DNA from: Anaerolineaceae bacterium
GTDB lineage: Bacteria; Chloroflexota; Anaerolineae; Anaerolineales; Anaerolineaceae
Length of the DNA: 64,000 nucleotides
Assembly: GCA_030653365.1 (NCBI GenBank)
Contig: JAURZL010000011.1
Coordinates: 62,001-126,000, forward strand
Direction of reading: 5' to 3'
Shown: piece by piece, positions 1 to 64,000 of the stretch
Position numbering within the stretch: position 1 is the first letter of the stretch
Layout: every line of letters begins with the position of its first letter
Notes under the pieces: model-generated
The model's input: only the letters and a program-made list of their open reading frames with translations
Told to the model about the DNA's origin: nothing
Database searches by the model: none
Translations under genes and position numbers: made by a program

Positions 1-2590
1 TAACCTGAAAACCCAAAATTTTACCTAAAGCAATAATTGATTCAGTAATGGAGGAATCCTCGGTATTAACTGGTAAGTCTTTGGTCAGCGCTTCAGAGAT
101 TCTAATTGTTTGGATTGGTAATCGTTTTAATTGTTCTAAGGAAGATGGAATTACGCCATAATCTGCAAGACTAAATTTAACTCCAATACTGTATAAATCA
201 AACATAGTTTGGATGGCTATTCCAGAGTTATAGATCTTACTGCTCTCTGCAATTATCAACTGTAACGATTCATTGGGTAAGTTGTTATCAGCCAGAGCGG
301 ATAGAACAATTTCCGCAAAATCTGGTTTTAATAACAATTTAAGAGAGATATTCACAGATATTTGGACTTTATCGAAACCATCGATATGCCATTCTGCAGC
401 TTCCTGACAGGCTTTCCGAAGAGTGAAGATATTGATCGGGATGATCTCACCACTCTCTTCTGCAATTGATTGATAGTGCTGATTTTGAATAAGTCCTTTT
501 GATCGGTGTTTCCAACAAAGTTTTGCTTCTGCGAAGAAAACTTCTTTTTGATCGACTTTATAGATAGGCTGATATTGTAAATAAAATTCATTTTTAATCA
601 AAGCCTGTTTCAATTCGCTTTCAATTTGTATTCTTGACAATGTGAAAGCATAATTGTCTTTATCGAAAATCTCAAATTTTCCTCTTCCATTCGCTTTTGC
701 CTGGAACATCGCTGATTCTGCATCTCTGAGGATCTCGTTTGAATCTTGATACCCCCGTGAAAGTATCACAACACCAGCACTTGTTCCTGGTTGAATTATT
801 TCACCAGAAAAGTTGTAAGGTTTTGTTATTTCTTTATATAATCTTTGGGTTATTTTAATTGTGTCAGGTAATCCATTGATCTCTTCGAGGATTACACCAA
901 ATTTATCATCACTAAACCGAGCAATTGTATCCATTGATCGCAAGCTATATTTCAATCGGCGGGTTATCTCCAATAATAATTCGTCACCTACCGTGATGCT
1001 AAATTTATCATTTATTGTCTTAAAACGATCCAGATCAATATAAAGTACAGCTGATTGATAATCCTCTCGTCGGTGGAGACGACCGAGAGATTGTTCAATG
1101 ATTCCTAAGAAATAGGTTCGATTTGGCAATCCGGTTAAAGGATCGTACATTGCGTCAACCATTAATTTAGTTTCAAAAATTTTTCGATTTGTGATGTTTT
1201 CTATCGTACCAACAAATCTACTTTCAACACCTTCTTCTCCTTTTACAACATATCCACGAGCATATACCCAAATATATGTTTCATTTAAATGTCGTATTCG
1301 ATGTTCGTGCTCAAAATATGTTGTCTTTCCTGAAATGTGGTTACTGATTTCATCCCTAAGTGCTTCAATATCCTCAGGGTGAACACGAGTGAACCATTCT
1401 GTTGGAAGGTTACGAATGGATTCTTCTGTATGACCGATGATCCGTCGCCATACGGGGGAATAATAACAATGATTGGTAATCAGATTCCAATCCCAAATAC
1501 CAATATTACTGCCTTGCAATGCTAGTTCATACCGTTCCCGTTTCTCGTCGAGAAATTTTTCCCTCTCATGCAATTTTTTCTGATTCTGAACGAATTTATT
1601 ATATTCAACAACTAATTCGTCAATTTCACCTTGGTAATTTGCTTCCGGAAGAGGTTCAAACGATATCGTCTCTTCAGAATTAACAGTGTTTATATTTTTT
1701 GTAATTTGTTTTATTGGTTGAATTAATTTCTTATTCAAAAACAAGGAAAATAATAAGAGCAATAAAGAAATAACCAGGATTGTGATAACCAGGGTATTGA
1801 AAAGCAAGTTGTTGTTTGCAATTGCAAAATTGATCGGTGAAACCAGAATTAATTTCCAATTTGAAAGTCCAGAACAAATAATTGCTTGTGAATTACCAGC
1901 ATTGAGTTCACCCTGAGAAGGCAATTGATTAAGATATTCATTAATAGGAAAAACACCATTTGAAGACTGGTTTCCAACCAGTAATTGATTTTGCGGGTTG
2001 ATCAGGTAGTAGCCATATCCAGCTGGTAAATCATCCAATACATCTTTGAAAAAAATGGAAGGTAATCCAGCTACCAATAAAAATTGAGATGAATTTGACT
2101 CTACTAAATGAAAAACAAATACATTTTCACCTTTGGCCTGCCAGATAGGGATATCTTGATTGCTTTCATTCCACCATTCATTGATCCATTCCTCATTGAT
2201 TAAGGCAGTGGTTGATCCAAAATGAACGGATTGTTTATTCCTGAAAAAGAGATCCAGACTGAGAATGGAAGAATATGGATTCTGATCCACCAACGTTGAT
2301 ATGGTTGGTATCATTGTTGGATCCACAATTTGATTAGATACCAACAACTGTTCTACATCACTTGATTCAGCCACCTGAGATAAAAAGCTATTAATGACTT
2401 GAACCTTGGTGTCAATTCTTTCCAATTGATTACACGCTAAGGATTGAATAGGTTCCTGCAGACTTGATTGGAGTGCATTATTATTAATCCAAATAACCGT
2501 GATCGCCAAAACGAATCCAGGTAGTATAGTTATGATCAACAATGTGAGAATGGATTTATGCGTAATGCGTAATTTGGATATGATGTTCAT
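1..2590 (-). CDS. Membrane sensor with PAS and degenerate GGDEF-EAL domains (3' end outside window)
   Basis: Reading the minus strand from an ATG at 2590 gives an open frame of 863 codons that runs off the left edge. Residues 12-35 form a membrane segment. An extracytoplasmic, Cache-like sensor region follows to about residue 262, with a second membrane segment at about 263-288, a HAMP-like linker, a PAS/PAC domain (about 368-480), a GGDEF domain (about 490-650) and an EAL domain from about 660. The GGDEF signature reads SDDKF after TIARF. The EAL motif reads EAKLCW instead of EALLRW, and the DDFG motif reads ADYG. Family knowledge says such changes abolish diguanylate cyclase and phosphodiesterase catalysis, so I infer a c-di-GMP or protein-binding receptor role. 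The start is chosen because the N-terminal membrane helix begins there. Confidence 0.85.
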   Translation of the reverse strand, partial: MNIISKLRITHKSILTLLIITILPGFVLAITVIWINNNALQSSLQEPIQSLACNQLERIDTKVQVINSFLSQVAESSDVEQLLVSNQIVDPTMIPTISTLVDQNPYSSILSLDLFFRNKQSVHFGSTTALINEEWINEWWNESNQDIPIWQAKGENVFVFHLVESNSSQFLLVAGLPSIFFKDVLDDLPAGYGYYLINPQNQLLVGNQSSNGVFPINEYLNQLPSQGELNAGNSQAIICSGLSNWKLILVSPINFAIANNNLLFNTLVITILVISLLLLLFSLFLNKKLIQPIKQITKNINTVNSEETISFEPLPEANYQGEIDELVVEYNKFVQNQKKLHEREKFLDEKRERYELALQGSNIGIWDWNLITNHCYYSPVWRRIIGHTEESIRNLPTEWFTRVHPEDIEALRDEISNHISGKTTYFEHEHRIRHLNETYIWVYARGYVVKGEEGVESRFVGTIENITNRKIFETKLMVDAMYDPLTGLPNRTYFLGIIEQSLGRLHRREDYQSAVLYIDLDRFKTINDKFSITVGDELLLEITRRLKYSLRSMDTIARFSDDKFGVILEEINGLPDTIKITQRLYKEITKPYNFSGEIIQPGTSAGVVILSRGYQDSNEILRDAESAMFQAKANGRGKFEIFDKDNYAFTLSRIQIESELKQALIKNEFYLQYQPIYKVDQKEVFFAEAKLCWKHRSKGLIQNQHYQSIAEESGEIIPINIFTLRKACQEAAEWHIDGFDKVQISVNISLKLLLKPDFAEIVLSALADNNLPNESLQLIIAESSKIYNSGIAIQTMFDLYSIGVKFSLADYGVIPSSLEQLKRLPIQTIRISEALTKDLPVNTEDSSITESIIALGKILGFQV

Positions 2591-2706
2591 TAGACCCCAA
2601 AAATGAAGAATAAAAATACACCGAAATGATGGATATAAAATCAGGAAATTGTAGTTTAGTATAGGTTAATTTAAATAAAATAACAAACTAATTTGGTAAG
2701 AGGATA

Positions 2707-3234
2707 TTATCCTGAAAACTTATTGATTCCAGATATAGATAGTATCTCACCAAAGTAAACGCGATGATAGTCTCTTTGGGGGTATTGAGCAGAGGTTGAT
2801 GATAATTGAAAATGGGTTGGATCCAGATCCTGCCAATAGGATTTTCTACATTCGATGATCAAGTCTGCTTCATCAAATCCTGGAGCGGAAATTTGAACAG
2901 AAGGAATCGGTGTTAACCCTGTCGTCTGATACTTATCAAGATCACGACCGGAACGTGTTCCAATCAAATCCAATGCCTTCCGATATTTTTCAGAAAAAGC
3001 AGAAAGTGTGAAAGAATCAAATTTCTCCATAAATTCAAATGTGTAGCGTTGTGGACGGACAACAATCATGGCAAATGGTTTTTTCCACATTGTTCCAAAG
3101 CCACCCCAACCAACAATCATTGAATTAAATTTTCCTGCATAAAAATCACCACTCGTCAGGAGCAGCCATTGACGATCCCACAAGTCGTGTGGTTTGATTT
3201 GCAAATTATTAAAATCAATCGGTCTACGTGTCAT
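2707..3234 (-). CDS. Flavin reductase-like (FMN-binding split barrel) protein
   Basis: This 175-residue protein resembles the flavoredoxin/DIM6-NTAB flavin reductase family. It has an early W-x3-L-L-T-SGD segment, then N-S-M-I-V-G-WGGFGTMWKKPF, which fits the FMN-binding split barrel strand pattern (family N-x-M-x-x-S/G-W). A VVRPQRYT-type strand and a late Y-x-R-x-YHRVYFGEI segment follow. The frame opens upstream, but ATG 3234 is preceded at four bases by GGAGG, so I place the start there. The family binds FMN non-covalently and reduces flavin or other small substrates. The substrate cannot be read from the sequence. It stands alone between the sensor gene and the dodecin gene. Confidence 0.75.
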   Translation of the reverse strand: MTRRPIDFNNLQIKPHDLWDRQWLLLTSGDFYAGKFNSMIVGWGGFGTMWKKPFAMIVVRPQRYTFEFMEKFDSFTLSAFSEKYRKALDLIGTRSGRDLDKYQTTGLTPIPSVQISAPGFDEADLIIECRKSYWQDLDPTHFQLSSTSAQYPQRDYHRVYFGEILSISGINKFSG

Positions 3235-3402
3235 AATGCCTCCAGGATGGTGCAAAGAAAGTGACAACCTCACTCTACAAGATTGTATCATGAGGATGAA
3301 AATTCCTATATCTATCCTCGTTCTTGGTGAATTTTTTTTTGGTTAATTCAACAGATGCTGCTGTAATTTTAAAACCAGGTAATTCAATTATGTTCTGAAA
3401 CA

Positions 3403-3612
3403 CTAGTTGTCAACAGTAAATCCGACTTTTATTGTTACCTGCCAGTAAGCCACCTGGTTGTTTTCAATTTGACCACGGGTTTCCACCACCTCAAACCAAC
3501 GCAGATTTTTCAAAGTTTCTCCGGCTTGAGCAATAGCATTTTGGATTGCATCTTCAATGCTGACTTTTGAAGATCCTACCAATTCAATTTTTTTATATAC
3601 ATGTTCTGACAT
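3403..3612 (-). CDS. Dodecin family flavin-storage protein
   Basis: The 69-residue product has the length and pattern of dodecin: a [11 protein letters not shown] start, a [13 protein letters not shown] helix, the [13 protein letters not shown] strand and a final [12 protein letters not shown] strand. Dodecins form hollow dodecamers that bind pairs of flavins in the cytoplasm, stacked on the conserved Trp of the LRWFEV strand, which is present here. The ATG at 3612 is chosen over the upstream in-frame start because GAGGAG lies seven bases before it. Its neighbours are a flavin reductase-like gene and a cupin gene on the same strand, so a shared flavin-related role is possible but not shown. 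Confidence 0.85.
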
Positions 3613-3663
3613 TAAATTCTCCTCATCCTGCAATCAAATTTTCTGAGTTTATAGTGACAGATT

Positions 3664-3987
3664 TTATGACCGGATCATGACTAATAACATTTTTACGGGA
3701 GAAATAGCCTGTAATTCATGTGGTTGATTAGCAGGCATGATGATCAGATCACCAGCATTTAGCAGATATGGTTGTCCTGCAATGATTACATTCAATTCAC
3801 CTTCTAATAAATGGACGCTGGCATCATACGGTGCAGTATGTTCACTCAACCCCTCGTTCTGATCAAAAGCGAACAACGTGACTGTTCCTGTATTTTGATT
3901 CACGAGGGTTCTACTTACCACTGCGCCGGCCTGGATTTGCAATAAATCGGTTAGATGTAATACTTCGGATTTTAGTTGATCTGTCAT
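3664..3987 (-). CDS. Small single-domain cupin protein
   Basis: This 107-residue protein is a single cupin_2-type beta barrel. The first cupin motif is seen at residues 49-64, with SEHTAPYDASVHLLEGE, and the second towards the end as AGDLIIMPANQPHEL. The usual metal ligands of motif 1 (His-x-His) are reduced to one His in EHTAPYD, while the motif 1 Glu and the motif 2 His (PHEL) are present. Metal binding may therefore be altered. Small cupins of this type act as sensors, isomerases or dioxygenases, and the substrate is not predictable. A short gap to the dodecin gene on the same strand suggests co-transcription. Confidence 0.8.
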   Translation of the reverse strand: MTDQLKSEVLHLTDLLQIQAGAVVSRTLVNQNTGTVTLFAFDQNEGLSEHTAPYDASVHLLEGELNVIIAGQPYLLNAGDLIIMPANQPHELQAISPVKMLLVMIRS

Positions 3988-4130
3988 ACTATCCTCTTTT
4001 TTCTTTTAGTATAGCCGATTTTAATAAACGGCTGAAGAAAATTTACATCCTTCCTAAAAGGGTCTACATTGTGTTTTTCCTTCCATAAGAAAGTCTGTTA
4101 GAATCTATCACACAAGGAATTTATGTATTT

Positions 4131-5300
4131 ATGATGATTAATAAATTTTTAAAGTATTTAATTCTGCTGATGATAATCATTCTATTTGCTGGTTTTCAGA
4201 CTGAAACTGTACTGGCAGCTGATCAGGAATCATACAGCGGTGAGCCATTATGTTTACCAGGTGCATACCCATTTGAACAATTAGATTGCCTGGCGATGGG
4301 TCCATCAGAATTCTTAACAAGTATGGCTGAAAAAGGAATTCGAGTACCATTTCAACCTCTGCCAGCTTATCAACCGGATAACAGTTATACCCTCGCCCCA
4401 GTGCCATACCTGACGGTTGGAGAAAATTCTTTTCCATTGTATGCCAGTTTGGATGACGCGATTGGTCGAAGCCCCACTCGTTATTTAGAAGCCGGTTTTA
4501 AGTATCTGGCAGTATCAGAACGGGTTGATAGGGAAGATGGTGTCTACTATCGATTAATGAATGGTCTCTGGGTGGAAGCAGGCGAAGCAAATACCGAGTG
4601 CTGTATTCGTTCTGGTCGTTTTCAAGGTTTGATGTTTTATCAAAATCCTGTAAATTCATTTGGCTGGATTTTGGATCAGGCAGATGTTATGAAATCACCT
4701 GGTCGCACATCGGAAATCACAGGAAAAACACTTTACCGGGAAAATATTGTTCAGATTTATGACATCGTCAACGCAGATGGCACTGATTGGTATATGATTG
4801 GGATTGATGAATGGGTAGAACGAAGAAAAATCAGACAGTTTGTTATCAATCCAATTCCACCTGATGGGGTAGACAATAATCGTTGGATCGAAATTAACTT
4901 GTATGAACAAACGTTGGGCATCTATGATAATGGAAAGTTAGTTTTTGCTGCATTAATTGCAACCGGAATGGATCCATTTTTCACCCGCCCTGGTCTCTTT
5001 CAGATTTATGAAAAACTGGAACGAACCAATATGAGTGGTTCATTTGAAATAGATCGGTCGGATTATTACTATCTGGAAGATGTACCCTGGACCTTATATT
5101 ATGATGAAGCAAGAGCTATTCACGGTGCTTATTGGCGCACTTACTTTGGGTATCCACAATCACATGGTTGTGTAAACCTTTCCCTGGGTGATTCGCGTGT
5201 GGTTTTTGATTGGGCTAACGTCGGAGATTGGGTCTACGTTTGGGATCCTTCAGGCGAAACACCTGTCGATGAAAGTCTTTACACTGCCGGTGGCGCATAA
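4131..5300 (+). CDS. Secreted L,D-transpeptidase (YkuD domain)
   Basis: The 389-residue protein begins with a basic N-terminus and a hydrophobic signal segment ending near AGFQTETVLA (about residues 5-29). A long N-terminal region follows, with SH3-like strand patterns. The C-terminal YkuD catalytic domain (about 245-375) carries the conserved IHGAYW...SHGCVNLS motif with the nucleophilic Cys at residue 347. L,D-transpeptidases form 3-3 peptidoglycan crosslinks or attach proteins to the wall outside the membrane. The second ATG at 4134 is an equally possible start. A strong hairpin terminator follows the stop codon. Presence of a peptidoglycan-active enzyme fits a walled organism. Confidence 0.88.
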   Translation: MMINKFLKYLILLMIIILFAGFQTETVLAADQESYSGEPLCLPGAYPFEQLDCLAMGPSEFLTSMAEKGIRVPFQPLPAYQPDNSYTLAPVPYLTVGENSFPLYASLDDAIGRSPTRYLEAGFKYLAVSERVDREDGVYYRLMNGLWVEAGEANTECCIRSGRFQGLMFYQNPVNSFGWILDQADVMKSPGRTSEITGKTLYRENIVQIYDIVNADGTDWYMIGIDEWVERRKIRQFVINPIPPDGVDNNRWIEINLYEQTLGIYDNGKLVFAALIATGMDPFFTRPGLFQIYEKLERTNMSGSFEIDRSDYYYLEDVPWTLYYDEARAIHGAYWRTYFGYPQSHGCVNLSLGDSRVVFDWANVGDWVYVWDPSGETPVDESLYTAGGA

Positions 5301-5326
5301 CACATAATATAATAAATTAAATTAAA

Positions 5327-5366
5327 AACGCCCCAAAATTTCGATTGAGATTGGGGCGTTATTTTT
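5327..5366 (+). terminator. Rho-independent terminator after the L,D-transpeptidase gene
   Basis: A perfect 10-bp stem, aacgccccaa (5327-5336) with ttggggcgtt (5351-5360), closes a 14-base loop and is followed by ATTTTT. It lies 26 bases after the stop at 5300. The converging gene on the other strand ends at 5382, so the hairpin could serve both directions. Confidence 0.85.
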
Positions 5367-5381
5367 AGAAATAAAAAAATC

Positions 5382-5756
5382 TTAGATGAAAGCTGGTGCC
5401 AGTTTAATCAATTGACTGAACTCATTCAAGAGGTCATCAAAATCTTCAATATTGAATTCATTCATGAAATTGTTTCCGGCAACGATTGCTACAATACAGC
5501 AACAACATATTACTGCGACAACAATGGCAATGATAATCCAAAGAGTCTTGTTATTTTTCTTTTTTGGTGGTTCGATAACTTGTCCGTAACTGGGAACTTC
5601 CGTAGGTCGGGGAGGTTCTGAATATACTGGAGGGGTTTCAAATTTTGGTGCATCCTGAAAGCCTGAGCTTTGCGGTTCTTGTTTTGGAGTTTGATTAAAA
5701 CGGTCCGAATCGCCCGGATCTGGTGCACGAATTGTCATATCATCATTTTGTCCCAT
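5382..5756 (-). CDS. Small single-pass membrane protein with proline-rich N-terminus
   Basis: The 124-residue product has a hydrophilic, proline- and glutamine-rich N-terminal half (residues 1-65) and a KKKNNK stop-transfer-like stretch. One membrane segment (about 72-93) contains four consecutive cysteines in ICCCC. A short acidic tail, NEFNIEDFDDLLNEF, follows. Such small proteins with a proline-rich arm and a Cys-rich membrane helix are common in Chloroflexota genomes but have no assigned function that I know. I do not recognise a domain. The start ATG is preceded by AAGGAG, which supports translation. Confidence 0.65.
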   Translation of the reverse strand: MGQNDDMTIRAPDPGDSDRFNQTPKQEPQSSGFQDAPKFETPPVYSEPPRPTEVPSYGQVIEPPKKKNNKTLWIIIAIVVAVICCCCIVAIVAGNNFMNEFNIEDFDDLLNEFSQLIKLAPAFI

Positions 5757-5821
5757 AGTTCTCCTTTACTGAATAATTGCTAAGATTGGATAGGTTAAGT
5801 ATACAGAAAAATTACGAAAGT

Positions 5822-6388
5822 TCAAATTCTATCCTGATACGATTTCTTGCTTTGTCGGCTGGAAATAATCCACGCAATTATGATGATCACAAAGACTACA
5901 ACCAGGATGGGAATTAACACTGAAAGTACAGAAACAATCGTCGAGACAACATCTTCTAAAATACTTACAGGCACATTTCCTGCGCCGGCAGTAGTTGCAG
6001 TAACAGCAGGTCGAATCATAGCGCTTTTCACAACATGGACGCCGCCAGCAACAAACAGACCACAGGCAAGAGAGAGTATGGGTGAGACCTCAGTGAGTAC
6101 ATTAGCACTGGCTGCAAATACGATTGCTCCTGCGGCTGGGCGGATGAAAGATTGGATAATATCATTGATGTGGTTCACTGCGGGGAACTTATCAGCGAAG
6201 AATTCCACAAGCGAGAGTACGATCAATAAGCCGATGATCCACCAGCTTGAGAGTGCATCCCAGGGTTGTTGCAGCTTTAATAAATTGGTAAATCTTGCCA
6301 ATAGAGCAACAACCAGCAAAGGAATGTACGCGTTTAATCCAGCACTGGCTGAAAGTCCAAAAGCAGAAAATATTCCTAAAATGTCCAT
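5822..6388 (-). CDS. DUF4126 family membrane protein
   Basis: The 188-residue protein fits the DUF4126 family: an N-terminal GLSASAGLNAYIPLLVVALLAR helix, the VEFFADKFPAVNHINDIIQ segment, glycine-rich membrane helices and a C-terminal membrane helix before a basic tail. The family is uncharacterised. The frame opens upstream inside the previous gene, but ATG 6388 is preceded by AGGAGAATT, so the start is placed there. It begins seven bases after the DUF2085 gene ends, which implies one operon. Confidence 0.8.
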   Translation of the reverse strand: MDILGIFSAFGLSASAGLNAYIPLLVVALLARFTNLLKLQQPWDALSSWWIIGLLIVLSLVEFFADKFPAVNHINDIIQSFIRPAAGAIVFAASANVLTEVSPILSLACGLFVAGGVHVVKSAMIRPAVTATTAGAGNVPVSILEDVVSTIVSVLSVLIPILVVVFVIIIIAWIISSRQSKKSYQDRI

Positions 6389-6395
6389 AATTCTC

Positions 6396-7205
6396 CTATA
6401 AGTCGAAACCACCCCAGGTGCGTGTAAAAGCAAATCGCACCAGATCAATGATAAAAGTCTGGGTGATTGCAATGCTAAAGCCGGCCAATAAAGGAGCCCA
6501 AACTGAACGCCAGGTGGTGAAATGGTTATCTTTCTTTATAATCATAACGACAAGCAGTGAATAACACATTCCTAAAACCACCAGGACTGCCAGACCAGAT
6601 AATATTGCCAGTGGATATAATACCAGGGGGTTTTCAGATAAAATTGCCAGGTCCAGCAGGATAGCGAGACCTATTAATCCGAAAAATTGTTTCCAATCTC
6701 CCAAAGCGGATTCGTCCACCCAGTCGCGCCAGACTGTCTGATTAAAGATGGGAAAAATAATCGCCGCCATACCCAATCCCAATCCCGTACCGGTTACTAA
6801 CCTTAACCAATTTTGAGATGGATAAACGGATGGAATCATCGGAATGAAATTTAGATATGAATTGACACCATCAATGATAAAAAATAAACCAAGCAATCCC
6901 AGTGGAATCAGAATTTTTGTGGGTGGAAATTTTCCTCGCCGCCCCCAAAGTGATTGGTAGAATAAACCCAGTAATGCGCCTAGTTGCATTCCGGAACAAC
7001 GGGCACAAAGGGGTAAAGCTCGTTCTCCAAGATGAAAAGATCGTTCATCGATCCGATGACAGACTGCATAACCAACTGCATCCATTTTCCCAAGAAGTCC
7101 CGGAGGAGCAAAATCAAGCCAGAAGTAAGTTATAACTGCTGCGAATAAAACCAGGAAACCTTTAATCAGAATTCCTTTGGAAATTTTCAAATCACGTATT
7201 TTCAT
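6396..7205 (-). CDS. DUF2085 family membrane protein
   Basis: This 269-residue polytopic membrane protein carries the DUF2085 signature: CHRIDERSFHLGERALPLCARCSGMQLG at about residues 49-76. Its Cys/His cluster (CH...C-x2-C) could bind metal or a redox cofactor. Seven or so hydrophobic segments follow. Function is unknown for the family. The gene lies directly upstream of the DUF4126 gene on the same strand, and both encode membrane proteins of unknown role, so a joint role is an inference from spacing only. No clear Shine-Dalgarno is visible before ATG 7205. Confidence 0.8.
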   Translation of the reverse strand: MKIRDLKISKGILIKGFLVLFAAVITYFWLDFAPPGLLGKMDAVGYAVCHRIDERSFHLGERALPLCARCSGMQLGALLGLFYQSLWGRRGKFPPTKILIPLGLLGLFFIIDGVNSYLNFIPMIPSVYPSQNWLRLVTGTGLGLGMAAIIFPIFNQTVWRDWVDESALGDWKQFFGLIGLAILLDLAILSENPLVLYPLAILSGLAVLVVLGMCYSLLVVMIIKKDNHFTTWRSVWAPLLAGFSIAITQTFIIDLVRFAFTRTWGGFDL

Positions 7206-7360
7206 GGATATGATTATAAGATCATCAAGGTTGCATTACAAGGAAATGATGACGTCTACGAACTGATTTATCCCTATACTGATAGGTGTTGGCAAATTCT
7301 TCAACTTAGAGTATGATTTTTCTTTGGTATTAATATATTAAATGAATGTTGGAGTAATTT

Positions 7361-8569
7361 ATGAAGAAATTATTAATCTCGATCATCTTCTTAGTTCTAC
7401 TAAGTCTGATAGTTGCCTGTCAAGCTTCAGTTTCACCGACAGAGGTTACTAATACATCCCTTCCCGCAACTCCAACTGCTTTACAACCTGAACCTGCAAC
7501 ACCAACCCCAACATTAACAGCAACACCAATGCCTCCAACTGCTACACCTACTCCAGCGTATCCATTGGAGGGTTATGGACCAACGGATTTTCCAAATGAA
7601 GTAAATCCATTAACAGGTTTGGAATTGGATGATCCTGAAATTCTGGATCGGCGTCCTGTAATCATTAAGATCCAAAATTTGCCTCGTGCTGATCGTCCGC
7701 ATTGGGGTCTCTCGAATGCAGATATCATCTATGAATACTACACTGAATTAGGAACCACTCGATTTGCTGCTGTTTTTTATGGTCAGGATGCTGAGAAGGT
7801 TGCTCCTATTCGTTCTGCTCGTTTATTTGATTTCAATGTCGTCCGAGCTTATAAGGGAATGTTTATTTTTGGCAGTGCATACGAAAAGACGTATTTTCGT
7901 TTGGTCAATTCTGAATTTGCAAACCGGTTGATGATTGAAAGCTCAAATACGGCAGGTGTTATCTATCGATTTGATCCGAGCAATTATGAAGGTGCAGATA
8001 CCAGTAAGGTAAACGACTATACTCAAAGGATGAATATAGATAACTCTCGCCAAAATCTGGATGGGATGTTATTTAAAATGCAGCCACCAGCGGGCGGGGA
8101 AGAATCAGATTCGATTTTTGTGAGATTTTCCAGTGCTGTATATAATCGCTGGGATTACATACCGGATTCACAAAGCTATCATCGCTTTTCAGATACTAAA
8201 AATTCATCCGGACCAGACGATGAAGCTTATGAAAAGTTAATTGACCGGGCAAATGAAAGACCAATTGATGCTGCAAATGTCGTAGTTATATTTGTTCGCC
8301 ATGTTGATATCGATGAAAGACCTACTGTGGAAGTGTTGGATGTAAGTTTGCTTGGCACTGGCAAAGCATATGTTGCTCGTGATGGAAAAGTTTATGAAGT
8401 CACCTGGTCTCGGCCGACGGAAGAATCTGTATTAACCTTTCTGAATGCAGACGGGTCGGTATTCCCGCTTAAACCTGGTCAAACCTGGATGGAAATATTG
8501 ACATTAAATAGTACTGTAGTAAAACAAGATGATGGGAATTACCGCTTTACGCTGGTTTCAGAGTGGTAG
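7361..8569 (+). CDS. DUF3048 domain lipoprotein
   Basis: The 402-residue product starts with a lipoprotein signal (hydrophobic LISIIFLVLLSLIV followed by the lipobox VAC, Cys at residue 20). A Thr/Pro-rich spacer (about 25-70) leads to the DUF3048 domain, seen as NPLTGLELDD, RRPVIIKIQN and the SNADIIYEYY...VAPIRSAR block. DUF3048 proteins (YerB-like) are surface lipoproteins of unknown activity. A GGAG ribosome site precedes ATG 7361. The spacer presumably holds the domain away from the membrane across the wall. No partner gene is adjacent. Confidence 0.85.
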   Translation: MKKLLISIIFLVLLSLIVACQASVSPTEVTNTSLPATPTALQPEPATPTPTLTATPMPPTATPTPAYPLEGYGPTDFPNEVNPLTGLELDDPEILDRRPVIIKIQNLPRADRPHWGLSNADIIYEYYTELGTTRFAAVFYGQDAEKVAPIRSARLFDFNVVRAYKGMFIFGSAYEKTYFRLVNSEFANRLMIESSNTAGVIYRFDPSNYEGADTSKVNDYTQRMNIDNSRQNLDGMLFKMQPPAGGEESDSIFVRFSSAVYNRWDYIPDSQSYHRFSDTKNSSGPDDEAYEKLIDRANERPIDAANVVVIFVRHVDIDERPTVEVLDVSLLGTGKAYVARDGKVYEVTWSRPTEESVLTFLNADGSVFPLKPGQTWMEILTLNSTVVKQDDGNYRFTLVSEW

Positions 8570-8593
8570 AGATCTACAAGGATTTGATTGTAT

Positions 8594-8621
8594 TTGACAT
8601 TTTTGGAAAATATGACATAAT
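8594..8621 (+). promoter_or_regulatory. Strong sigma-70-like promoter of an orphan short transcript
   Basis: A perfect -35 TTGACA (8594-8599) is separated by 16 bases from CATAAT (8616-8621), a five-of-six match to the -10 consensus. Transcription would begin near 8628. It lies just after the DUF3048 gene and drives only the short structured region described next. Confidence 0.7.
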
Positions 8622-8679
8622 AATAAAGTGATCTTTGATCACATTCATTTGCCATCTTTTGAAAGAGGAGGTGATGTCA

Positions 8680-8733
8680 ATGACTGATAGTAGTCAACGT
8701 AAGGCTGTGGCACACCTCCTGATCATTCGATAG
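8680..8733 (+). CDS. 17-residue leader-like peptide ORF
   Basis: ATG 8680 is preceded by GAGGAGG at an ideal distance and opens a 17-codon frame, MTDSSQRKAVAHLLIIR, ending with TAG at 8733. An in-frame ATG at 8674 is closer to the SD. The codons of the second half form the anti-Shine-Dalgarno and one arm of the GCTGTGGCAC hairpin, so translation of the peptide would disrupt these pairings. Such coupling is typical of leader peptides, but no regulated gene lies downstream on this strand. Whether it is translated is inferred from the ribosome site alone. Confidence 0.45.
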   Translation: MTDSSQRKAVAHLLIIR

Positions 8734-8756
8734 GAACGTGCCACAGCAACCAAAAT

Positions 8757-8788
8757 AAGAACCGCCTCCTCTTTCGCAGGCGGTTCTT
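8757..8788 (+). terminator. Terminator-like hairpin of the orphan transcript
   Basis: An 11-bp perfect stem, AAGAACCGCCT (8757-8767) with AGGCGGTTCTT (8778-8788), closes a 10-base loop. There is no long U-tract after it, only the TTCTT of the stem itself, so termination may be weak or this may be an RNA-stabilising 3' hairpin. Its 5' arm and loop can instead pair with 8661-8671. Confidence 0.6.
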
Positions 8789-8912
8789 ACATTAAGGAAC
8801 TGAATAACCAACAATTTTTCGAAATAACATTCACAAATTCAGGAGTTATCAGTTTGATTTGATCTTTGGAAAACAAGTCATCGATTTTTATTCAATCAAT
8901 GAAAATCTGGTC

Positions 8913-9563
8913 TTATCCTGTTGATGATGAAAGAAACCCATCCGGATTATCCATTGAGTTCTGTACAATTTCGAAAAATTTGCCTACGTGCAATCCGTCG
9001 ACCAGAGCATGGTTCGCAAATAAAGAAAGTGGCATTAAGCGTTGATCACCCTGGTCAAAAAATTTACCCCAGGTGATGCGCGGAAAAGAATCGGGAGGAT
9101 TGAGTGGCACCGGATGCGAAATTTGAGTAAATGATACCCAGGTCATTGTGGTTAGAAAAATCAAATCATCACGTCCTGGATCATCGTGTATTGTCGGATT
9201 CTTTTTGGTGGCTTCAATGCCATCCAACACATTTTGATTGAATTGAAGGAAGTCAGGTGTGTATTGAATGGTTGCAAATCCAAAGGTCTCTTCATCTGTA
9301 AGAACAGTGAATGATGGATGGACAATGGAATGTTCCACAACCTGTTCACCACGAATACGTAAGCACAATTCAGGAATGGAATTGGCGGCCCGAGAGGTTA
9401 GATAGGCAATAGTGGAGAAAAGCGAAAATTGGTTTTCTTTTGACCAGGCAAAAAGCCGGTTAATATTTACATTCGCGGTAACGTTTAAGTAGGGAAAATC
9501 CAGTTTCCTGTAAAGTTCATAATGATCACTTCGTTTCCACGTTAAATGATTAATGGTTTTCAT
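8913..9563 (-). CDS. Chloramphenicol acetyltransferase-like acyltransferase
   Basis: The 216-residue protein has the length and fold signature of the CatA family. The C-terminal motif FANHALVDGLHVGKFF contains the catalytic His (residue 185) of the H-x3-DG motif, with the first His of the usual HH replaced by Asn. The N-terminal WKRSDHYELYRKLDFPYLNVTANV pattern is also typical. CAT enzymes are trimeric cytosolic acyltransferases using acetyl-CoA. Many chromosomal members do not confer chloramphenicol resistance, so the substrate is open. The start codon shares one base with the stop of the methyltransferase gene upstream, which indicates translational coupling. Confidence 0.85.
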   Translation of the reverse strand: MKTINHLTWKRSDHYELYRKLDFPYLNVTANVNINRLFAWSKENQFSLFSTIAYLTSRAANSIPELCLRIRGEQVVEHSIVHPSFTVLTDEETFGFATIQYTPDFLQFNQNVLDGIEATKKNPTIHDDPGRDDLIFLTTMTWVSFTQISHPVPLNPPDSFPRITWGKFFDQGDQRLMPLSLFANHALVDGLHVGKFFEIVQNSMDNPDGFLSSSTG

Positions 9564-10414
9564 CAGTCACCGATTCCATCACAATTGTTCCACTCTATTT
9601 CAATATCAGCAAAGCGTTTACGCATGATCTGAATTGATTGTGGATTATTATCCACAAGAATGAAAGTCCGGCCAAATTCAAGACAGGCTGCAGCGGTTGT
9701 TCCGGACCCTCCAAAGAAATCCAGGACGACATCACCCTGGTTTGAGGAAGCCTGAATAATCCTGCGCAGTATTCCTAAAGGTTTTTGGGTGGGGTAGCCA
9801 GTTTTTTCTGTGCCATTGGTGGGAACAATCGTGTGCCACCAGGTATCGGTGGGCAATTTTCCACGCTCAGCTTTTTCTTTTCCTACCAGTCCAGGAGCCA
9901 TATACGGAATGCGTTCAATCTCATCTACATTAAAAGTGTAATATTCAGGATCTTTTGCATATAAAAGAATATTGTCGTGTTTTGGTGGCCATTTCTTGCG
10001 GGTACGCGCGCCGTAGTCATATGCCCAGATAATTTCATTTAGGAATGAAGCGCGACCAAATATCTGATCTAATAATATTTTACAGTAATGTACTTCCCGA
10101 TAATCAATGTGAAAGTAAAAGCTGCCGTGTGGTTTCAAGAGGCGATAGGCTTCCTTTAATCTGGGTTCCAAAAACCCTAAATAATCATCAAATTGATCAC
10201 GGTATGCCTTTTGTCCCAAAGCAATGGTCTTATAAGAACGTCCCTGAAAACCAACCCGGTCTCCGTCTTCATCTGCTATGGTTTTTATTTGTGTGCGGCT
10301 TTGGGATTTCCCGGTATTAAAGGGTGGATCAATATAAATTAGATCAATTGACTCAGTTGGTAAGGACTCCAGAATTGAGAGATTATCACCAAAGTAGATT
10401 TTATTTTTCATCAT
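9563..10414 (-). CDS. Beta-class DNA methyltransferase (N6-adenine or N4-cytosine), orphan
   Basis: The 283-residue enzyme has motif IV as DPPF (residues 29-32, in IYIDPPFNTGK) near the N-terminus. Its AdoMet-binding FxGxG motif, DFFGGSGTT (232-240), is near the C-terminus. That order defines the beta class (Pfam N6_N4_Mtase), which methylates adenine N6 or cytosine N4 in DNA. No restriction endonuclease or specificity gene is adjacent, so it looks like an orphan regulatory or anti-restriction methyltransferase. It is translationally coupled to the CAT-like gene. The recognition sequence cannot be predicted here. Confidence 0.88.
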   Translation of the reverse strand: MMKNKIYFGDNLSILESLPTESIDLIYIDPPFNTGKSQSRTQIKTIADEDGDRVGFQGRSYKTIALGQKAYRDQFDDYLGFLEPRLKEAYRLLKPHGSFYFHIDYREVHYCKILLDQIFGRASFLNEIIWAYDYGARTRKKWPPKHDNILLYAKDPEYYTFNVDEIERIPYMAPGLVGKEKAERGKLPTDTWWHTIVPTNGTEKTGYPTQKPLGILRRIIQASSNQGDVVLDFFGGSGTTAAACLEFGRTFILVDNNPQSIQIMRKRFADIEIEWNNCDGIGD

Positions 10415-10492
10415 TGAATTTTAACAGGGGTTAAGAACGATAGCAAGCGCGAAAATTGATCAAAAAAATCAACATAATTTGTTGGAATGTGC

Positions 10493-10498
10493 TACAAT
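10493..10498 (+). promoter_or_regulatory. Extended -10 promoter for the DEAD-box helicase
   Basis: TACAAT at 10493-10498 is preceded by TGC, giving an extended -10 element (TGnTACAAT). No convincing -35 is seen. Transcription would begin near 10505, at the first base of a 5' hairpin. Confidence 0.5.
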
Positions 10499-10504
10499 TA
10501 TTTG

Positions 10505-10578
10505 TTGTTCGACAGATCTGTAGAACAAGATCGTTTGCATCTCGGAAAGGATTTGCCAGGATCAGCAAGTCCTTTTTT
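10505..10578 (+). promoter_or_regulatory. 5' hairpin and leader terminator (attenuator) upstream of the helicase gene
   Basis: The leader begins with a hairpin, TTGTTC (10505-10510) with GAACAA (10523-10528), containing an inner ACAGA/TCTGT pairing. It is followed by an intrinsic-terminator-like hairpin: AAAGGATTTGC (10546-10556) with GCAAGTCCTTT (10565-10575) with one G-U pair, ending in a run of six T (10573-10578). The helicase start codon is 75 bases further on, so read-through is needed for expression. I infer attenuation, for example relieved in the cold, as is known for other RNA helicase leaders. Confidence 0.6.
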
Positions 10579-10652
10579 GTTGAAAAAAACCTGATCTCCT
10601 GATCTGATAAAAAGTTATATAGGCGTGTGCGTCTGAAAGTGTTAAGGAAATA

Positions 10653-12320
10653 ATGAGTTTGTTTGAAACATTAAATTTAAAGCCTGCCTTAAATCAGGCA
10701 ATCCAGGAATTGGAATATGTAAACCCGACCGAGATTCAAACACAGGCGATCCCGGTTTTGATGAGTGGAAAAGATATGCTTGGTCAGGCTCAAACCGGTA
10801 CAGGTAAGACCGCTGCTTTCGCATTGCCAATGCTGCAAATGATTGACCCACAACTAAAAGCTGTGCAAGGATTTATCCTGACACCAACAAGAGAACTGTG
10901 TCTCCAGGTATCCAAGGCAATCGAAACGTTTGCCAAGTTTATGCCGGTGAAAATCTTACCTGTTTATGGTGGTGCACCGTATGGCCGTCAACTTTATCAG
11001 CTTTCAGAAGGCGTTCAGATTGTGGTGGGAACGCCTGGCAGAGTAATGGATTTGATCCAGAAAAAGAATGCACTGGATCTCTCCAGAGTAAAGTTTTGGG
11101 TATTGGATGAAGCGGATGAAATGCTCAAAATGGGTTTCATCGAAGAAGTGGAAGCGATCCTGGCTTACGCACCTTATGATTGTCAAAAAGCTCTATTCTC
11201 CGCCACATTGCCTATTGAAATTCGTAAATTGGCTAACAGGTATCTGAATAATCCTGATGAAATTATAATAGCCGGTAAAACATTAACTGTAGAGAACACC
11301 GAACAACGTATGTATCTGATTCCTGAGAAGGATAAGTTTGCAGCATTGTTAAGACTATTGGAATTTGAACCTGTTACCAATGCATTGGTTTTCACCCGAA
11401 CCAAAATTCGTGCTGCAGAATTGAGTGACCAACTTATGGCAGCGCATTATTCTGCAGAAGCCCTGCATGGTGATCTGGCGCAATCTGCGCGTGAAGTCGC
11501 TCTAGACCGTTTTCGTAAAGGCCTTACACGCGTCCTGGTAGCTACCGATGTTGCAGCTCGTGGATTGGATATTCCAGGTGTATCGCATGTGTTCAACTAT
11601 GACATTCCTTTTGAAGCAGAAGATTATATCCATCGAATTGGACGAACAGGACGTGCTGGTGCCAAAGGTATTGCAATCTCAATGATCACTGGAAGCGAAA
11701 TGTTCCGTATTCGTCGTTTTGAAAAAGTTACACACCAGGTAATGCTGGTTGGAAAAGTACCGACTGAAAAAGATATTCTTGCCAAAAGGCAATTAGAATT
11801 TGAAAGTTTGATTGTTGAACGATTAAATAGTGGAAAACAACCTCGCGAAATTGAACTGGTCAATAAACTCGTGGAAGAGGGGCATGATCCTTTATTGGTG
11901 GCTGCAATGGCTCTAAAGCTGGTTAAAGAACAGAAGAAATATGTCCATATTATGCCAGTGGGAATCGTGGAAGTCGGTCAGCGTGGTGGCAGAAATGCGC
12001 GCGATCCAAAACCTCGCAGTGGTGAATCCAGACGCTTTGAACATGCTGGACGTACCAGAGGAAACCGGAAAACCAGTCATGAACCAGGAATGGTGCGATT
12101 ATCTTTCGAATTGGGAAAAGCAGAACAGATTCGCCCAACCATGGTGGTAGGTGCGATTGCTAATGAAGCCAAGATCCCCGGGAAAGCTGTTGGAGCGATT
12201 ACTATTCACCAACATGAAACCTTTGTGGATGTCTCAGAACAATATGTGGATCAGGTCATCAACAAACTAAAACGATTAGAATTTCATGGTAAACCAGCCA
12301 GGTTGAAACGCCAGGGTTAA
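10653..12320 (+). CDS. deaD: DEAD-box ATP-dependent RNA helicase (DeaD/CsdA-like) with DbpA-type RNA-binding domain
   Basis: The 555-residue protein has the full DEAD-box set. These are the Q motif region near NPTEIQTQAIP, motif I AQTGTGKT (46-53), PTRELCLQ, GTPGR, DEAD (152-155), SAT, VATDVAARGLDIPGV and HRIGRTGRAG. A basic linker (about 440-480) leads to a C-terminal DbpA-type RNA-binding domain (about 485-553). Such helicases unwind rRNA and mRNA during ribosome assembly and in the cold. AAGGAAATA precedes ATG 10653. The leader carries a terminator hairpin, so expression is probably controlled by antitermination. The gene symbol rests on domain architecture. Confidence 0.92.
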   Translation: MSLFETLNLKPALNQAIQELEYVNPTEIQTQAIPVLMSGKDMLGQAQTGTGKTAAFALPMLQMIDPQLKAVQGFILTPTRELCLQVSKAIETFAKFMPVKILPVYGGAPYGRQLYQLSEGVQIVVGTPGRVMDLIQKKNALDLSRVKFWVLDEADEMLKMGFIEEVEAILAYAPYDCQKALFSATLPIEIRKLANRYLNNPDEIIIAGKTLTVENTEQRMYLIPEKDKFAALLRLLEFEPVTNALVFTRTKIRAAELSDQLMAAHYSAEALHGDLAQSAREVALDRFRKGLTRVLVATDVAARGLDIPGVSHVFNYDIPFEAEDYIHRIGRTGRAGAKGIAISMITGSEMFRIRRFEKVTHQVMLVGKVPTEKDILAKRQLEFESLIVERLNSGKQPREIELVNKLVEEGHDPLLVAAMALKLVKEQKKYVHIMPVGIVEVGQRGGRNARDPKPRSGESRRFEHAGRTRGNRKTSHEPGMVRLSFELGKAEQIRPTMVVGAIANEAKIPGKAVGAITIHQHETFVDVSEQYVDQVINKLKRLEFHGKPARLKRQG

Positions 12321-12373
12321 AATCCCTTCATTTTTATGCGATAATAATCAAAAACAATTTCTGGGAAAATACA

Positions 12374-13078
12374 ATGATTCGTTGGATTGCTTTTGATGCA
12401 GATGACACGCTTTGGGAAAACGAAAAATATTATCATAAAGGGCAGGTACTACTGGCTGCTCTTTTGGAACCATATCAACCAAATGAAGTTGTCGAAGCAA
12501 CTTTATTACAGATAGAGACCAGCAATTTACCATGGTATGGTTATGGTATCAAATCATTTGGCTTATCGATGATTGAGACAGCTATTCAGTTGAGTAATGG
12601 TGAGGTTGGCAGCAAAGAGATCAACTCGATTCTGAACCATTTACGATATATGCTATCGCAACCTGCTGAATTGTTGCCAGGTGTTCTGGAAACAATTGAT
12701 ATCCTCCTTCAAAAGGATTTTCGACTGATGGTGATCACCAAGGGTGATCTTCTCGATCAGGAGCGAAAATTAACAAACTCGAAGTTGCAGAAATATTTTG
12801 AAGCGTACGAGGTGGTCAGCGATAAGTTGGATGAGACGTATGCAAGAATCCTTTCCCGATATGATATCCTGCCTAATGAATTTTTAATGGTGGGTAATTC
12901 CTTACGCTCAGATATCCTGCCAGTAATAAAGATTGGTGGCTATGGAGTATATATTCCCCATACTTTTACATGGGAACATGAACAAGTGTCAGGTACCAGT
13001 TCTCATGCTGATGGATATTTCCAAATCGAATCGTTCAAAGAACTACCAGGTGTCATTGAGAAGATAAAAACCTTATAG
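12374..13078 (+). CDS. HAD-superfamily hydrolase
   Basis: This 234-residue protein starts with HAD motif I, DADDTLW, with Asp8 as nucleophile and Asp10 as acid/base. Motif II is in MVITKGD (Thr), and motif III/IV is seen as MVGNSLRSDILP. An alpha-helical cap of about 100 residues lies between motifs I and II. The sequence is typical of HAD phosphatases acting on small phosphate esters. The substrate is unknown. It lies 53 bases after the helicase gene on the same strand with no terminator between them, so co-transcription is possible. Confidence 0.85.
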   Translation: MIRWIAFDADDTLWENEKYYHKGQVLLAALLEPYQPNEVVEATLLQIETSNLPWYGYGIKSFGLSMIETAIQLSNGEVGSKEINSILNHLRYMLSQPAELLPGVLETIDILLQKDFRLMVITKGDLLDQERKLTNSKLQKYFEAYEVVSDKLDETYARILSRYDILPNEFLMVGNSLRSDILPVIKIGGYGVYIPHTFTWEHEQVSGTSSHADGYFQIESFKELPGVIEKIKTL

Positions 13079-13168
13079 ACCAGAGTTAACAATTCTCTTT
13101 TTTTCATTAAATTCTATTGTGTTGGATTCCAGCAAATTGCTTGTTGATTTTTACCGAGGGATATTCAT

Positions 13169-13606
13169 TTACTCCAGTTGAGAAGTACAATTCGGGCAAC
13201 GGGTCGCTTCAATGGCAATTTCTGTAAAACAGTAAGCACATTTCTTTGTCGTGGGTGCTACCACCGGTTCCGGTTTTGGTTTTGAAAGTTTATTTATCCC
13301 TTTAATAACCAGGAAAATGACAAAGGCAACAATCAGAAAATCGACGATCGCATTGATAAATAGACCATAATTTAGTGTTGGTGCTCCTGCTTCCTGCGCA
13401 GCTACCAGCGATGAATAATCTTCGCCACTCAGATTGACGAACAGGTTAGCAAAGTTTATCTTGCCGAGCAACAAGCCAATCAACGGCATAATAACATCAG
13501 TAACAAAAGATGAAACGATTTTTCCAAAAGCACCACCGATGATCACACCAATAGCTAAATCAATAACGTTCCCACGCATTGCGAATGCTTTAAATTCTTT
13601 TAACAT
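13169..13606 (-). CDS. mscL: Large-conductance mechanosensitive channel MscL with C-terminal zinc ribbon
   Basis: The 145-residue protein matches MscL: the N-terminal [30 protein letters not shown] amphipathic and first membrane helix, a periplasmic loop (about 50-80) and the second membrane helix [18 protein letters not shown]. MscL opens on membrane tension to release solutes in osmotic downshock. The extra C-terminal tail carries two CxxC pairs (Cys123/126 and Cys137/140), a zinc ribbon in place of the usual cytoplasmic helix bundle. AGGAGGATGTA precedes the start. It is monocistronic. Confidence 0.93.
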
Positions 13607-13769
13607 TACATCCTCCTTGATGAAGTTTTATCCAAATGAAGTCTGAAACCCGGTTACAACATCCTCTTCCATGGTAAAGAGTTTCAAATTGGTAAGGTGT
13701 ATTAACCGTGTGATAACTGAATTCTATACCCAATTTGATAATACAAAAAAGAATTATGCAATACAATTA

Positions 13770-15026
13770 TCAGGCGTTGTGTAACCAGTTAAGAACACCT
13801 TCTGCTGCTGATCGCCCGGTTGAAAAACAGGCTGTGAGTAAATATCCACCAGTTGGAGCTTCCCAGTCCAGCATTTCGCCGGCACAAAAGACACCTGGCA
13901 TGGAATTCAACATCAAACAATTGTTCATATCCTCGAAGCGCACTCCACCAGCACTACTGATTGCTTCCTCAAGTGGACGTGGTGCTAATAAGGGAATGGG
14001 TAATGCTTTAATGAAAGAAACCATTTCCCCTGGGTTGTTCATGGTCGAGCGAAGTAAGAATTCCCACAGTAAACCTGATTTTACCCCACGCAAGCCAATG
14101 CTTTTTTCCAAATGACTGGCTATTGAGCGTGAACCACGCGGCTTAGATAACTTTGTCAGTAATTGATCCTGGGTCCAATCCGGCGTCAGGTCAAGGTGGA
14201 TGATTGCTTTGCCATTTGAAAGAATTTCGTCACGGATTGGTGCAGAAAACGAATAGATCAGGTTTCCCTCTACCCCATATTTTGTGACCAAAAACTCGCC
14301 TTTTTGTTGAATAGGCTTTCCATTGGCCGGTTGAAATCGCAGGACAACAGACTTTATCGCTGAACCTTGATATCGATCACGGAAATGTTCACTCCATCCA
14401 ACATCAAAGCCGCAATTGGCAGGTTTGAACGCTGAAATTAATATGCCATGTTTCTGAAGAATTTCTGACCATTTTCCATCGCTACCTGTCTTTGACCAGC
14501 TGGCACCACCCAGTGCTAAAACCGTCGCATTGGGATGGATGGCTATATTTCCAGATTTTGTCTGAAATAGTAATTCTTTTTCCAGATTCCATCCCAGCCA
14601 GCGGTGATTTAGATGAAATCTGACTCCCTGCTGTCCCAGACGCTGAATCCAGGCACGGCGCAGCGGAGTTGCCTGCATATCACTCGGAAAAACTCTTCCG
14701 GAGCTACCTACGAAGGTTGAAAAACCTAATTCCTCGACCCAGGAACGTAACTCGGAAGGTCCAAATTTTCTCAGAAATGGAGACAAATAAGAAGCACGTT
14801 CCATATATCGGGAAAGAAACAAATCAAAATCTTCAGAGCGGCTCAGATTCAATCCACCCTTTCCCGCTACCAGAAATTTACGCAAAACAGCTGGTTTCCC
14901 TTCGAATACATCCACATTTATTCCGTGGGTAGTTAAATATTCGGCTGCGATTAATCCAGCTGGACCACCCCCGATCACAGCTACGGTTTGAGGTTGATTA
15001 ATGTTTCTTTCATTTACCGGTATCAT
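13770..15026 (-). CDS. HI0933-like FAD-dependent flavoprotein (TIGR03862-type)
   Basis: The 418-residue protein starts with an FAD-binding Rossmann motif, VAVIGGGPAGLIAAE (about 14-29). The characteristic KFLVAGKGGLNLSRSE segment follows, and the C-terminal signature GVFCAGEMLDWEAPTGGYLL..CFSTGR closes the FAD site. These features match the HI0933-like flavoprotein family, a NAD(P)/FAD oxidoreductase fold with unknown substrate. A perfect palindrome overlaps and precedes the start codon and may be an operator. The MFS transporter gene lies upstream on the same strand, separated by a family A repeat. Confidence 0.88.
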   Translation of the reverse strand: MIPVNERNINQPQTVAVIGGGPAGLIAAEYLTTHGINVDVFEGKPAVLRKFLVAGKGGLNLSRSEDFDLFLSRYMERASYLSPFLRKFGPSELRSWVEELGFSTFVGSSGRVFPSDMQATPLRRAWIQRLGQQGVRFHLNHRWLGWNLEKELLFQTKSGNIAIHPNATVLALGGASWSKTGSDGKWSEILQKHGILISAFKPANCGFDVGWSEHFRDRYQGSAIKSVVLRFQPANGKPIQQKGEFLVTKYGVEGNLIYSFSAPIRDEILSNGKAIIHLDLTPDWTQDQLLTKLSKPRGSRSIASHLEKSIGLRGVKSGLLWEFLLRSTMNNPGEMVSFIKALPIPLLAPRPLEEAISSAGGVRFEDMNNCLMLNSMPGVFCAGEMLDWEAPTGGYLLTACFSTGRSAAEGVLNWLHNA

Positions 15027-15051
15027 TTTAATAATTATGATACCGTATCAT
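15020..15051 (-). promoter_or_regulatory. Palindromic operator-like site at the flavoprotein start
   Basis: ATGATACCGTATCAT (15037-15051) is a perfect palindrome around a central base. A further half-site, GTATCAT (15020-15026), overlaps the start codon. The outer pair CGGTATCAT (15018-15026) and ATGATACCG (15037-15045) also forms a 9-bp inverted repeat with a 10-base spacer. It is read as a likely repressor site or 5' mRNA hairpin. The binding protein is unknown. Confidence 0.45.
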
Positions 15052-15087
15052 CACCAATTTAATAGAATCAAATGTATCTTTTCATGC

Positions 15088-15146
15088 TGGCGGTCAGGGT
15101 GTTTTTGGCGAAAACACTTGCTTACCCCGTTTCATTAAGTGGATAC
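15088..15146 (+). repeat. Family A intergenic hairpin repeat, short form
   Basis: This copy has the GGCGGTCAG start, then GTGTTTT-TGGCG-AAAACAC (7-bp stem), and a tail resembling CTTACC-CG-TT-ATTAAG. It closely matches the copy at 56971-57028. See the finding on the dispersed repeat. Confidence 0.7.
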
Positions 15147-15178
15147 AATCAAGAAATTAATTCATGCATGAGGTTAAT

Positions 15179-16384
15179 TTAAATATTTATTGGATTTGGT
15201 GAAGTTGTTTTTGGATCATGAAAGATAAATCGGTAAATGTAGGTTGTTAACCAGATTAATATTAATGAACTGAGAATTCCTGGAGCTGAAGTTCCAAGCT
15301 TTTCAAGAAGGAAACCTCCCAAAGATGGTGCAATCACACGAGTAGCACTTTCCAGCGCTGCAGAAAGCCCTAAAATGCCACCAAACTCGATGGAAGGCAC
15401 GGCTTTGGTAAGGGCAGTATTAATGACAGTGTTGAGAATTCCTGCATTCATTGCTATTGGTAAGAGTATCAGGAGAAGAATCGGAATACTGGGTGCAAAG
15501 GCCCAGGCAAGAAAACTGATTGCGATAATGGCAGTAGAAACAAGAATTATTTTGCGGTCAGCAAACCTATCGGTAATTTTTCCTACCAACCCTCCCTGGG
15601 TAATCACAGATATTACACCAACGTAAGCAAGAACGTACCCTGTGTTCTGGGCGTTTAATCCGAATCTGTATTGGCCGTAAAGGGCAAAGACTGATTGGAA
15701 AAGAGCAAAAGCAAATCCATAAAAGAGACGTGTTTGTAATAACGTGCCAACTACCGGCCGTGCCAATGCCTGACGCACTGATTTGATTGAAATTGGAGGA
15801 TTATTTTGAGAAGCTATTTCATCTTTTCTTTCTTTTGTTAATGATTCAGGTAGCCATAGGATGACAACCACAAAATTAATAGATGCAATCCCGGCGGCTA
15901 CAAAAGAAGGAACGAAATATCCCCATTGACTCAATAGTCCACCCATTGCTGGACCAATGACAAACCCAAGTCCGAAAGCTGCACCGATCAAACCGAGCCC
16001 CCGTGAACGGTTTTTGGTGTCGGTTATATCGGTAATGTATGCCTGGGCAACGCTGATATTTCCGGCAGTCATTCCGGCAACCAGTCGGGCAATGAACAAC
16101 ATTGTCAAGTTGGTAGCCAATCCAAGCATAAAAAAGCTGATTGCTCCACCTAGAATACTGATGATCAAAAAAGGTCGTCTGCCATAACGATCAGAGAGCC
16201 GACCTAATATGGGAGCACTGAACATTTGACCAGCAGCATAAATGGCTACCAGAAAGCCAACCGTAGTGGCAGATGCACCAAAACTCTCGGCATAAAAGGG
16301 AAGTAATGGGAGAATGATGCTGAATCCAAGCAAATCGATAAAAACAATTAAGAAAATGGACAACAAACGTTTTTTATCTGTCAT
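15179..16384 (-). CDS. MFS drug exporter, TetA/multidrug-like
   Basis: The 401-residue protein has twelve hydrophobic segments. It shows the MFS motif A loop GRLSDRYGRRP after helix 2 and the N-terminal IDLLGFSIILPLLPFYAESFGA typical of the DHA1 TetA-like branch, plus the GPAMGG motif C in helix 5. Proton-driven export of tetracyclines or other drugs is the family role. The actual substrate cannot be read. No regulator gene is adjacent. A family A repeat lies on each side of it (15088-15146 and 16421-16498), in opposite orientations. Confidence 0.85.
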   Translation of the reverse strand: MTDKKRLLSIFLIVFIDLLGFSIILPLLPFYAESFGASATTVGFLVAIYAAGQMFSAPILGRLSDRYGRRPFLIISILGGAISFFMLGLATNLTMLFIARLVAGMTAGNISVAQAYITDITDTKNRSRGLGLIGAAFGLGFVIGPAMGGLLSQWGYFVPSFVAAGIASINFVVVILWLPESLTKERKDEIASQNNPPISIKSVRQALARPVVGTLLQTRLFYGFAFALFQSVFALYGQYRFGLNAQNTGYVLAYVGVISVITQGGLVGKITDRFADRKIILVSTAIIAISFLAWAFAPSIPILLLILLPIAMNAGILNTVINTALTKAVPSIEFGGILGLSAALESATRVIAPSLGGFLLEKLGTSAPGILSSLILIWLTTYIYRFIFHDPKTTSPNPINI

Positions 16385-16420
16385 GATCTCTCTTTATTTT
16401 TCCAAAAAGGAAGGTTATTC

Positions 16421-16498
16421 GTATCATTTTATCATTTCCATAAACCAGGTCTTAAGGGAGTTTTTGGCATTGATACCACCAATGACACTCTGACCGGA
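16421..16498 (-). repeat. Family A intergenic hairpin repeat, inverted degenerate copy
   Basis: Read on the plus strand it shows GTATCATTTTATCAT at one end, GAGTTTTTGGC in the middle and ACTCTGACCGG at the other end. This is the reverse orientation of the family A consensus. Confidence 0.6.
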
Positions 16499-16513
16499 AC
16501 GAAGAAATGACGA

Positions 16514-17503
16514 TTAATCTTTCGAGTTGGCTATTTTCCTATATATTTGTTTTTCAATAATTTCTATGTTTCTACTGGGAGAAAAATGAATTATTTCTCC
16601 TGGTATATGTCTACCTAATTCAGGATTGTTTTGAAAAGCCAATCCTCCCAGAAAGATCAATGGACTTTCGAATGGATATTTTTCCAGGATTCTTCCTAAT
16701 GGTTTTAATGACAGAGCACTTTCTTTGGTTGTTGCTGTAAAAAGCAAAGTGTTTGGTTTGAGAACATTGAGTGTTTCCAAAATACGATCAAGACTTAAGT
16801 TCTGTCCAAAGTATTTTACATCCCACCCCCGCCATCGCAACATCACAACCAGACTTAGAATCCCAATCTGGTGCATTTCACCCGGTGCGCAGGCAGCGAA
16901 GATGGTGCCTTCGCGGGTAGGAACAGATGATGAGTAAAACATACCCATCAGATGTTGTTCACAGAATTGAGTAGCGAAATGTTCAACAGCGATGGGAATT
17001 TCACCACGATGCCAGGCATCTCCGATATTCACCAGTGTTTCCTGAACAACATGGGTCAATACCTGATCCACATTGTAAATCGAGAATGCTTTCCTGAGAA
17101 TTTCAGAGGCAGCTTCATTCTGGTAATTCATCAAGTATTGTTGAAAATGTCGTGTTAAGACCCCCAAAGAAACTTGATTGATTGTCTCATTAACTGATTC
17201 TTGAAATGCAGGTATTTCTTTGGCAGGATCTGTTCCATCACTTCGTAACTCATGTAAATATTTGACAGCCTGCCCAATACTCATGCCGGAATCGTTTTGT
17301 TGTTTGAGCCAGCGTAACAAACGGACATCATAGGTTGAATACAGGCGATATCCCTGTTCGCCACGATGGGGGTGCGGTAAGCCATAGCGGCGTTCCCATG
17401 CACGTAATGTAACCGGTAACAAGTTGAGCATGCTGGATACTGCTTTGATATTATAAATAGGCAAATCATCCTTATTGGATATATTGTTAGTATTATTTTC
17501 CAT
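16514..17503 (-). CDS. MerR-type regulator with B12-binding domain (CarH/LitR-like), copy 1
   Basis: The 329-residue protein has an N-terminal MerR winged helix (NIKAVSSMLNLLPVTLRAWERRYGLPHPHR, about 18-47). It is followed by the B12-binding cap motif W-x9-EH (AWHRGEIPIAVEH) and the cobalamin domain motif ExHxxG (GEMHQIG) with the cobalt-ligating His. CarH and LitR repress light-inducible genes in the dark with adenosylcobalamin and release DNA on illumination. All ligand motifs are intact, so photosensing is inferred. The ATG at 17503 is chosen because GTAGGA precedes it. A second paralogue lies directly upstream on the same strand. Confidence 0.88.
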   Translation of the reverse strand: MENNTNNISNKDDLPIYNIKAVSSMLNLLPVTLRAWERRYGLPHPHRGEQGYRLYSTYDVRLLRWLKQQNDSGMSIGQAVKYLHELRSDGTDPAKEIPAFQESVNETINQVSLGVLTRHFQQYLMNYQNEAASEILRKAFSIYNVDQVLTHVVQETLVNIGDAWHRGEIPIAVEHFATQFCEQHLMGMFYSSSVPTREGTIFAACAPGEMHQIGILSLVVMLRWRGWDVKYFGQNLSLDRILETLNVLKPNTLLFTATTKESALSLKPLGRILEKYPFESPLIFLGGLAFQNNPELGRHIPGEIIHFSPSRNIEIIEKQIYRKIANSKD

Positions 17504-17565
17504 TTTAATTCCTACGATCAATAATTTTCAAATTTATCTTGCATCTTTTCGTCTTCGTACCCTAG

Positions 17566-17594
17566 TATTTTTGGTGGTGAAACCACCAAAAATA
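17566..17594 (+). repeat. Perfect 13-bp inverted repeat, core-only form of family A
   Basis: TATTTTTGGTGGT (17566-17578) and ACCACCAAAAATA (17582-17594) flank a three-base loop. The arms match the TTTTTGG(C/T)GG core of family A without its flanks. It lies in the leader region of regulator copy 1 and might act as an operator or mRNA hairpin. Confidence 0.5.
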
Positions 17595-17653
17595 ACTGTC
17601 AACGTTGATGAAAGGATATTACACCTTATTTATACTAGAAATGTATTTAAATG

Positions 17654-17689
17654 CATAAGGTTTGTCTAATCTTATCGACAAACCTTATG
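17654..17689 (-). terminator. Stem-loop after regulator copy 2
   Basis: A perfect 13-bp stem, CATAAGGTTTGTC (17654-17666) with GACAAACCTTATG (17677-17689), closes a 10-base loop 22 bases after the stop of the gene at 17711-18670. There is no U-tract, so it may be a weak terminator or a site bound by a regulator. Confidence 0.5.
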
Positions 17690-17710
17690 ACATTAAAGGA
17701 GTCTTAGTTT

Positions 17711-18670
17711 TTAAGCTAGTTCTTTTTCTTTCAGCAGGTCTTTCAGGGTTTCCAGACCTTCTTCAAAGGATTTTCCAATATATTGACCAGGCACCATGTC
17801 TCGGACTTTTTGACTGTTGTCAAAGGCACTGCCTGCATAAGCCAGAGCAGGAGCTGGTTTGATCTGATCCAATTTTTCTTTCAGACGTCGCATTTCAAAT
17901 GCAGCCAGATCGGTTGACGCGGTCAACACAATCAAGTCCGGGAATTCATAACTGGCATAATCAACAAGATCATCGATTGGGAGATCGGGTCCCAAATATT
18001 CCACTCGGTAGCCTTCACTTCGCAATAAAACGGCCATCATCAAACTGCCCAGTTCATGTTGTTCTGTGGGGGCACATCCAAGCTGTACATAAGGTGCATT
18101 TCGGCGGGATGGATACGCCTGCAGTAATGACATCAAACGCGCACGCAGGAAGTTGGAAGCATAATGTTCAGTTGTGATGCGAATCTCACCGCGATACCAG
18201 GCTTCCCCAATCGCAATCAGGGTTGGCGCCAGGATCCTGCTGAAGATTGTTATCAAATCGTAGCTGGCATGCAATTCACGAATGAGCTCTGTTGAGCGTT
18301 CTTCATTATGTTTAATTAATGCATCATATAACCAATGGGTGTATGTTTCAGGTGTGGCTTTGGGAGCAATTAATGTACGGGTTGGTGCGGAAGGAACTGC
18401 GTCCGGCCAGACACCGTTGCGGGTCATTTGGCGTAATTCTAATACAGCGTTGCTAATTGAAATTCCTTCATCCACACGTGATTTTATCCATCGAAGGATA
18501 GCGATATCCCGTTCAGAATATAAGCGATAACGGTTATCCGAACGATGGGGGCTCAGTAATTCATGCCGGCGTTCCCAAGCGCGTAATGTCACAGGACGAA
18601 TACCAGTCTGGACACTGACGGATTTTATGGTGTAGCGGGGTTCGTCGGAAAAATCATTTATTGTAGTCAT
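17711..18670 (-). CDS. MerR-type regulator with B12-binding domain (CarH/LitR-like), copy 2
   Basis: The 319-residue paralogue of the downstream gene has the MerR helix-turn-helix (TIKSVSVQTGIRPVTLRAWERRHELLSPHR, about 14-43). It also has the cap motif W-x9-EH (AWYRGEIRITTEH) and the cobalamin motif EQHELG with the cobalt ligand His, so both proteins keep full B12-binding sets. AGGAGCTGAA precedes ATG 18670. A strong promoter lies 80-108 bases upstream with TGTACA at the likely transcription start, which could be an operator for autorepression. No carotenoid genes are nearby. The photolyase gene at 50701-52095 is a distant candidate target. Confidence 0.88.
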   Translation of the reverse strand: MTTINDFSDEPRYTIKSVSVQTGIRPVTLRAWERRHELLSPHRSDNRYRLYSERDIAILRWIKSRVDEGISISNAVLELRQMTRNGVWPDAVPSAPTRTLIAPKATPETYTHWLYDALIKHNEERSTELIRELHASYDLITIFSRILAPTLIAIGEAWYRGEIRITTEHYASNFLRARLMSLLQAYPSRRNAPYVQLGCAPTEQHELGSLMMAVLLRSEGYRVEYLGPDLPIDDLVDYASYEFPDLIVLTASTDLAAFEMRRLKEKLDQIKPAPALAYAGSAFDNSQKVRDMVPGQYIGKSFEEGLETLKDLLKEKELA

Positions 18671-18749
18671 TTCAGCTCCTAAAAGTTGGTTAGATCAGAA
18701 TAAAATTTCTGGAAACTCTGAATATCAAAAACCATTTATGTACAATATG

Positions 18750-18778
18750 TTTATAACCTTTTTTTTTATCTCTGTCAA
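18750..18778 (-). promoter_or_regulatory. Promoter of regulator copy 2
   Basis: On the minus strand TTGACA (18773-18778) and TATAAA (18750-18755) are spaced by exactly 17 bases, including nine consecutive A. The palindrome TGTACA at 18739-18744 lies at the expected transcription start and is a candidate operator. Confidence 0.7.
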
Positions 18779-19194
18779 ATAAATCAGGTAAATCAGACAT
18801 AATTTATCATAATAAATTTACATTAATTTAAAATGAGAATCACGCCTAAAAAGGGAAAATTGATTGTAAATTTGGCAAAAGACGAAAAAACTATAGATTA
18901 TTTAATAAAAAAATCTAATTGTGATAGATTCTACAAACCCTGTAAAAACCCCCCTTTTAAAAACACATTATTAAAAACCATTAATTTTTTTAGTTAGCAC
19001 CGTGTTCTTGCCCTTTCCGTTATCAATTGATCATCCAATAGCAGAAGCAACTGGAAGAAAAGACAAGCTCAACTGGTCAGTTTTTCTTTGTAGTTACCGA
19101 AATTTTATGTGTATCCAGGCCGTTTTAACGTGATTTAGGAAGAACCTTACATTTCGGTTATACTTGAGGAAAAAATCCACTGGAGTGTATTTCA
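18779..19194. other. Long AT-rich intergenic region between divergent genes
   Basis: Beyond the promoter of the regulator gene, this stretch is AT-rich with several T and A runs. No open frame with a ribosome site is seen. A TATACT at 19158-19163 may be the -10 of the DegV gene, though no good -35 is seen. I see no RNA gene. Confidence 0.4.
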
Positions 19195-20040
19195 ATGTCG
19201 AAAGTTATCGTTGTGACGGACAGCAGTGCTTATCTTCCAGCCGAAATTGTGGCAGAGTATCCAATTTCAGTCTTACCGCTGACTCTGATCTGGGAAGGAA
19301 AAACGTACAGGGATGGGGTTGATATTCAACCGGATGAGTTTTACACCCGCCTGGCTACCAGCCAATCATTGCCACAGACAAGTCAGGTAACTGTTCATCA
19401 ATATGAGGAGATTTTCCAGAAGTTGTTGGATGAAGGATATGAAATTATCAATCTTGGTATTTCCAGTGGCATTTCCAGTTCTTATGATTCTGCTATGCAG
19501 GCATTAAAATCTTTTGAAGGAAAACCAGTTGCCGTATTGGACACAAAACTGGTATCCATGGCTTTGGGGTTTCAGGTTCTGGCGACAGCAAGAGCTGCAA
19601 AAGCAGGGGCAAGCCTGGAAGAGTGTATCAAAATTGCTAATGATTCTTATTCGAAAATCGGTGTTTATTTTACGGTTAATACCCTTAAATTTCTGGCAGC
19701 AGGTGGGCGAATTGGGGGTGCGAAACGTTTGTTGGGAACGGCTCTGAATATAAAACCTGTTTTGCAAATTAGTGATGGAAAGATTGAACTGGTGGAAAGT
19801 GTGATCTCCAAAAAGAAAGCCATTAAACGCATGGTTGCTCTGGTTGAAAAAGGAATCGATGGTCGCAAACCATTACATATTTCTGTTTTTCATGCGCTTG
19901 AGCATGATGCCGCTGTGAGCCTGTTAGCTGAGTTAAAGGAAAGATTGGATGCTGAAGAAGCGATCCTTTCGTATGTCAGCCCGGTTGTTGGAGCACATGT
20001 CGGACCTGGGACGATCTCGATTGCTTATATGGCAGGATAA
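19195..20040 (+). CDS. DegV family fatty acid-binding protein
   Basis: The 281-residue protein has the DegV signature: VIVVTDSSAYLPAEI at the start, LPLTLIWEGKTYRDGVDI, PQTSQVTVHQYEEIF, ISSGISSSYDSAMQA, and GRIGGAKRLLG in the second domain. DegV/FakB proteins bind a fatty acid and, in Firmicutes, present it to the kinase FakA for incorporation into phospholipid. No FakA-like gene is in the window. The ATG follows a GGAGTG ribosome site. It is monocistronic as far as can be seen. Confidence 0.9.
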   Translation: MSKVIVVTDSSAYLPAEIVAEYPISVLPLTLIWEGKTYRDGVDIQPDEFYTRLATSQSLPQTSQVTVHQYEEIFQKLLDEGYEIINLGISSGISSSYDSAMQALKSFEGKPVAVLDTKLVSMALGFQVLATARAAKAGASLEECIKIANDSYSKIGVYFTVNTLKFLAAGGRIGGAKRLLGTALNIKPVLQISDGKIELVESVISKKKAIKRMVALVEKGIDGRKPLHISVFHALEHDAAVSLLAELKERLDAEEAILSYVSPVVGAHVGPGTISIAYMAG

Positions 20041-20160
20041 TTTTCCATTTCTACTGGTTAAATTACAGAGCAAGTTAGGGATTTGTAACAAAATTGTAAC
20101 AAGATAACAACCTGTTGCAAACATTATTTTTTTATAATATGGGTATAAAATAAAACCTTG

Positions 20161-20757
20161 ATGATAACGATGATCGATTCTCCCGAGACCAAACAGATTA
20201 AAGAAAATCTGGAACCTATTAACCGCTGTCCTATTTGTCAGAGTGGTTTCCTTCAGGTGAAACCTGATGTCTCGAATGAACAACTCATAATTTGTCCGAT
20301 GTGTGGGATCAAATTTCGATTAGCCCCCAGCAAGGATCACCTGATGCTTGTTGAAACACCGTTAAATTTTCCGACCAATCTTGTTGGTTTGTGGTTGACA
20401 CGGGCACAGATTGGTAAAGCATTACATGAGTATCGTATGGTGATCAATAAGAATGGAATAGATACCAATACGACGCAAAAAACAATCGATATTCCAAAAG
20501 CCAATCCAGTCCGGGCACAGGCAGTCAGGCAGGCAAGAGAGATGATCGCTGTAGGTAAATCACCAGCAACGGTTCATAAAGTGCTTGTGGAAAAAATGCA
20601 GCTTACCGATTATGCGATTGAAGAAATTATTCAGGATGCCATTTCTGTAAAGAAAGCTCTTCGAAAACAAAAATTTCAAAAGGTTATCAAGGTTTTGTTT
20701 GCAATATTTTTGCTTTTGGTAATCTCTTATATCGTTCTTCTTTTAATTTACGGATAA
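20161..20757 (+). CDS. Zinc-ribbon protein with C-terminal membrane anchor
   Basis: The roughly 198-residue product has an N-terminal zinc ribbon (CPIC at about 22-25, CPMC at about 46-49). A middle helical region follows, with RAQAVRQAREMIAVGKSPATVHKVLVEKM. One C-terminal membrane segment (about 178-197, FAIFLLLVISYIVLLLIYG) anchors it. No known function is recognised. TATAAT at 20133-20138 gives a short leader with no clear ribosome site, so either ATG 20161 or ATG 20170 may be used. It may be a membrane-bound regulator or chaperone-like protein. Confidence 0.65.
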   Translation: MITMIDSPETKQIKENLEPINRCPICQSGFLQVKPDVSNEQLIICPMCGIKFRLAPSKDHLMLVETPLNFPTNLVGLWLTRAQIGKALHEYRMVINKNGIDTNTTQKTIDIPKANPVRAQAVRQAREMIAVGKSPATVHKVLVEKMQLTDYAIEEIIQDAISVKKALRKQKFQKVIKVLFAIFLLLVISYIVLLLIYG

Positions 20758-20769
20758 TTTATAACCAAT

Positions 20770-22134
20770 TCATTCGAATATGAGGATTGAAAACCACTGG
20801 GGTGGAATTTGCATCACGATCTCATTATTATTTATCTTGAAAGCAAAATCATTTCCAGGAATTTGGCGCACCGTTTGATAATCAGGTATCTGGATGCCTG
20901 AAATCGAAACTGATTCAAAAGCTGCATTGATTGCAACAAGCACTTTTTGATCTTCTGTTTCCCGCCAGAAAGCAAATTGGGTTGGGCTGATGAATGCTTG
21001 CCGATAACTGCCTATCTGCAATGCTGAATTTCCAAATCGGATTTCAGAAAGTTGGCGGATCGTGTCAGGGAGGTTGGCTATAGGTGCGTTGTGAATCAAC
21101 GTTTCAAGATTGAGTGCAGGCCGCAACGCCTGATCGCTGTATTCGGAGCGTTTCCCTTCAAGACCCCATTCACTGCCATAATAAAGAGAGGGTATACCAG
21201 GCATTGTGAATAAGAGGGCGTAGAGAGGATAGAGATGCCCTTTGAATTTCAGTTGGGATGCTACCCGGTTGACATCGTGATTATCGACAAAATTGTAGAG
21301 CATCAAATCGCGGTAAAGCCCGCCTTCTCCAAATTGACGATGTAGAGTATGTGCAATCTCAAAAAAGTTGGCATCATTCAGGCTTGAATAAAGACCTTTG
21401 TAAGCTTCGTAATTGGTGACACTGTGGAGATGCTCGCTATTAGCCCATTGTTGATATTCGCCGTGGACTACTTCTCCCATGAGCCAGAAATCGGGTTGTA
21501 AAGAAGTGGTGATTTGACGCAATTCTTGCCAGAAATCCAGGCGAACATGGTCGGCGGCATCGAGACGTAACCCGTCGATACCCCACTCATTGATCCAGAA
21601 ACGCACAGCTTGAAAAAGGTGTTCACGCACTGCAGGATTCGCGAGATTGAATTTTGGCAGACTGTGATAACCAGCCCAGGTCTCATAATTGAAGGCATCT
21701 CCCACTGGACTTGCTTGATCGAAGCGGACACCTTCATACCAATCCTTGTAAGTAGACTGCTGACCTTTTTGTTGCAGATCCTGAAATGCCCAGAAATCAC
21801 GTCCACTGTGATTAAAGACTGCATCAAGAATCAAGCGCATTCCACGTCGGTGTACCTCCTGAGAAAATGCCTTGAAGGAGTGGTTATCACCGAGACGTTT
21901 ATCGACTTGAAAATAATCAATGGTATCGTACCCGTGCTGACTGGATTGCAGAATCGGTCCCAGGAAGAGGGTGTTTACCCCAAGCCATTGCAGGTGATCC
22001 AACCAGGCGTAGAGCTTATCGAGGCGATATTCTGTAGGGGCTTCGTAGTGATTATCATGTGGTGCCGCTGTAAGACCAAGCGGATAGAGATGATAGATAA
22101 AAGCGGATTGAATCCAATCTGGTGTGTTATTCAT
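20770..22134 (-). CDS. Alpha-amylase family (GH13) glycoside hydrolase
   Basis: The 454-residue enzyme shows the GH13 barrel regions in order: LILDAVFNHSG (region I), GIDGLRLDAADHV with the nucleophile Asp, GEVVHG with the acid/base Glu, and FVDNHDVNR with the transition-state Asp. There is no signal peptide, so it is cytoplasmic and should act on short maltodextrins, like cyclomaltodextrinase-type enzymes. The frame extends to 22173 through a TTG. ATG 22134 is preferred, although no strong ribosome site is seen. A palindrome 12 bases upstream matches the operator before the TetR gene, so I infer TetR control. Confidence 0.88.
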   Translation of the reverse strand: MNNTPDWIQSAFIYHLYPLGLTAAPHDNHYEAPTEYRLDKLYAWLDHLQWLGVNTLFLGPILQSSQHGYDTIDYFQVDKRLGDNHSFKAFSQEVHRRGMRLILDAVFNHSGRDFWAFQDLQQKGQQSTYKDWYEGVRFDQASPVGDAFNYETWAGYHSLPKFNLANPAVREHLFQAVRFWINEWGIDGLRLDAADHVRLDFWQELRQITTSLQPDFWLMGEVVHGEYQQWANSEHLHSVTNYEAYKGLYSSLNDANFFEIAHTLHRQFGEGGLYRDLMLYNFVDNHDVNRVASQLKFKGHLYPLYALLFTMPGIPSLYYGSEWGLEGKRSEYSDQALRPALNLETLIHNAPIANLPDTIRQLSEIRFGNSALQIGSYRQAFISPTQFAFWRETEDQKVLVAINAAFESVSISGIQIPDYQTVRQIPGNDFAFKINNNEIVMQIPPQWFSILIFE

Positions 22135-22145
22135 TTTTTGTTTTT

Positions 22146-22161
22146 TATACCGAATGGTATA
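22146..22161. promoter_or_regulatory. TetR operator upstream of the amylase gene
   Basis: TATACCGAATGGTATA is a 16-bp palindrome with one mismatch to the perfect copy at 22779-22794. It lies 12 bases before the amylase ATG. Confidence 0.75.
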
Positions 22162-22198
22162 GATTCCTTTCAAAATTTTTTATAGCCAGGCTTCTCAA

Positions 22199-22768
22199 TT
22201 AAGAGAAAATGCCGTGCATGAATTGATGAACAGCCTGATTGATTTGTTGCTGATTAATTTCGAATTCTCCCTGAAGGACCAGCGATCCATAGGTGAAGAG
22301 CATACCCTGGAAGGAAGTTGCCAGAATTTTTTCGTGGCCGCGCATGTTGCCGTGTTGTTGAGCCGCCTGCAGAAAGAATTCGAACATGGCCGTCTGTTGT
22401 GATTGTGTGTAAGGCAGGATTGCCTGATAGGTGACACTTTGCGTGGGTGCTAAGCGTAAGGCCAGCCAAAGCCGGAAAAAACGTTCTTCATGCTCGGCAA
22501 AATCCAGGTATGACCTGAATATGTTTCTCAGACCGGTCTGAATGTCACCTGAATAGTGCATGGGTTCGACTAGTTGTTTATGGAAAAGGTCAAAATAGTG
22601 CTCGAGAATGGCTTTTAGTAATCCTTCTTTTGAACCAAAGTAATGATAGAGGGTAGGTTTGGTGAAACCAGATGTTTCAATAATTTCCTGCACACCAACA
22701 GCATCATAGCCATGTTGCGAGAAAAGCTTGCAGGCGGTTTTCAGAATGATCATACTGTTTTCGTTCAT
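22199..22768 (-). CDS. TetR family transcriptional repressor
   Basis: The 189-residue protein has an N-terminal TetR DNA-binding domain, with ILKTACKLFSQHGYDAVGVQEI and the recognition helix region SGFTKPTLYHYFGSKEGLLKAIL (about 8-54). An all-helical ligand-binding domain follows. It lies directly upstream of the amylase gene on the same strand. The perfect palindrome TATACCGAACGGTATA lies 11 bases before its start, and a one-mismatch copy lies before the amylase gene. Autorepression and control of the amylase are therefore well supported. The effector is probably a sugar, but this is an inference from the target. Confidence 0.9.
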   Translation of the reverse strand: MNENSMIILKTACKLFSQHGYDAVGVQEIIETSGFTKPTLYHYFGSKEGLLKAILEHYFDLFHKQLVEPMHYSGDIQTGLRNIFRSYLDFAEHEERFFRLWLALRLAPTQSVTYQAILPYTQSQQTAMFEFFLQAAQQHGNMRGHEKILATSFQGMLFTYGSLVLQGEFEINQQQINQAVHQFMHGIFS

Positions 22769-22778
22769 GATTAAATAT

Positions 22779-22794
22779 TATACCGAACGGTATA
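22779..22794. promoter_or_regulatory. TetR operator upstream of its own gene
   Basis: TATACCGAACGGTATA is a perfect palindrome with a two-base centre, 11 bases upstream of ATG 22768. It matches the site at 22146-22161. Confidence 0.8.
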
Positions 22795-22954
22795 GAAAAA
22801 AGCAAGCTTTTTAGATCACCGCTAACAGCTCAAAGCTTACTTTGTTATTCTTGGTAATGATAATTCTCTCATTTGGAGAGGAAGGTTTTCTGAGGATTCT
22901 ATGGTTCCTCAAGTTATTTTCGGAAAGTTAATTTTAGAAATCAGAGGTATGTAT

Positions 22955-22995
22955 GAGAATCGGGGAAGGTCAGGGACACTTCCTCTACGATTTTC
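22955..22995. repeat. Family B palindromic repeat, divergent copy
   Basis: An imperfect hairpin has AATCGGGGAAG at 22958-22968 and CTTCC...CGATT at 22979-22992. On the minus strand it reads TCGTAGAGGAAGTG..CCTTCCCCGATT, similar in layout to the GTAGGGG repeats at 48445 and 50676. Confidence 0.4.
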
Positions 22996-23032
22996 ATTTT
23001 GTGTCTTTCAGAAATGGATTTGTGAATAATCT

Positions 23033-24124
23033 TTATATCTGGTTATGAATTTTTTCTAGAACTTCGAGAGCTTGATGCATAAGTTCCATATTTGCTTGAG
23101 AACCCATGTGACCGAGACGAAATACTTTACCTGCCAACGGACCATAGCTGCCACCCCCGACCAGCCCGGCAGCACGCAGATTCTGATCAAATGCATGCCA
23201 GCTGATTCCTTCCGGCACGTTGACTGCTGTAACCGTTGGAGAAGCAACGAAATCAGGTTTTACGAAAAGTTCATAGCCAATAGCCCGTAATTGTTCCCGG
23301 CAATAAGCAGCGACTATTTCATGGCGTTGATACACCATCGATAATCCCTCTTCCATTAACATGTCAATACTGGTGTTAATGGCTGCCAGTCCATGCCAGT
23401 GGGGGGTATATGGGAACTCACCTTTCTGCTGTGCATTGCGGAAAGGCAAAAGTGCATCATAACCGACATATTGAACATCCTCGATAATCTCCCAGGCACG
23501 CGCGCTGATTCCGAGGAAGGAGATATCACAGGGAGCAGAAAGCACTTTCTGAGAACCCCCCAATGCCAGATCGACATGCCAGGTATCCGATTCAATCGGT
23601 ACACCTCCGATGCTTGCAACCATGTCTACATAGAGCAGTGGAACAGCATGTTTCTGCTTAAGTTCACCGAGTTTTTCGAGCGGGTTTAATGTGCCGGATG
23701 GAGTTTCACAATGCACGACCGTTATCATTTTTGGTTTGAATTCAATGATTGCTTCTTCGATTCGTGCCCAATCGTGCAAGGTTTCGTTGTGAGCGAAACC
23801 GATCGTTTTCACCTGGGCACCGATAGAACGTGCCATGTCTCCAATTCCATATCCAAACACACCGGTTGCCAGTGTCAGAACACGATCACCATGCTTGATT
23901 GTGCTTTTCAGGGCACTCCACAAGGAAAGCATGCCTTCTCCGGTCATAAAAACAATCTGATTTTGGGTGCCCAGCAGAGCTCTCATTTTCTCTTCGGTCT
24001 GGTTGTAAAGTTCCAGAAATTCTGGTTCTAAATCCGATGAACCATAATCACTCTGATAGGCAGCCAGGATACGGACAGGAACTCGTACAGGACCTGGCAC
24101 CATTGGAATTGGATATGTTTTCAT
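23033..24124 (-). CDS. PLP-dependent class V aminotransferase (alanine/serine-glyoxylate type)
   Basis: The 363-residue enzyme matches the alanine-glyoxylate/serine-pyruvate aminotransferase family. It starts with PMVPGPVRVPVRILAAYQ, has FMTGEGMLSLWSAL and the HCETPSGTLNP segment, and places the PLP Lys in GGSQKVLSAP. It transfers an amino group between Ala or Ser and glyoxylate or pyruvate in the cytoplasm. The frame extends to 24148, but GAGGTGCGC precedes ATG 24124, so that start is chosen. It is divergent from pepT with about 155 bases between. Confidence 0.9.
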   Translation of the reverse strand: MKTYPIPMVPGPVRVPVRILAAYQSDYGSSDLEPEFLELYNQTEEKMRALLGTQNQIVFMTGEGMLSLWSALKSTIKHGDRVLTLATGVFGYGIGDMARSIGAQVKTIGFAHNETLHDWARIEEAIIEFKPKMITVVHCETPSGTLNPLEKLGELKQKHAVPLLYVDMVASIGGVPIESDTWHVDLALGGSQKVLSAPCDISFLGISARAWEIIEDVQYVGYDALLPFRNAQQKGEFPYTPHWHGLAAINTSIDMLMEEGLSMVYQRHEIVAAYCREQLRAIGYELFVKPDFVASPTVTAVNVPEGISWHAFDQNLRAAGLVGGGSYGPLAGKVFRLGHMGSQANMELMHQALEVLEKIHNQI

Positions 24125-24279
24125 GCGCACCTCTTTTTGGTAGATCAAACCTATTATCTCATATCCAGGATATTTGGGGGGCTGCCAGGTTTACAAATTC
24201 TAAGCTTTGTACAATAATTATGATGGTTGTGTTTTCTACTCTTTTTTGATACAAAAACGAATTGATATGGGAGTAAAAG

Positions 24280-25509
24280 ATGAGTAATGTGATTGAACGC
24301 TTTTTACGTTATATTCAGATTGATACACAATCGGATGTTAATTCGGATAGCTGCCCGAGTACAGCCAAACAATTCGATCTGGCTCGTTTATTGAAGGAAG
24401 AACTGGATTCCCTTCAACTGCAAGATGTGAGTCAGGATGAGAATGGATATGTAATGGCTACGCTGCCTGCGAACACGTCCCGAAATGTACCGGTTATTGG
24501 GTGGATCGCCCACATGGACACCAGTCCTGACATGGGTGGCGAGGGAGTGAATCCGCAGTGGATTGAGCATTATGATGGGAAAGAGATTGTTCTGAATACA
24601 GCACAGAATGTGGTAATGTCACCAACCGATTTTCCGGAGTTGAAGCAATACATTGGTCAGCCAATAATCACCACCGATGGCATGACCTTGCTGGGCGCAG
24701 ATGATAAAGCCGGGATCGCTGCGATCATGGCTGCAGTAGAGTATCTGGTGCAGCATCCTGAAATTGAGCATGGAACGCTGAAGATCGGCTTCACCCCGGA
24801 TGAGGAAATTGGCCGCGGGGCAGACCGCTTTGATGTGAAAAAATTCGCTGCAGATTTTGCCTACACGGTGGATGGCGGTGAACTGGGTGAATTGGAGTAT
24901 GAGAATTTCAACGCAGCCGGCGCAAAGATCGTGGTAAAAGGTCGCAGTGTCCATCCCGGTACCGCCAAAGATAAGATGATCAATTCGATCAATATTGCGA
25001 TGGATATAGCCGGAATGCTACCAGGCCAGATGCGACCTGAGCACACAGAACGGTATGATGGTTTCTTTCACTTGATGCGATTTGACGGAAAACTGGAGGA
25101 GACCACTCTGGAGTACATCATTCGTGAGCATGACCATGATAAATTTGAGTGGCAAAAAGGGTTGATCGAAAAAGCGGTTGAATTTGCCAATTACAAATAT
25201 GGACCGAATACAGCCTGTCTGGTCTTGAAGGATCAATATTTAAACATGAGAGAAAAAATCCTGCCTGTATTCCATATTATTGAGACAGCAAGGGAAGCGA
25301 TGATCGAACTGGGGATTGAACCCAAAATCATCCCGGTACGTGGTGGGACGGATGGAGCACGCCTGTCATTTGAAGGATTACCATGCCCGAATTTATTTAC
25401 TGGTGGTCACAATGCGCATGGACGCTTTGAATACCTGCCAGCGCGATCCCTGGAACGGGCAGTGGATGTCATCCTCAAAATAATTGAATTATATACAGCG
25501 AAAGCCTGA
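24280..25509 (+). CDS. pepT: Peptidase T (tripeptide aminopeptidase)
   Basis: The 409-residue protein matches PepT over its whole length: VIERFLRYIQIDTQSD, the metal ligand segment GWIAHMDTSPDM, LLGADDKAGIAAI, FTPDEEIGRGAD, DGGELGELEYENFNAA, SVHPGTAKDKMIN, and PVRGGTDGARLSFEGLPCPNLFTGGHNAHGRFE. It is a cytoplasmic di-zinc M20 peptidase that removes N-terminal residues from tripeptides. The start follows GGGAG. It is monocistronic. Confidence 0.95.
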   Translation: MSNVIERFLRYIQIDTQSDVNSDSCPSTAKQFDLARLLKEELDSLQLQDVSQDENGYVMATLPANTSRNVPVIGWIAHMDTSPDMGGEGVNPQWIEHYDGKEIVLNTAQNVVMSPTDFPELKQYIGQPIITTDGMTLLGADDKAGIAAIMAAVEYLVQHPEIEHGTLKIGFTPDEEIGRGADRFDVKKFAADFAYTVDGGELGELEYENFNAAGAKIVVKGRSVHPGTAKDKMINSINIAMDIAGMLPGQMRPEHTERYDGFFHLMRFDGKLEETTLEYIIREHDHDKFEWQKGLIEKAVEFANYKYGPNTACLVLKDQYLNMREKILPVFHIIETAREAMIELGIEPKIIPVRGGTDGARLSFEGLPCPNLFTGGHNAHGRFEYLPARSLERAVDVILKIIELYTAKA

Positions 25510-25592
25510 ACGAGCGATATCAGGAGCAGAGAGACATTAAAGGTCATTTCGGGGTGTGTTTCACACCTCGATTTGATTTAATGCAAATATGA

Positions 25593-26327
25593 TCATCGCA
25601 TCCCGGACAGGAAAGTAAGAATGGCATCAACGATTTGTTGATGTTGTTCCTCTGCTGATATGGATGCTTCTAAATCTCCATTCTGCGGACCATAACTGCC
25701 AAACTGGGCATGATTTCCACCCTTAATTTCGACCCACATGGTATCTTTCGGTAAGAGTGGGATTGACGCCTGGATTTTTTCGGGAGTAGCCAGACCATCT
25801 CGCTCGGCATAGATTGAAAGAACTGGAAACCCGGATTGGGATAAGTCATTGCTTTCTGCCGGGTAAGCCGCCCAAAGGACAAGCCCCTGTACGGACACAG
25901 GATTGTTATACACATAAGCTGCTGCCATGGCACCACCCAAAGAATGTCCTCCGATATACCAGACAGGAATTTCCGGATTTGCATCAATGACAGCATCGGC
26001 ACGATTGGCACCCAAAACTGCCAGACTGAGTGGCATTTTTACCAATGCAACCTCATATCCGCGCTCAGCGATCGCTCTCATTAAAGGGGCATAAGCACGG
26101 TAGTCAACCCGTCCACCTGGATAAAAAATGAATCCGCTGATCGGGTCACGGTTGGTGGGTGAAAATTGCAGCCAGAATTGACCTTTTTCCACATTGACAA
26201 CATCATTTGATTCTAACGCCTGTAAAGCAAGCGTATCCGGACGGGCAGGCGTGCTGCCCCAGATCACGAATGCGCTGATCGTAATGATGATGATGACGAA
26301 CAACCCTGCTACTATTCTTTTGAACAT
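25593..26327 (-). CDS. Membrane-anchored alpha/beta hydrolase
   Basis: The 244-residue protein has an N-terminal signal anchor (about 4-22) and an alpha/beta hydrolase domain. The nucleophile elbow is GHSLGG, the acid is likely in YAERDGLATPEK, and the His is in GGNHAQFGSYG. The FYPGGRVDYRAYAPLMRAIAERGY segment is typical of serine hydrolases with this fold. It should act outside the membrane as an esterase or lipase, with unknown substrate. The arrangement resembles Pfam Abhydrolase_11. A good ribosome site (AAGGAG) precedes it. Confidence 0.8.
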   Translation of the reverse strand: MFKRIVAGLFVIIIITISAFVIWGSTPARPDTLALQALESNDVVNVEKGQFWLQFSPTNRDPISGFIFYPGGRVDYRAYAPLMRAIAERGYEVALVKMPLSLAVLGANRADAVIDANPEIPVWYIGGHSLGGAMAAAYVYNNPVSVQGLVLWAAYPAESNDLSQSGFPVLSIYAERDGLATPEKIQASIPLLPKDTMWVEIKGGNHAQFGSYGPQNGDLEASISAEEQHQQIVDAILTFLSGMR

Positions 26328-26430
26328 CGTTCTCCTTACAAAAATTCTGAACTGTTAAAATTTTACCCGTCAGGTAAGATTTGAGGGGAAGCCTGTACAG
26401 GATTTTGCCCAAAAAATGTTTTGTAGAAAT

Positions 26431-28098
26431 TTAAATTTTCTGATTTTGGAGGTTTTCCCAACGCTGTTTAGCCCATTCATTTTCCGGATCGAAGACCAAA
26501 GCCTGCCAGTAGTTGAGAAGAGCCAGTTCTGTCTGACCGTTTTTTTCATGAGCATATCCGAGCTGTCCAAGTCCCCAGACATCCTTGGGGCGAGCCTGTA
26601 AGAAAGCTTCCAAATAGGGGATCGCTTCTGCATATTTCTGGTTGTAGATCAGGATTTCTGCACAGCCTGCTTTTGCCCAATAATATTTGGGATTCAACTC
26701 AAGTGTTTTTTGGTAATCCTCCCAGGCAGCCTCATGATCACCCATTTCCTGGAAAAGTTCGCCACGTTGATAATAAGCCCAGACATAATTCGGTTTGATT
26801 GTTATCGCTCTGTTGAAATCTTGCAAACCTTTTTCATATTGCTTTAATTCACGATGGAGTCGTCCACGGTGAGCCAATGCCCAATCATATACTGGATCAA
26901 TTTTTAAGGCATGTTTGAAGCTTTTTAACGCCTGCTCTGATTGTTTCAATCCTCGCTGCACCTCTGCCAGTACCGAATACATCCAGGCATCCTCACCGAG
27001 CATTGGCATACTATGCTTTAGGTCTGCCAGCGCTTTGTCATATTCTCCCAATTGCCGGTAGGTCTCTGCCCGTTCTACCCAAGCGGTACCGAATTCAGGC
27101 ATCAATTCCAAAGCGGTATTAAAAGCCTGCAATGATTGATCAAATTGATGATGCAATCGATGGATGATGCCAATGCGGCAATATACCCAACCGTAATCGG
27201 TACGCAGCTTGACCGCCATCTGAAAAGCTTCGAGGGCATTATCAATTTTCCCCTTCTGTTCAAGAAGATCCCCACGCACAGCATATACCCAGGCATCCTG
27301 CGGCCACATCTCACCAAGACGATTGAAATCAGCCAGCGCTTTGTCGAGCTCTCCAACCATTTGATAAAGTTGGCCGCGTGCGCTGAAAACCCAGGGATAA
27401 TCCGGCAAGATTTCAAGTGCTTTCTGATAAGCATTAAAGGCTTCGGATACCAATCCCTGTTTACGGAATGATTCTCCCAGGCAGTAATGGATCCAGGCAT
27501 AATCCGGATCAAGAAGAAGGGCATGTTGAAGATCCTCATAGCCTTCTGTAAAACTACCCATATCGAGAAAGACGCGCCCACGGTGTGCCAATGCCCAAAC
27601 ATAATCCGGTCTTATATCGATTGCCAGAGAAAAAATTTCGATTGCCTGTTCATATTGCTGTAGCTCGCGATGTGTTTCAGCAAGCATCGCCAGCACCCAG
27701 GCATCATCCGGCAGCAAGCTTTTAGCTGTCGTCAGGTCTGTTTTTGCACGCTCGAATTCTTCCAGCCAGAGGTATGTATTTCCGCGCTGCGCATAGACCC
27801 ACCCATAAAATGGATCAATCTCTAAAGCGCGATCAAACATTTTCAAGGCTTTTGGAAACTGCAAGTTCTCGCGCAAACAATATCCAAGGTGAGCATACAC
27901 CCAGGCATTATCTTTTTGTTTCCGTAAGAAGGCACGATATTCTTTGATGGCTTCAGCAAAGTGTTCTTCGCGTTCAAATAGATAACCGCGCGAAAGTACC
28001 ATATCCACGTCCTGAAAATCAAGTGGATCTTTAGGGTTTTTTCCAACTTTTTGAAATTGCCTTTCGGTTGCGGGCACTTGTATTCTCACTTTCACCAT
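26431..28098 (-). CDS. Large tetratricopeptide-repeat protein
   Basis: The 555-residue product is almost entirely TPR units of 34 residues, about 14 copies. They run from about residue 34 to 548 with recurring AWVYAHLGYCLRE, GWVYAQRGNTYLW and YVWALAHRGRVFLD patterns. There is no signal peptide or catalytic domain, so it is a cytoplasmic scaffold for protein-protein contacts. The near-identical position of Trp in W-V/A-Y motifs suggests recent internal duplication. No partner is evident from the neighbours. It is divergent from the arsenic operon. Confidence 0.9.
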   Translation of the reverse strand: MVKVRIQVPATERQFQKVGKNPKDPLDFQDVDMVLSRGYLFEREEHFAEAIKEYRAFLRKQKDNAWVYAHLGYCLRENLQFPKALKMFDRALEIDPFYGWVYAQRGNTYLWLEEFERAKTDLTTAKSLLPDDAWVLAMLAETHRELQQYEQAIEIFSLAIDIRPDYVWALAHRGRVFLDMGSFTEGYEDLQHALLLDPDYAWIHYCLGESFRKQGLVSEAFNAYQKALEILPDYPWVFSARGQLYQMVGELDKALADFNRLGEMWPQDAWVYAVRGDLLEQKGKIDNALEAFQMAVKLRTDYGWVYCRIGIIHRLHHQFDQSLQAFNTALELMPEFGTAWVERAETYRQLGEYDKALADLKHSMPMLGEDAWMYSVLAEVQRGLKQSEQALKSFKHALKIDPVYDWALAHRGRLHRELKQYEKGLQDFNRAITIKPNYVWAYYQRGELFQEMGDHEAAWEDYQKTLELNPKYYWAKAGCAEILIYNQKYAEAIPYLEAFLQARPKDVWGLGQLGYAHEKNGQTELALLNYWQALVFDPENEWAKQRWENLQNQKI

Positions 28099-28164
28099 TA
28101 ATTGTAGCCTTGAATTTTATAGACACCTGATTTTTAATGCCCTTCATAATCATCTTTTCATTGT

Positions 28165-28228
28165 AGCGGTCTGGTGTTTTTGGCGTTGATACCCGCAAAA
28201 AACATCAAACTATCCCTATTATTGAATT
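28165..28228 (+). repeat. Family A intergenic hairpin repeat
   Basis: It begins TAGCGGTCTGGTGTTTTTGGCG and continues through CCCGCAAAAAACATC to ATCCCTATTATTG, a degenerate copy of the family A consensus just before the arsenic promoter. Confidence 0.65.
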
Positions 28229-28241
28229 GACAAATAATATC

Positions 28242-28290
28242 TTGACAAAACATTTTATGGTAGTAAAATCATATTCAAGCGAGTGAATAT
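28242..28290 (+). promoter_or_regulatory. arsR promoter with overlapping ArsR operator
   Basis: TTGACA (28242-28247) and TAAAAT (28264-28269) are spaced by 16 bases. Immediately after lies the inverted repeat ATATTCA (28271-28277), six bases, TGAATAT (28284-28290). It covers the transcription start and the first base pair of the ATG. This is a typical layout for an ArsR/SmtB repressor and implies a nearly leaderless mRNA. Confidence 0.75.
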
Positions 28291-28642
28291 GATTACAAAA
28301 CAATATAATTCTCAGATTCAAGTTTTTAAGTTGTTGTCTCACCCAACACGAATGGCAATATTGGAAATTTTACGCCAGGGAGAAGAATGTGTCTGTCATA
28401 TGGAAGCAATTCTAGGTCATCGACAGGCATATCTTTCGCAACAATTGGCCGTATTACGGGAAGCAGGAGTCATTCAAGATCGACGTGATGGGTGGAATAT
28501 TTTTTATCGGGTAATTCAACCAGAAATTTATCAAGTACTTGATGCAATTCATACATTCACAGGGAAATCTCCGCATATTATTGAACCAACGGATAAAGTT
28601 TGCCCCTGCCCTCATTGCAATCCAGAAGTGATTGAGAATTAA
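28289..28642 (+). CDS. arsR: ArsR/SmtB family metalloid-responsive repressor
   Basis: The 117-residue protein has the winged-helix ArsR fold (QVFKLLSHPTRMAILEILRQ). The metal site ECVCHME, with two Cys in the helix-3 ELCVCDL position, is typical of As(III)/Sb(III) or Cd/Pb sensors. The C-terminus holds a further CPCPHC cluster. It heads an operon with arsenic efflux genes, which supports arsenite sensing. ATG 28289 is preferred over GTG 28283. The operator overlaps the start codon. There is only a weak ribosome site, as expected of a short leader. Confidence 0.88.
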   Translation: MITKQYNSQIQVFKLLSHPTRMAILEILRQGEECVCHMEAILGHRQAYLSQQLAVLREAGVIQDRRDGWNIFYRVIQPEIYQVLDAIHTFTGKSPHIIEPTDKVCPCPHCNPEVIEN

Positions 28643-28687
28643 AAGGAAAAAATGAATCAATTTAGAGTTTTAAACAATGGGAGAACT

Positions 28688-28921
28688 ATGGTAAACATCA
28701 AAATTTTAGGATCAGGATGTGCAAATTGTAAACGGGTTGAAGCCATGGCCAGAAAGGTTGTGGATACGCTGGGAATTGAAGCAGAAATTGAAAAAGTTAC
28801 AGAAATTGATGAAATCATGAAGTGGCCGATTCTTTCAACACCAGGTCTGGTAATTAATGACAAACTGGTCTCTGCTGGAAGGATCCCCAGTGAATCTGAA
28901 ATCACCGGATGGTTGGGTTAG
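28688..28921 (+). CDS. Small thioredoxin-fold redox-active disulfide protein
   Basis: The 77-residue protein starts VNIKILGSGCANCKRVE, with a CxxC active-site-like motif at residues 11-14, and ends in a TPGLVINDKLVSAGRIPS segment. It matches the small thioredoxin-like family often placed beside ArsP-like permeases. It probably handles thiol transfer or metal(loid) delivery in the cytoplasm. ATG 28688 has a GGGAG ribosome site, and the frame upstream is not used. It lies between arsR and the permease gene. Confidence 0.85.
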   Translation: MVNIKILGSGCANCKRVEAMARKVVDTLGIEAEIEKVTEIDEIMKWPILSTPGLVINDKLVSAGRIPSESEITGWLG

Positions 28922-28989
28922 GATTCCTTAAAATTTTAATCAATTACATTCAATATTTTGAATACAATTTTTATGTAGAGGAATTATTT

Positions 28990-30321
28990 ATGGAACCAAT
29001 TTTCAATTATATTGGAATGTTACTCTGGTCAGGATGGACCGGATTATTAGATTATCTGGCAGCCCATGTTTTGCTTTGCCTTGTGCCAGCATTTGTGATC
29101 GCAGGGTTCATGAGCTCGATGATCCCAAAAGAAGCAATCACCAAGTATTTAGGTCCAAAAGCCAGTAAATGGATCAGTTATCCAGCAGCTTCAATCGGTG
29201 GTTTCATCCTGGCGGTATGTTCCTGTACCATCCTTCCTTTATTTGCTGGTATTTGGAAACGAGGAGCAGGTTTGGGACCTGCGATTACATTTTTGTTTGT
29301 AGGTCCGGCGATCAATATTCTTGCTATCACTTATACCGGAGCAGCGATTGGCTTTGATATTGCAATTGCCCGATTGGTGCTTTCGATCGTTTTCGGTATT
29401 GTAATTGGTCTGAGCATGGCATGGATCTTCCGCAAGGAGGAAGTTAATCGAACAGCTGAAATGGCTGCCAATGGCGTGTTTGACCAGACTGCAAAAGTCA
29501 AACCAGCAGTCTGGGTACTATTCATTTTATTGGTTCTGGTTCTGATTGTTGGCACCCTGCAAATTGATGTGTTGACGAATGTATATGCCAGCATTAATTT
29601 ACCTTTTGATTGGACGTCAGGAGTTGGAAAAGTATTGACAAGTGTCAATTTGACATTTCAGGGTGGTTTGATGATATTCATGTTAATAATCATTGGAATT
29701 GCTGCCTGGAAAGGTTTCGAAACAATTTTTGATGGTTTCAACCGTTGGACCTATGTGGCATTTTCTTTAATAGCTTTAACGATTCTAATCGCTGCACCCA
29801 AAGAAGAGGTTGGCTCATTGGTGATCGGTATCAATGGTCGTTTTATAGGTGAAATCATCCTGTTAGCCAGTGTTGGCACAGTTGCATGGCGATCCTTCAC
29901 AAAAGATGAATTGACCGGGTGGATTTGGGAAACCTGGAAATTCGTGAAACAAATTTTTCCACTCCTGATCATCGGTGTTTTTGCTGCGGGGATTGTCAAA
30001 GTGATCATCCCGGAAGCCTGGGTCAGAACAATTGCCGGACAAAATACAATCTGGGCAAACATGGTGGGTGTAATTTTTGGAGTTTTTATGTACTTCCCAA
30101 CCCTGGTGGAAGTTCCGATTGCAAAGATGTTTTTGGATCTGGGAATGGCGCGTGGTCCGTTGCTTGCCTATCTCCTTTCTGACCCGGAATTATCCCTGCA
30201 ATCCATTTTGGTTTTGAATGGTGTGATGGGTAAGAAGAAAACAGCCATCTATGTATCTCTGGTAGCAGTTATGAGTACACTGGCTGGTTATTTGTTCGGT
30301 TTATTTATTGCCAGTATATAA
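28990..30321 (+). CDS. ArsP-like permease (DUF318 family)
   Basis: The 443-residue polytopic membrane protein has about ten hydrophobic segments. It carries the characteristic VCSCTILPLFAGIWKRGAGLGPAITFLFVGPAINILAI block, in which a CxC pair sits in a helix. ArsP exports trivalent organoarsenicals, while other members act on divalent metals, so the substrate is inferred from the arsenic context. The start at 28990 is chosen for AGAGGAATTATT before it. The 81 bases upstream in frame are not needed. It lies in line with arsR, the CxxC protein and the ACR3 gene. Confidence 0.85.
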   Translation: MEPIFNYIGMLLWSGWTGLLDYLAAHVLLCLVPAFVIAGFMSSMIPKEAITKYLGPKASKWISYPAASIGGFILAVCSCTILPLFAGIWKRGAGLGPAITFLFVGPAINILAITYTGAAIGFDIAIARLVLSIVFGIVIGLSMAWIFRKEEVNRTAEMAANGVFDQTAKVKPAVWVLFILLVLVLIVGTLQIDVLTNVYASINLPFDWTSGVGKVLTSVNLTFQGGLMIFMLIIIGIAAWKGFETIFDGFNRWTYVAFSLIALTILIAAPKEEVGSLVIGINGRFIGEIILLASVGTVAWRSFTKDELTGWIWETWKFVKQIFPLLIIGVFAAGIVKVIIPEAWVRTIAGQNTIWANMVGVIFGVFMYFPTLVEVPIAKMFLDLGMARGPLLAYLLSDPELSLQSILVLNGVMGKKKTAIYVSLVAVMSTLAGYLFGLFIASI

Positions 30322-30347
30322 AGAATGGAAAACCAAATAGAAGACAT

Positions 30348-30536
30348 ATGTATAACCACTTAGAAAGTCCAGAAATCCTTGATGTTACCTATCGGGCTGC
30401 AGAAATACTTCAAGTCAATATGGACCAACCAAAGGATATCTCAAATCAAACAAACTTCAACTGTTCCTGTCCTCGATATACTCAGGAATTTAAAAAATCG
30501 CTGAATAATACGCCAGACCAAGGCATAAAAAATTAA
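30348..30536 (+). CDS. Small hypothetical protein in the ars operon
   Basis: The 62-residue ORF lies between the permease and ACR3 genes with only short gaps, on the same strand. It has a helical N-terminus (LESPEILDVTYRAAEILQ) and a Cys pair in FNCSCPRYTQEF. I do not recognise a family. The Cys pair and its place in the operon hint at metalloid binding, but this is only inference. No strong ribosome site is seen, so its translation is uncertain. Confidence 0.5.
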   Translation: MYNHLESPEILDVTYRAAEILQVNMDQPKDISNQTNFNCSCPRYTQEFKKSLNNTPDQGIKN

Positions 30537-30554
30537 CTAAAGGAGTCATTCATT

Positions 30555-31643
30555 ATGGAACAAAAAAGTGTTACAAAACGATTATCTTTTTTAGACCGCT
30601 ATCTGACATTATGGATTTTCCTGGCAATGGCAATTGGGGTAGGATTGGGATATTTGTTTCCAAAAGCAATTGAATCCCTCAATTCTGCTGTCTCTGTTGG
30701 AGCTACCAATATTCCAATCGCGATTGGACTTATCTTAATGATGTACCCACCGTTGGCGAAAGTTCATTATGATGAATTGGGGAAGGTATTTCGTAACTGG
30801 AAGATATTAGGGCTTTCGTTAATTCAAAACTGGATCATTGGCCCCATTTTGATGTTTTTGTTAGCAATCATCTTCCTGCGTGGTTACCCCGAATATATGT
30901 CCGGGCTAATCCTGATTGGATTGGCACGTTGTATTGCAATGGTGATTGTCTGGAATGAACTAGCCAAAGGTGATACCGATTATGCAGCTGGTCTGGTAGC
31001 ATTTAACAGCATCTTCCAGGTGTTGTTCTTCAGTGTGTATGCCTATGTTTTCATCACCGTGTTGCCCACCTGGTTTGGTATGGAAGGCATCGCCGTGCAA
31101 ATCACCATTGGCGAAATTGCCGAATCTGTATTTATTTATTTAGGTATTCCATTTATCGCTGGCTTTATTACCAATATGGTTCTGACAAGAGTAAAAGGTA
31201 AAGAGTGGTACTACAAAACATTCATGCCTAAAATCAGCCCGGTTACGTTAATTGCTTTATTATTCACGATTCTTGTGATGTTTAGCTTAAAAGGCAATTT
31301 AATCGTTGCAATCCCATTGGATGTGGTTCGAATCGCCATTCCTTTATTGATTTACTTCGTTGTCATGTTCCTGATCAGTTTTGTGATGGGCAAAATCGTT
31401 GGTGCGAATTACCAGCAAACCACCACGCTTTCTTTTACAGCAGCCTCCAATAATTTTGAGCTGGCGATTGCCGTCGCGGTTGCAGTGTTTGGTTTGAGTT
31501 CAGGACAGGCATTTGCTGCCGTGATTGGTCCATTGGTCGAAGTGCCAGTTATGATCGGTCTGGTCAATGTTGCTTTCTGGTTGCAGAAAAAGTTATATAA
31601 AGGTCAATTAATCACGGGTGAACCTAAGCCAGATAGTTGCTAA
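30555..31643 (+). CDS. arsB: ACR3-family arsenite efflux transporter
   Basis: The 362-residue protein has ten membrane segments and the ACR3 signatures. The catalytic Cys lies in [21 protein letters not shown], followed by [17 protein letters not shown]. The helix 9-10 segment is [39 protein letters not shown]. It exports As(OH)3 using the proton gradient. AAGGAG lies upstream of the start. This is the efflux component of the operon. No arsenate reductase gene (arsC) is in the window, so arsenate handling would rely on one elsewhere. Confidence 0.95.
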
Positions 31644-31653
31644 ACGAAGGATG

Positions 31654-31682
31654 AGAGCGGGTATGTAAACTCCCAGCGCTCT
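31654..31682 (+). terminator. Stem-loop after the ACR3 gene
   Basis: AGAGCG (31654-31659) pairs with CGCTCT (31677-31682), with inner GG/CC pairing and a small bulge. There is no U-tract, so termination efficiency is uncertain. Confidence 0.4.
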
Positions 31683-31690
31683 GTATTAAT

Positions 31691-31813
31691 ATGAAAAAAT
31701 CCAAAATACTTCAAATTCGCACGGATGAGGCGAATCTCGAAGATTGTTTTGGAAGTGATCACCCGGCCTGTGGCGGCTGCCTTTGGGCACAAGGCTTTAT
31801 TCAGTGCCCGTGA
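31691..31813 (+). CDS. 40-residue Cys-rich small ORF
   Basis: The frame from ATG 31691 ends at TGA 31811-31813 and encodes 40 residues with four Cys. The C-terminus is PACGGCLWAQGFIQCP. There is no Shine-Dalgarno and it follows a terminator-like hairpin. It might be a metalloid-binding peptide or a fragment of a lost gene. Confidence is low. Confidence 0.3.
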   Translation: MKKSKILQIRTDEANLEDCFGSDHPACGGCLWAQGFIQCP

Positions 31814-32027
31814 TGCTGGGTCAGGTAAGCGATATGGTTCAAAAATGAGGTGAAATCATCATCGGAATTTTGCCTTATAGAATTATTAAAAGGTGGATGT
31901 TGTAGAACAAAAGGTAGTTAAAGCTATTTCAAATCCCGAATTGATCTGTTATAATCGTTGAGAAATTGACAAAAACGGTCTTATTTACAGGTTACAAGTG
32001 ATATAAAGGTTGTAAAGGAGCATAAAT
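31814..32027 (+). promoter_or_regulatory. slyD upstream region with -10 element
   Basis: A perfect TATAAT at 31950-31955 with a weak TTTCAA 17 bases upstream is the likely slyD promoter. The remainder shows no recognisable gene. Confidence 0.5.
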
Positions 32028-32564
32028 ATGGTAGAACGAACCCCCGATATCGTTGTTCAGGATATGGTTGTAAGCCTGGAATATTCATTAACAGTAGATG
32101 ATCAGATCATCGATTCGAGTGATGGTTATGGACCATTACAATTCATCCAGGGTCATCGCAACATTATTCCTGGTTTAGAGAAAGAATTGTTTGGAATGCA
32201 GATTGGTGAAACACGCGAAGTCGTGGTTCAACCAGCGGATGGCTATGGCGATTACGATGCAAGTGCCTTTGTGGATATCCCCAAAGAACAGTTCCCAGCC
32301 AATTTTGATTTTGGTATTGGAAAAACAATCCGATTGAGCGACCCACAAGGACGTTTGATTAATGCCAATATCACCGAAATTGGCGAATCGGATGTCAAAC
32401 TTGATTTGAATCACCCATTGGCCGGTAAAGAATTATATTTCAAAGCAACAGTGGTTGATTTACGCATGGCGACAGATGACGAATTGGCTGCCGGACGCCT
32501 GGGTGGCGGAGGCTGTGCCAGCTGTGGCAGTAACAGCGATGGCTGCGGCGGTGGCTGCGGATAA
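32028..32564 (+). CDS. slyD: SlyD-like FKBP-type peptidyl-prolyl isomerase with Cys-rich tail
   Basis: The 178-residue protein shows the FKBP domain split by an insert-in-flap chaperone domain. The segments are VSLEYSLTVDDQIIDSS, FIQGHRNIIPGLEKELFGMQIGETREVVV, YGDYD and LDLNHPLAGKELYFKATVVDL. It catalyses cis-trans proline isomerisation and has chaperone activity in the cytoplasm. The C-terminal 20 residues are almost only Gly, Cys and Ser (GGGGCASCGS..GCGGGCG). This resembles the metal-binding tail of E. coli SlyD with Cys in place of His. AAGGAG precedes ATG 32028. Confidence 0.9.
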   Translation: MVERTPDIVVQDMVVSLEYSLTVDDQIIDSSDGYGPLQFIQGHRNIIPGLEKELFGMQIGETREVVVQPADGYGDYDASAFVDIPKEQFPANFDFGIGKTIRLSDPQGRLINANITEIGESDVKLDLNHPLAGKELYFKATVVDLRMATDDELAAGRLGGGGCASCGSNSDGCGGGCG

Positions 32565-32573
32565 AGAGCTCAC

Positions 32574-32607
32574 GAGGTTGATCCTAAAAAGATCAACCTC
32601 TTTTTTT
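32574..32607 (+). terminator. Rho-independent terminator after slyD
   Basis: GAGGTTGATC (32574-32583) pairs perfectly with GATCAACCTC (32591-32600) across a seven-base loop and is followed by seven T (32601-32607). Confidence 0.92.
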
Positions 32608-32707
32608 ATGGGGGAAGATGGTGAAGAAACTGATTGTCATGCGTTTGAAAAAATCACTATAATAGAAGTATCCAATTATTTTTTCCTAATTATAAAGCCA
32701 GGCTATT

Positions 32708-34570
32708 ATGTTTCGATTCTTATCCACTTTACGGAGCCGTTTAATACTAATTACTATTCTCACTGCGATACCAGGGATTTTCTTACTTCTGCAGGTGGGT
32801 TATAACCAGCGTCAGCAGGCGGAACAGGACACCCTGGATGAAGTTGTCCACCTTGCAAACGTAGCTTCCAGTGTAGAAGCATTGATGGTGGATAACGCTA
32901 AATCCTTCCTGTTGACAGTCTCACATTTACCGACGGTACGCGAACAAAATTATGACGAATGCAATTACCTCTTCTGGCATTTGTTTGAGGACCATTTCGA
33001 ATATTACTCCGCTTTTTATGTGGCTGATTTGGATGGGAATATCCTTTGCAGCCCGCCAGAAAGACATGCTCCACCAAATTTTGAATCCTGTGATCATTAT
33101 CAAAACCTGATCAAATCAAATGATTTCACCATCAGTGGTTACCATATTTGTCGTGTGAGCGGAAAAGCAGTCATGTCGATTGGTTATCCGGTTTATGATA
33201 TGCAGGATCAATTTACGAATGTCGCCAATGTCTCGCTGGATCTGATCTGGTTTTACGATTTTGCGCAGGATGCAGGTATACCACCAGGTGGCGAGTTAAT
33301 TGTGTTGGACGAAGGTGGCACAATCCTTTCTCACTACCCTGAAAATGACAGGTGGCGTGGATATCGTCTGCCTGAAACAAACATCGTAGCGCAATTGTTT
33401 TCTCAAAAGAGTGGTGTCATGGTGGGAGAGGGCTTGAGCGGTGAGGAATCGATCTATGCAATCAGTGATATTCCCGGAACGACTGGTACACTTTCCGTAA
33501 TCATGGGGTTGCCGACCAGAATTGCCTTTGAATCTGCAAACTTTACTCTGCGAAGAAACCTGACCATTATGATCGTTGTTGTGTTGATGGTCATGATTTT
33601 TGTGTGGTTGCTGGGCGATGTGTTGATTATTCGGCAGGCAAAAGCACTGGTACATGCTACCCAGAAACTGGCAAAAGGTGATCTGACAGCTCGATCTGGT
33701 GTGGCTTACACAGTAGGTGAACTGGGACAGGTGGCGCAGTCATTTGATAATATGGTTGTTGAATTATCAGAGCATGAAGCGGAACGTGATCGCAATGAAA
33801 TAGCGTTGAAAGAATATACACTCAATCTGGAGCATAGCAATGAGGAACTGCGCAATTTCACCAATGTAGCCTCGCATGACCTGCAGGAACCTTTACGCAA
33901 GATTCAGACCTTTGGCGAGATGCTGCAGGATCGCTATAGTGGAGCTTTGGATGCAAGAGGGATTAATTATTTACAGCGTATGCGCGATTCGGCAGGTCGA
34001 ATGCAGGTATTGTTGACAGAATTGTTAACATTCTCACGGGCGACCAATAAAGCATATCAGTATGGAAAAGTCAACCTGGAACAGGTAGTACGCCAGGTTT
34101 TGATTGATCTCGACTGGCAGGTGGAGCAGAAGCAAGCAAATGTTGGAATTTCCGATCTGCCAGTGGTAGAGGCAGATGAAGGTCAGATTACCCAACTATT
34201 CCAGAATCTGATCAGTAATGCACTAAAATTCCATTCTCCCGGGAGAAATCCGGAGATCAATATTTACAGCCCATATCCCAAAAATAAGACGGATGAGGAA
34301 GGCATGTGTGAAATCCGCATTCAGGATAATGGCATTGGTTTCAATGAAAAATATCTTGAACGCATTTTCCAACCCTTCCAACGGCTGGATTCGAGTGGCG
34401 ACTTTCCGGGAATTGGCATGGGACTGTCAATCTGTCGTAAAATTGTGGATAATCATGGCGGTACCATCTCCGCACACAGTTCACCCGGAAAAGGCACCAC
34501 CTTTGTTGTACGATTGCCAAAGAAACAATTTAAAGAAAGGTCTGATAATCATGAAAACAATACCGAATAG
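32708..34570 (+). CDS. Membrane sensor histidine kinase
   Basis: The 620-residue kinase has a membrane segment at about 14-30, a Cache-like extracytoplasmic sensor to about residue 280, a second membrane segment (about 281-306) and a HAMP domain. A HisKA dimerisation domain follows with SHDLQEPLRKI (phospho-acceptor His), then a HATPase_c domain with NLISNALKFHSP, DNGIGF and GIGMGLSICRKIV. This HisKA form is common in phytochrome-type kinases. The ligand is unknown. Its stop overlaps the response regulator start by 20 bases, which indicates translational coupling. Confidence 0.9.
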   Translation: MFRFLSTLRSRLILITILTAIPGIFLLLQVGYNQRQQAEQDTLDEVVHLANVASSVEALMVDNAKSFLLTVSHLPTVREQNYDECNYLFWHLFEDHFEYYSAFYVADLDGNILCSPPERHAPPNFESCDHYQNLIKSNDFTISGYHICRVSGKAVMSIGYPVYDMQDQFTNVANVSLDLIWFYDFAQDAGIPPGGELIVLDEGGTILSHYPENDRWRGYRLPETNIVAQLFSQKSGVMVGEGLSGEESIYAISDIPGTTGTLSVIMGLPTRIAFESANFTLRRNLTIMIVVVLMVMIFVWLLGDVLIIRQAKALVHATQKLAKGDLTARSGVAYTVGELGQVAQSFDNMVVELSEHEAERDRNEIALKEYTLNLEHSNEELRNFTNVASHDLQEPLRKIQTFGEMLQDRYSGALDARGINYLQRMRDSAGRMQVLLTELLTFSRATNKAYQYGKVNLEQVVRQVLIDLDWQVEQKQANVGISDLPVVEADEGQITQLFQNLISNALKFHSPGRNPEINIYSPYPKNKTDEEGMCEIRIQDNGIGFNEKYLERIFQPFQRLDSSGDFPGIGMGLSICRKIVDNHGGTISAHSSPGKGTTFVVRLPKKQFKERSDNHENNTE

Positions 34571-35024
34571 GAAAATAATCTTATTGGTGGAAGATGATCC
34601 GGATGATATCTATTTGATTGGGGAAGCGATTGACGAATGTCAGCTGAGCGCCAGAATTTTCATCGTTGAAGACGGGGAACAAATGCTGGATTACCTGAAT
34701 CAACGCGGCGAGTATTCCGATCCTGACCTGGCACCACGCCCGGATTTGATTCTGCTGGATCTGAACATGCCACGTAAAGATGGCCGGGAAGCACTGGTTG
34801 AGATGAAAGAAAACCCGGAACTGCGCAGTATTCCGGTGGTGGTGTTGACCACTTCCGGTGCTGACAAGGATATGAAATATTCGTACGAGCAGGGCGCCAG
34901 TGGATTTGTGACCAAACCCGTCACTTTCTCTGGTTTGCGTGAGGCAGTTTGTAAAATTGGTGATTACTGGATCCGCACCGTGCAATTACCGGAAGAGAAA
35001 ACGCAGGAGGATGAGGGAGGGTAA
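34551..35024 (+). CDS. Single-domain response regulator (Rcp1-like)
   Basis: The 157-residue protein is a receiver domain with acidic VEDDPDD at the N-terminus, the phospho-acceptor Asp in LILLDLNMPRKDG, VVLTTSGAD and the Lys in FVTKPV. It has no output domain. The LNMPRKDG form is typical of Rcp1-type regulators paired with phytochrome-like HisKA kinases. It overlaps the kinase gene by 20 bases. The ATG at 34551 is preceded by AAAGAAAGG. It may relay phosphate to a separate output protein. Confidence 0.9.
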   Translation: MKTIPNRKIILLVEDDPDDIYLIGEAIDECQLSARIFIVEDGEQMLDYLNQRGEYSDPDLAPRPDLILLDLNMPRKDGREALVEMKENPELRSIPVVVLTTSGADKDMKYSYEQGASGFVTKPVTFSGLREAVCKIGDYWIRTVQLPEEKTQEDEGG

Positions 35025-35106
35025 ATCAAGTCATCAATCCTCAGTCAGGAAAAGCAAAGCTCCAATAACCGCTGATTGTGCATATTTCCACATGTTGCGG
35101 TATTTT

Positions 35107-36453
35107 TTAGAAGTGAGGGCGGCGAATGTTTTGCTGCAATTTATCGGTGCGCATGGCGATATCGGCTTTATTGAGCAATGTTGCCGGATCGTGCCCGTCC
35201 AGTGGATAGATCGCCCAACCGATCGCCAGCCGAATCTGGATGCGCTGATCCTGTACCTGGATCAATGAACCGACAGAACTGGTGATTTTTTTTATGATAT
35301 CCCCAACCACGTCTGGTTGGTGAATATCCTCGAGCACCAATCCATATTCATTGTCCTGCAAGCGTGCCACAGTATCATCCTCCCTTACGCTGCCGAGCAG
35401 ACGCCTTGCCAATAGAATATCAATCTGTTTTTTCAGTTCAGGAAGAAGGTGTTCATCATAAGGGAAGGAAACAGAGAGCGAGATCAAGACAGCATTACTC
35501 TGCCTGCGTTTCATACGCGCGAGCGCATGTCGCAATCGGTCGATAAAAATGGCGCGTAAAGGAATTTCAGTGTTGGGGTCGTACAAAGGACCGGTGGGTG
35601 GTCTCAACGGACGGGTCTGGAATGGTTTAGGGATTTTCCCAGCCAGACTACCGGTATCAATCCGCTCAATCGGCTGATTATTGAGAATTTGTGTATACAA
35701 AATCTGGGTTTCCGATGAGGGTTCAATGCCCAATTCACGTGAGATGATTGATTTACATAGCTGGTACTGCTGCAGCGCAGCGTTACGGCGGCCACTGATC
35801 GTCATCAGGCGCATCAACAAGCGGTGAGCACTCTCTTCGAGTGGAGCCAATTCCACATAACGCCAGGCATATTTATTTGCCAGGTCGAAATCCGAGCGGC
35901 GAAAGTATGCTTTGCTGAGTGACTGCAGCGTGATTAGCATATTACGAAAATGGCGTTCCCGTTGGAAAATTGCCCATTCCTGGAAACTGGTCAGCTCACC
36001 GAGCATCAAGTTGTTGAGAAAATCCCCCCGGTATAGATTGACAGATTCTTCCAGATGGTTGAGACAGTCCTGGCAGGTGTGCAGCTCGATGTGCGGGTGT
36101 TTTTTGCTCTCCTGAATATGCTGATTGAAGGCTTGTGAATCCACCCAGACTTGCTGGTGGTTAAATTCAACTGTCTCATCGTTGATCTCAAGGAAGCAAT
36201 CCAGAGTTTCTTCTCCGCCAAAAGCTTTACGCAATCCCAAAAAAGCCTGGCGCAGATTCATACGGGCGTAAGTTTCCGGGCGGTTTGGCCAGAAGAACTC
36301 GGCAATTTTTTCACGGGTTTGCAGGCGCGCTGGCTCTTCTGCCAGGTACGCCAACAGGGCACGTTCTTTACGTGTCCGTAAAGAATCGCTGATATCGGTA
36401 CCGTCGAACTGTACCCGGAAGTTGCCGAGAAGGAAAATTTCGAGTCTGATCAT
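35107..36453 (-). CDS. BTAD/SARP-type transcriptional regulator fused to a degenerate GGDEF domain
   Basis: The 448-residue protein has an N-terminal OmpR-like winged helix (LGNFRVQFDGTDI...TRKERALLAYLAEEP, about 1-95). A BTAD helical domain (about 120-260) follows, with LYRGDFLNNL and RRNAALQQYQLCKSIISRELGIEPSSET. The C-terminal domain (about 295-445) looks like GGDEF, but its signature is QDNEY in DDTVARLQDNEYGLVLEDI, so it cannot be an active cyclase. It may bind c-di-GMP or a partner. It is divergent from the small protein and cytochrome cluster, with direct repeats between that fit a SARP site. Confidence 0.85.
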   Translation of the reverse strand: MIRLEIFLLGNFRVQFDGTDISDSLRTRKERALLAYLAEEPARLQTREKIAEFFWPNRPETYARMNLRQAFLGLRKAFGGEETLDCFLEINDETVEFNHQQVWVDSQAFNQHIQESKKHPHIELHTCQDCLNHLEESVNLYRGDFLNNLMLGELTSFQEWAIFQRERHFRNMLITLQSLSKAYFRRSDFDLANKYAWRYVELAPLEESAHRLLMRLMTISGRRNAALQQYQLCKSIISRELGIEPSSETQILYTQILNNQPIERIDTGSLAGKIPKPFQTRPLRPPTGPLYDPNTEIPLRAIFIDRLRHALARMKRRQSNAVLISLSVSFPYDEHLLPELKKQIDILLARRLLGSVREDDTVARLQDNEYGLVLEDIHQPDVVGDIIKKITSSVGSLIQVQDQRIQIRLAIGWAIYPLDGHDPATLLNKADIAMRTDKLQQNIRRPHF

Positions 36454-36465
36454 TTCTAATCTTAA

Positions 36466-36494
36466 TTCACGCAGAATTCACGCTGATTTCACAA
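36466..36494. promoter_or_regulatory. Three SARP-like heptamer direct repeats
   Basis: TTCACGC (36466-36472), TTCACGC (36477-36483) and TTCACAA (36488-36494) recur with an exact 11-bp period and four-base spacers. GATAAT at 36514-36519 is a candidate -10 for the rightward genes. Confidence 0.6.
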
Positions 36495-36554
36495 TCCGCA
36501 AGCGCTGATTTGTGATAATGAATTCAACCATGGTTCATATAAAGGCCGGATTCT

Positions 36555-36788
36555 ATGCATGAGCAAAATATTAATTATTTCTCTTACTTGTTGAGGATTT
36601 GGAAAGACAGCGTTGACGGAGAATGGCACGCATCGTTACAGGATGTCGTCAGCGGGGAATGCCACCATTATCCGACTCTGTATGAATTATATGTCAATTT
36701 ATGGGAGTTGACCAGCGAAAATGTCAATCATCCCCAGCGGAACCCATTCGAGCCGTTTCAGGCGCAATATTTAAAAAAGGTGGAATAG
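36555..36788 (+). CDS. Small conserved hypothetical protein
   Basis: The 77-residue product has the pattern SYLLRIWKDSVDGEWHASLQDVVSGECHHYPTLYELYVNLWEL. I recognise it as a type of small Chloroflexota protein (LLRLWR...W-AS-LEDP-TGE..F-SLE-L-F-L) often beside SARP or surface genes. Its function is unknown. It is the first gene rightward of the SARP-type operator and sits directly before the Asp-box protein. Confidence 0.65.
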   Translation: MHEQNINYFSYLLRIWKDSVDGEWHASLQDVVSGECHHYPTLYELYVNLWELTSENVNHPQRNPFEPFQAQYLKKVE

Positions 36789-36874
36789 GAGCATATATGC
36801 AGAGAAAGAAAAAAGGTATTTTTGAAAAGTTTTTATCTCAATCAAAGTCAAATTCTAGAATAGGAGGAATGACG

Positions 36875-39800
36875 ATGAATTACAAAAAAGTTTTGTGGAG
36901 TTTTTTGACGGTTATCATGCTGCTCAGCATGACCGTCGGTGCGGCTCTGGCGGAGGATGGTGAAATGTTCCGAAAGAATGTATCCAAGACCCCGGATCAG
37001 GAAACCGATCGAGCTAATATCAATCATATGGCCTTCTATGTGCCAGCGCAAGCTGCAGATGGTACAGTAGGAGTTCCAATTGAATATTATGACGTGGGTG
37101 GAATTTTGGTAGATACCCGAGAATATGCTAAACCTTTGGTTTCTGTTTACATCGATGCATTACCCGAAGAGGAAACCAAAAGTGGTGCCGGCTTTGGTGC
37201 GCATGACGCCTATTCTGCCCATTCATTAGATGATGGCGCTACCTGGAAGAGTACCAATTTATCTCTATCTGCTGATCTGTCTTCCTTCACCCTCGCCAAT
37301 GGCGAACCGTATCCAGGTGATGCGCATAACATGACCTTTTCGATCGCCGGTGATAAGGTGCTGGTAGGCTGGATCAGCAAGTATTGTGATGGCGGATCAC
37401 CGCTTTATACATTTATTGATGAAGATGTGGTCGCATTGCAGGATGCATTTTTTTTGCCCGACCTATATGTGCGTGACATCTGGGGTGTAGCAGGGTCACA
37501 AAAATCTGTGGATTACGAACTGCAGGGTTTCCCGGAAGTGGGTGAAATCCCATATTCCTGTGTATGGTCTGCTCGTGGTCAATTGCTTGAAGTTGATGCA
37601 GAAGGTGTTCCAACTGTAGATGGTGGTTTTTATGATATTGTCTGGACGAAAGCCGAACGCCTGACCTCTGGCCGACGCGATGCTAACCGCCTGGAAATGA
37701 GTGGTGATACTGCTGCTGGCTTTATGATGACCTGGCAGGAAGACCCCGAAGGCTTGCGCCCCGGACAGGGACTTGGACCTGGTGAAGGTTGGTCAGGTGC
37801 AGTCGTCAATCAGCAGACGGATTTGTGGTACTCATTCATAGCTATGGATGATTTCGTGATGGTTCAGGATGAAACCGATACTGTAGATGGTGCAGTTGAC
37901 ATTGCTGAGTATGCTGGCGATACCATGCCCAAAGTAGCTGTTCCAATGGCAATGCCAATTCGTTTAACTGACAATGCAATGTGCAAAATCGGTGGTGGTA
38001 CAGGTGATACTTCGGCAGGAGCATCTTTACCATATTGTTTTATCAACTTTGATGATGATAATCCCTACTTAACCGATTTAGATCTTCAAATAACTGACTG
38101 GGAAGCTGATGTTATAACAGTCTCTCAATCTGGAGACTCAACTTTTTGTTCCACCACTTTTAGTTGGACAAATCCAGGAGGTACACCTCTTACACTTTGT
38201 CAGGCTGAAGATTTACGAGTCCTTGGTGGCCGAGTAGGTGCTTCAAGACCAAGAGTAAATGTACAGCCATATAACAGTCTTTTCATTGAAGATGATGCAG
38301 AAGATACAACCTGGTATGACAGTGCTATTGTGATCATGGGGGCTGAGGAATCAAAAGCACTGGGAGAAGGGTCTGTTGAAGAAGAGGTAGAACCTGAGGA
38401 CATTGGCAAGAATATGTGGTACTACAGCTTCGATATGCTTAACCCAGAATTTGTCTTACAGGGTGGTATGCTCAATCAACCAGCAGTAGACCATGATACA
38501 GGTCTATTCTTTGATCTTCTTGAGGATGACTATGATGCTATAGATTATACATTCTATGAAACTGAAATTTCTCGCCGTTTCTCACATATGAGCCAACCAA
38601 TCCATCAGTTTGGACCGAGTGGAATATCATCTGTCCTGATTGTAAAACAAGGTATTCTTAACCAGGGTGGGCCTGCAGATATCTTCTTACGCCTTACTAA
38701 GGTGCCAGATGATATTGTTTGGGTAAATTGCGAGTTGGATGGGGATGAAACAACAGTTGAACAATGTCTACCAGAAGGTTTTAACCCTTATGCATATGAA
38801 AATCTTGTATGTGAAAACCTGGAGGATGGCACTAGTGGATGGGAATATCTTCCAGCAACACTAGGTGAATTTGATTACCGCACAGGTTTAACTGAAACTA
38901 ATCCATATTATATTGAAGGCTTGTGTGTTAGCAACATGATCAATGTTTCTGGAACCAGTATCGTCACTTGTGATGATGGTTCTAGTGGTCAAGATTGTGC
39001 AGATAAATTCCCGTGGCCAGATTCAGAACTTTCTGGTTATCCAAAAGTAACAGAATGGGTACAAACCGGACCGGATTACGGAGTCACAGTTGATGGTACC
39101 AACATTGGTAACCTGGATGATCAATCCTGGGAAAATCCCTATGATGTCGCAAAAGGTCACCGTGGTTATATCGATGGGGATTTCATCATGATGATGTATG
39201 CCTGGTCACCCAACTGGATGGCAAATAGTGTGGGTAATGATCATTACAACCTGTATGCCCGTCGCTCCTTTGATGGTGGTAAGACCTGGACGACATTACC
39301 ACAGGATTTCCTGGATACCATAACAACACCAGAAGGTGTGACAGTTGTTGCGGATGGTACCAACACCTGTGAAAACTACAAAAATGGTACAACCATCACA
39401 ACTATCTGTACTGACTATGATCAAGGAGATTTTGAACAGGCACGCAATCTCTCACAATTGATTGGCAATAAAGTGACTATCCTAGATCCGCGTTACACTC
39501 CCACCGGTGGACTGAAGATGCTACCGATAACCGATTTGAAGGGTATTGATCCCGGATATCTAGACGATGTCCGTGATCCATCCAAATACTTCATTGTCTA
39601 CGAAACCGGTGATAATACCACTGTCGCAGAAGGTGAAGCGGTTCCATTGGATCTGTTCTACAGCCGTGCAACCAACTGGGGTGATGATTATTTCCTTGTT
39701 GAGTATGCCAATCAATCAACTGGTGAGGTGACAATGGGCTTTGACTGGTTAGAACATGATCGAGACAACCTCTCTGGTGAAGCAGCCAACACTGCCAACA

Positions 39801-40378
39801 ATGGTGGTACGTATTACTATGTTATCTGGAATCAGTGGCAGGAAGATGAATATGAGAATGTATCAGAGAGCGATGCTATTTTCCGCCGTTTGATGTTCAA
39901 CACAGATGACACTACCGATGCTGTGCCTGTTGCAACAATCTTGTCAAGTGACCAAGAGGTCTTTGGAGTAGAAGAGGATCAAATCATTACGCTGATTGCC
40001 TCAGCCCGCGATTTAGATACAGAAAATGATGATATCCTCGATCCAATCCAGGAATATGTATGGACGATCAATGGCGTGGCTGTTCCTGAAGAGTTCCAGG
40101 ATGATTTCAAGGATATGGGTTTTGACTGCTTCAAAGACAAGCAATGCAATGCCCCCGCCCGCGTTGTCTCCGGACATTGGGATGGATCCCAATTCCAGCA
40201 ACCAGGCTGGTCAGGACAAAGCAATTACCAACTTGGCTGGTATGAATTTGCTCTACAGGTGCGTGATAATGATGATCCTGCCAAGTGGTCAAAGGTTGTG
40301 AAGGTCAAGAAATACATTGGTCAAACACAATTCGATGTACCTGGCTTCAAGATCTTCTTACCGCTAACGACAAAGTAA
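36875..40378 (+). CDS. Very large secreted Asp-box protein with FLPL C-terminal tail
   Basis: From ATG 36875 the product is 1,167 residues with a signal peptide (YKKVLWSFLTVIMLLSMTVGAALA). The ATG 36797 also has a ribosome site and would add 26 residues. AGGAGG stands seven bases before 36875. Asp-box/BNR motifs are seen as SLDDGATW and SFDGGKTW, which imply beta-propeller blades. The C-terminus ends FKIFLPLTTK. The VSVYIDALPEEETK segment and overall size recall proteins called choice-of-anchor O in related clusters, but I am not sure. It is secreted, and its place upstream of the cytochromes suggests a surface role in that system. Confidence 0.7.
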   Translation: MNYKKVLWSFLTVIMLLSMTVGAALAEDGEMFRKNVSKTPDQETDRANINHMAFYVPAQAADGTVGVPIEYYDVGGILVDTREYAKPLVSVYIDALPEEETKSGAGFGAHDAYSAHSLDDGATWKSTNLSLSADLSSFTLANGEPYPGDAHNMTFSIAGDKVLVGWISKYCDGGSPLYTFIDEDVVALQDAFFLPDLYVRDIWGVAGSQKSVDYELQGFPEVGEIPYSCVWSARGQLLEVDAEGVPTVDGGFYDIVWTKAERLTSGRRDANRLEMSGDTAAGFMMTWQEDPEGLRPGQGLGPGEGWSGAVVNQQTDLWYSFIAMDDFVMVQDETDTVDGAVDIAEYAGDTMPKVAVPMAMPIRLTDNAMCKIGGGTGDTSAGASLPYCFINFDDDNPYLTDLDLQITDWEADVITVSQSGDSTFCSTTFSWTNPGGTPLTLCQAEDLRVLGGRVGASRPRVNVQPYNSLFIEDDAEDTTWYDSAIVIMGAEESKALGEGSVEEEVEPEDIGKNMWYYSFDMLNPEFVLQGGMLNQPAVDHDTGLFFDLLEDDYDAIDYTFYETEISRRFSHMSQPIHQFGPSGISSVLIVKQGILNQGGPADIFLRLTKVPDDIVWVNCELDGDETTVEQCLPEGFNPYAYENLVCENLEDGTSGWEYLPATLGEFDYRTGLTETNPYYIEGLCVSNMINVSGTSIVTCDDGSSGQDCADKFPWPDSELSGYPKVTEWVQTGPDYGVTVDGTNIGNLDDQSWENPYDVAKGHRGYIDGDFIMMMYAWSPNWMANSVGNDHYNLYARRSFDGGKTWTTLPQDFLDTITTPEGVTVVADGTNTCENYKNGTTITTICTDYDQGDFEQARNLSQLIGNKVTILDPRYTPTGGLKMLPITDLKGIDPGYLDDVRDPSKYFIVYETGDNTTVAEGEAVPLDLFYSRATNWGDDYFLVEYANQSTGEVTMGFDWLEHDRDNLSGEAANTANNGGTYYYVIWNQWQEDEYENVSESDAIFRRLMFNTDDTTDAVPVATILSSDQEVFGVEEDQIITLIASARDLDTENDDILDPIQEYVWTINGVAVPEEFQDDFKDMGFDCFKDKQCNAPARVVSGHWDGSQFQQPGWSGQSNYQLGWYEFALQVRDNDDPAKWSKVVKVKKYIGQTQFDVPGFKIFLPLTTK

Positions 40379-40403
40379 CCAATTTCACTGTCCCATGATG
40401 AGT

Positions 40404-40435
40404 GGTGCCTGCCTGACCCTGATCGGGCAGGCGCC
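40404..40435 (+). other. Intergenic stem-loop
   Basis: GGTGCCTGCC (40404-40413) pairs with GGCAGGCGCC (40426-40435) with one G-U pair and a 12-base loop. No U-tract follows, so it may stabilise the upstream mRNA or tune expression within the operon. Confidence 0.5.
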
Positions 40436-40446
40436 CAGGGAAGCTT

Positions 40447-42021
40447 ATGATGAAAACAAAGATCCAACTATCTGTTTCTATTCTGTTCATGCTCAGCCTG
40501 TTGCTTGTTTCTGGAACCGCAGGATTGCTGCCTGGTTTACAGGTGGTTAATGCAGAGATTGAAACAATTCTTTCAGCGTATCCGAACTGGTACTTCCCTG
40601 TCAGTGAGTATTATTCACTCTTCCAATCCGGGACGGACTTTGGCAGTGCAGTCAGTGGAGCAGGAAATGTCTTCGTTGATGGACCATCAGACACCTTTGA
40701 TGAAATTGTTGTCGGCGCACAAAAGTATAGAGAAAATGGGGAGCCATATGGGGCTTTCTTTATCTTTCAAGGCTCTGCGGGTGGACTTTCAAAAGGTCCG
40801 GTTTTAACGGTCGTCAGTGAGCAGCAGGGTTCAGACTTTGGCTGTCAGGTAGCCAAACTTGGTGATGTCAATGCTGATGGCTATGATGATATTGCTGTCG
40901 GTGCCTGTACTTACAATAACGAGGCAGTCACTGGTAAAGATGAAGGGGCTGCTTACGTCTATTACGGCCCGTTGAATCGCACTGAGCTCGTCAAATGGCA
41001 ATTCATCGGAGACAAAGCCAATGCCAGGCTGGGTTCAGCATTAGCTGGGGGCGATATCAATGGCGATGGAATTGGGGATTTGATTATTGGCGCTAAGAAT
41101 TACTCTGAAGGTTTCACCAGTAACGGAAAAGTATTTGTGTTTTATGGTGCTGCATCCGAAGGATCGGACATAGGTGGTTTTGCTGCTACACCGGATTGGA
41201 CAGCGATCGGGGAAATTGCTGGGGCACAATTTGGAGCAGCAGTGGGTGTGGCGGGTTTGGTGAATAATGATGCCTTCCCTGATGTCATTATCGGAGCACC
41301 TTATGCAAAGAATGATCAAAACGAACAAGCAGGTTGTGTTTATCTTTTCCAGGGGAATCCAATAACAGGCAGCCTTGAAGCAATTCCTGCATGGGAACAA
41401 TGTGGAGATATTGAGGATGGTTTACCAGATGAAGAAATCATTCGACCACAATTCGGTGCCAGTGTAGCTGGTGTAGGAGATGTGAATGGGGATGGACGTG
41501 ATGATGTGCTGGTAGGTTCTCCCACCGCAAAAAATGAAGAACTGGACATTGTCACGGGTTGTGTTTATCTTTATCTTGGTTCAGATACTGGATTGGAAAC
41601 AACTCCAGCCTGGCATCATTGTGGGGAGCAAGCATCCGGCAAATTTGGTGCCAGCATTGCTGCAGCGGGTGATATGAATGTTGACCACAAAGCCGACTTT
41701 TTGGTTGGAATGCCAAATTATTCCGTCAATAATGAAAAGATGGGTGCTGTTTACCTGTTTTTTGGAGCATCCTCCCCAAATTTTGTGCAATCTGAATTTG
41801 AGATTGTGTTTGGCAATAAAGCGGAGACTGAGTTTGGTGTGTCGGTTAACAGTGCTGGAGATGTAAATGATGATTCACGATTGGATGTTATCGTAGGAGC
41901 ACCGAATTTTAAAGTTAATAATTTACGTTATGGTCGCGGGATGGTGTATTACGCTGGTATTGCAGGAATACCAGATCCTGAAGATGGTTATTCAATATTT
42001 TTACCTTTAGTTCAACGATAA
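40447..42021 (+). CDS. Secreted FG-GAP (integrin-like) beta-propeller protein
   Basis: The 524-residue protein has a signal peptide (about 1-33). Seven FG-GAP repeats are spread over about residues 60-500, each with a calcium-loop-like pattern such as DVNADGYDDIAVGA, DINGDGIGDLIIGA, DVNGDGRDDVLVGS and DVNDDSRLDVIVGA. Seven repeats match a complete seven-bladed propeller. The C-terminus ends DGYSIFLPLVQR, the same type of tail as the neighbouring large protein. AGGGAAG precedes the start. It probably acts in adhesion or as a structural partner at the surface. It is 24 bases upstream of the cytochrome b gene. Confidence 0.85.
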   Translation: MMKTKIQLSVSILFMLSLLLVSGTAGLLPGLQVVNAEIETILSAYPNWYFPVSEYYSLFQSGTDFGSAVSGAGNVFVDGPSDTFDEIVVGAQKYRENGEPYGAFFIFQGSAGGLSKGPVLTVVSEQQGSDFGCQVAKLGDVNADGYDDIAVGACTYNNEAVTGKDEGAAYVYYGPLNRTELVKWQFIGDKANARLGSALAGGDINGDGIGDLIIGAKNYSEGFTSNGKVFVFYGAASEGSDIGGFAATPDWTAIGEIAGAQFGAAVGVAGLVNNDAFPDVIIGAPYAKNDQNEQAGCVYLFQGNPITGSLEAIPAWEQCGDIEDGLPDEEIIRPQFGASVAGVGDVNGDGRDDVLVGSPTAKNEELDIVTGCVYLYLGSDTGLETTPAWHHCGEQASGKFGASIAAAGDMNVDHKADFLVGMPNYSVNNEKMGAVYLFFGASSPNFVQSEFEIVFGNKAETEFGVSVNSAGDVNDDSRLDVIVGAPNFKVNNLRYGRGMVYYAGIAGIPDPEDGYSIFLPLVQR

Positions 42022-42045
42022 TTTTTTTCGAAAAGAGAGACGACT

Positions 42046-43410
42046 ATGAGTCTGGATATCTTAAAACCACTGCGAGAAGGATTTCTCCAACGGGAAGAAC
42101 CGGCAACAGAATTACCGACCCGGGAAAACCATGTGAGAAATAACCTGATCCTGCACCTGCATCCCAGCCGGGTACCGGCGCGCGCGCTGCGCTTTTCCTA
42201 CACCTGGGGGCTGGGCGGGATCTCTGTCGTGCTGGTGGTATTACTGGGACTGACCGGTCTGCTGTTGATGTTCCGCTACGACCCGCGCGTGGAATACGCG
42301 TATGTCAGCATTCAACAACTGGAGACCGAGGTGATGTTCGGATCCTTTATCCGGGCCGTGCACCACTGGTCAGCCAATTTTTTGGTAATCACCACCTTCT
42401 TACACCTGGTAAGGGTTTTCCTGACCGGGTCTTATAAACAGGGAAGAGGCGTAAACTGGATCATCGGTTTGGTCTTGTTTGTGATTGTATTGGCGGGTAA
42501 TTTCACCGGCTATTTGTTGCCGTGGGATCAACTCTCTTATTGGGCGATCACAGTCAGCACCAGCTTGATGGCTTACATCCCACTGCTCGGGACGGCAGTG
42601 CGGAACTTCTTCCTCGGCGGACCTCAGGTTGGTCAGGCAGCCTTGAGTAATTTTTACGCATTGCATGTGGTCTTCATGCCTGCATTGATGCTGGGCTTTC
42701 TGGCGTACCACCTGTGGAAGGTGCGCAAGAATGGCGGCATCTCGCAGCCTTTGCTCAAAGAGGATGAAAAACCGGAGTTTAAATCGACCAATCCACATCT
42801 GGTCAATATTGAACTGGCAGCCGGACTGGTGGTCCTGGTATTCGTCGGGTTGTGGGCGATGTTCAACCCGGCACCGTTGGGATCAATCGCCAGTCCGCTG
42901 GTGTCCCCCAATCCTGCTAAAGCTGCCTGGTACTTCCTGGGCTTGCAGGAGTTGCTACTGCATATGCACCCGTTATCTGCGATGTTTTTGATTGGGCTGG
43001 TAGGGGTTGCACTTGTCGGGACACCGCTGGTCGACCGTAGCGATCGGGATATTGGCATTTACTTTCGCACTGCGATCGGACGGCGTGCAGCTGTGTTTGG
43101 CGCTTTATTAGCGCTCTATCTGGTTCCAATTGCGGTCATTTTGGACGAATTCTGGTACGATCTGCCAGGCTGGTTGCCGAATGTGCATACCAATGTGACG
43201 GTGGGCGTGATTCCCTTTGTGATCACACTATTGGTTTTTGTTGGCGTTTACTTCCTCTTACGCAGTGGTTGGTTATTTAAGAATGAAAAAACCAATCACA
43301 GTGAAGCGATGGTAGGCATCTTTGCATTCATCATGAACGGACTGATCTTATTAACAATTGTTGGTATTCACTTCCGCGGCCAGAATATGGCGCTGGTGTT
43401 GCCGTTTTAA
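42046..43410 (+). CDS. Fused cytochrome b (b6/subunit IV) of a bc-type complex
   Basis: The 454-residue membrane protein has the cytochrome b N-terminal part. Its haem-ligand His are in HHWSAN and FLHLVRVF on one helix and in HVVFMPALMLGFLAYHLW on the other. The C-terminal subunit-IV-like part contains PAKAAWYFLGLQELLLHMHPL. It oxidises quinol together with the Rieske protein that follows 18 bases later. No cytochrome c1 or f gene is present, so a multihaem protein is the likely partner. Codon use and GC look higher here than in the flanking genes. Confidence 0.9.
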   Translation: MSLDILKPLREGFLQREEPATELPTRENHVRNNLILHLHPSRVPARALRFSYTWGLGGISVVLVVLLGLTGLLLMFRYDPRVEYAYVSIQQLETEVMFGSFIRAVHHWSANFLVITTFLHLVRVFLTGSYKQGRGVNWIIGLVLFVIVLAGNFTGYLLPWDQLSYWAITVSTSLMAYIPLLGTAVRNFFLGGPQVGQAALSNFYALHVVFMPALMLGFLAYHLWKVRKNGGISQPLLKEDEKPEFKSTNPHLVNIELAAGLVVLVFVGLWAMFNPAPLGSIASPLVSPNPAKAAWYFLGLQELLLHMHPLSAMFLIGLVGVALVGTPLVDRSDRDIGIYFRTAIGRRAAVFGALLALYLVPIAVILDEFWYDLPGWLPNVHTNVTVGVIPFVITLLVFVGVYFLLRSGWLFKNEKTNHSEAMVGIFAFIMNGLILLTIVGIHFRGQNMALVLPF

Positions 43411-43428
43411 TCATCTGGGAGCAGTGAC

Positions 43429-43953
43429 ATGAAAAAGAAAAACATTCAAAATCCTGAGAAGGACGAGTTAACCACACCTAAAAATGTGAGTCGCCGTGAT
43501 TTTTTAGGCATCAGCCTGAAGGCACTCGGCGGGTTGGCGGCCATCGAACTGGGAGCTGCCGGAATTCTCTTCTTGCGCACACGCAGTGCATCCGGTGAAT
43601 TTGGCGGAATGATGACCATCGGAAAGATCGTAGAATTCACTCCGGGGTCTGTGGTGGAAGTGGAAGATGGCAATTTCTACCTGATTTGTACTGAGGACAG
43701 CGGTTTTATGGCAGTTTACCGGCGTTGCCCACATCTGGGTTGCATGGTCAAGTGGATGGACAATGAACAAAAATTCCTTTGCCCGTGCCACTCTGCTACA
43801 TTTGATAAAACTGGGGATTTCCATAATAAACTGGTGGCACGTGCACTCGACTATTTCCCGGTCACATTTGACAAGGGCATGGTCAAAGTGAACACCACTG
43901 CACCGATTGTTCGGGAGCAGCATTTACCCGAGCACATCAGTTACCCAGGATAG
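43429..43953 (+). CDS. Rieske [2Fe-2S] protein of a bc-type complex
   Basis: The 174-residue protein has an N-terminal Tat-like segment (SRRDFLGISLKALGGLAAIELGAAGILFL) serving as the membrane anchor. The cluster-binding motifs are CPHLGC and CPCHSATF, with the two Cys and two His ligands. It accepts an electron from quinol at the cytochrome b site and passes it on. It lies directly after the cytochrome b gene. No separate c1-type subunit follows; the next gene is a cytochrome c with a class I domain. Confidence 0.92.
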   Translation: MKKKNIQNPEKDELTTPKNVSRRDFLGISLKALGGLAAIELGAAGILFLRTRSASGEFGGMMTIGKIVEFTPGSVVEVEDGNFYLICTEDSGFMAVYRRCPHLGCMVKWMDNEQKFLCPCHSATFDKTGDFHNKLVARALDYFPVTFDKGMVKVNTTAPIVREQHLPEHISYPG

Positions 43954-43978
43954 ATAGGGAGCAGAAGGAGGATACAAG

Positions 43979-44893
43979 ATGGATAAAACCAAACTCATCA
44001 GCCTGGCAGCCCTGTTTGTCCTGGTAATTGCTTTGCCAGTGTATGGATTTCTGGAAAAGGGCCGCATGCAACAGGCAAAAGCAGCTTTGGATGACCGCTA
44101 CATGATGGAAGGAATTGAGATTTATGTACAGAATTGTGTTGGCTGTCATGGCAATGCTGGGGAAGGTGTTGGGATGATTCCGGGGTTGAACCGTGAAGCA
44201 TTAATCGAAGCACGCTCGGATCTTTTGTTCAAATCGATTGCGCGTGCGACGCATGGCAATGCGATGGCTTCCTGGCATATAAATGAAGGTGGCATTCTGA
44301 GCGATTACCAGCTCAATGAAGTGGTGACAATGATCCAGAAGGCGGACTGGATGGTGGTTGCCCAGGTGGCAGCCGTACGGGGTGCCAGTCAGCCGATTGT
44401 TGCAGCAGGAGAAGGTGGGGTGACTTTTATGAATGTTGAAGATCTGGATGATCCCCATCATTGCGCCAGCTGCCACGAAGAACCAGAGATTCACGCGGAC
44501 TTGTTTGGCATCAACTGCGCGCGCTGTCATAGTGCTTCTGCCTGGAAACCAGCTGTTCTTACCAGCCATATCTTCCTGCTGGATCATGGCGGCGAAGGCG
44601 AGGTTGCCTGCCAGACCTGCCACCCGGCAAAATATGGCGTCTATGATTGCTATGCCTGCCATGAGGATCACCAGTACGAAGAGATGAAGGAAGTGCATCT
44701 GGCGGAGGATATCAAAGAGTTCGATACCTGTGCTACCTGCCATCCAACCGGAGTGGAAGGTGAAGCAGGGAGACTGATCGAAGAGAATCCTGGATTGAAA
44801 TATCCTTTGAGCCTGGAGGAAAAAGCCAGTTTGCTGAAAGATGCGGGTTTATTAAGTATAAATCAGACCTCTGTGGAGGTTATAAAACCATGA
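43979..44893 (+). CDS. Hexahaem cytochrome c: class I domain plus pentahaem module
   Basis: The 304-residue protein has an N-terminal signal anchor. A class I cytochrome domain follows, with CVGCH (about 53-57) and a later Met-containing AMASWH segment. The C-terminal half has five more CxxCH sites: CASCH, CARCH, CQTCH, CYACH and CATCH. The C-terminal module resembles that of the next gene. AAGGAGG lies before ATG 43979. Following directly on the b and Rieske genes, I infer that it replaces cytochrome c1 as electron acceptor and links to the larger cytochromes. It is outside the membrane. Confidence 0.9.
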   Translation: MDKTKLISLAALFVLVIALPVYGFLEKGRMQQAKAALDDRYMMEGIEIYVQNCVGCHGNAGEGVGMIPGLNREALIEARSDLLFKSIARATHGNAMASWHINEGGILSDYQLNEVVTMIQKADWMVVAQVAAVRGASQPIVAAGEGGVTFMNVEDLDDPHHCASCHEEPEIHADLFGINCARCHSASAWKPAVLTSHIFLLDHGGEGEVACQTCHPAKYGVYDCYACHEDHQYEEMKEVHLAEDIKEFDTCATCHPTGVEGEAGRLIEENPGLKYPLSLEEKASLLKDAGLLSINQTSVEVIKP

Positions 44894-44953
44894 TTTTGAT
44901 GTTTTGTGCTGGAATAAACAATTGCCTGGGGAGGCAGCACAGGAAGGAGGGCT

Positions 44954-46132
44954 ATGCTTAAGCGATTTTGGCTCAGGCAGTGCAGGTGGGTGCGTGTCAT
45001 CATTATTTTTTGTCTGGTATTAATAGCCAGTGGCGCTTATTATGTTAAATCTTACGCGTCTTATCTGCTCAGCCCGGGTGAATTATCCACGATGCAATCT
45101 AATAATGAGATGCTGGGTGGTGTCAAATCACACGCAGAATTGGAACGCCAGTGTTCGCATTGCCACGCTCCCATTCACTGTGTGACCGACTCGCGTTGTC
45201 AGGATTGCCATTTCGAGATCGAACAGGACCGGTTGGATGTCAACACCATTCATGGACGATTACCCGGTGTGACTAAATGTCAGACCTGTCACCCTGAACA
45301 CCAGGGACATGATGCCGATCTGACGGTTTTTGCTTTTCCAAATATTGATCATTATGCAATGACCGGGTTCAGTATCAAAGCACATGTCACCAATATTGAT
45401 GGCAAAAAATTCACCTGTACCACCTGTCATACCAAGGTACGCGACATTATTGAAACCATTGATTGCGTTCACTGTCATTCAACAGAGAATCATGATGATC
45501 TGGCTGCCCACATAGAAGAATATGGAATTGGCTGTGTGCAATGCCATGATGGCCAGGACCGCATGATTGTTGGCTTTGATCATGAGCCATTCTTTGCCTT
45601 GCAGGATGGACATCAGGATATCGCCTGTGCAGATTGCCATGCCGAGAAACAATATGTGGGGATTGGTACCACCTGTAGTAATTGTCATGCCGAGCCGGAG
45701 TTACATGCCGGTGTGTTTGGCACTTCGTGTGATTACTGCCATAGCGTGCAGGCCTGGTCGCCAGCGGTTCTCACGCGGCATACATTTGAGTTGAAACATG
45801 GTGATGAAGAAGTTACTACCTGCGAGACCTGTCATGGTGGCAATTACACAGAATATCCGTGCTATACCTGCCATGAAAATGAAGATATGGTTGTGGCACA
45901 TGATCCGCTGGGTATTTTCGAGTTGAGTAATTGTATTGAATGTCATCCTACCGGTCGTGGTAAGGCTGAAATGCCTGGCTTACAGACGGGTGAGACCAAG
46001 CGGATTGGTATCTCTGGCAGTGGATCAGCGACGATTGAACCTGAAATTATCGTAACACCACCTGTTTTGTGGAAACAACCAACCGTAAGACCGGTTCAAC
46101 AGCAGAATCAGGGACCGGAAAGTAACCCATGA
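44954..46132 (+). CDS. Dodecahaem cytochrome c
   Basis: The 392-residue protein has an N-terminal membrane anchor (VRVIIIFCLVLIASGAYYV). Twelve CxxCH motifs were counted: CSHCH, CQDCH, CQTCH, CTTCH, CVHCH, CVQCH, CADCH, CSNCH, CDYCH, CETCH, CYTCH and CIECH. The C-terminal five-haem segment parallels the pentahaem module of the previous gene (CHAEPELH, CHSVQAWSPAVLTRH, CHPTG). AGGAGG is found before the start. It is anchored outside the membrane and probably conducts electrons between the hexahaem protein and the very large cytochromes. Confidence 0.9.
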   Translation: MLKRFWLRQCRWVRVIIIFCLVLIASGAYYVKSYASYLLSPGELSTMQSNNEMLGGVKSHAELERQCSHCHAPIHCVTDSRCQDCHFEIEQDRLDVNTIHGRLPGVTKCQTCHPEHQGHDADLTVFAFPNIDHYAMTGFSIKAHVTNIDGKKFTCTTCHTKVRDIIETIDCVHCHSTENHDDLAAHIEEYGIGCVQCHDGQDRMIVGFDHEPFFALQDGHQDIACADCHAEKQYVGIGTTCSNCHAEPELHAGVFGTSCDYCHSVQAWSPAVLTRHTFELKHGDEEVTTCETCHGGNYTEYPCYTCHENEDMVVAHDPLGIFELSNCIECHPTGRGKAEMPGLQTGETKRIGISGSGSATIEPEIIVTPPVLWKQPTVRPVQQQNQGPESNP

Positions 46133-46166
46133 TCAGGAAAGTACAGAAACTATTTGTCCAGAAAGG

Positions 46167-48344
46167 ATGGGTAGAATGAAAAAAGGAATAAAAATACTGA
46201 TAGCGCTCAATGCCGTGATGTTTTTGGTGCTGGCAGGGCTGCTGTTTTTGGCTGAGACATATCCTTTTCGACCGGGACATCCATTGTTTCCTTTGCAAAG
46301 TACAGCGGAAAGCAGCCGATTAAAACTGGCGAAAGATCCGGAACAAAGGGTTGAAATGAGTTTTGAACTGGTGGAGCGGCGTCTGGCTGACCTGGCGATG
46401 ATCGATAATCCAGAAAATGTTCAGCCGGCTGTTGAGGCATTTGATCGTGTATTAACCCAGGCCATTCTTAGCATTCAACTGGTTACCGAAGAACAAGCCA
46501 ATCAACATTATCAGGCTGTGCAGACGTTATTATTGCAAGCAGACATTGTACTGGCATCGGTGGAAGAGACAATGGATCATGAGCAAATAACAGCATTACA
46601 CGAGAAGATAGCGATTTTGCAGTCTGCTACCACCCCGCTCGAGATTCAACAACTGGCATCGGTTCATACCTTACCGTCGATTATATCCCCCAAAGCAATT
46701 CCATTCCTTGGAAAGGATGTAGACCATATCGATTTCACTTTGACAGATGGACACGATGGTCTCGAATGTGAAGATTGCCACGCCGATGGGGTCTATGTTG
46801 AAACTTCAACTGACTGCTCCAGCTGCCATGTACGTAAAGATGTGTTGGCATTGCTTTTAGAAAGTGATGATTATTCCATAAAACGCAGTGAGAAAGCATA
46901 TGTAAATCATTTCCAGGGTGAATGTTCGGATTGTCACATTGCGGTTACCTGGGAACCCGAAGAGTTTGATCATGAAGGTGTGTATGAGTGTATTTCCTGC
47001 CATTATGATAGTTATCCGGAAGAAGAACAGTTAGCGGTTGGTCCATTCAGTTTTATTGGTCTTGGTCAGAAAAAAGTGAATACCATGGTAGGAGCACATT
47101 ACCAGGGAGATTGTATCGATTGCCATTCAGATACTGAGGATTGGGCAGAATATGAGTATGAGCATCAATTCTCAAATTGTATGAGTTGTCATGAAGATCA
47201 GATTGCATTATTGAGCCTAAGTTCCTGGATGTCAGAATGTAACAGTGATCAGACCTGCCAGACCTGTCATACCTACGATCAACACAAAGACAAGTACGGA
47301 GATGAGTGTGCGAATTGTCATAAAAATTTTGAAAAATGGCTCCCGGCTGAGGTTGACCATGAACAATTCCCCAATTGTCTGACCTGCCATGAAAATGACA
47401 GGCCGGAGAAAGATCATTATAAGAGTAATTGCAGCACCTGTCATATTACAGGAAACTGGAAGACTCTTTCACTTGAACACACATCTTCCGCGGATTGCAG
47501 ATCCTGCCATCAACCTCCCATCACTCACCGGGCAGGACAATTTGTGGGGCAATGCAGCACCTGTCATGGAACCAAGGTTTGGTATCGAACGATTTTTAAT
47601 CACACCATGAGCAATTGCAGCAACTGTCACGCCAGCCCTGTAAACCATTATCCGGCTGCCTGCAGTAGTTGTCATGTTTCCAATTCATGGTTGAAGATAA
47701 ATGTCAACCATTCCGGCATGAATGTATGTACGCATTGTCACACTGCCAATGCCAACCATTATGCAGGGTTGTGTACGGATTGTCATAATACAACTACCTG
47801 GGCCAGTACAACTTATCATAATAGCTTTACGACATCGTGCGGAAACTGCCATATTTCACCGATTGGTCATTATCCGGGAACCTGTGAGTCTTGTCATAAG
47901 AACACCTCGAATTGGAGTTCTTCTTTCTCTCATTCGATGACGAGTCTGACCTGCAGCACCTGTCATCCAGCACCGAAAGGTCACTGGACAGGTGAGTGCT
48001 CAAAATGTCATGTCACTTCATCCTGGTCACAAGTGACCTTTGACCACACCGGATTTTCGCTGTGTAATTCCTGCCATGTGCGCCCCGTGGGGCATCCACG
48101 TGGGCAGTGTTCGAATTGCCATAACACGACTACCTGGTATGTACCACCGACACCAACACCACTGCCAACGAGTACGCCGATCCCAACAGCAACACCAGTT
48201 CCGACAGCAACACCTGAACCAACGGCAACACCAGAACCAACTGCGGAACCGACTGATGAACCCACAGCGGAACCTACAGAAGAACCCACAGAAGAACCGA
48301 CTGAGGAACCAACAGAAGAACCGACTGAAGAACCAACAGGGTAA
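46167..48344 (+). CDS. 22-haem cytochrome c with DUF5667-like N-terminus and Pro/Thr/Glu tail
   Basis: The 725-residue protein has an N-terminal membrane helix (about 5-24). A DUF5667-like helical domain follows (YPFRPGHPLFPLQSTAESSRLKLAKDPEQR..., about 30-150). Then 22 CxxCH motifs occur from about residue 195 to 650. In the second half they form a repeating unit of two haems, with C-x2-CH-x4-HY and a Trp. The C-terminal 50 residues are repeats of PTP, EPT and TEEP. The tail may span the cell wall. The next gene is a paralogue. AAGGA precedes ATG 46167. Confidence 0.9.
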   Translation: MGRMKKGIKILIALNAVMFLVLAGLLFLAETYPFRPGHPLFPLQSTAESSRLKLAKDPEQRVEMSFELVERRLADLAMIDNPENVQPAVEAFDRVLTQAILSIQLVTEEQANQHYQAVQTLLLQADIVLASVEETMDHEQITALHEKIAILQSATTPLEIQQLASVHTLPSIISPKAIPFLGKDVDHIDFTLTDGHDGLECEDCHADGVYVETSTDCSSCHVRKDVLALLLESDDYSIKRSEKAYVNHFQGECSDCHIAVTWEPEEFDHEGVYECISCHYDSYPEEEQLAVGPFSFIGLGQKKVNTMVGAHYQGDCIDCHSDTEDWAEYEYEHQFSNCMSCHEDQIALLSLSSWMSECNSDQTCQTCHTYDQHKDKYGDECANCHKNFEKWLPAEVDHEQFPNCLTCHENDRPEKDHYKSNCSTCHITGNWKTLSLEHTSSADCRSCHQPPITHRAGQFVGQCSTCHGTKVWYRTIFNHTMSNCSNCHASPVNHYPAACSSCHVSNSWLKINVNHSGMNVCTHCHTANANHYAGLCTDCHNTTTWASTTYHNSFTTSCGNCHISPIGHYPGTCESCHKNTSNWSSSFSHSMTSLTCSTCHPAPKGHWTGECSKCHVTSSWSQVTFDHTGFSLCNSCHVRPVGHPRGQCSNCHNTTTWYVPPTPTPLPTSTPIPTATPVPTATPEPTATPEPTAEPTDEPTAEPTEEPTEEPTEEPTEEPTEEPTG

Positions 48345-48444
48345 ACTGATCCAAGTGAGTCTTAATAAATCAATAATAACACCCGATTGGCTCGATTTAT
48401 TGAATTAAAACAAAATTTCCTTGTGGAATTTAGGGTAGGGACGG

Positions 48445-48473
48445 GTAGGGGTGGTTTCTGAAACCACCCCTAC
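48445..48473. repeat. Family B palindromic repeat, perfect hairpin
   Basis: GTAGGGGTGGTTT (48445-48457) and AAACCACCCCTAC (48461-48473) form a perfect 13-bp stem with a three-base loop. It lies between the 22- and 24-haem genes and may be a terminator or mRNA-stabilising element. Confidence 0.75.
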
Positions 48474-48576
48474 GAAAACAACCATGAAAGGAGGTGGTTT
48501 TTTTAAAAATTTAATTTATAATATAAATAACAATTGAATAGGGACGGGGCTTACATTATCATGAAGGACGTGATCA

Positions 48577-50670
48577 ATGAAAAGTACAGGAAAAGTACTA
48601 TTAGCCCCCATTGTTACAATTTTATTGGTAATAACATTATTTTATTTAGTGATAAAAATTCACCCTTACAAACCAGGTGATCCTTTTTTCAAATATCAAA
48701 ACGCGGTCGAATATAGCTGGGCCAAATTTATACTTTCCCCTGAAAAACGAGTGGAAGTATATTTTGATCTGGTTGAACATCGATTAAAGGATCTGGCATC
48801 TCTTGATCGAATGGATTATGTCAGACCAACCATTGAAGCTTTTGATCAAGCCGTATCAAAAGCAATTCAGAGTATTCAATTATTGGATTGGGATAATGCT
48901 GTCATTTATTATCACAATGTACAACCGCTCATGCGAAGGGTTGAGATTGTTATCGAAGATCTTTCGGACAGAATGTATCACCAGGATCTGGCAATTCTTC
49001 AACATAAGGCAGAGTATCTAAAAACTGCGAAAACTTCTACTGAAATTATAAAAACTGGGGCTACCCAATATTCTTCGTTTCATGTCAGTGAACCTGAATC
49101 ACCAGAGATTATGGTGAAAGAGGAATTTGTAGATATTAAACCAAAAGAAATTTCATTTGAAACACAAAAAAGATCCAACTGTATGAATTGCCATCAGGAT
49201 GGACTCTATATGGATCCTGATTCCAGGTGTTCCAATTGCCACCTACGAGAGACATATTTTATGGTGAAGTTGGGAACGGATGGGTATAGACCAGTAAAAT
49301 TTGCAGAAAAATATCCATTCCATTTTGTGGGAGATTGTAGTAATTGTCACACTACCAAAAGTTGGATGATTGAAGCATTCGAACATCCATATGCATACTC
49401 GTGCATCATCTGCCACGAGAATAATATTCCAGAGTTGGATCAAAAGCCGCTCGATCAGATATTTCTAACCGGATCAGGACGAAAAATAAATACGAATGAT
49501 ACTTCTCATTATCCATTGGATTGTATTCATTGTCACAAAAACACCAGTAGCTGGAGTGATTATTCTTACGATCATCAGCAAGACACATGCAGCAGGTGCC
49601 ACGACAAGGACGAGCGATTTATTCGTTATACCTTAAATGGGATTCGTTGTAATAGGGAACAGAATTGCCAAAATTGCCACACGTATGACAGGCATAAGGC
49701 TAATTATGGTGAAACCTGTTATGAATGTCATCAGAATGTAAATAATTGGTTAGATGTATCTATCAATCATGAAAAATTTACCTCCTGTCGATCCTGCCAC
49801 GATAGCGACAAACCTGATACGCATCAATATAAGAGCGATTGTAATGTTTGTCATTCGACTGTCGACTGGAAAAAAATGTTGTTTGATCATTCCAGCACTT
49901 CCAATTGTATATCCTGCCATACAGCACCAGGTGACCATCTGAGCAAGGGGTATACAGATCAGTGCAGCACCTGTCACAGTATTTATATATGGGAAAAAGC
50001 GTTATTTCATCAAGTGATGAGTAACTGTACGAACTGTCATACCAGCCCTGAGAACCATTATCCTGCCTTATGCACAAGTTGTCATGATACCAACAACTGG
50101 AAAAATATATCCGTCAATCATACAGAGTTAAGTGCATGCACGAATTGTCACAGCGTACCTGTAAATCATTATCCAGCAGCCTGCATCAGTTGTCACAATA
50201 CTTCATCATGGATAACTATTAGCGTGAATCACACAGGTCTGACAGCGTGTTCAAGTTGCCATACTGCACCCAGTAATCATTATCCAGGAAATTGTCAGAC
50301 GTGTCATAATACAAATTCATGGGAACCACAAAATTATCATAATGATTCGACGACAGCTTGTGGAAACTGTCATTCAGCGCCAGCAATCCACTATCCTTTA
50401 GCGTGTGAGGTATGCCACAAAACGACAACCAGCTGGAATGCGGTTTACGATCATTCTGTAACAAGCCTTGCTTGCAGCACCTGTCACTTGCGGCCAGCTG
50501 ATCATTGGATAGGCGAATGTTCCAATTGTCATGTTACCTCCTTCTGGGATCAAGTCGATTTTGACCACAGTGGCTATACCGATTGCAAATCCTGTCATAC
50601 CAGTCCACAGGGTCATCCCGGAGCGCAATGTTCTCGCTGCCATACTACAGATACTTGGGAAGTACCGTAA
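48577..50670 (+). CDS. 24-haem cytochrome c, paralogue of the upstream gene
   Basis: The 697-residue protein has an N-terminal membrane helix (about 6-26) and a DUF5667-like domain (HPYKPGDPFFKYQNAVEYSWAK..., about 28-150). It carries 24 CxxCH motifs from about residue 204 to the C-terminus, with the same two-haem repeat and NHYP elements as its neighbour, but no Pro/Thr/Glu tail. Family B repeats flank the gene. Codon use is visibly more AT-rich than in the upstream gene. TATAAT at 48517-48522 and AAGGA before the start suggest separate transcription. Confidence 0.9.
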   Translation: MKSTGKVLLAPIVTILLVITLFYLVIKIHPYKPGDPFFKYQNAVEYSWAKFILSPEKRVEVYFDLVEHRLKDLASLDRMDYVRPTIEAFDQAVSKAIQSIQLLDWDNAVIYYHNVQPLMRRVEIVIEDLSDRMYHQDLAILQHKAEYLKTAKTSTEIIKTGATQYSSFHVSEPESPEIMVKEEFVDIKPKEISFETQKRSNCMNCHQDGLYMDPDSRCSNCHLRETYFMVKLGTDGYRPVKFAEKYPFHFVGDCSNCHTTKSWMIEAFEHPYAYSCIICHENNIPELDQKPLDQIFLTGSGRKINTNDTSHYPLDCIHCHKNTSSWSDYSYDHQQDTCSRCHDKDERFIRYTLNGIRCNREQNCQNCHTYDRHKANYGETCYECHQNVNNWLDVSINHEKFTSCRSCHDSDKPDTHQYKSDCNVCHSTVDWKKMLFDHSSTSNCISCHTAPGDHLSKGYTDQCSTCHSIYIWEKALFHQVMSNCTNCHTSPENHYPALCTSCHDTNNWKNISVNHTELSACTNCHSVPVNHYPAACISCHNTSSWITISVNHTGLTACSSCHTAPSNHYPGNCQTCHNTNSWEPQNYHNDSTTACGNCHSAPAIHYPLACEVCHKTTTSWNAVYDHSVTSLACSTCHLRPADHWIGECSNCHVTSFWDQVDFDHSGYTDCKSCHTSPQGHPGAQCSRCHTTDTWEVP

Positions 50671-50675
50671 TTGTT

Positions 50676-50704
50676 GTCGGGGTTGGTTCCGAACCCTCCC
50701 CTAC
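50676..50704. repeat. Family B palindromic repeat, imperfect copy
   Basis: GTCGGGGTTGGTTCC..CCCTCCCCTAC is an imperfect version of the repeat at 48445-48473. It lies just after the 24-haem gene. The photolyase stop codon TAG falls inside it. Confidence 0.6.
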
Positions 50705-52095
50705 GATTTTTGTGAAAACATTTGGAAAGCCTGCAGTACCCTGTCTTTAACAATCGATCGATCCACGATGGGGACAGGATAATCTTTACCAATCACAAAA
50801 TGAGATTGCTTTTGAAAGTCCAGTGGCATTGTCCAGGGTTCATGAATGTATTGTGTGGAAACATTCGTTAATTCCGGTACCCATTTGCGGATGAAATTTC
50901 CATGGGGATCAAATTTCTTCGATTGCAGGATGGGATTGAAAATTCGAAAATAGGGGGCAGCGTCTGTTCCCACCCCGGCGGTCCACTGCCAGCCACCGTT
51001 GTTGGCAGCCGGATCTCCATCCACCAGTTGCTGCATGAAATAACGCTCGCCGGATTGCCAGTTAAGTAACAAGTCTTTGGTCAGGAAGGAAGCTACGATC
51101 ATCCGTCCGCGGTTGTGCATCCAGCCGGTTTCATTCAGCTGGCGCATGCAGGCATCCACAATTGGGTAACCGGTCAGTCCTTGTTGCCAGGCTAATAATT
51201 CAGCATGGTTGGTACGCCAGGGGATCTGACGGCGATGGGGATAAAAAGCTTCCTGCAGGACATTGGGGAAGTGATAAAGAATGCTGATATAAAATTCACG
51301 CCAGATGAGTTCACTGATCCAGGTTTCCACTCCTTGTTTCTCCTCAGACCGTTGGGCACTTTCCAAAGCCTGTAAGGCAGCCTGATAGGCTGTCTGGATC
51401 GAAATCAAACCAAAACGCAGGTAGGGAGAAAGACTGGAGGTACCGGCTTGATCAAGTTCGTTGCGACCCTCACGATAGTGGAAGATTGCATCCTGAATGA
51501 AATCATTCAGACGTTGGCGTGCTTCCGTTTCACTGGCGGAAAAATATGCTAAGGAGGATGGTTCAGGGAGGGGCAAACTGGCGGGAGGATTGGCGTGGGC
51601 TGGAATGACTGATGGTCTGGTTGAATTCCTTAATGCTTTGGGCAGGGTCTTCCATGTTTTACTGAAGGGGGTGAAAACGGTATAAGGTGTACCATCTGCT
51701 TTCAGCACTTGTTGGGGATGGTGCAACACCAATCCCAGCACCAATTTGAGTGGCAGGTTGCGTTGAATGGCAGCATCACGCTGGATCGCATAGGGGCTGT
51801 AATCCTCTTCGGCGAAGATGGCATTGAAAGGAATTTCCTGAAAAAATTGTTGCAGAATCTGGATAGGATTTCCCTGCCGAACGAATAATCGATTACCAAT
51901 GGTACGCAGATTTTTATCCAGGCTGTGCAGAGCGTTGAACAAAAAGGTCTGACGCCGGGTGGAGGGATCCTGAATAAGTTTTGGATCAATGATAAAGAGC
52001 GGAACAACGGGCAGTCCGGTTTGCAGCGCAGCCTGTAAAGCTGGGTTGTTTTCCAGACGAACGTCACGCCGAATCCACCAGATTACTGATTGCAT
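50701..52095 (-). CDS. phrB: Deoxyribodipyrimidine photolyase (class I CPD type)
   Basis: The 464-residue flavoprotein begins with WWIRRDVRLENNPALQAA, the antenna-binding domain. It also shows TSSLSPYLRFGLIS, ELIWREFYISILYHFP, the FAD-binding segment MRQLNETGWMHNRGRMIVASFLTKDLLLNWQSGERYFMQQLVDGDPAANNGGWQW and a conserved C-terminal YFRIFNP. It repairs cyclobutane pyrimidine dimers with blue light. Its stop codon lies in the family B repeat. No adjacent light-dependent partner is seen, but two B12 photoreceptor-like regulators are in the window. Confidence 0.94.
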   Translation of the reverse strand: MQSVIWWIRRDVRLENNPALQAALQTGLPVVPLFIIDPKLIQDPSTRRQTFLFNALHSLDKNLRTIGNRLFVRQGNPIQILQQFFQEIPFNAIFAEEDYSPYAIQRDAAIQRNLPLKLVLGLVLHHPQQVLKADGTPYTVFTPFSKTWKTLPKALRNSTRPSVIPAHANPPASLPLPEPSSLAYFSASETEARQRLNDFIQDAIFHYREGRNELDQAGTSSLSPYLRFGLISIQTAYQAALQALESAQRSEEKQGVETWISELIWREFYISILYHFPNVLQEAFYPHRRQIPWRTNHAELLAWQQGLTGYPIVDACMRQLNETGWMHNRGRMIVASFLTKDLLLNWQSGERYFMQQLVDGDPAANNGGWQWTAGVGTDAAPYFRIFNPILQSKKFDPHGNFIRKWVPELTNVSTQYIHEPWTMPLDFQKQSHFVIGKDYPVPIVDRSIVKDRVLQAFQMFSQKS

Positions 52096-52190
52096 GTTTA
52101 AATTTTAGCATTGAACCAGAAAATTCAAATTTTTGACAACCCAGCAGTCGGAAAAAATTCAGACAAATTCTTTGTATAATAAGATTATCT

Positions 52191-52258
52191 GTATCATCTC
52201 AATAAATTTGGGTATTAGGTGTTTTTTGGTGGCATCATTGTCTAAAACACACTGACCG
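52191..52258 (-). repeat. Family A intergenic hairpin repeat, inverted copy
   Basis: On the plus strand it reads GTATCATCTCAATAAATT, then GTGTTTTTTGGTGG, AAAACAC and ACTGACCG. It is the reverse orientation of the family consensus. Confidence 0.7.
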
Positions 52259-52301
52259 AATTGATGAAAAGATACGATCAACCCATTATTTGGAGGGCTG
52301 G

Positions 52302-53387
52302 ATGAAGAGATTGGCAATATTGACCGGTGGGGGTGATGCCCCGGGACTGAATGCTGTGATCCGGGCAGTGGTCAAGACAGCAGAAAATGAATATAACTGT
52401 GAAGTACTGGGAGTGCGCAATGGTTTTGATGGCTTTGTTCAGGATGGCGGTATTTTTCCATTGAATTCAAACGCTGTGCGGGGGATTCTGCCGCGTGGGG
52501 GTACGATTCTGGGAGCAGCCAACCGCGGGAATCCTTTCGCGTTGAAGATCGTGGATCCGGATGGCAATGTGCATTATGAGGATACCTCTCAAAGGGTTTA
52601 TGAGCGTATTCAAAGTCTGGAGTTGGATGCATTGGTGGTGGTTGGAGGCGATGGGACGCTGCATATTGCGCAGGAATTGCATGAAATTGGCGTACCCGTC
52701 GTGGGTGTCCCCAAGACAATTGATAATGACATTGGTGGAACAGATTTTTCATTTGGGTTTGATACTGCAGTAGCAACAGCTTCGGAAGCCATAGACAAAT
52801 TGCACACCACAGCTGAGTCACATCACCGTGTGATGGTATTGGAATTGATGGGGCGCGATGCTGGTTTTATCACACTTTTTGCCGGGATTGCTGGTGGGGC
52901 AGATGTTATTTTGATCCCGGAAATTCCCTTCCGATATGAGGCGATCTGTCAGAAAGTAAACCTTCGCGTCAGCAAAGGTTCTTTCTTCAGCATTATTGCA
53001 GTCTCAGAAGGGGCTTCTGTGCTGGGAAAAGAGCAGGTTTTTTTACGAGCGGGGGATGATATCCACCAGGCACGACTGGGTGGAATCAGTCATCAAGTGG
53101 CTGAATACATTGCGAGATCATGTGATGTAGAGACTCGTGTCACGATTCTGGGTCATTTACAACGCGGTGGCAGCCCGACGCCATTTGATCGCTGGTTGGC
53201 GACCCGGCTGGGGGCGGCGGTCGTACGAGCCGTGGGACGAGGTGAATTGGGATGTATGTCAGCATTGCAGGGGAATAAAGTAGTAACTATCCCATTATCA
53301 GAAGCACTGGCAGAACCCAAACGTGTTGATGTGAATGGGGATATTGTGCAGACGGCGAGGAATCTGGGAATATCGCTCGGGGATTAA
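52302..53387 (+). CDS. pfkA: 6-phosphofructokinase
   Basis: The 361-residue enzyme matches the PFK family: LAILTGGGDAPGLNAVIRAVV, RGGTILGAANRGNPF, VVGGDGTLHIAQEL, PKTIDNDIGGTDFSFGFDTAV, MGRDAGFITLFAGIAGGAD and LGHLQRGGSPTPFDRWLATRLG. The nucleotide site reads GGDGT with PKTIDND. By the known residue rules, Gly in GGDGT favours ATP over pyrophosphate, while Lys in PKTIDND is found in both types. GGAGGG precedes ATG 52302. It phosphorylates fructose 6-phosphate in glycolysis. Confidence 0.93.
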   Translation: MKRLAILTGGGDAPGLNAVIRAVVKTAENEYNCEVLGVRNGFDGFVQDGGIFPLNSNAVRGILPRGGTILGAANRGNPFALKIVDPDGNVHYEDTSQRVYERIQSLELDALVVVGGDGTLHIAQELHEIGVPVVGVPKTIDNDIGGTDFSFGFDTAVATASEAIDKLHTTAESHHRVMVLELMGRDAGFITLFAGIAGGADVILIPEIPFRYEAICQKVNLRVSKGSFFSIIAVSEGASVLGKEQVFLRAGDDIHQARLGGISHQVAEYIARSCDVETRVTILGHLQRGGSPTPFDRWLATRLGAAVVRAVGRGELGCMSALQGNKVVTIPLSEALAEPKRVDVNGDIVQTARNLGISLGD

Positions 53388-53405
53388 ATGAATGGCATGC
53401 ATAAA

Positions 53406-53442
53406 AACGACCTGAAGCAAACATTTCTTTCAGGTCGTTTAT
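53406..53442 (+). terminator. Rho-independent terminator after the phosphofructokinase gene
   Basis: AACGACCTGAA (53406-53416) pairs with TTCAGGTCGTT (53429-53439) as a perfect 11-bp stem with a 12-base loop, followed by TATT. Confidence 0.8.
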
Positions 53443-53463
53443 TAATCTCTGGATAGTGAAAAA

Positions 53464-54690
53464 TTACTCGTGACGCAGGGCTTCGACCGGTTGCAGATTA
53501 GCAGCCCGGTTGGCCGGGTAAATGCCGAAGAACAAGCCTACAGCCGTGGAAAAGATGGTTGCCAAAAGGATAGCATCCAGACCAACAACAGGAACTAGTT
53601 CAGTATCATTGGCCGCGGCGATCAGTCCTACAATAAATGCGATTGTCCAACCCAAACCGATTCCGATAATGCCGCCAAACATGCTCAAAAGCGAAGATTC
53701 GGTCAGGAACTGGATCAGGATGTCACGTTTTCGGGCACCTATAGCCTTGCGCAAGCCAATTTCCCGGGTGCGCTCCGTGACGGATACCAGCATGATATTC
53801 ATAATACCGATGCCACCCACCAACAGGGAGATGGCGGCAATACCACCCAGAAAAATAGTCAAAACGGAGGTGATGCTTTGGGCTGTGGCGACAAAATCCT
53901 GCTGTGAGAAGATCTGAAAATCATCAGCACCCAGTTCGGTTCGATGACGAGCTCGCAGGATTTGTGCTATCTCATCTGAGGCCTGATTGACCAGATCAGC
54001 ATTGATTGCCTGTACCAGAATAAAATCAACCCGATCGCCTGACCGGCGAATTAAACGGGATTGTGCTGTAGAAAAGGGGATGATGACAACATTGTCCTCG
54101 CTGCCAAACGCGCCACCGCCTCTGGGGGTCAGGATACCAATGACCCGAAAGGGTTGACCTTCGATGCGCAGTGTCTCACCGATTAATCCATCGCGGTGCC
54201 CAAAGAGTTTGTCTGCTACCTCAACACCAATGACTGCCACTGAACCACGCCCGAGGATATTTTCTTCGCTGATAAAATCGCCTTCCAACAGGGTGTAATT
54301 GCGTACCTGGAGATATTCCGGGGTAACACCATTGATACTGGAGTTGGTTTTCTCGCCATCAAAAGTGACGGATAAATTCGAGCTGATATAGGGAGCTACC
54401 AGTTCGACGGATGGTGCCTGAAACGGGTCGGCAATCGCATCCGCATCACCGCGGGTGAGTGGTTTTGGATTACGAACATTTTCATCATTGCCACCACGAA
54501 AGACGAAGAGCAGGTTGGAACCCAACCCGCTGATGGAACCTGTGATGGTATTCTGGGCACCATTGCCAACGGCCAACATGGCAATGACTGCTGCGACACC
54601 GATGACAATTCCCAGGATGGTTAGACCGGAACGCATTTTGTTGGCGTTTACGGATTCCAATGCTTCAATGATTGCCTGAACGATGTTCAT
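53464..54690 (-). CDS. MacB-like ABC transporter permease
   Basis: The 408-residue protein matches the MacB periplasmic core plus FtsX-like permease: a membrane segment at about 21-43 and a long extracytoplasmic domain (about 50-280). Three C-terminal membrane segments contain ISLLVGGIGIMNIMLVSVTERTREIGLRKAIGARKRDI. It works with the ATPase and adaptor genes upstream. The start overlaps the ATPase stop by four bases (54687-54690). MacB-type transporters use ATP to drive substrate export without moving it through the membrane core. Confidence 0.92.
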   Translation of the reverse strand: MNIVQAIIEALESVNANKMRSGLTILGIVIGVAAVIAMLAVGNGAQNTITGSISGLGSNLLFVFRGGNDENVRNPKPLTRGDADAIADPFQAPSVELVAPYISSNLSVTFDGEKTNSSINGVTPEYLQVRNYTLLEGDFISEENILGRGSVAVIGVEVADKLFGHRDGLIGETLRIEGQPFRVIGILTPRGGGAFGSEDNVVIIPFSTAQSRLIRRSGDRVDFILVQAINADLVNQASDEIAQILRARHRTELGADDFQIFSQQDFVATAQSITSVLTIFLGGIAAISLLVGGIGIMNIMLVSVTERTREIGLRKAIGARKRDILIQFLTESSLLSMFGGIIGIGLGWTIAFIVGLIAAANDTELVPVVGLDAILLATIFSTAVGLFFGIYPANRAANLQPVEALRHE

Positions 54691-55376
54691 GCTAGCACCT
54701 CCTCACCGACAATTTTGCCATCACTAAGACGAATAATTCGTTGAGAGATTTGGGCGACATTCGGGTCATGCGTGACGATAATGATGGTTGTTTTGCGGGT
54801 CTGGTTCAGGCTAAGGATCAAATCCATAATTTCCTTACCAGATTTTGAATCCAGGTTTCCGGTTGGTTCATCCGCCATGATAATTGCAGGATCATTGATC
54901 AACGCACGCGCAATTGCAACACGTTGTTGCTGACCACCGGAAAGTTCAGTTGGGCGGTGGGTGATACGATCTCCCAACCCAACAGCTGTTAATGCTTCAA
55001 TCGCTTTTTCCTTGCGATTCTTGGTGATGCCACCATAACGCAGCGGTAATTCGACATTGGAAAGGGCTGTTTGACGTGCCAGTAGATTAAAACTTTGAAA
55101 CACGAACCCGACCAGATGATTACGGGCTGCTGCTAACTGGTCATCATTCATTTGTGAAACCTGGACACCATCGAGGATATAATCACCTTCTGTCGGGCGA
55201 TCGAGACAACCAAGCAGGTTCATCAAAGTTGATTTACCCGAACCGGATGGCCCCATGATGGAGACAATTGATCCACGTTCGATTTGCAGATCAACACCAT
55301 CCAGGGCACGAACTTCAACCTCACCCATTTTGTATATTTTCTTTAAATTTCGGGTTTCAATTACCCAATCATTCAT
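54687..55376 (-). CDS. MacB/LolD-type ABC transporter ATPase
   Basis: The 229-residue ATPase shows Walker A GPSGSGKST, Q-loop VFQSFNLL, signature LSGGQQQRVAIARAL, Walker B IIMADEPTGNLD and the switch His in VTHD. It powers the adjacent permease. A TTG-led alternative begins at 55379, but AGAGG precedes ATG 55376. The stop overlaps the permease start, and the adaptor gene is nine bases upstream, so all three form one operon. Confidence 0.95.
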   Translation of the reverse strand: MNDWVIETRNLKKIYKMGEVEVRALDGVDLQIERGSIVSIMGPSGSGKSTLMNLLGCLDRPTEGDYILDGVQVSQMNDDQLAAARNHLVGFVFQSFNLLARQTALSNVELPLRYGGITKNRKEKAIEALTAVGLGDRITHRPTELSGGQQQRVAIARALINDPAIIMADEPTGNLDSKSGKEIMDLILSLNQTRKTTIIIVTHDPNVAQISQRIIRLSDGKIVGEEVLA

Positions 55377-55385
55377 CAAATACCT

Positions 55386-56798
55386 CTAAAAACCACCACC
55401 GAAAGGACCACCCTGTGGTGAAAATTCAGTGGGTGGATTCAATACGATTACATCACCGAGTTTGAGATCACCTGCGATCACTTCACTCTGTAAATCCGAA
55501 GTTGCACCAATTGTTATCTCGACCGGGGTTGGAATTAGCTCACCGGGCTTGAGAATATAAACCACTCGTTGCCCATCACGCAGGCGTACTGCACGGTTAG
55601 GGATGACCAATACATCCTGAATTTCATTGATGACGATATTGACTGCTGCTGTCATGCCGGGGCGGACACTCTCGTCTGCGTCGGTCAATTCGATGGTTAC
55701 TGTAAAATTAACGATGCCAGCAGTAACATTAGCAACCTGGGCTACTTGCGTTATAACACCCTCGTATTCATTTCCAGTGATTGCATCAAAACTGATACGG
55801 GTGGTCATTCCCGTTTTCACCCGGTTAATATCTACCTCGGGAATCTCTACGTCCACGAGCAAGTGATCCAAATCATCAATACGGAATGAAATAGCTCCAG
55901 GAGCGACCTGATCACCACTTTTCGATCGAATTTCGGTCAGGGTACCATCAAATGGGGCACGCAGATTGCTTAAATCAATTGTTGCTTCAATTGCAGCTAT
56001 TCGTGCTTCAGCGGCTGCAATATCATCAGGATCAGGTCCATCTTTTAAGCGTTCCCATTCTCGAAGCGCGTCATTATATTGGGCCTGTGCCAATACCAGA
56101 TTGCCATCAGCGATATCAATTTCCATCTCGCCAGGTAACCCCTGTGCGTAGCGCCAGTTTGCTTCAGCCCTGGCTGCTATGGTTTTGGCGGCTGCCCATT
56201 CAGCAAAAGCACCTGCCCGTACAGGGTCATCTTCAGGTAAATGGTCAACGTTGTCATAGCGTTTTTCCCATTCTTTCGCGTTGTTTTGAGCGATAATGAA
56301 ATTGGCGTAAGCTTCATCAATTGTGCCCTGGGAAGCACGCTGATATTGTTTCGATTCACGGCGGGTTTCAGCTTTGTCCAGTGCATCTGTCGCATTCGCA
56401 AGAGTTGCCTGTGCCTGTGCCTGAGCCAGTGTAGAATTCACAAGGTTATCAAGATTTCGTTTTGCGGTCACCAGGTCTGCTTCTGCAAGGATGATTGATT
56501 GGGAGAGGGATAATTTTTTCAGAGATGCCAGAATCGAATCACTGGTAACTACATCACCCAATTGATAATTGATTGAGTCGAGTTGACCGCTTGTTTGCCA
56601 GCTCAGTAAAGCAGACTGATTCGTGCGGACTGTTCCGGTTGCACCTACAATTGAGGTAAGATTACCTTTTTCCGCGGTTACGGTCTGAAAAGAAGACGCC
56701 ATCGACTTTGCAGCATTTTCCTGGGCAAAACGTACACCAAAGTATATGCCAGTACCAATAATGGCAATGATCAAAATTATTATTATCGTTTTCTTCAT
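55386..56798 (-). CDS. MacA/HlyD-like periplasmic adaptor protein
   Basis: The 470-residue protein has an N-terminal membrane segment (IIIILIIAIIGTGIYFGV) and a split biotinyl-lipoyl domain (TVRTNQSALLSWQTSG and LRAPFDGTLTEIRSKSGDQV). A long helical hairpin with a roughly 100-residue coiled-coil insert (about 95-270) follows, then beta-barrel strands. It is the membrane fusion protein of the MacAB-type exporter. In a monoderm it would shape the extracytoplasmic end. It starts the operon. Two family A repeats lie upstream. Confidence 0.88.
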   Translation of the reverse strand: MKKTIIIILIIAIIGTGIYFGVRFAQENAAKSMASSFQTVTAEKGNLTSIVGATGTVRTNQSALLSWQTSGQLDSINYQLGDVVTSDSILASLKKLSLSQSIILAEADLVTAKRNLDNLVNSTLAQAQAQATLANATDALDKAETRRESKQYQRASQGTIDEAYANFIIAQNNAKEWEKRYDNVDHLPEDDPVRAGAFAEWAAAKTIAARAEANWRYAQGLPGEMEIDIADGNLVLAQAQYNDALREWERLKDGPDPDDIAAAEARIAAIEATIDLSNLRAPFDGTLTEIRSKSGDQVAPGAISFRIDDLDHLLVDVEIPEVDINRVKTGMTTRISFDAITGNEYEGVITQVAQVANVTAGIVNFTVTIELTDADESVRPGMTAAVNIVINEIQDVLVIPNRAVRLRDGQRVVYILKPGELIPTPVEITIGATSDLQSEVIAGDLKLGDVIVLNPPTEFSPQGGPFGGGF

Positions 56799-56842
56799 GT
56801 TTCCCTTCCTCTTACAGGTAAAAACTTTGCTTAATCATTTTC

Positions 56843-56915
56843 TGTATCATCTCAACAAAAGAGGGTGGGGAGTGTTTTATGGCGGGTGTACGCCCACCAT
56901 AAAACACCTTGCCCT
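56843..56915 (-). repeat. Family A intergenic hairpin repeat, long form
   Basis: It has TGTATCATCTCAAC and a long stem, GTGTTTTATGGCGGG with its complement CCCACCATAAAACAC, ending in the CCTTGCCC region. Orientation matches the copy at 52191-52258. Confidence 0.75.
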
Positions 56916-56970
56916 AAATAATTAAAAAGATTCCATTTTCTGATTATGCAAAAAATTCTCTTTTCTTTTT

Positions 56971-57028
56971 CGTGGTCAGCGAGTTTTTGGCGAAAACATC
57001 CACTAACCTCGATTATTGAGATCATACA
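56971..57028 (+). repeat. Family A intergenic hairpin repeat, short form
   Basis: It reads GTGGTCAGCGAGTTTTTGGCG, then AAAACATCCACTAACC and CGATTATTGAGATCATA. Together with the 15088 copy it defines the consensus. Confidence 0.75.
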
Positions 57029-57267
57029 AAAATGTTTAAATTTAAAGGTTGAATTTTTCTAAGGAGCTTAATCCAAATGGTTTTTTGGGTGTCCTTCCTA
57101 TAAAATTCCAAAACTTATTGTAATCCAAATATTAAGGTTCAGGTGTTAGAAATTTGTTAATAAGGTTCTTATTTCAACCCAGACAAACAATATGTTAAAA
57201 TTGCATGCAATAATCTTAACACGACTGATAATTTCATGCCAAATATTGTATAAAGATTGTATAAAGT
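57029..57267 (+). promoter_or_regulatory. Upstream region with tandem ATTGTATAAAG repeat
   Basis: ATTGTATAAAG is repeated exactly in tandem at 57245-57255 and 57256-57266, ending one base before ATG 57268. The TATAAA parts could supply overlapping -10 elements. No ribosome site is evident. The rest of the gap holds no recognisable gene. Confidence 0.4.
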
Positions 57268-58530
57268 ATGTGGAATTTATTCAAAATTATTGGAAGGAAT
57301 GTTATTTGGGGCTTAATGCTGGTTCTTATCGTCAGCAATAGTGGCATTCCTTCCTTGAAATTAAGAGAAATCGTTCGGGTGGAAACACGCTGGGTTGAAT
57401 TCGATTATGTTTCTTGGACACTTGAGACAATCTGGCAGAAAACAGCACAAATTTCGTTAGGTACCCAGCGTTACATGGACGAAACTCAGCAAGCAGTGGT
57501 TGTGCGCCGCTATTTTGAGCTGATTAACGATCAACGACAAGTGCGGGATACGATCAACAATATTTATGCAGATCCTTCCGTGACAAATCCCCAGGTTCAG
57601 GCTGAACTATACCTGGCGCAACAACGGCTAATCCAGAATGAATTAGAACATGTTAGCTTACTGGCGGAGGCAATCCTGCAGCACCAGGTATCTTTTGTGG
57701 CCAGCGCTAACCAGCTTGGATTCATCCACCAACCTGTTCCCCCAGTCCAATACCATACCACCTCCATGCCTTATGCCTTGATTGTATCCCCGCGTGATAT
57801 CATCCGCCAGGATGCTGACATCTCTTTGTTGCCGGACCTCTCGCTCGATCAGATTGTGGCACTGGAAAAGCAGGTAGAAACCACTTTAAACCTCTCTGCC
57901 CTGGTGGTGCCGATCGGTGGGGTGGGTGTTTATCCGACGATGGTGATGGAGACCAGCAGCCTGAACTGGTTGTCCGAGGTCGTGGCACATGAGTGGATCC
58001 ATAATTTTCTGACCCTGCGACCATTAGGTATGTTGTATGGTCAAAGTTCAGAATTACGAACGATCAATGAAACTACCGCATCGATCGCCGGGAAAGAACT
58101 TGGTTATTCGGTGATTGAACTCTTTTATCCTTCTTTGCTTCCTCCTCCCATTGAGGAGTCAGAAACTGAATCAAATGATGAAATGGCAACTCCACAGGAA
58201 CCACCAGCCTTTGATTTTCGTGCTGAAATGCATGAGACCCGCCTAACCGCGGATGCGTTATTGGAAGAGGAAAAAATTGAGGATGCCGAAGCGTACATGG
58301 AGCAACGCCGCCAATTGTTTGTTGAGAATGGATACAAAATTCGGCGATTGAATCAGGCTTATTTTGCTTTTCACGGTGCCTATGCTGACCAACCGGGTGG
58401 TGCAGCAGGCGTAGATCCGGTTGGGGAAGCTGTCAGAAGCCTGCGTGCCCAGAGTTCCGGGTTGGATGCGTTTCTCAAACGGATAGCCTGGGTTACATCA
58501 TTTGAACGCTTGCAGCAGCTTGTAAATTAG
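57268..58530 (+). CDS. Putative membrane-anchored HEXXH metallopeptidase
   Basis: The 420-residue protein has a hydrophobic N-terminal segment (IWGLMLVLIVSNSGI) serving as a signal or anchor. A mostly helical region follows to about 220, then the sequence VVAHEWIHNFLTLRP at about residue 235 and INETTASIAGKEL about 26 residues later. HEWIH supplies two zinc His and the catalytic Glu of the gluzincin pattern, and the Glu of NETTASIAG could be the third ligand. No other domain is recognised. It is probably a secreted protease. The TAG stop lies in a family A repeat. Confidence 0.65.
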   Translation: MWNLFKIIGRNVIWGLMLVLIVSNSGIPSLKLREIVRVETRWVEFDYVSWTLETIWQKTAQISLGTQRYMDETQQAVVVRRYFELINDQRQVRDTINNIYADPSVTNPQVQAELYLAQQRLIQNELEHVSLLAEAILQHQVSFVASANQLGFIHQPVPPVQYHTTSMPYALIVSPRDIIRQDADISLLPDLSLDQIVALEKQVETTLNLSALVVPIGGVGVYPTMVMETSSLNWLSEVVAHEWIHNFLTLRPLGMLYGQSSELRTINETTASIAGKELGYSVIELFYPSLLPPPIEESETESNDEMATPQEPPAFDFRAEMHETRLTADALLEEEKIEDAEAYMEQRRQLFVENGYKIRRLNQAYFAFHGAYADQPGGAAGVDPVGEAVRSLRAQSSGLDAFLKRIAWVTSFERLQQLVN

Positions 58531-58598
58531 CGGTCAGCGTGTTTTTTAGTGGTATATTGCCCACCAAAAACACCTCTTATCCTTGATTTATGAAGTTT
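58529..58598 (+). repeat. Family A intergenic hairpin repeat, long form
   Basis: It starts AGCGGTCAGCGTGTTTTTT and has GTGGTATATTGCCCAC with AAAAACACC, ending ATCCTTGATTTATGAAG. It contains the stop codon of the preceding gene. Confidence 0.75.
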
Positions 58599-58610
58599 AG
58601 ATGGTGAGGA

Positions 58611-59024
58611 TTAAAAATCATCATCCATTCCTCCCCCAAATCCTCCACCCATTCCAGAAGAGGGATCGTTCGCCAGATCCGGAAGGTCGCGTTCGATATC
58701 CTCGGGAGATTGACCTTTTTCCAAACGATCCACCACCTCATCAAATTCAGGTGGCATATCTTCTCCCAATTCTCCCGACATTCGCCGCATCATTTTCCCT
58801 AAAGCGACTGGATCGTCTTCCAGACCTTCCAGACTGGATGGATCGGAAAAATCATCCAGGCGGCTTTCTTCGGATTTGGCAATTCGAACCCTTCCAATTT
58901 TGCGGGTGATGTGGTTACTGCCGCAATGTTTGCAGGTTATTGCTTTATTGCCATATTCGGCATATGTCATAAATACGTCAAAGCGTTTTTTACAGTCCAA
59001 ACATCGATAATCATAAAGTGGCAT
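58611..59024 (-). CDS. FmdB-type zinc-ribbon protein
   Basis: The 137-residue protein starts MPLYDYRCLDC, with a second CKHC about 21 residues on: the FmdB/CxxC-CxxC zinc-ribbon regulator type. An acidic, low-complexity C-terminal tail ends GGGFGGGMDDDF. The family is small and poorly characterised, suggested as regulatory. It is convergent with the metallopeptidase gene and divergent from the guanylate kinase gene. Confidence 0.85.
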   Translation of the reverse strand: MPLYDYRCLDCKKRFDVFMTYAEYGNKAITCKHCGSNHITRKIGRVRIAKSEESRLDDFSDPSSLEGLEDDPVALGKMMRRMSGELGEDMPPEFDEVVDRLEKGQSPEDIERDLPDLANDPSSGMGGGFGGGMDDDF

Positions 59025-59169
59025 GTGGATCGTAACCCTTCCCGCAATATTGAGATGATACCTTTAATCCATTATAATTTGGATATACAAGAATTTTATT
59101 AATATCATGGATAAGATATAATTTTTTTCCTGATGGATAACAAAAACATGAAACTTCTGATGAGGTCCT

Positions 59170-59799
59170 ATGAGTGAGAATGACACTGTATCTTTTGATT
59201 TATTAAAACCCGAGCCATTACTGATTGTTTTATCCGGCCCATCAGGAGTAGGAAAAGATGCAACATTACAGGCATTGAAAAAACGGAATATTCCTTTACA
59301 TTTTGTAGTTACAGCAACCACGCGAGAACCTCGATCAGAAGAAACGCATGGTGTCGATTATTTCTTTTATCTTAAAGAAGAATTTCAAGCAATGATTGAT
59401 GCCAATGAATTATTAGAATACGCAATTGTATATGATGATTACAAAGGAATTCCCAAGGATCAGGTTCGCAAAGGCATGCAAAGTGGTCTGGACGTCATCT
59501 TACGCGTTGATGTCCAGGGGGCAGCGAAATTACGGGAACTAAATCCGGATGCCGTATTAATTTTTCTCGTTCCCAGCAGTGTGGAAGAATGGCATGAAAG
59601 GCTTAACAGTCGTCAAACCGAAACACCAGAAAGTATGAAGATTCGCCTGAATAAAGTCAAGTGGGAACTTGATTACTTACCTATTTTTGATTACATGGTC
59701 GTAAATCGGCACAATTGTCTGGAAGAAGCTGTTGAAACAATCGTCAATATTATTCACGCTGAACACCACCGAACAATTCCTCGAAAGATTACCTTATGA
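59170..59799 (+). CDS. gmk: Guanylate kinase (variant)
   Basis: The 209-residue protein shows the guanylate kinase pattern: P-loop LSGPSGVGKDAT, VTATTREPRSEETHGVDYFF, ELLEYAIVYDDYKGIPKDQV and VDVQGAAKLREL. It converts GMP to GDP using ATP. Two differences from classical enzymes are notable: GKDAT replaces GKGT/GKST in the P-loop, and DDYKGIP replaces the usual YYGTP. The stop overlaps the rhomboid start by four bases. Confidence 0.88.
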   Translation: MSENDTVSFDLLKPEPLLIVLSGPSGVGKDATLQALKKRNIPLHFVVTATTREPRSEETHGVDYFFYLKEEFQAMIDANELLEYAIVYDDYKGIPKDQVRKGMQSGLDVILRVDVQGAAKLRELNPDAVLIFLVPSSVEEWHERLNSRQTETPESMKIRLNKVKWELDYLPIFDYMVVNRHNCLEEAVETIVNIIHAEHHRTIPRKITL

Positions 59800-60572
59800 A
59801 AATAATTAAATACGATCAATACCCAGAATCATCTTCAACGCCACCACCTGCTCCACCTCCTGCAGCCAAACGGATAGAAGTTGATAATCCTGCTTCAAAA
59901 CCATTGGTGACGTACGCCATCCTAGGTATTACCATTTCAGTCTTTTTGGCGCAATTACTGACCCAAAACACGATGGGAATTGATTTGCCAGCGACATATC
60001 TGGCAAAGTATAACCAGTTGATAATTTCCGGACAATACTGGCGTTTAATTACTCCGGTGCTGGTGCATGGCAGCATCGCCCATATTGCTTTCAATATGTA
60101 TGCCCTGTTTATTTTTGGCAGGAATCTTGAATATCAGTATGGTCATGGACGCTTTTTATTACTCTATTTGTTAAGTGGATTTGCCGGAAATGTGGTGTCT
60201 TTTGTATTGACCCCCAATCCATCATTAGGTGCTTCTACTGCAATTTTTGGCATGTTATCCGCACAAGGAGTTTTTATCTACCGCAATCGACGCTTCTTTG
60301 GCAATCGAGCCCGTCCAATTCTCTCAAATATCATCTTTATCCTGGGAATCAACCTGATCTTAGGTATGAGCCCGATGATTGACAACTGGGGGCATCTAGG
60401 TGGTTTGATCGGTGGATTGGTTTTTGCCTGGACGGCTGGACCATTATGGGAGATGAAGGCTGATTTAAGTGGATATCGTCTGGTTGATCAGGTGGAAAAA
60501 TGGCAGATCCTGATGGGCGTATTGATTGTGTTTATTGCCTTTGCCGCCCTGGCGATTGTGCGTTGGTTTTAA
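59796..60572 (+). CDS. Rhomboid-family intramembrane serine protease
   Basis: The 258-residue protein has six or more membrane segments. The catalytic Ser lies in GASTAIFGMLSAQG (GxSx) and the catalytic His in NWGHLGGLIGGLVFAW. The loop-1 HGSIAHIAFNMYALFIFG fits the family. A proline-rich cytosolic N-terminus precedes it. Rhomboids cleave membrane proteins within their transmembrane helices. The start overlaps the guanylate kinase gene by ATGA, so the two are translationally coupled. Targets are unknown. Confidence 0.88.
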   Translation: MKIIKYDQYPESSSTPPPAPPPAAKRIEVDNPASKPLVTYAILGITISVFLAQLLTQNTMGIDLPATYLAKYNQLIISGQYWRLITPVLVHGSIAHIAFNMYALFIFGRNLEYQYGHGRFLLLYLLSGFAGNVVSFVLTPNPSLGASTAIFGMLSAQGVFIYRNRRFFGNRARPILSNIIFILGINLILGMSPMIDNWGHLGGLIGGLVFAWTAGPLWEMKADLSGYRLVDQVEKWQILMGVLIVFIAFAALAIVRWF

Positions 60573-60800
60573 TCCATTCATCCATAAAAATTACCAGAAA
60601 TTAATTTTATTTATTTTTCTTGAATTATTAGTTCTTGGTTTTTGATAAAGTAATAAATTAATTTTCTCTTTTTTATGTTAAAGGGGATAATAGTAATGAA
60701 CATTAGAAATTCCTTTTAAGGTTTTTTATAAAAGATCAAAAAAGTTTTTATCTTTTTATCATGAACGGCTGGTATCTGGACCTTTGGAGAAAGGAGCAGG

Positions 60801-63074
60801 ATGGAAAATGCATCTGTTCAAAAAAAGCTTGTCAATATCATAAAGATCATTTTTGAGCCTTTAAAAACTCCCCAAATTAGACGTATGTTGGTTTACTCCA
60901 CTTTAATAATCTTCAGTGTTGAGACATTAGTCATGATCTTATTGGAGTTTATCCTGGATATTCCGGAACCTATCGTCTGGTATGTGGATGGATTGGTCCT
61001 GGTATTACTTTTGTTTCCACTCAATTTTTATTTTATTATCAAACCGATGTTGAATGAAATTGATCAACACCGTCAGACAAATCAGGAACTCTCCAAATCG
61101 AATGAAATATTGGAGCGATTCTTTGATATCAGTGAATATATGATCGCTTACTTTGATTCCAGTTTCAATTTTATCCGGGTCAATTCTGCTTATGCAGCTG
61201 CTGATCAACATCCTCCCGAGTATTACGTCGGGAAAAACCATTTTGAATTATTTCCCAATGAAGAAAACCAACAGATTTTTGAACATGTCATCAAAACAGG
61301 TAAAGTTTTCAGAATCAATGAAAAAACATTTGAATATCCCCTCAACCCGGAAAGAGGAACCAGTTATTGGGATTGGAGTCTAATGCCTGTCAAGAATCAG
61401 GACCAGCAGGTGATTGGCTTAATCATGGTTCTCAATGATGTTACTGCTCGAAAGCAAGCACAGCTAGATTTATTCGAGAGTGAACAGCGTTTCCGAGCGG
61501 TTTTTAACCAAACCTTTCAGCTAGTCGGATTATTAACACCTACAGGTGATGTTACATTATTAAATCAGACAGCCATCGATTTTATCGGTGTTGATCCTCT
61601 CGCCATTAGTGGAAAACCATTATGGGAGATGCCCTGGTGGCAAAAAACCGATGAGTTAAAAACGACGTTACAAAATGCTGTGCTTCAGGCATCCGAAGGT
61701 GTTACCATTCGAGATGTTTATCCTACCCTTTCCCACACCGGGGATGTAGCAACCATGGATATCACTATAAAACCTCTTTTGGATCAAGGAGGTAAGCCCA
61801 TACTTCTAATTTTTGAAGCGCGAGATATTTCTGCGCGGGTTCTGGCAGAAGAAAGACTGATTAAGAATGAAGAAGAAATTCAACACTTGTATCAGACAGA
61901 AAAGCAAGCTCATTTTCTTGCTGAAACATTGCGAACCTCTGCACTTGATCTTTCCAGTTCCTTAATCAGCGGTAATGTTTATGAGTCTTTATTAAATAAC
62001 ATTTACAAGCTGGTACCTTTCACCAGCGCACACCTTGGATTATTGGAGGACGAAGATCACTTGATTGCCCGTCTCGCTCGTGGGGAGGAAAATTGGCCGG
62101 AAGATAAGAAGTTTTTCGGAAAACGCTTCGACATCTTACAGGTTTCATCTTTTAGAGCTTTATTCAGTGAAAACAAGGTAGTCTCGATACCAGACACAAG
62201 ATTAACTACCACATCCATATATTTTCCAGGATATGAATTTGTTGGTAGTTGGATCGCGATTCCCCTCAAGGCAAGTGATCAAATCATAGGCTTGTGTTTG
62301 TTGGAACATGTTCAACCCCATTTCTTCACACCTGATTTAATCGAATGGGCAACAGCAGTCGCCAGTCAGGCTGCGATTGCCATTCAAAATGCATGGTTAT
62401 TCGAACAGGTAAGGGATGGGCGAGAACAGCTGCAGGCACTCTCACGTCAATTGGTTGAAGTGCAGGAATCCGAGCGGCAGTATATTGCCCGCGAATTACA
62501 TGATGAAGCCGGACAAACATTGGCTTCCCTGATGGTCGGATTAAAAGTAATGGAGAGTGAAAGCGCTGACCAGCAAGCAGTTATTGCTCGTAGCCGTGAA
62601 CTGAAACAAATAGCTGATAGTGTATTGGAAAATTTACACCGGCTATCGGTATCTTTACGACCAGCTGCGCTTGATCATCTTGGGTTAATCGCAACATTGA
62701 AGCAGCACACAGAAATGATAAGTCAACAACACAATCTTCCGATACAATTTGAAGTTGTGGGAAAAATAGACAGACTTCCTTCAGAAGTGGAAATTGCCAT
62801 TTATAGAATCGTTCAGGAAGCCTTAACCAACATTGTTCGGCATGCCAGCGCGACCAGAGCCGATGTTTTATTAGAACAACATGGAGATTCAATGGTCGTA
62901 ATTGTGGAAGATAATGGTGTTGGATTTGATGCAAAAAACCCGGTGGTCAATCATCTTGGATTAGTGGGTATGCAGGAACGTGCTACTATGTTAGGTGGAT
63001 TGATAACTTTTGAAAGCTCTACTGATCATGGATCAACGATAAAATTGGAGGTACCATGGCCATTCGAATCCTGA
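60801..63074 (+). CDS. Sensor histidine kinase with PAS, PAS and GAF domains (NarL-type)
   Basis: The 757-residue kinase has two N-terminal membrane helices (about 30-50 and 59-77). Two PAS domains follow (about 105-215 and 225-345), then a GAF-like domain (about 375-535). The HisKA_3 segment is ERQYIARELHDEAGQTLASLMVGL with the acceptor His, and the HATPase core contains QEALTNIVRHA and DNGVGF. There is little extracytoplasmic sensor, so PAS/GAF probably sense signals inside. The stop overlaps the response regulator by 19 bases. AGGAGCAGG precedes the start. Confidence 0.93.
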   Translation: MENASVQKKLVNIIKIIFEPLKTPQIRRMLVYSTLIIFSVETLVMILLEFILDIPEPIVWYVDGLVLVLLLFPLNFYFIIKPMLNEIDQHRQTNQELSKSNEILERFFDISEYMIAYFDSSFNFIRVNSAYAAADQHPPEYYVGKNHFELFPNEENQQIFEHVIKTGKVFRINEKTFEYPLNPERGTSYWDWSLMPVKNQDQQVIGLIMVLNDVTARKQAQLDLFESEQRFRAVFNQTFQLVGLLTPTGDVTLLNQTAIDFIGVDPLAISGKPLWEMPWWQKTDELKTTLQNAVLQASEGVTIRDVYPTLSHTGDVATMDITIKPLLDQGGKPILLIFEARDISARVLAEERLIKNEEEIQHLYQTEKQAHFLAETLRTSALDLSSSLISGNVYESLLNNIYKLVPFTSAHLGLLEDEDHLIARLARGEENWPEDKKFFGKRFDILQVSSFRALFSENKVVSIPDTRLTTTSIYFPGYEFVGSWIAIPLKASDQIIGLCLLEHVQPHFFTPDLIEWATAVASQAAIAIQNAWLFEQVRDGREQLQALSRQLVEVQESERQYIARELHDEAGQTLASLMVGLKVMESESADQQAVIARSRELKQIADSVLENLHRLSVSLRPAALDHLGLIATLKQHTEMISQQHNLPIQFEVVGKIDRLPSEVEIAIYRIVQEALTNIVRHASATRADVLLEQHGDSMVVIVEDNGVGFDAKNPVVNHLGLVGMQERATMLGGLITFESSTDHGSTIKLEVPWPFES

Positions 63075-63700
63075 TTGCAGATGACCACCGCATCATGCGT
63101 GCTGGACTTAAGTCACTTATGAACGCTGATGCAGGGTTAGAGGTAGTTGGTGAAGCAACCAACAGCGAAGAAGCTATGAGGCTTACACAGGAATTACAAC
63201 CTGACATCGTATTGATGGATATAGGCATGCCTGGGAATGAAAATCTAGAGGCCACCGGAAAAATCGCAGCTTTAGATCCTATGATCCGTGTTTTAATTTT
63301 GACAATGCACGAAGACAAAGCTATGCTGCAAGAATGCCTGCGCTTGGGTGCATCAGGATACATTATCAAACGGGCAGCGGAATCTGAACTGATTGATGCA
63401 ATTTATGCTGTGCAACGCGGTATGATCTATGTTCATCCTTCGATGATCCAATCATTGGTTGCTTTACCTCAAAAATCAAACATACATCACAAAGGTGATG
63501 AGGAGCTGACAGCTCGTGAGATTGAAGTACTGTTGTTGATTGTTGATGGAAACACCAATCGACAAATATCAGATAAATTACATATCAGTGTGCGCACGGT
63601 CGAAACCCATCGCTCCAACATTATGGATAAACTCAATCTTCACAGCCGGGTGGAATTGGTTCGCTATGTGAATGAGCATCATTTACACAAACTTCGTTAA
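63056..63700 (+). CDS. NarL/LuxR-type response regulator
   Basis: The 214-residue protein has a receiver domain (ADDHRIMRAGL, acceptor Asp in VLMDIGMPG, Lys in IIKRAAE). A C-terminal LuxR helix-turn-helix follows: LTAREIEVLLLIVDGNTNRQISDKLHISVRTVETHRSNIMDKL. The partner is the overlapping upstream kinase. It should bind DNA when phosphorylated. A terminator follows downstream. Confidence 0.95.
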   Translation: MAIRILIADDHRIMRAGLKSLMNADAGLEVVGEATNSEEAMRLTQELQPDIVLMDIGMPGNENLEATGKIAALDPMIRVLILTMHEDKAMLQECLRLGASGYIIKRAAESELIDAIYAVQRGMIYVHPSMIQSLVALPQKSNIHHKGDEELTAREIEVLLLIVDGNTNRQISDKLHISVRTVETHRSNIMDKLNLHSRVELVRYVNEHHLHKLR

Positions 63701-63807
63701 TTGAATTGTGATTCTTAATCCGTAGAAATTACGGATATGGTATCCAAACACGTATTATTCTCCGTATAAAATTGTAAAAATAAATACTGGATTAATACTG
63801 TTTTCAG

Positions 63808-63847
63808 AATGCCTGCTTCCATTTATTGTAAATGAGCAGGTATTTTG
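63808..63847 (+). terminator. Terminator after the two-component pair
   Basis: AATGCCTGC (63808-63816) pairs with GCAGGTATT (63836-63844) with one G-U pair, and an inner ATTTA/TAAAT stem sits inside. TTTT follows. Confidence 0.75.
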
Positions 63848-63866
63848 ACTATTTAAGGAGACCTAA

Positions 63867-64000
63867 ATGGAGTTTGGTTCCAAATTGAACGTGAATATCC
63901 CGATTGAAACCTCCCAGGCAGCTCACCAAATTTACAATTCTCGGAATTACTATTTACGTATCGGGGACAGTTTAGCAAGCATTGCAAATCAAATTAACCT
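63867..64000 (+). CDS. Unknown protein, 5' end only
   Basis: ATG 63867 has AAGGAG six bases upstream. The 44 codons seen to the window edge start MEFGSKLNVNIPIETSQAAH and continue with an IYNSRNYYLRIGDSLASIANQI segment. No domain is recognisable from this fragment. It follows the terminator of the two-component operon. Confidence 0.55.
   Translation, partial: MEFGSKLNVNIPIETSQAAHQIYNSRNYYLRIGDSLASIANQIN

Follow-up and report, generated by a model that had tools for sequence, protein, structure and literature searches.

Rieske/cytochrome b complexes associated with multihaem cytochromes are already known from other lineages. In Geobacter, ExtP is the cytochrome b and ExtO the Rieske protein of the extHIJKLMNOPQS cluster (GSU2940-GSU2930), which also encodes cytochromes with 4, 5, 10, and 12 haems, and the passages of PMC5877670 and PMC2825233 that describe this cluster propose a link from quinol to the periplasm. 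The Chloroflexota locus analyzed here resembles that cluster in that cytochrome b, Rieske, and multihaem cytochrome genes stand together. As described in those passages, the Ext cluster includes a porin (ExtI) and a rhodanese-like protein, with ExtP and ExtQ as distinct proteins, whereas our locus encodes a single-chain cytochrome b and no porin was found. In turn, the class I/c7 fusion, the 22- to 37-haem proteins, and the surface-type proteins set our module apart. Ext membership was rejected, as the cytochrome b scored 268.5 bits against the ExtP model (cut-off 290) and the porin was not found; against ExtQ the score was 43.6 bits (cut-off 150).

In the anammox bacterium Kuenenia, according to the parts of PMC12954380 that concern Kuste4569-4574 and Kustd1480-1485, a hexa- or octahaem cytochrome c replaces cytochrome f. 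These complexes share with our locus a multihaem c-type subunit, and the Rieske proteins 9rk4 and 9rk3, entries identified in that paper, are the closest solved structures to our Rieske protein (only 52 bits). A putative NAD(P) oxidoreductase also belongs to these complexes, as do separate subunit-IV-like proteins, whereas our run has neither; no NAD(P) oxidoreductase subunit gene occurs among its eight genes. Large surface cytochromes are not named for the Kuenenia complexes in the same parts. Meanwhile, the Methanoperedens cluster MPEBLZ_00816-00823 combines Rieske/b genes with two pentahaem cytochromes at similar expression levels. This cluster is archaeal, is proposed to feed a nitrate reductase, and, as portrayed in the relevant passages of PMC4683180, contains no 12- to 37-haem protein.

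Ordinary Chloroflexota loci carry a homologous cytochrome b, Rieske protein, and N-terminal class I domain, and then a three-haem cytochrome. That protein terminates in two more class I domains, whereas a five-haem c7-like domain closes our hexahaem protein. In the 16 ordinary loci that were opened, no ORF exceeded three CxxCH motifs. PMC7399161 reported large multihaem cytochromes in Anaerolineales whose sources were a bioanode and deep Japanese boreholes. The passages of that paper on these proteins describe pairwise gain or loss of haem motifs, as in our locus, and likewise a porin-cytochrome complex was not found in the genomes rich in large cytochromes. The initial annotation of our locus knew of no system with the exact gene set; the large cytochromes of the lineage had already been published. 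Linked cytochrome b/Rieske, hexahaem fusion, and surface-protein genes go unmentioned in those passages, and neither "Rieske" nor "cytochrome b" appears anywhere in the main text.

Layout and conservation of the module

Within the whole stretch of 64,000 nucleotides that was analyzed (the window), the initial annotation had placed six ORFs on one strand at 42046-50670, with 6, 12, 22, and 24 CxxCH motifs (64 in total) in the four cytochromes. Coordinates and strand were confirmed (Table 1), and a recount gave identical figures. When each cytochrome was shuffled 500 times, the mean was 0.02 to 0.25 motifs and the maximum 3. CxxxCH, CxxxxCH, and CxxCK were absent from all four proteins in the motif count. 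The proposed start of the unit at 42046 had to be moved to 36701, since the genes for the choice-of-anchor O and FG-GAP proteins are conserved with the other six. From the choice-of-anchor O gene onwards, the first seven genes are separated by 18-68 bp (68 bp before the FG-GAP gene and 24 bp between this gene and cytochrome b), and 232 bp separate the 24-haem gene from the preceding gene. This spacing suggests that the run is co-transcribed.

Table 1. Genes of the module and the adjacent regulator candidate in the window
Feature	Position	Strand	Evidence
Divergent regulator candidate, BTAD and GGDEF domains, Trans_reg_C weakly	35107..36453	-	Pfam
Choice-of-anchor O surface-type protein, 1225 aa	36701..40378	+	NF040591, 645.1 bits (cut-off 125)
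FG-GAP repeat surface-type protein, 524 aa	40447..42021	+	PF01839, six stretches, 3.3e-39
Cytochrome b, b6 and subunit-IV parts as one chain, 454 aa	42046..43410	+	PF00033, 153 bits
Rieske 2Fe-2S protein, 174 aa, N-terminal RR motif	43429..43953	+	PF00355, 37.5 bits (cut-off 20.3)
Hexahaem cytochrome, membrane anchor, class I domain (1 haem), five-haem c7/c3-like domain	43979..44893	+	Pfam
12-haem cytochrome, 392 aa, N-terminal hydrophobic anchor	44954..46132	+	12 CxxCH
22-haem cytochrome, 725 aa, N-terminal anchor, DUF5667-like region, C-terminal Thr/Pro/Glu-rich tail	46167..48344	+	22 CxxCH
24-haem cytochrome, 697 aa, paralogue of the 22-haem protein, tail absent	48577..50670	+	24 CxxCH

The divergent BTAD/GGDEF regulator candidate is outside the electron path. 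Its homologue adjoins the module in L022, L023, L025, and L026, so that, the window counted, such a gene stands beside the module in all five genus loci with that side visible. Promoter-like matches numbered 42 against 29.0 expected, many of them inside cytochrome genes and on the opposite strand, and terminator-like matches 15 against 11.3 expected; neither scan was informative. Neither a tRNA nor a match to Rfam was found in the window.

The order choice-of-anchor O, FG-GAP, cytochrome b, Rieske, 6-haem, 12-haem, and 22- or 24-haem protein recurs in six of the eight genomes of the genus, one of the six loci being interrupted by contig ends. In altered form, the module was found at three further loci of the class, namely L161, L163 (identical to the Zodletone locus L045), and L173. 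The initial annotation had made its reading depend on conservation in relatives, and this conservation across genus and class rules out a one-genome oddity. The 24-haem gene, which had been counted within the set, does not belong to its conserved part: a second large cytochrome exists in two of the five genus loci visible that far, the window and L023, where it has 26 haems. HGW-Chloroflexi-2, -3, and -10 carry the module, and we take HGW to stand for Horonobe groundwater. The Anaerolineales in the passages of PMC7399161 cited above are very probably of the same lineage as the bearers of the module.

Matches to the 12-haem protein occurred in 50 genomes, of which 14 were opened at the match (the other 36 include the window's own genome), and matches to cytochrome b in 246, of which 15 were opened. 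At four opened loci, the choice-of-anchor O, FG-GAP, 12-haem, and 25-37-haem core stands with no cytochrome b or Rieske gene in view, indicating that quinol input is not the sole use of this core. Unfiltered reading frames revealed a three-haem ORF in L121 and 12-haem ORFs in L168 and L171, and upheld the absences at L159, L160, L162, L163, L164, and L173. The choice-of-anchor O gene is kept within the module across the loci compared. In 5 of 14 genomes it is the only module gene in view, as was confirmed on the unfiltered frames of these five loci. One genome (G141) holds both the ordinary (L134) and the fused (L026) forms and, together with two sister genomes devoid of the module, offers natural controls.

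Cytochrome b, Rieske protein, and the hexahaem fusion

The features expected of a Rieske/cytochrome b pair of the bc1/b6f type, namely ligand histidines, 2Fe-2S ligands, and a c-type accepting subunit, were all found. The best matches of the cytochrome b among solved structures were to cytochrome b6. Its residues H106, H120, H207, and H222 are invariant in six aligned rows; presumably these are the haem ligands, with spacings of 14 and 15, the latter b6f-like. The 2Fe-2S ligand motifs of the Rieske protein (CxH and CxxH; C100-P-H102 and C118-P-C-H121) are likewise invariant in six rows. A PEWY motif is the mark of the quinol-oxidizing site, and variants of it are known. PEWY is absent from the cytochrome b, as all six genus rows and eight rows of the three-haem type read PAKAAWYF, and a pattern search for the site matched nothing in 9 of 24 rows. 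Since variants are known, its absence was not used to exclude membership in the Rieske/cytochrome b family.

The phylogenies of the two proteins place the multihaem type differently. A cytochrome b tree of 23 rows agreed with a single clade, an interpretation that was given up with the wider sample of 25 rows, in which the multihaem type needs two changes; one change sufficed in 4% of 200 bootstrap trees. The Rieske tree does have a branch that separates the multihaem type from the rest (96/93). L132 (251 aa) was excluded by length from the first cytochrome b tree, and L131 and L132 from the second trees, while the Rieske trees have no row for L123, L129, and L132, for which the ORF filter showed no Rieske ORF.

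The hexahaem protein connects the two halves of the module. Pfam places Cytochrom_C at residues 44-89 and c7/c3-type families in the remaining cytochrome sequence. The N-terminal 140 aa matched all 14 three-haem proteins tested (E 6.1e-40 or better), and residues 162-274 share 49% identity with the C-terminal region of the 12-haem protein. M96 is invariant in six rows. The protein retains the anchor and the first class I domain of the Chloroflexota three-haem cytochrome, and the region of the remaining five haems has a homologous counterpart within the neighboring 12-haem protein. The hexahaem protein is therefore a fusion. The initial annotation had stated that a c1/f gene is missing and that the class I domain could replace it. 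Indeed, neither c1 nor f was found, but the third subunit of Chloroflexota loci, a three-haem c-type protein, is homologous to the N-terminus, suggesting that the domain may fill that role. Among the 14 genomes of the class that were searched, full-length fusions occurred only in G784, G846, and G850, at loci that contain cytochrome b/Rieske.

Large cytochromes and surface-type proteins

All 12 motif histidines of the 12-haem protein are invariant in five rows, as are 15 others. The DUF5667 match of the 22-haem protein reached 26.6 bits, just below the cut-off of 27, and the second half of this protein contains two-haem repeats of about 37 residues. The 24-haem protein has one additional such repeat, and the two are 40% identical over 698 aligned positions; they are paralogues rather than two distinct stages. 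The cores of the 12-, 22-, and 24-haem proteins contain one haem per 20-22 residues, with 17, 27, and 27 non-motif histidines, respectively, after the anchor. Across seven rows of large cytochromes, 14 non-motif histidines are invariant against 22 invariant haem motifs. L024, cut by contig ends, is absent from the choice-of-anchor O, 12-haem, and large-cytochrome alignments. An AlphaFold2 model of the 22-haem protein built from the seven-row alignment was unusable (mean pLDDT 38.8, pTM 0.26). The large-cytochrome profile gave eight weak matches to solved structures, the best at E 1e-05 (6r2q_A, 3ouq_A) and the weaker ones to HmcA-type and small tetrahaem cytochromes; the OmcS, OmcE, and OmcZ filaments are not named among these eight.

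The choice-of-anchor O protein displays a hydrophobic segment at residues 63-86 and a C-terminal IFLPLTTK, and its true start is possibly near residue 59. The FG-GAP protein has an N-terminal hydrophobic segment and ends in IFLPLVQR. No outer-membrane beta-barrel porin stands beside the cytochromes in the run, and none of the ten proteins scanned with Pfam and NCBIfam belongs to a porin family, in keeping with a monoderm cell.

Proposed electron path and its alternatives

Gene order and protein fusion support the coupling of a quinol-oxidizing module to a multihaem chain that had been proposed for this locus, and the module probably passes respiratory electrons out of the cell. These bacteria are thought to have only one membrane. 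We consider it fairly likely that the Rieske/cytochrome b complex is dedicated to carrying electrons out of such a cell, with membrane quinol as their source. Of the electron-conduit reading in the initial annotation, coupling and conservation stood; the extracellular site, the outward flow, and the acceptor are parts that we infer.

Cytochrome b and the Rieske protein would oxidize quinol, as their families and invariant ligand-type residues suggest, presumably with proton translocation. The Rieske centre would then pass an electron to the hexahaem protein at its class I haem; by homology and position, this protein occupies the place of the three-haem cytochrome in the ordinary arrangement. 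Since the five-haem module lies on the same polypeptide and is related to the 12-haem protein, the complex would be covalently continuous with the first member of a chain running from the hexahaem to the 12-haem and on to the 22/24-haem proteins. The large cytochromes and the two surface-type proteins may both span and cover the cell wall and offer electrons to an insoluble or partner acceptor. Input to the chain is modular, as the surface-type proteins, the 12-haem protein, and a 25-37-haem protein also make up a core with no cytochrome b/Rieske nearby at four opened loci of other class members. More tentatively, the module might be a self-contained outlet for single-membrane bacteria in which gene fusion has made the c-type subunit the opening element of a wall-crossing haem chain. 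This chain and the two surface-type proteins would then be an interchangeable core, connected to different electron inputs in other members of the class, and energy would be conserved at the quinol step in porin-free mineral, electrode, or interspecies respiration.

These findings bear on electron exchange between single-membrane Chloroflexota and their surroundings, for which the module supplies seven or eight candidate genes, and the fusion suggests a way for a Rieske/b complex to feed a multihaem chain. The quinol oxidases usually cited for electron export are of the CymA, ImcH, or CbcL type. If our interpretation is true, export would instead begin at a Q-cycle-type enzyme.

The cytochromes might instead include a reductase of a soluble acceptor or serve as an electron store, with no surface function. 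The 12-haem profile does weakly match an ammonia-forming nitrite reductase (8bcx, E 0.0014), and multihaem charge stores have been proposed elsewhere, as mentioned in a passage of PMC7399161. We consider this unlikely, given that CxxCK and the other unusual haem motifs counted are absent, all NCBIfam reductase models stayed under cut-off for the four cytochromes, and the conserved neighbors are surface-type proteins. A match to a reductase of a soluble substrate had been named as evidence against the conduit; no model reached its cut-off and the 8bcx match is what remains of it, so a nitrite-reductase-like enzyme was rejected. Flow could also run inward: the large cytochromes would take up electrons from minerals, a cathode, or a partner, and the Rieske/b complex would deliver them to quinone. 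Nothing in the sequence fixes the direction, and for the Chloroflexota isolate Ardenticatena maritima both anodic and cathodic currents were reported in the part of PMC5808234 concerned. Such uphill quinone reduction through a Rieske/b complex requires a proton gradient, however, and we consider inward flow rather unlikely.

It is quite improbable that the locus encodes an ordinary complex III serving oxygen (or nitrate) respiration, with the multihaem proteins as bulky carriers to a terminal oxidase. The Rieske/cytochrome b pair is a true one, and a COX1-family oxidase is encoded in the genome (590.6 bits to the CtaD model, under the cut-off of 670.75), with a CoxB-type subunit II that is above cut-off and carries one CxxCH. 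Nevertheless, COX1 is present in all eight genus genomes and cytochrome b in just six, and the oxidase lies on a different contig (C14) from the cluster (C18). Moreover, contig C16 of the same genome carries ActD and NrfD in an alternative complex III-type operon, separate from this cluster, where no ActABCDE-type operon occurs, and both genus genomes devoid of cytochrome b have such an operon as well. The two sister genomes without the cluster contain both this operon type and a haem-copper oxidase. An aerobic complex III was rejected on the distribution of COX1 and cytochrome b and on these operons. The two NCBIfam models nearest to the operon, QrcB and QrcA, were under cut-off and ActD was above its Pfam cut-off; the alternative complex III-type role is therefore inferred from ActD and gene order. 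The cytochrome c assembly family PF01578 is present in all eight genus genomes.

Extent and conservation of the module

The initial annotation described six genes on one strand, encoding cytochrome b, a Rieske protein and cytochromes with 6, 12, 22 and 24 haems. Their coordinates were verified in the sequence, on the + strand, and the CxxCH counts were reproduced upon re-counting (shuffled versions of each protein reached a maximum of 3). The six genes hold as part of one unit, but its start had been placed too far downstream, since genes for a choice-of-anchor O protein and an FG-GAP protein precede cytochrome b. From the choice-of-anchor O gene onward, intergenic spacing measures 68, 24, 18, 25, 60 and 34 bp, with 232 bp upstream of the 24-haem gene. 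The single-chain cytochrome b covers both the b6 and the subunit-IV parts, as indicated by NCBIfam model matches, and every cytochrome c in the run carries a hydrophobic anchor at its N-terminus. The assembly comprises 4.5 Mb in 20 contigs, and the window lies on contig C18.

Coordinates of the module and of other loci discussed here
Feature	Location	Strand	Content or match
Choice-of-anchor O protein	window 36701-40378	+	NF040591, 645 bits
FG-GAP protein	window 40447-42021	+	family match
Six genes, cytochrome b to 24-haem cytochrome	window 42046-50670	+	
22- and 24-haem genes	window 46167-50670	+	tandem paralogues; differ in a single two-haem repeat and in a Thr/Pro/Glu-rich tail
BTAD/GGDEF gene	window 35107-36453		BTAD activator and GGDEF domains (Pfam)
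ArsP_1/SBF stretch	window 28909-31643		permease and transporter
Alternative complex III-type operon	own-genome contig C16		two-haem and five-haem cytochromes, molybdopterin-like, ferredoxin-like, NrfD, ActD, one-haem protein
Second multihaem set	L034:10000-15172 (own-genome contig C15)		15-haem and 14-haem cytochromes, then Pyr_redox_2 flavoprotein, 266-aa membrane-type protein
ORF with 44 CxxCH	L170:3466-6714 (genome G805)		1082 aa

The module is conserved and well bounded. Searched across the family, the 12-haem protein had matches in 16 of 147 genomes. Within the genus, inspection of the loci revealed that gene order is kept in six of the eight genomes (the window's own, G141, G142, G143, G145 and G146, the last truncated by contig ends), and a search of all eight returned no cytochrome b match in G140 or G144. 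A second large cytochrome is present in two of the five genus loci visible to that end, namely the window and L023 (26 haems). Lack of conservation in relatives had been named as grounds for rejecting the proposal; the module order is present in those six genomes, and the module recurs in altered form in three loci elsewhere in the class.

Core genes and optional input across the class

A class-wide search of 396 genomes with a 12-haem profile (E 1e-25 or better) matched 50, and we inspected 16 stretches from 14 of these, checking absences over all frames of at least 70 aa. Three stretches carry the six-haem fusion together with cytochrome b and Rieske: L161 (large protein with 29 haems, gene order altered), L163 (23 haems, no FG-GAP found, on the Zodletone contig that also holds L045) and L173 (27 haems, no separate 12-haem protein found). 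Four stretches (L159, L160, L162 and L164) displayed choice-of-anchor O, FG-GAP, the 12-haem protein and a 25- to 37-haem protein, with no cytochrome b or Rieske gene in view, nor in an extra 19 kb flanking L159 (L190); the L160 contig stops within choice-of-anchor O. Eight loci (L165-L172) contained the 12-haem protein and none of choice-of-anchor O, FG-GAP, cytochrome b or Rieske, while L174 is uninformative on neighbours because its contig stops within the 12-haem gene. Across these loci, then, the core consists of the surface-type proteins plus the haem chain, and the Rieske/b input is optional. In four genomes without this input in the module (G810, G862, G874 and G819), other proteins match the hexahaem cytochrome in its class I part only.

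In several of the eight loci the neighbours resemble, by eye rather than by search, the flavoprotein and membrane protein of the second multihaem set in the own genome. The 266-aa protein of that set had no Pfam match. A 15-haem cytochrome is likewise paired with a 16- or 20-haem one in loci L027, L029, L031 and L033. The ORF with 44 CxxCH motifs, from a different family of the class, has a 12-haem protein nearby.

The association of choice-of-anchor O with the module is frequent, not exclusive. This protein was detected in 14 of 392 class genomes, and above cut-off in 4 of 400 genomes of an even phylum sample. Module genes adjoin it in nine of the 14 (G000, the own genome; G784, G810, G819, G834, G846, G850, G862 and G870); in G846 the gene is divided between two contigs, and in G834 it occurs with FG-GAP, plus cytochrome b at the contig end. 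No further module gene was in view near it in G026, G024, G201, G612 and G538. The choice-of-anchor O and FG-GAP C-termini (window 40378 and 42021, and relatives) run from an aromatic residue or His (Met in one case) through Leu, Val or Ile and Pro to mostly hydrophobic residues. The aromatic/His-then-Leu/Val/Ile-Pro ending recurs in 29 of 29 module proteins of both types with a complete end, a shared pattern which may be a surface-sorting signal.

Origin of the hexahaem cytochrome

A cytochrome b profile (E 1e-40 or better) matched 246 genomes in a phylum sample of 400. We inspected 16 loci, one from each of 15 of these genomes and one around a second cytochrome b in G141. A three-haem cytochrome adjoins cytochrome b in 14; the exceptions are L131, where two two-haem genes occur, and L132, with a one-haem gene. 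Over its first 140 residues, the hexahaem protein matches all 14 three-haem proteins compared (13 from the inspected loci plus L046, with L121 left out) at E 6.1e-40 or better. For its C-terminal part, matches were limited to two of these proteins (E 0.0021 and 0.0031), and this part shares 49% identity over 113 positions with the 12-haem protein (E 4e-30). The simplest reading is that the old third subunit contributed its anchored class I domain, which was fused to a five-haem module shared with the 12-haem protein. The earlier proposal that this domain could replace a c1/f subunit gains from its homology to the three-haem third subunit; the accompanying statement that there is no c1/f gene needs qualifying on the same grounds. 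G141 carries the fused form (L026) alongside the old one (L134).

In a 23-row cytochrome b tree, the seven multihaem-type rows lie on one side of one branch (96/94), and the Rieske tree of the first sample also separates this type (83/81). Upon addition of L161 and L173, and of L186 to the cytochrome b tree only, the Rieske tree kept the multihaem type on one side (96/93), whereas the cytochrome b tree required two changes. Hence the Rieske protein and the fusion probably each arose once, whereas cytochrome b may have had one origin or more.

Haem chain, proposed quinol oxidation and probable direction of flow

Core haem density in the 12-, 22- and 24-haem proteins is 1 haem per 20-22 residues. 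The second half of the large cytochromes is a row of two-haem repeats of ~37 residues, and the haem numbers 22, 24 and 26 are accounted for by whole added repeats. Invariant non-motif His residues number 15 in the 12-haem alignment (5 rows), 8 in the hexahaem alignment (6 rows), together with Met96 of the class I domain, and 14 in the large-cytochrome alignment (7 rows); these residues are the putative axial haem ligands. Against solved structures, the large cytochromes gave eight weak matches, the best at E 1e-05 to 6r2q_A and 3ouq_A, followed by HmcA-type and tetrahaem cytochromes. The entry 6r2q_A is labelled cystathionine beta-synthase in the table, yet the aligned chain is multihaem; we take 6r2q to be the MtrCAB complex. 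The cytochromes also had weak, sub-cut-off matches to the Pfam MtrC/MtrF domain and NCBIfam HmcA.

COX1-family and NrfD-family matches were found in all eight genus genomes. In the alternative complex III-type operon of the own genome, ActD exceeds its Pfam cut-off, and for two subunits the closest NCBIfam models, below cut-off, are QrcB and QrcA. Homologues of all seven genes lie side by side in G144, while G140 has ActA-, ActB-, ActC-, ActD- and ActE-like genes together, some more distant (ActD E 1.8e-08). Since these are the two genus genomes without cytochrome b, oxygen respiration need not rely on the cluster, which looks like a second quinol outlet.

The families, ligand-type residues, gene order, fusion and conservation of the module are established, as is the separate complex III-type operon. 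From these sequences, we consider it reasonably probable that the Rieske/cytochrome b complex sends quinol electrons to the cell surface. Quinol would be oxidised by this complex with a Q-cycle, electrons would pass in order along the cytochrome chain, and the large cytochromes and surface-type proteins would carry them outward at the cell surface, to insoluble material or a partner as final acceptor. The opposite direction, in which electrons enter via the large cytochromes and reduce quinone through Rieske/b, appears unlikely; it gains slightly, at the expense of outward flow, from the resemblance of the C16 operon to Qrc as well and from the few invariant His in the large cytochromes. Acceptors of moderately high potential, such as Fe(III) or Mn(IV) oxides or poised electrodes, fit the combination of a Rieske centre with a His/Met class I haem. 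Such an oxide or electrode is a candidate acceptor here.

The available portions of the literature on multihaem cytochromes and Rieske/b complexes contained no description of this gene set, and those of PMC6295460, PMC10052568 and PMC11495043 held nothing on it. Large cytochromes of Anaerolineales and relatives from Japanese boreholes were already shown, with no porin complexes reported for those Anaerolineales in the text available (PMC7399161), and multihaem proteins were counted in Horonobe genomes (PMC5520028). One reported Chloroflexi genome encodes a 24-haem cytochrome as well as alternative complex III and two cytochrome b-Rieske complexes; the accessible account does not describe them as linked (PMC3971608). 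Rieske/b genes with multihaem partners occur in Geobacter (PMC5877670, PMC2825233), anammox bacteria (PMC12954380) and Methanoperedens (PMC4683180), and were proposed for Caldithrix (PMC5317091).

The divergent BTAD/GGDEF gene adjoins the module in all five genus loci visible on that side, and partial matches to its protein lie near choice-of-anchor O in L162, L164, L173, L174 and L189. About 5 kb from the module, an ArsP_1 permease adjoins an SBF-family transporter; genes for an FKBP protein and a dCache-type histidine kinase come next. Acr3 falls within the SBF family, and this stretch is a possible arsenic locus.
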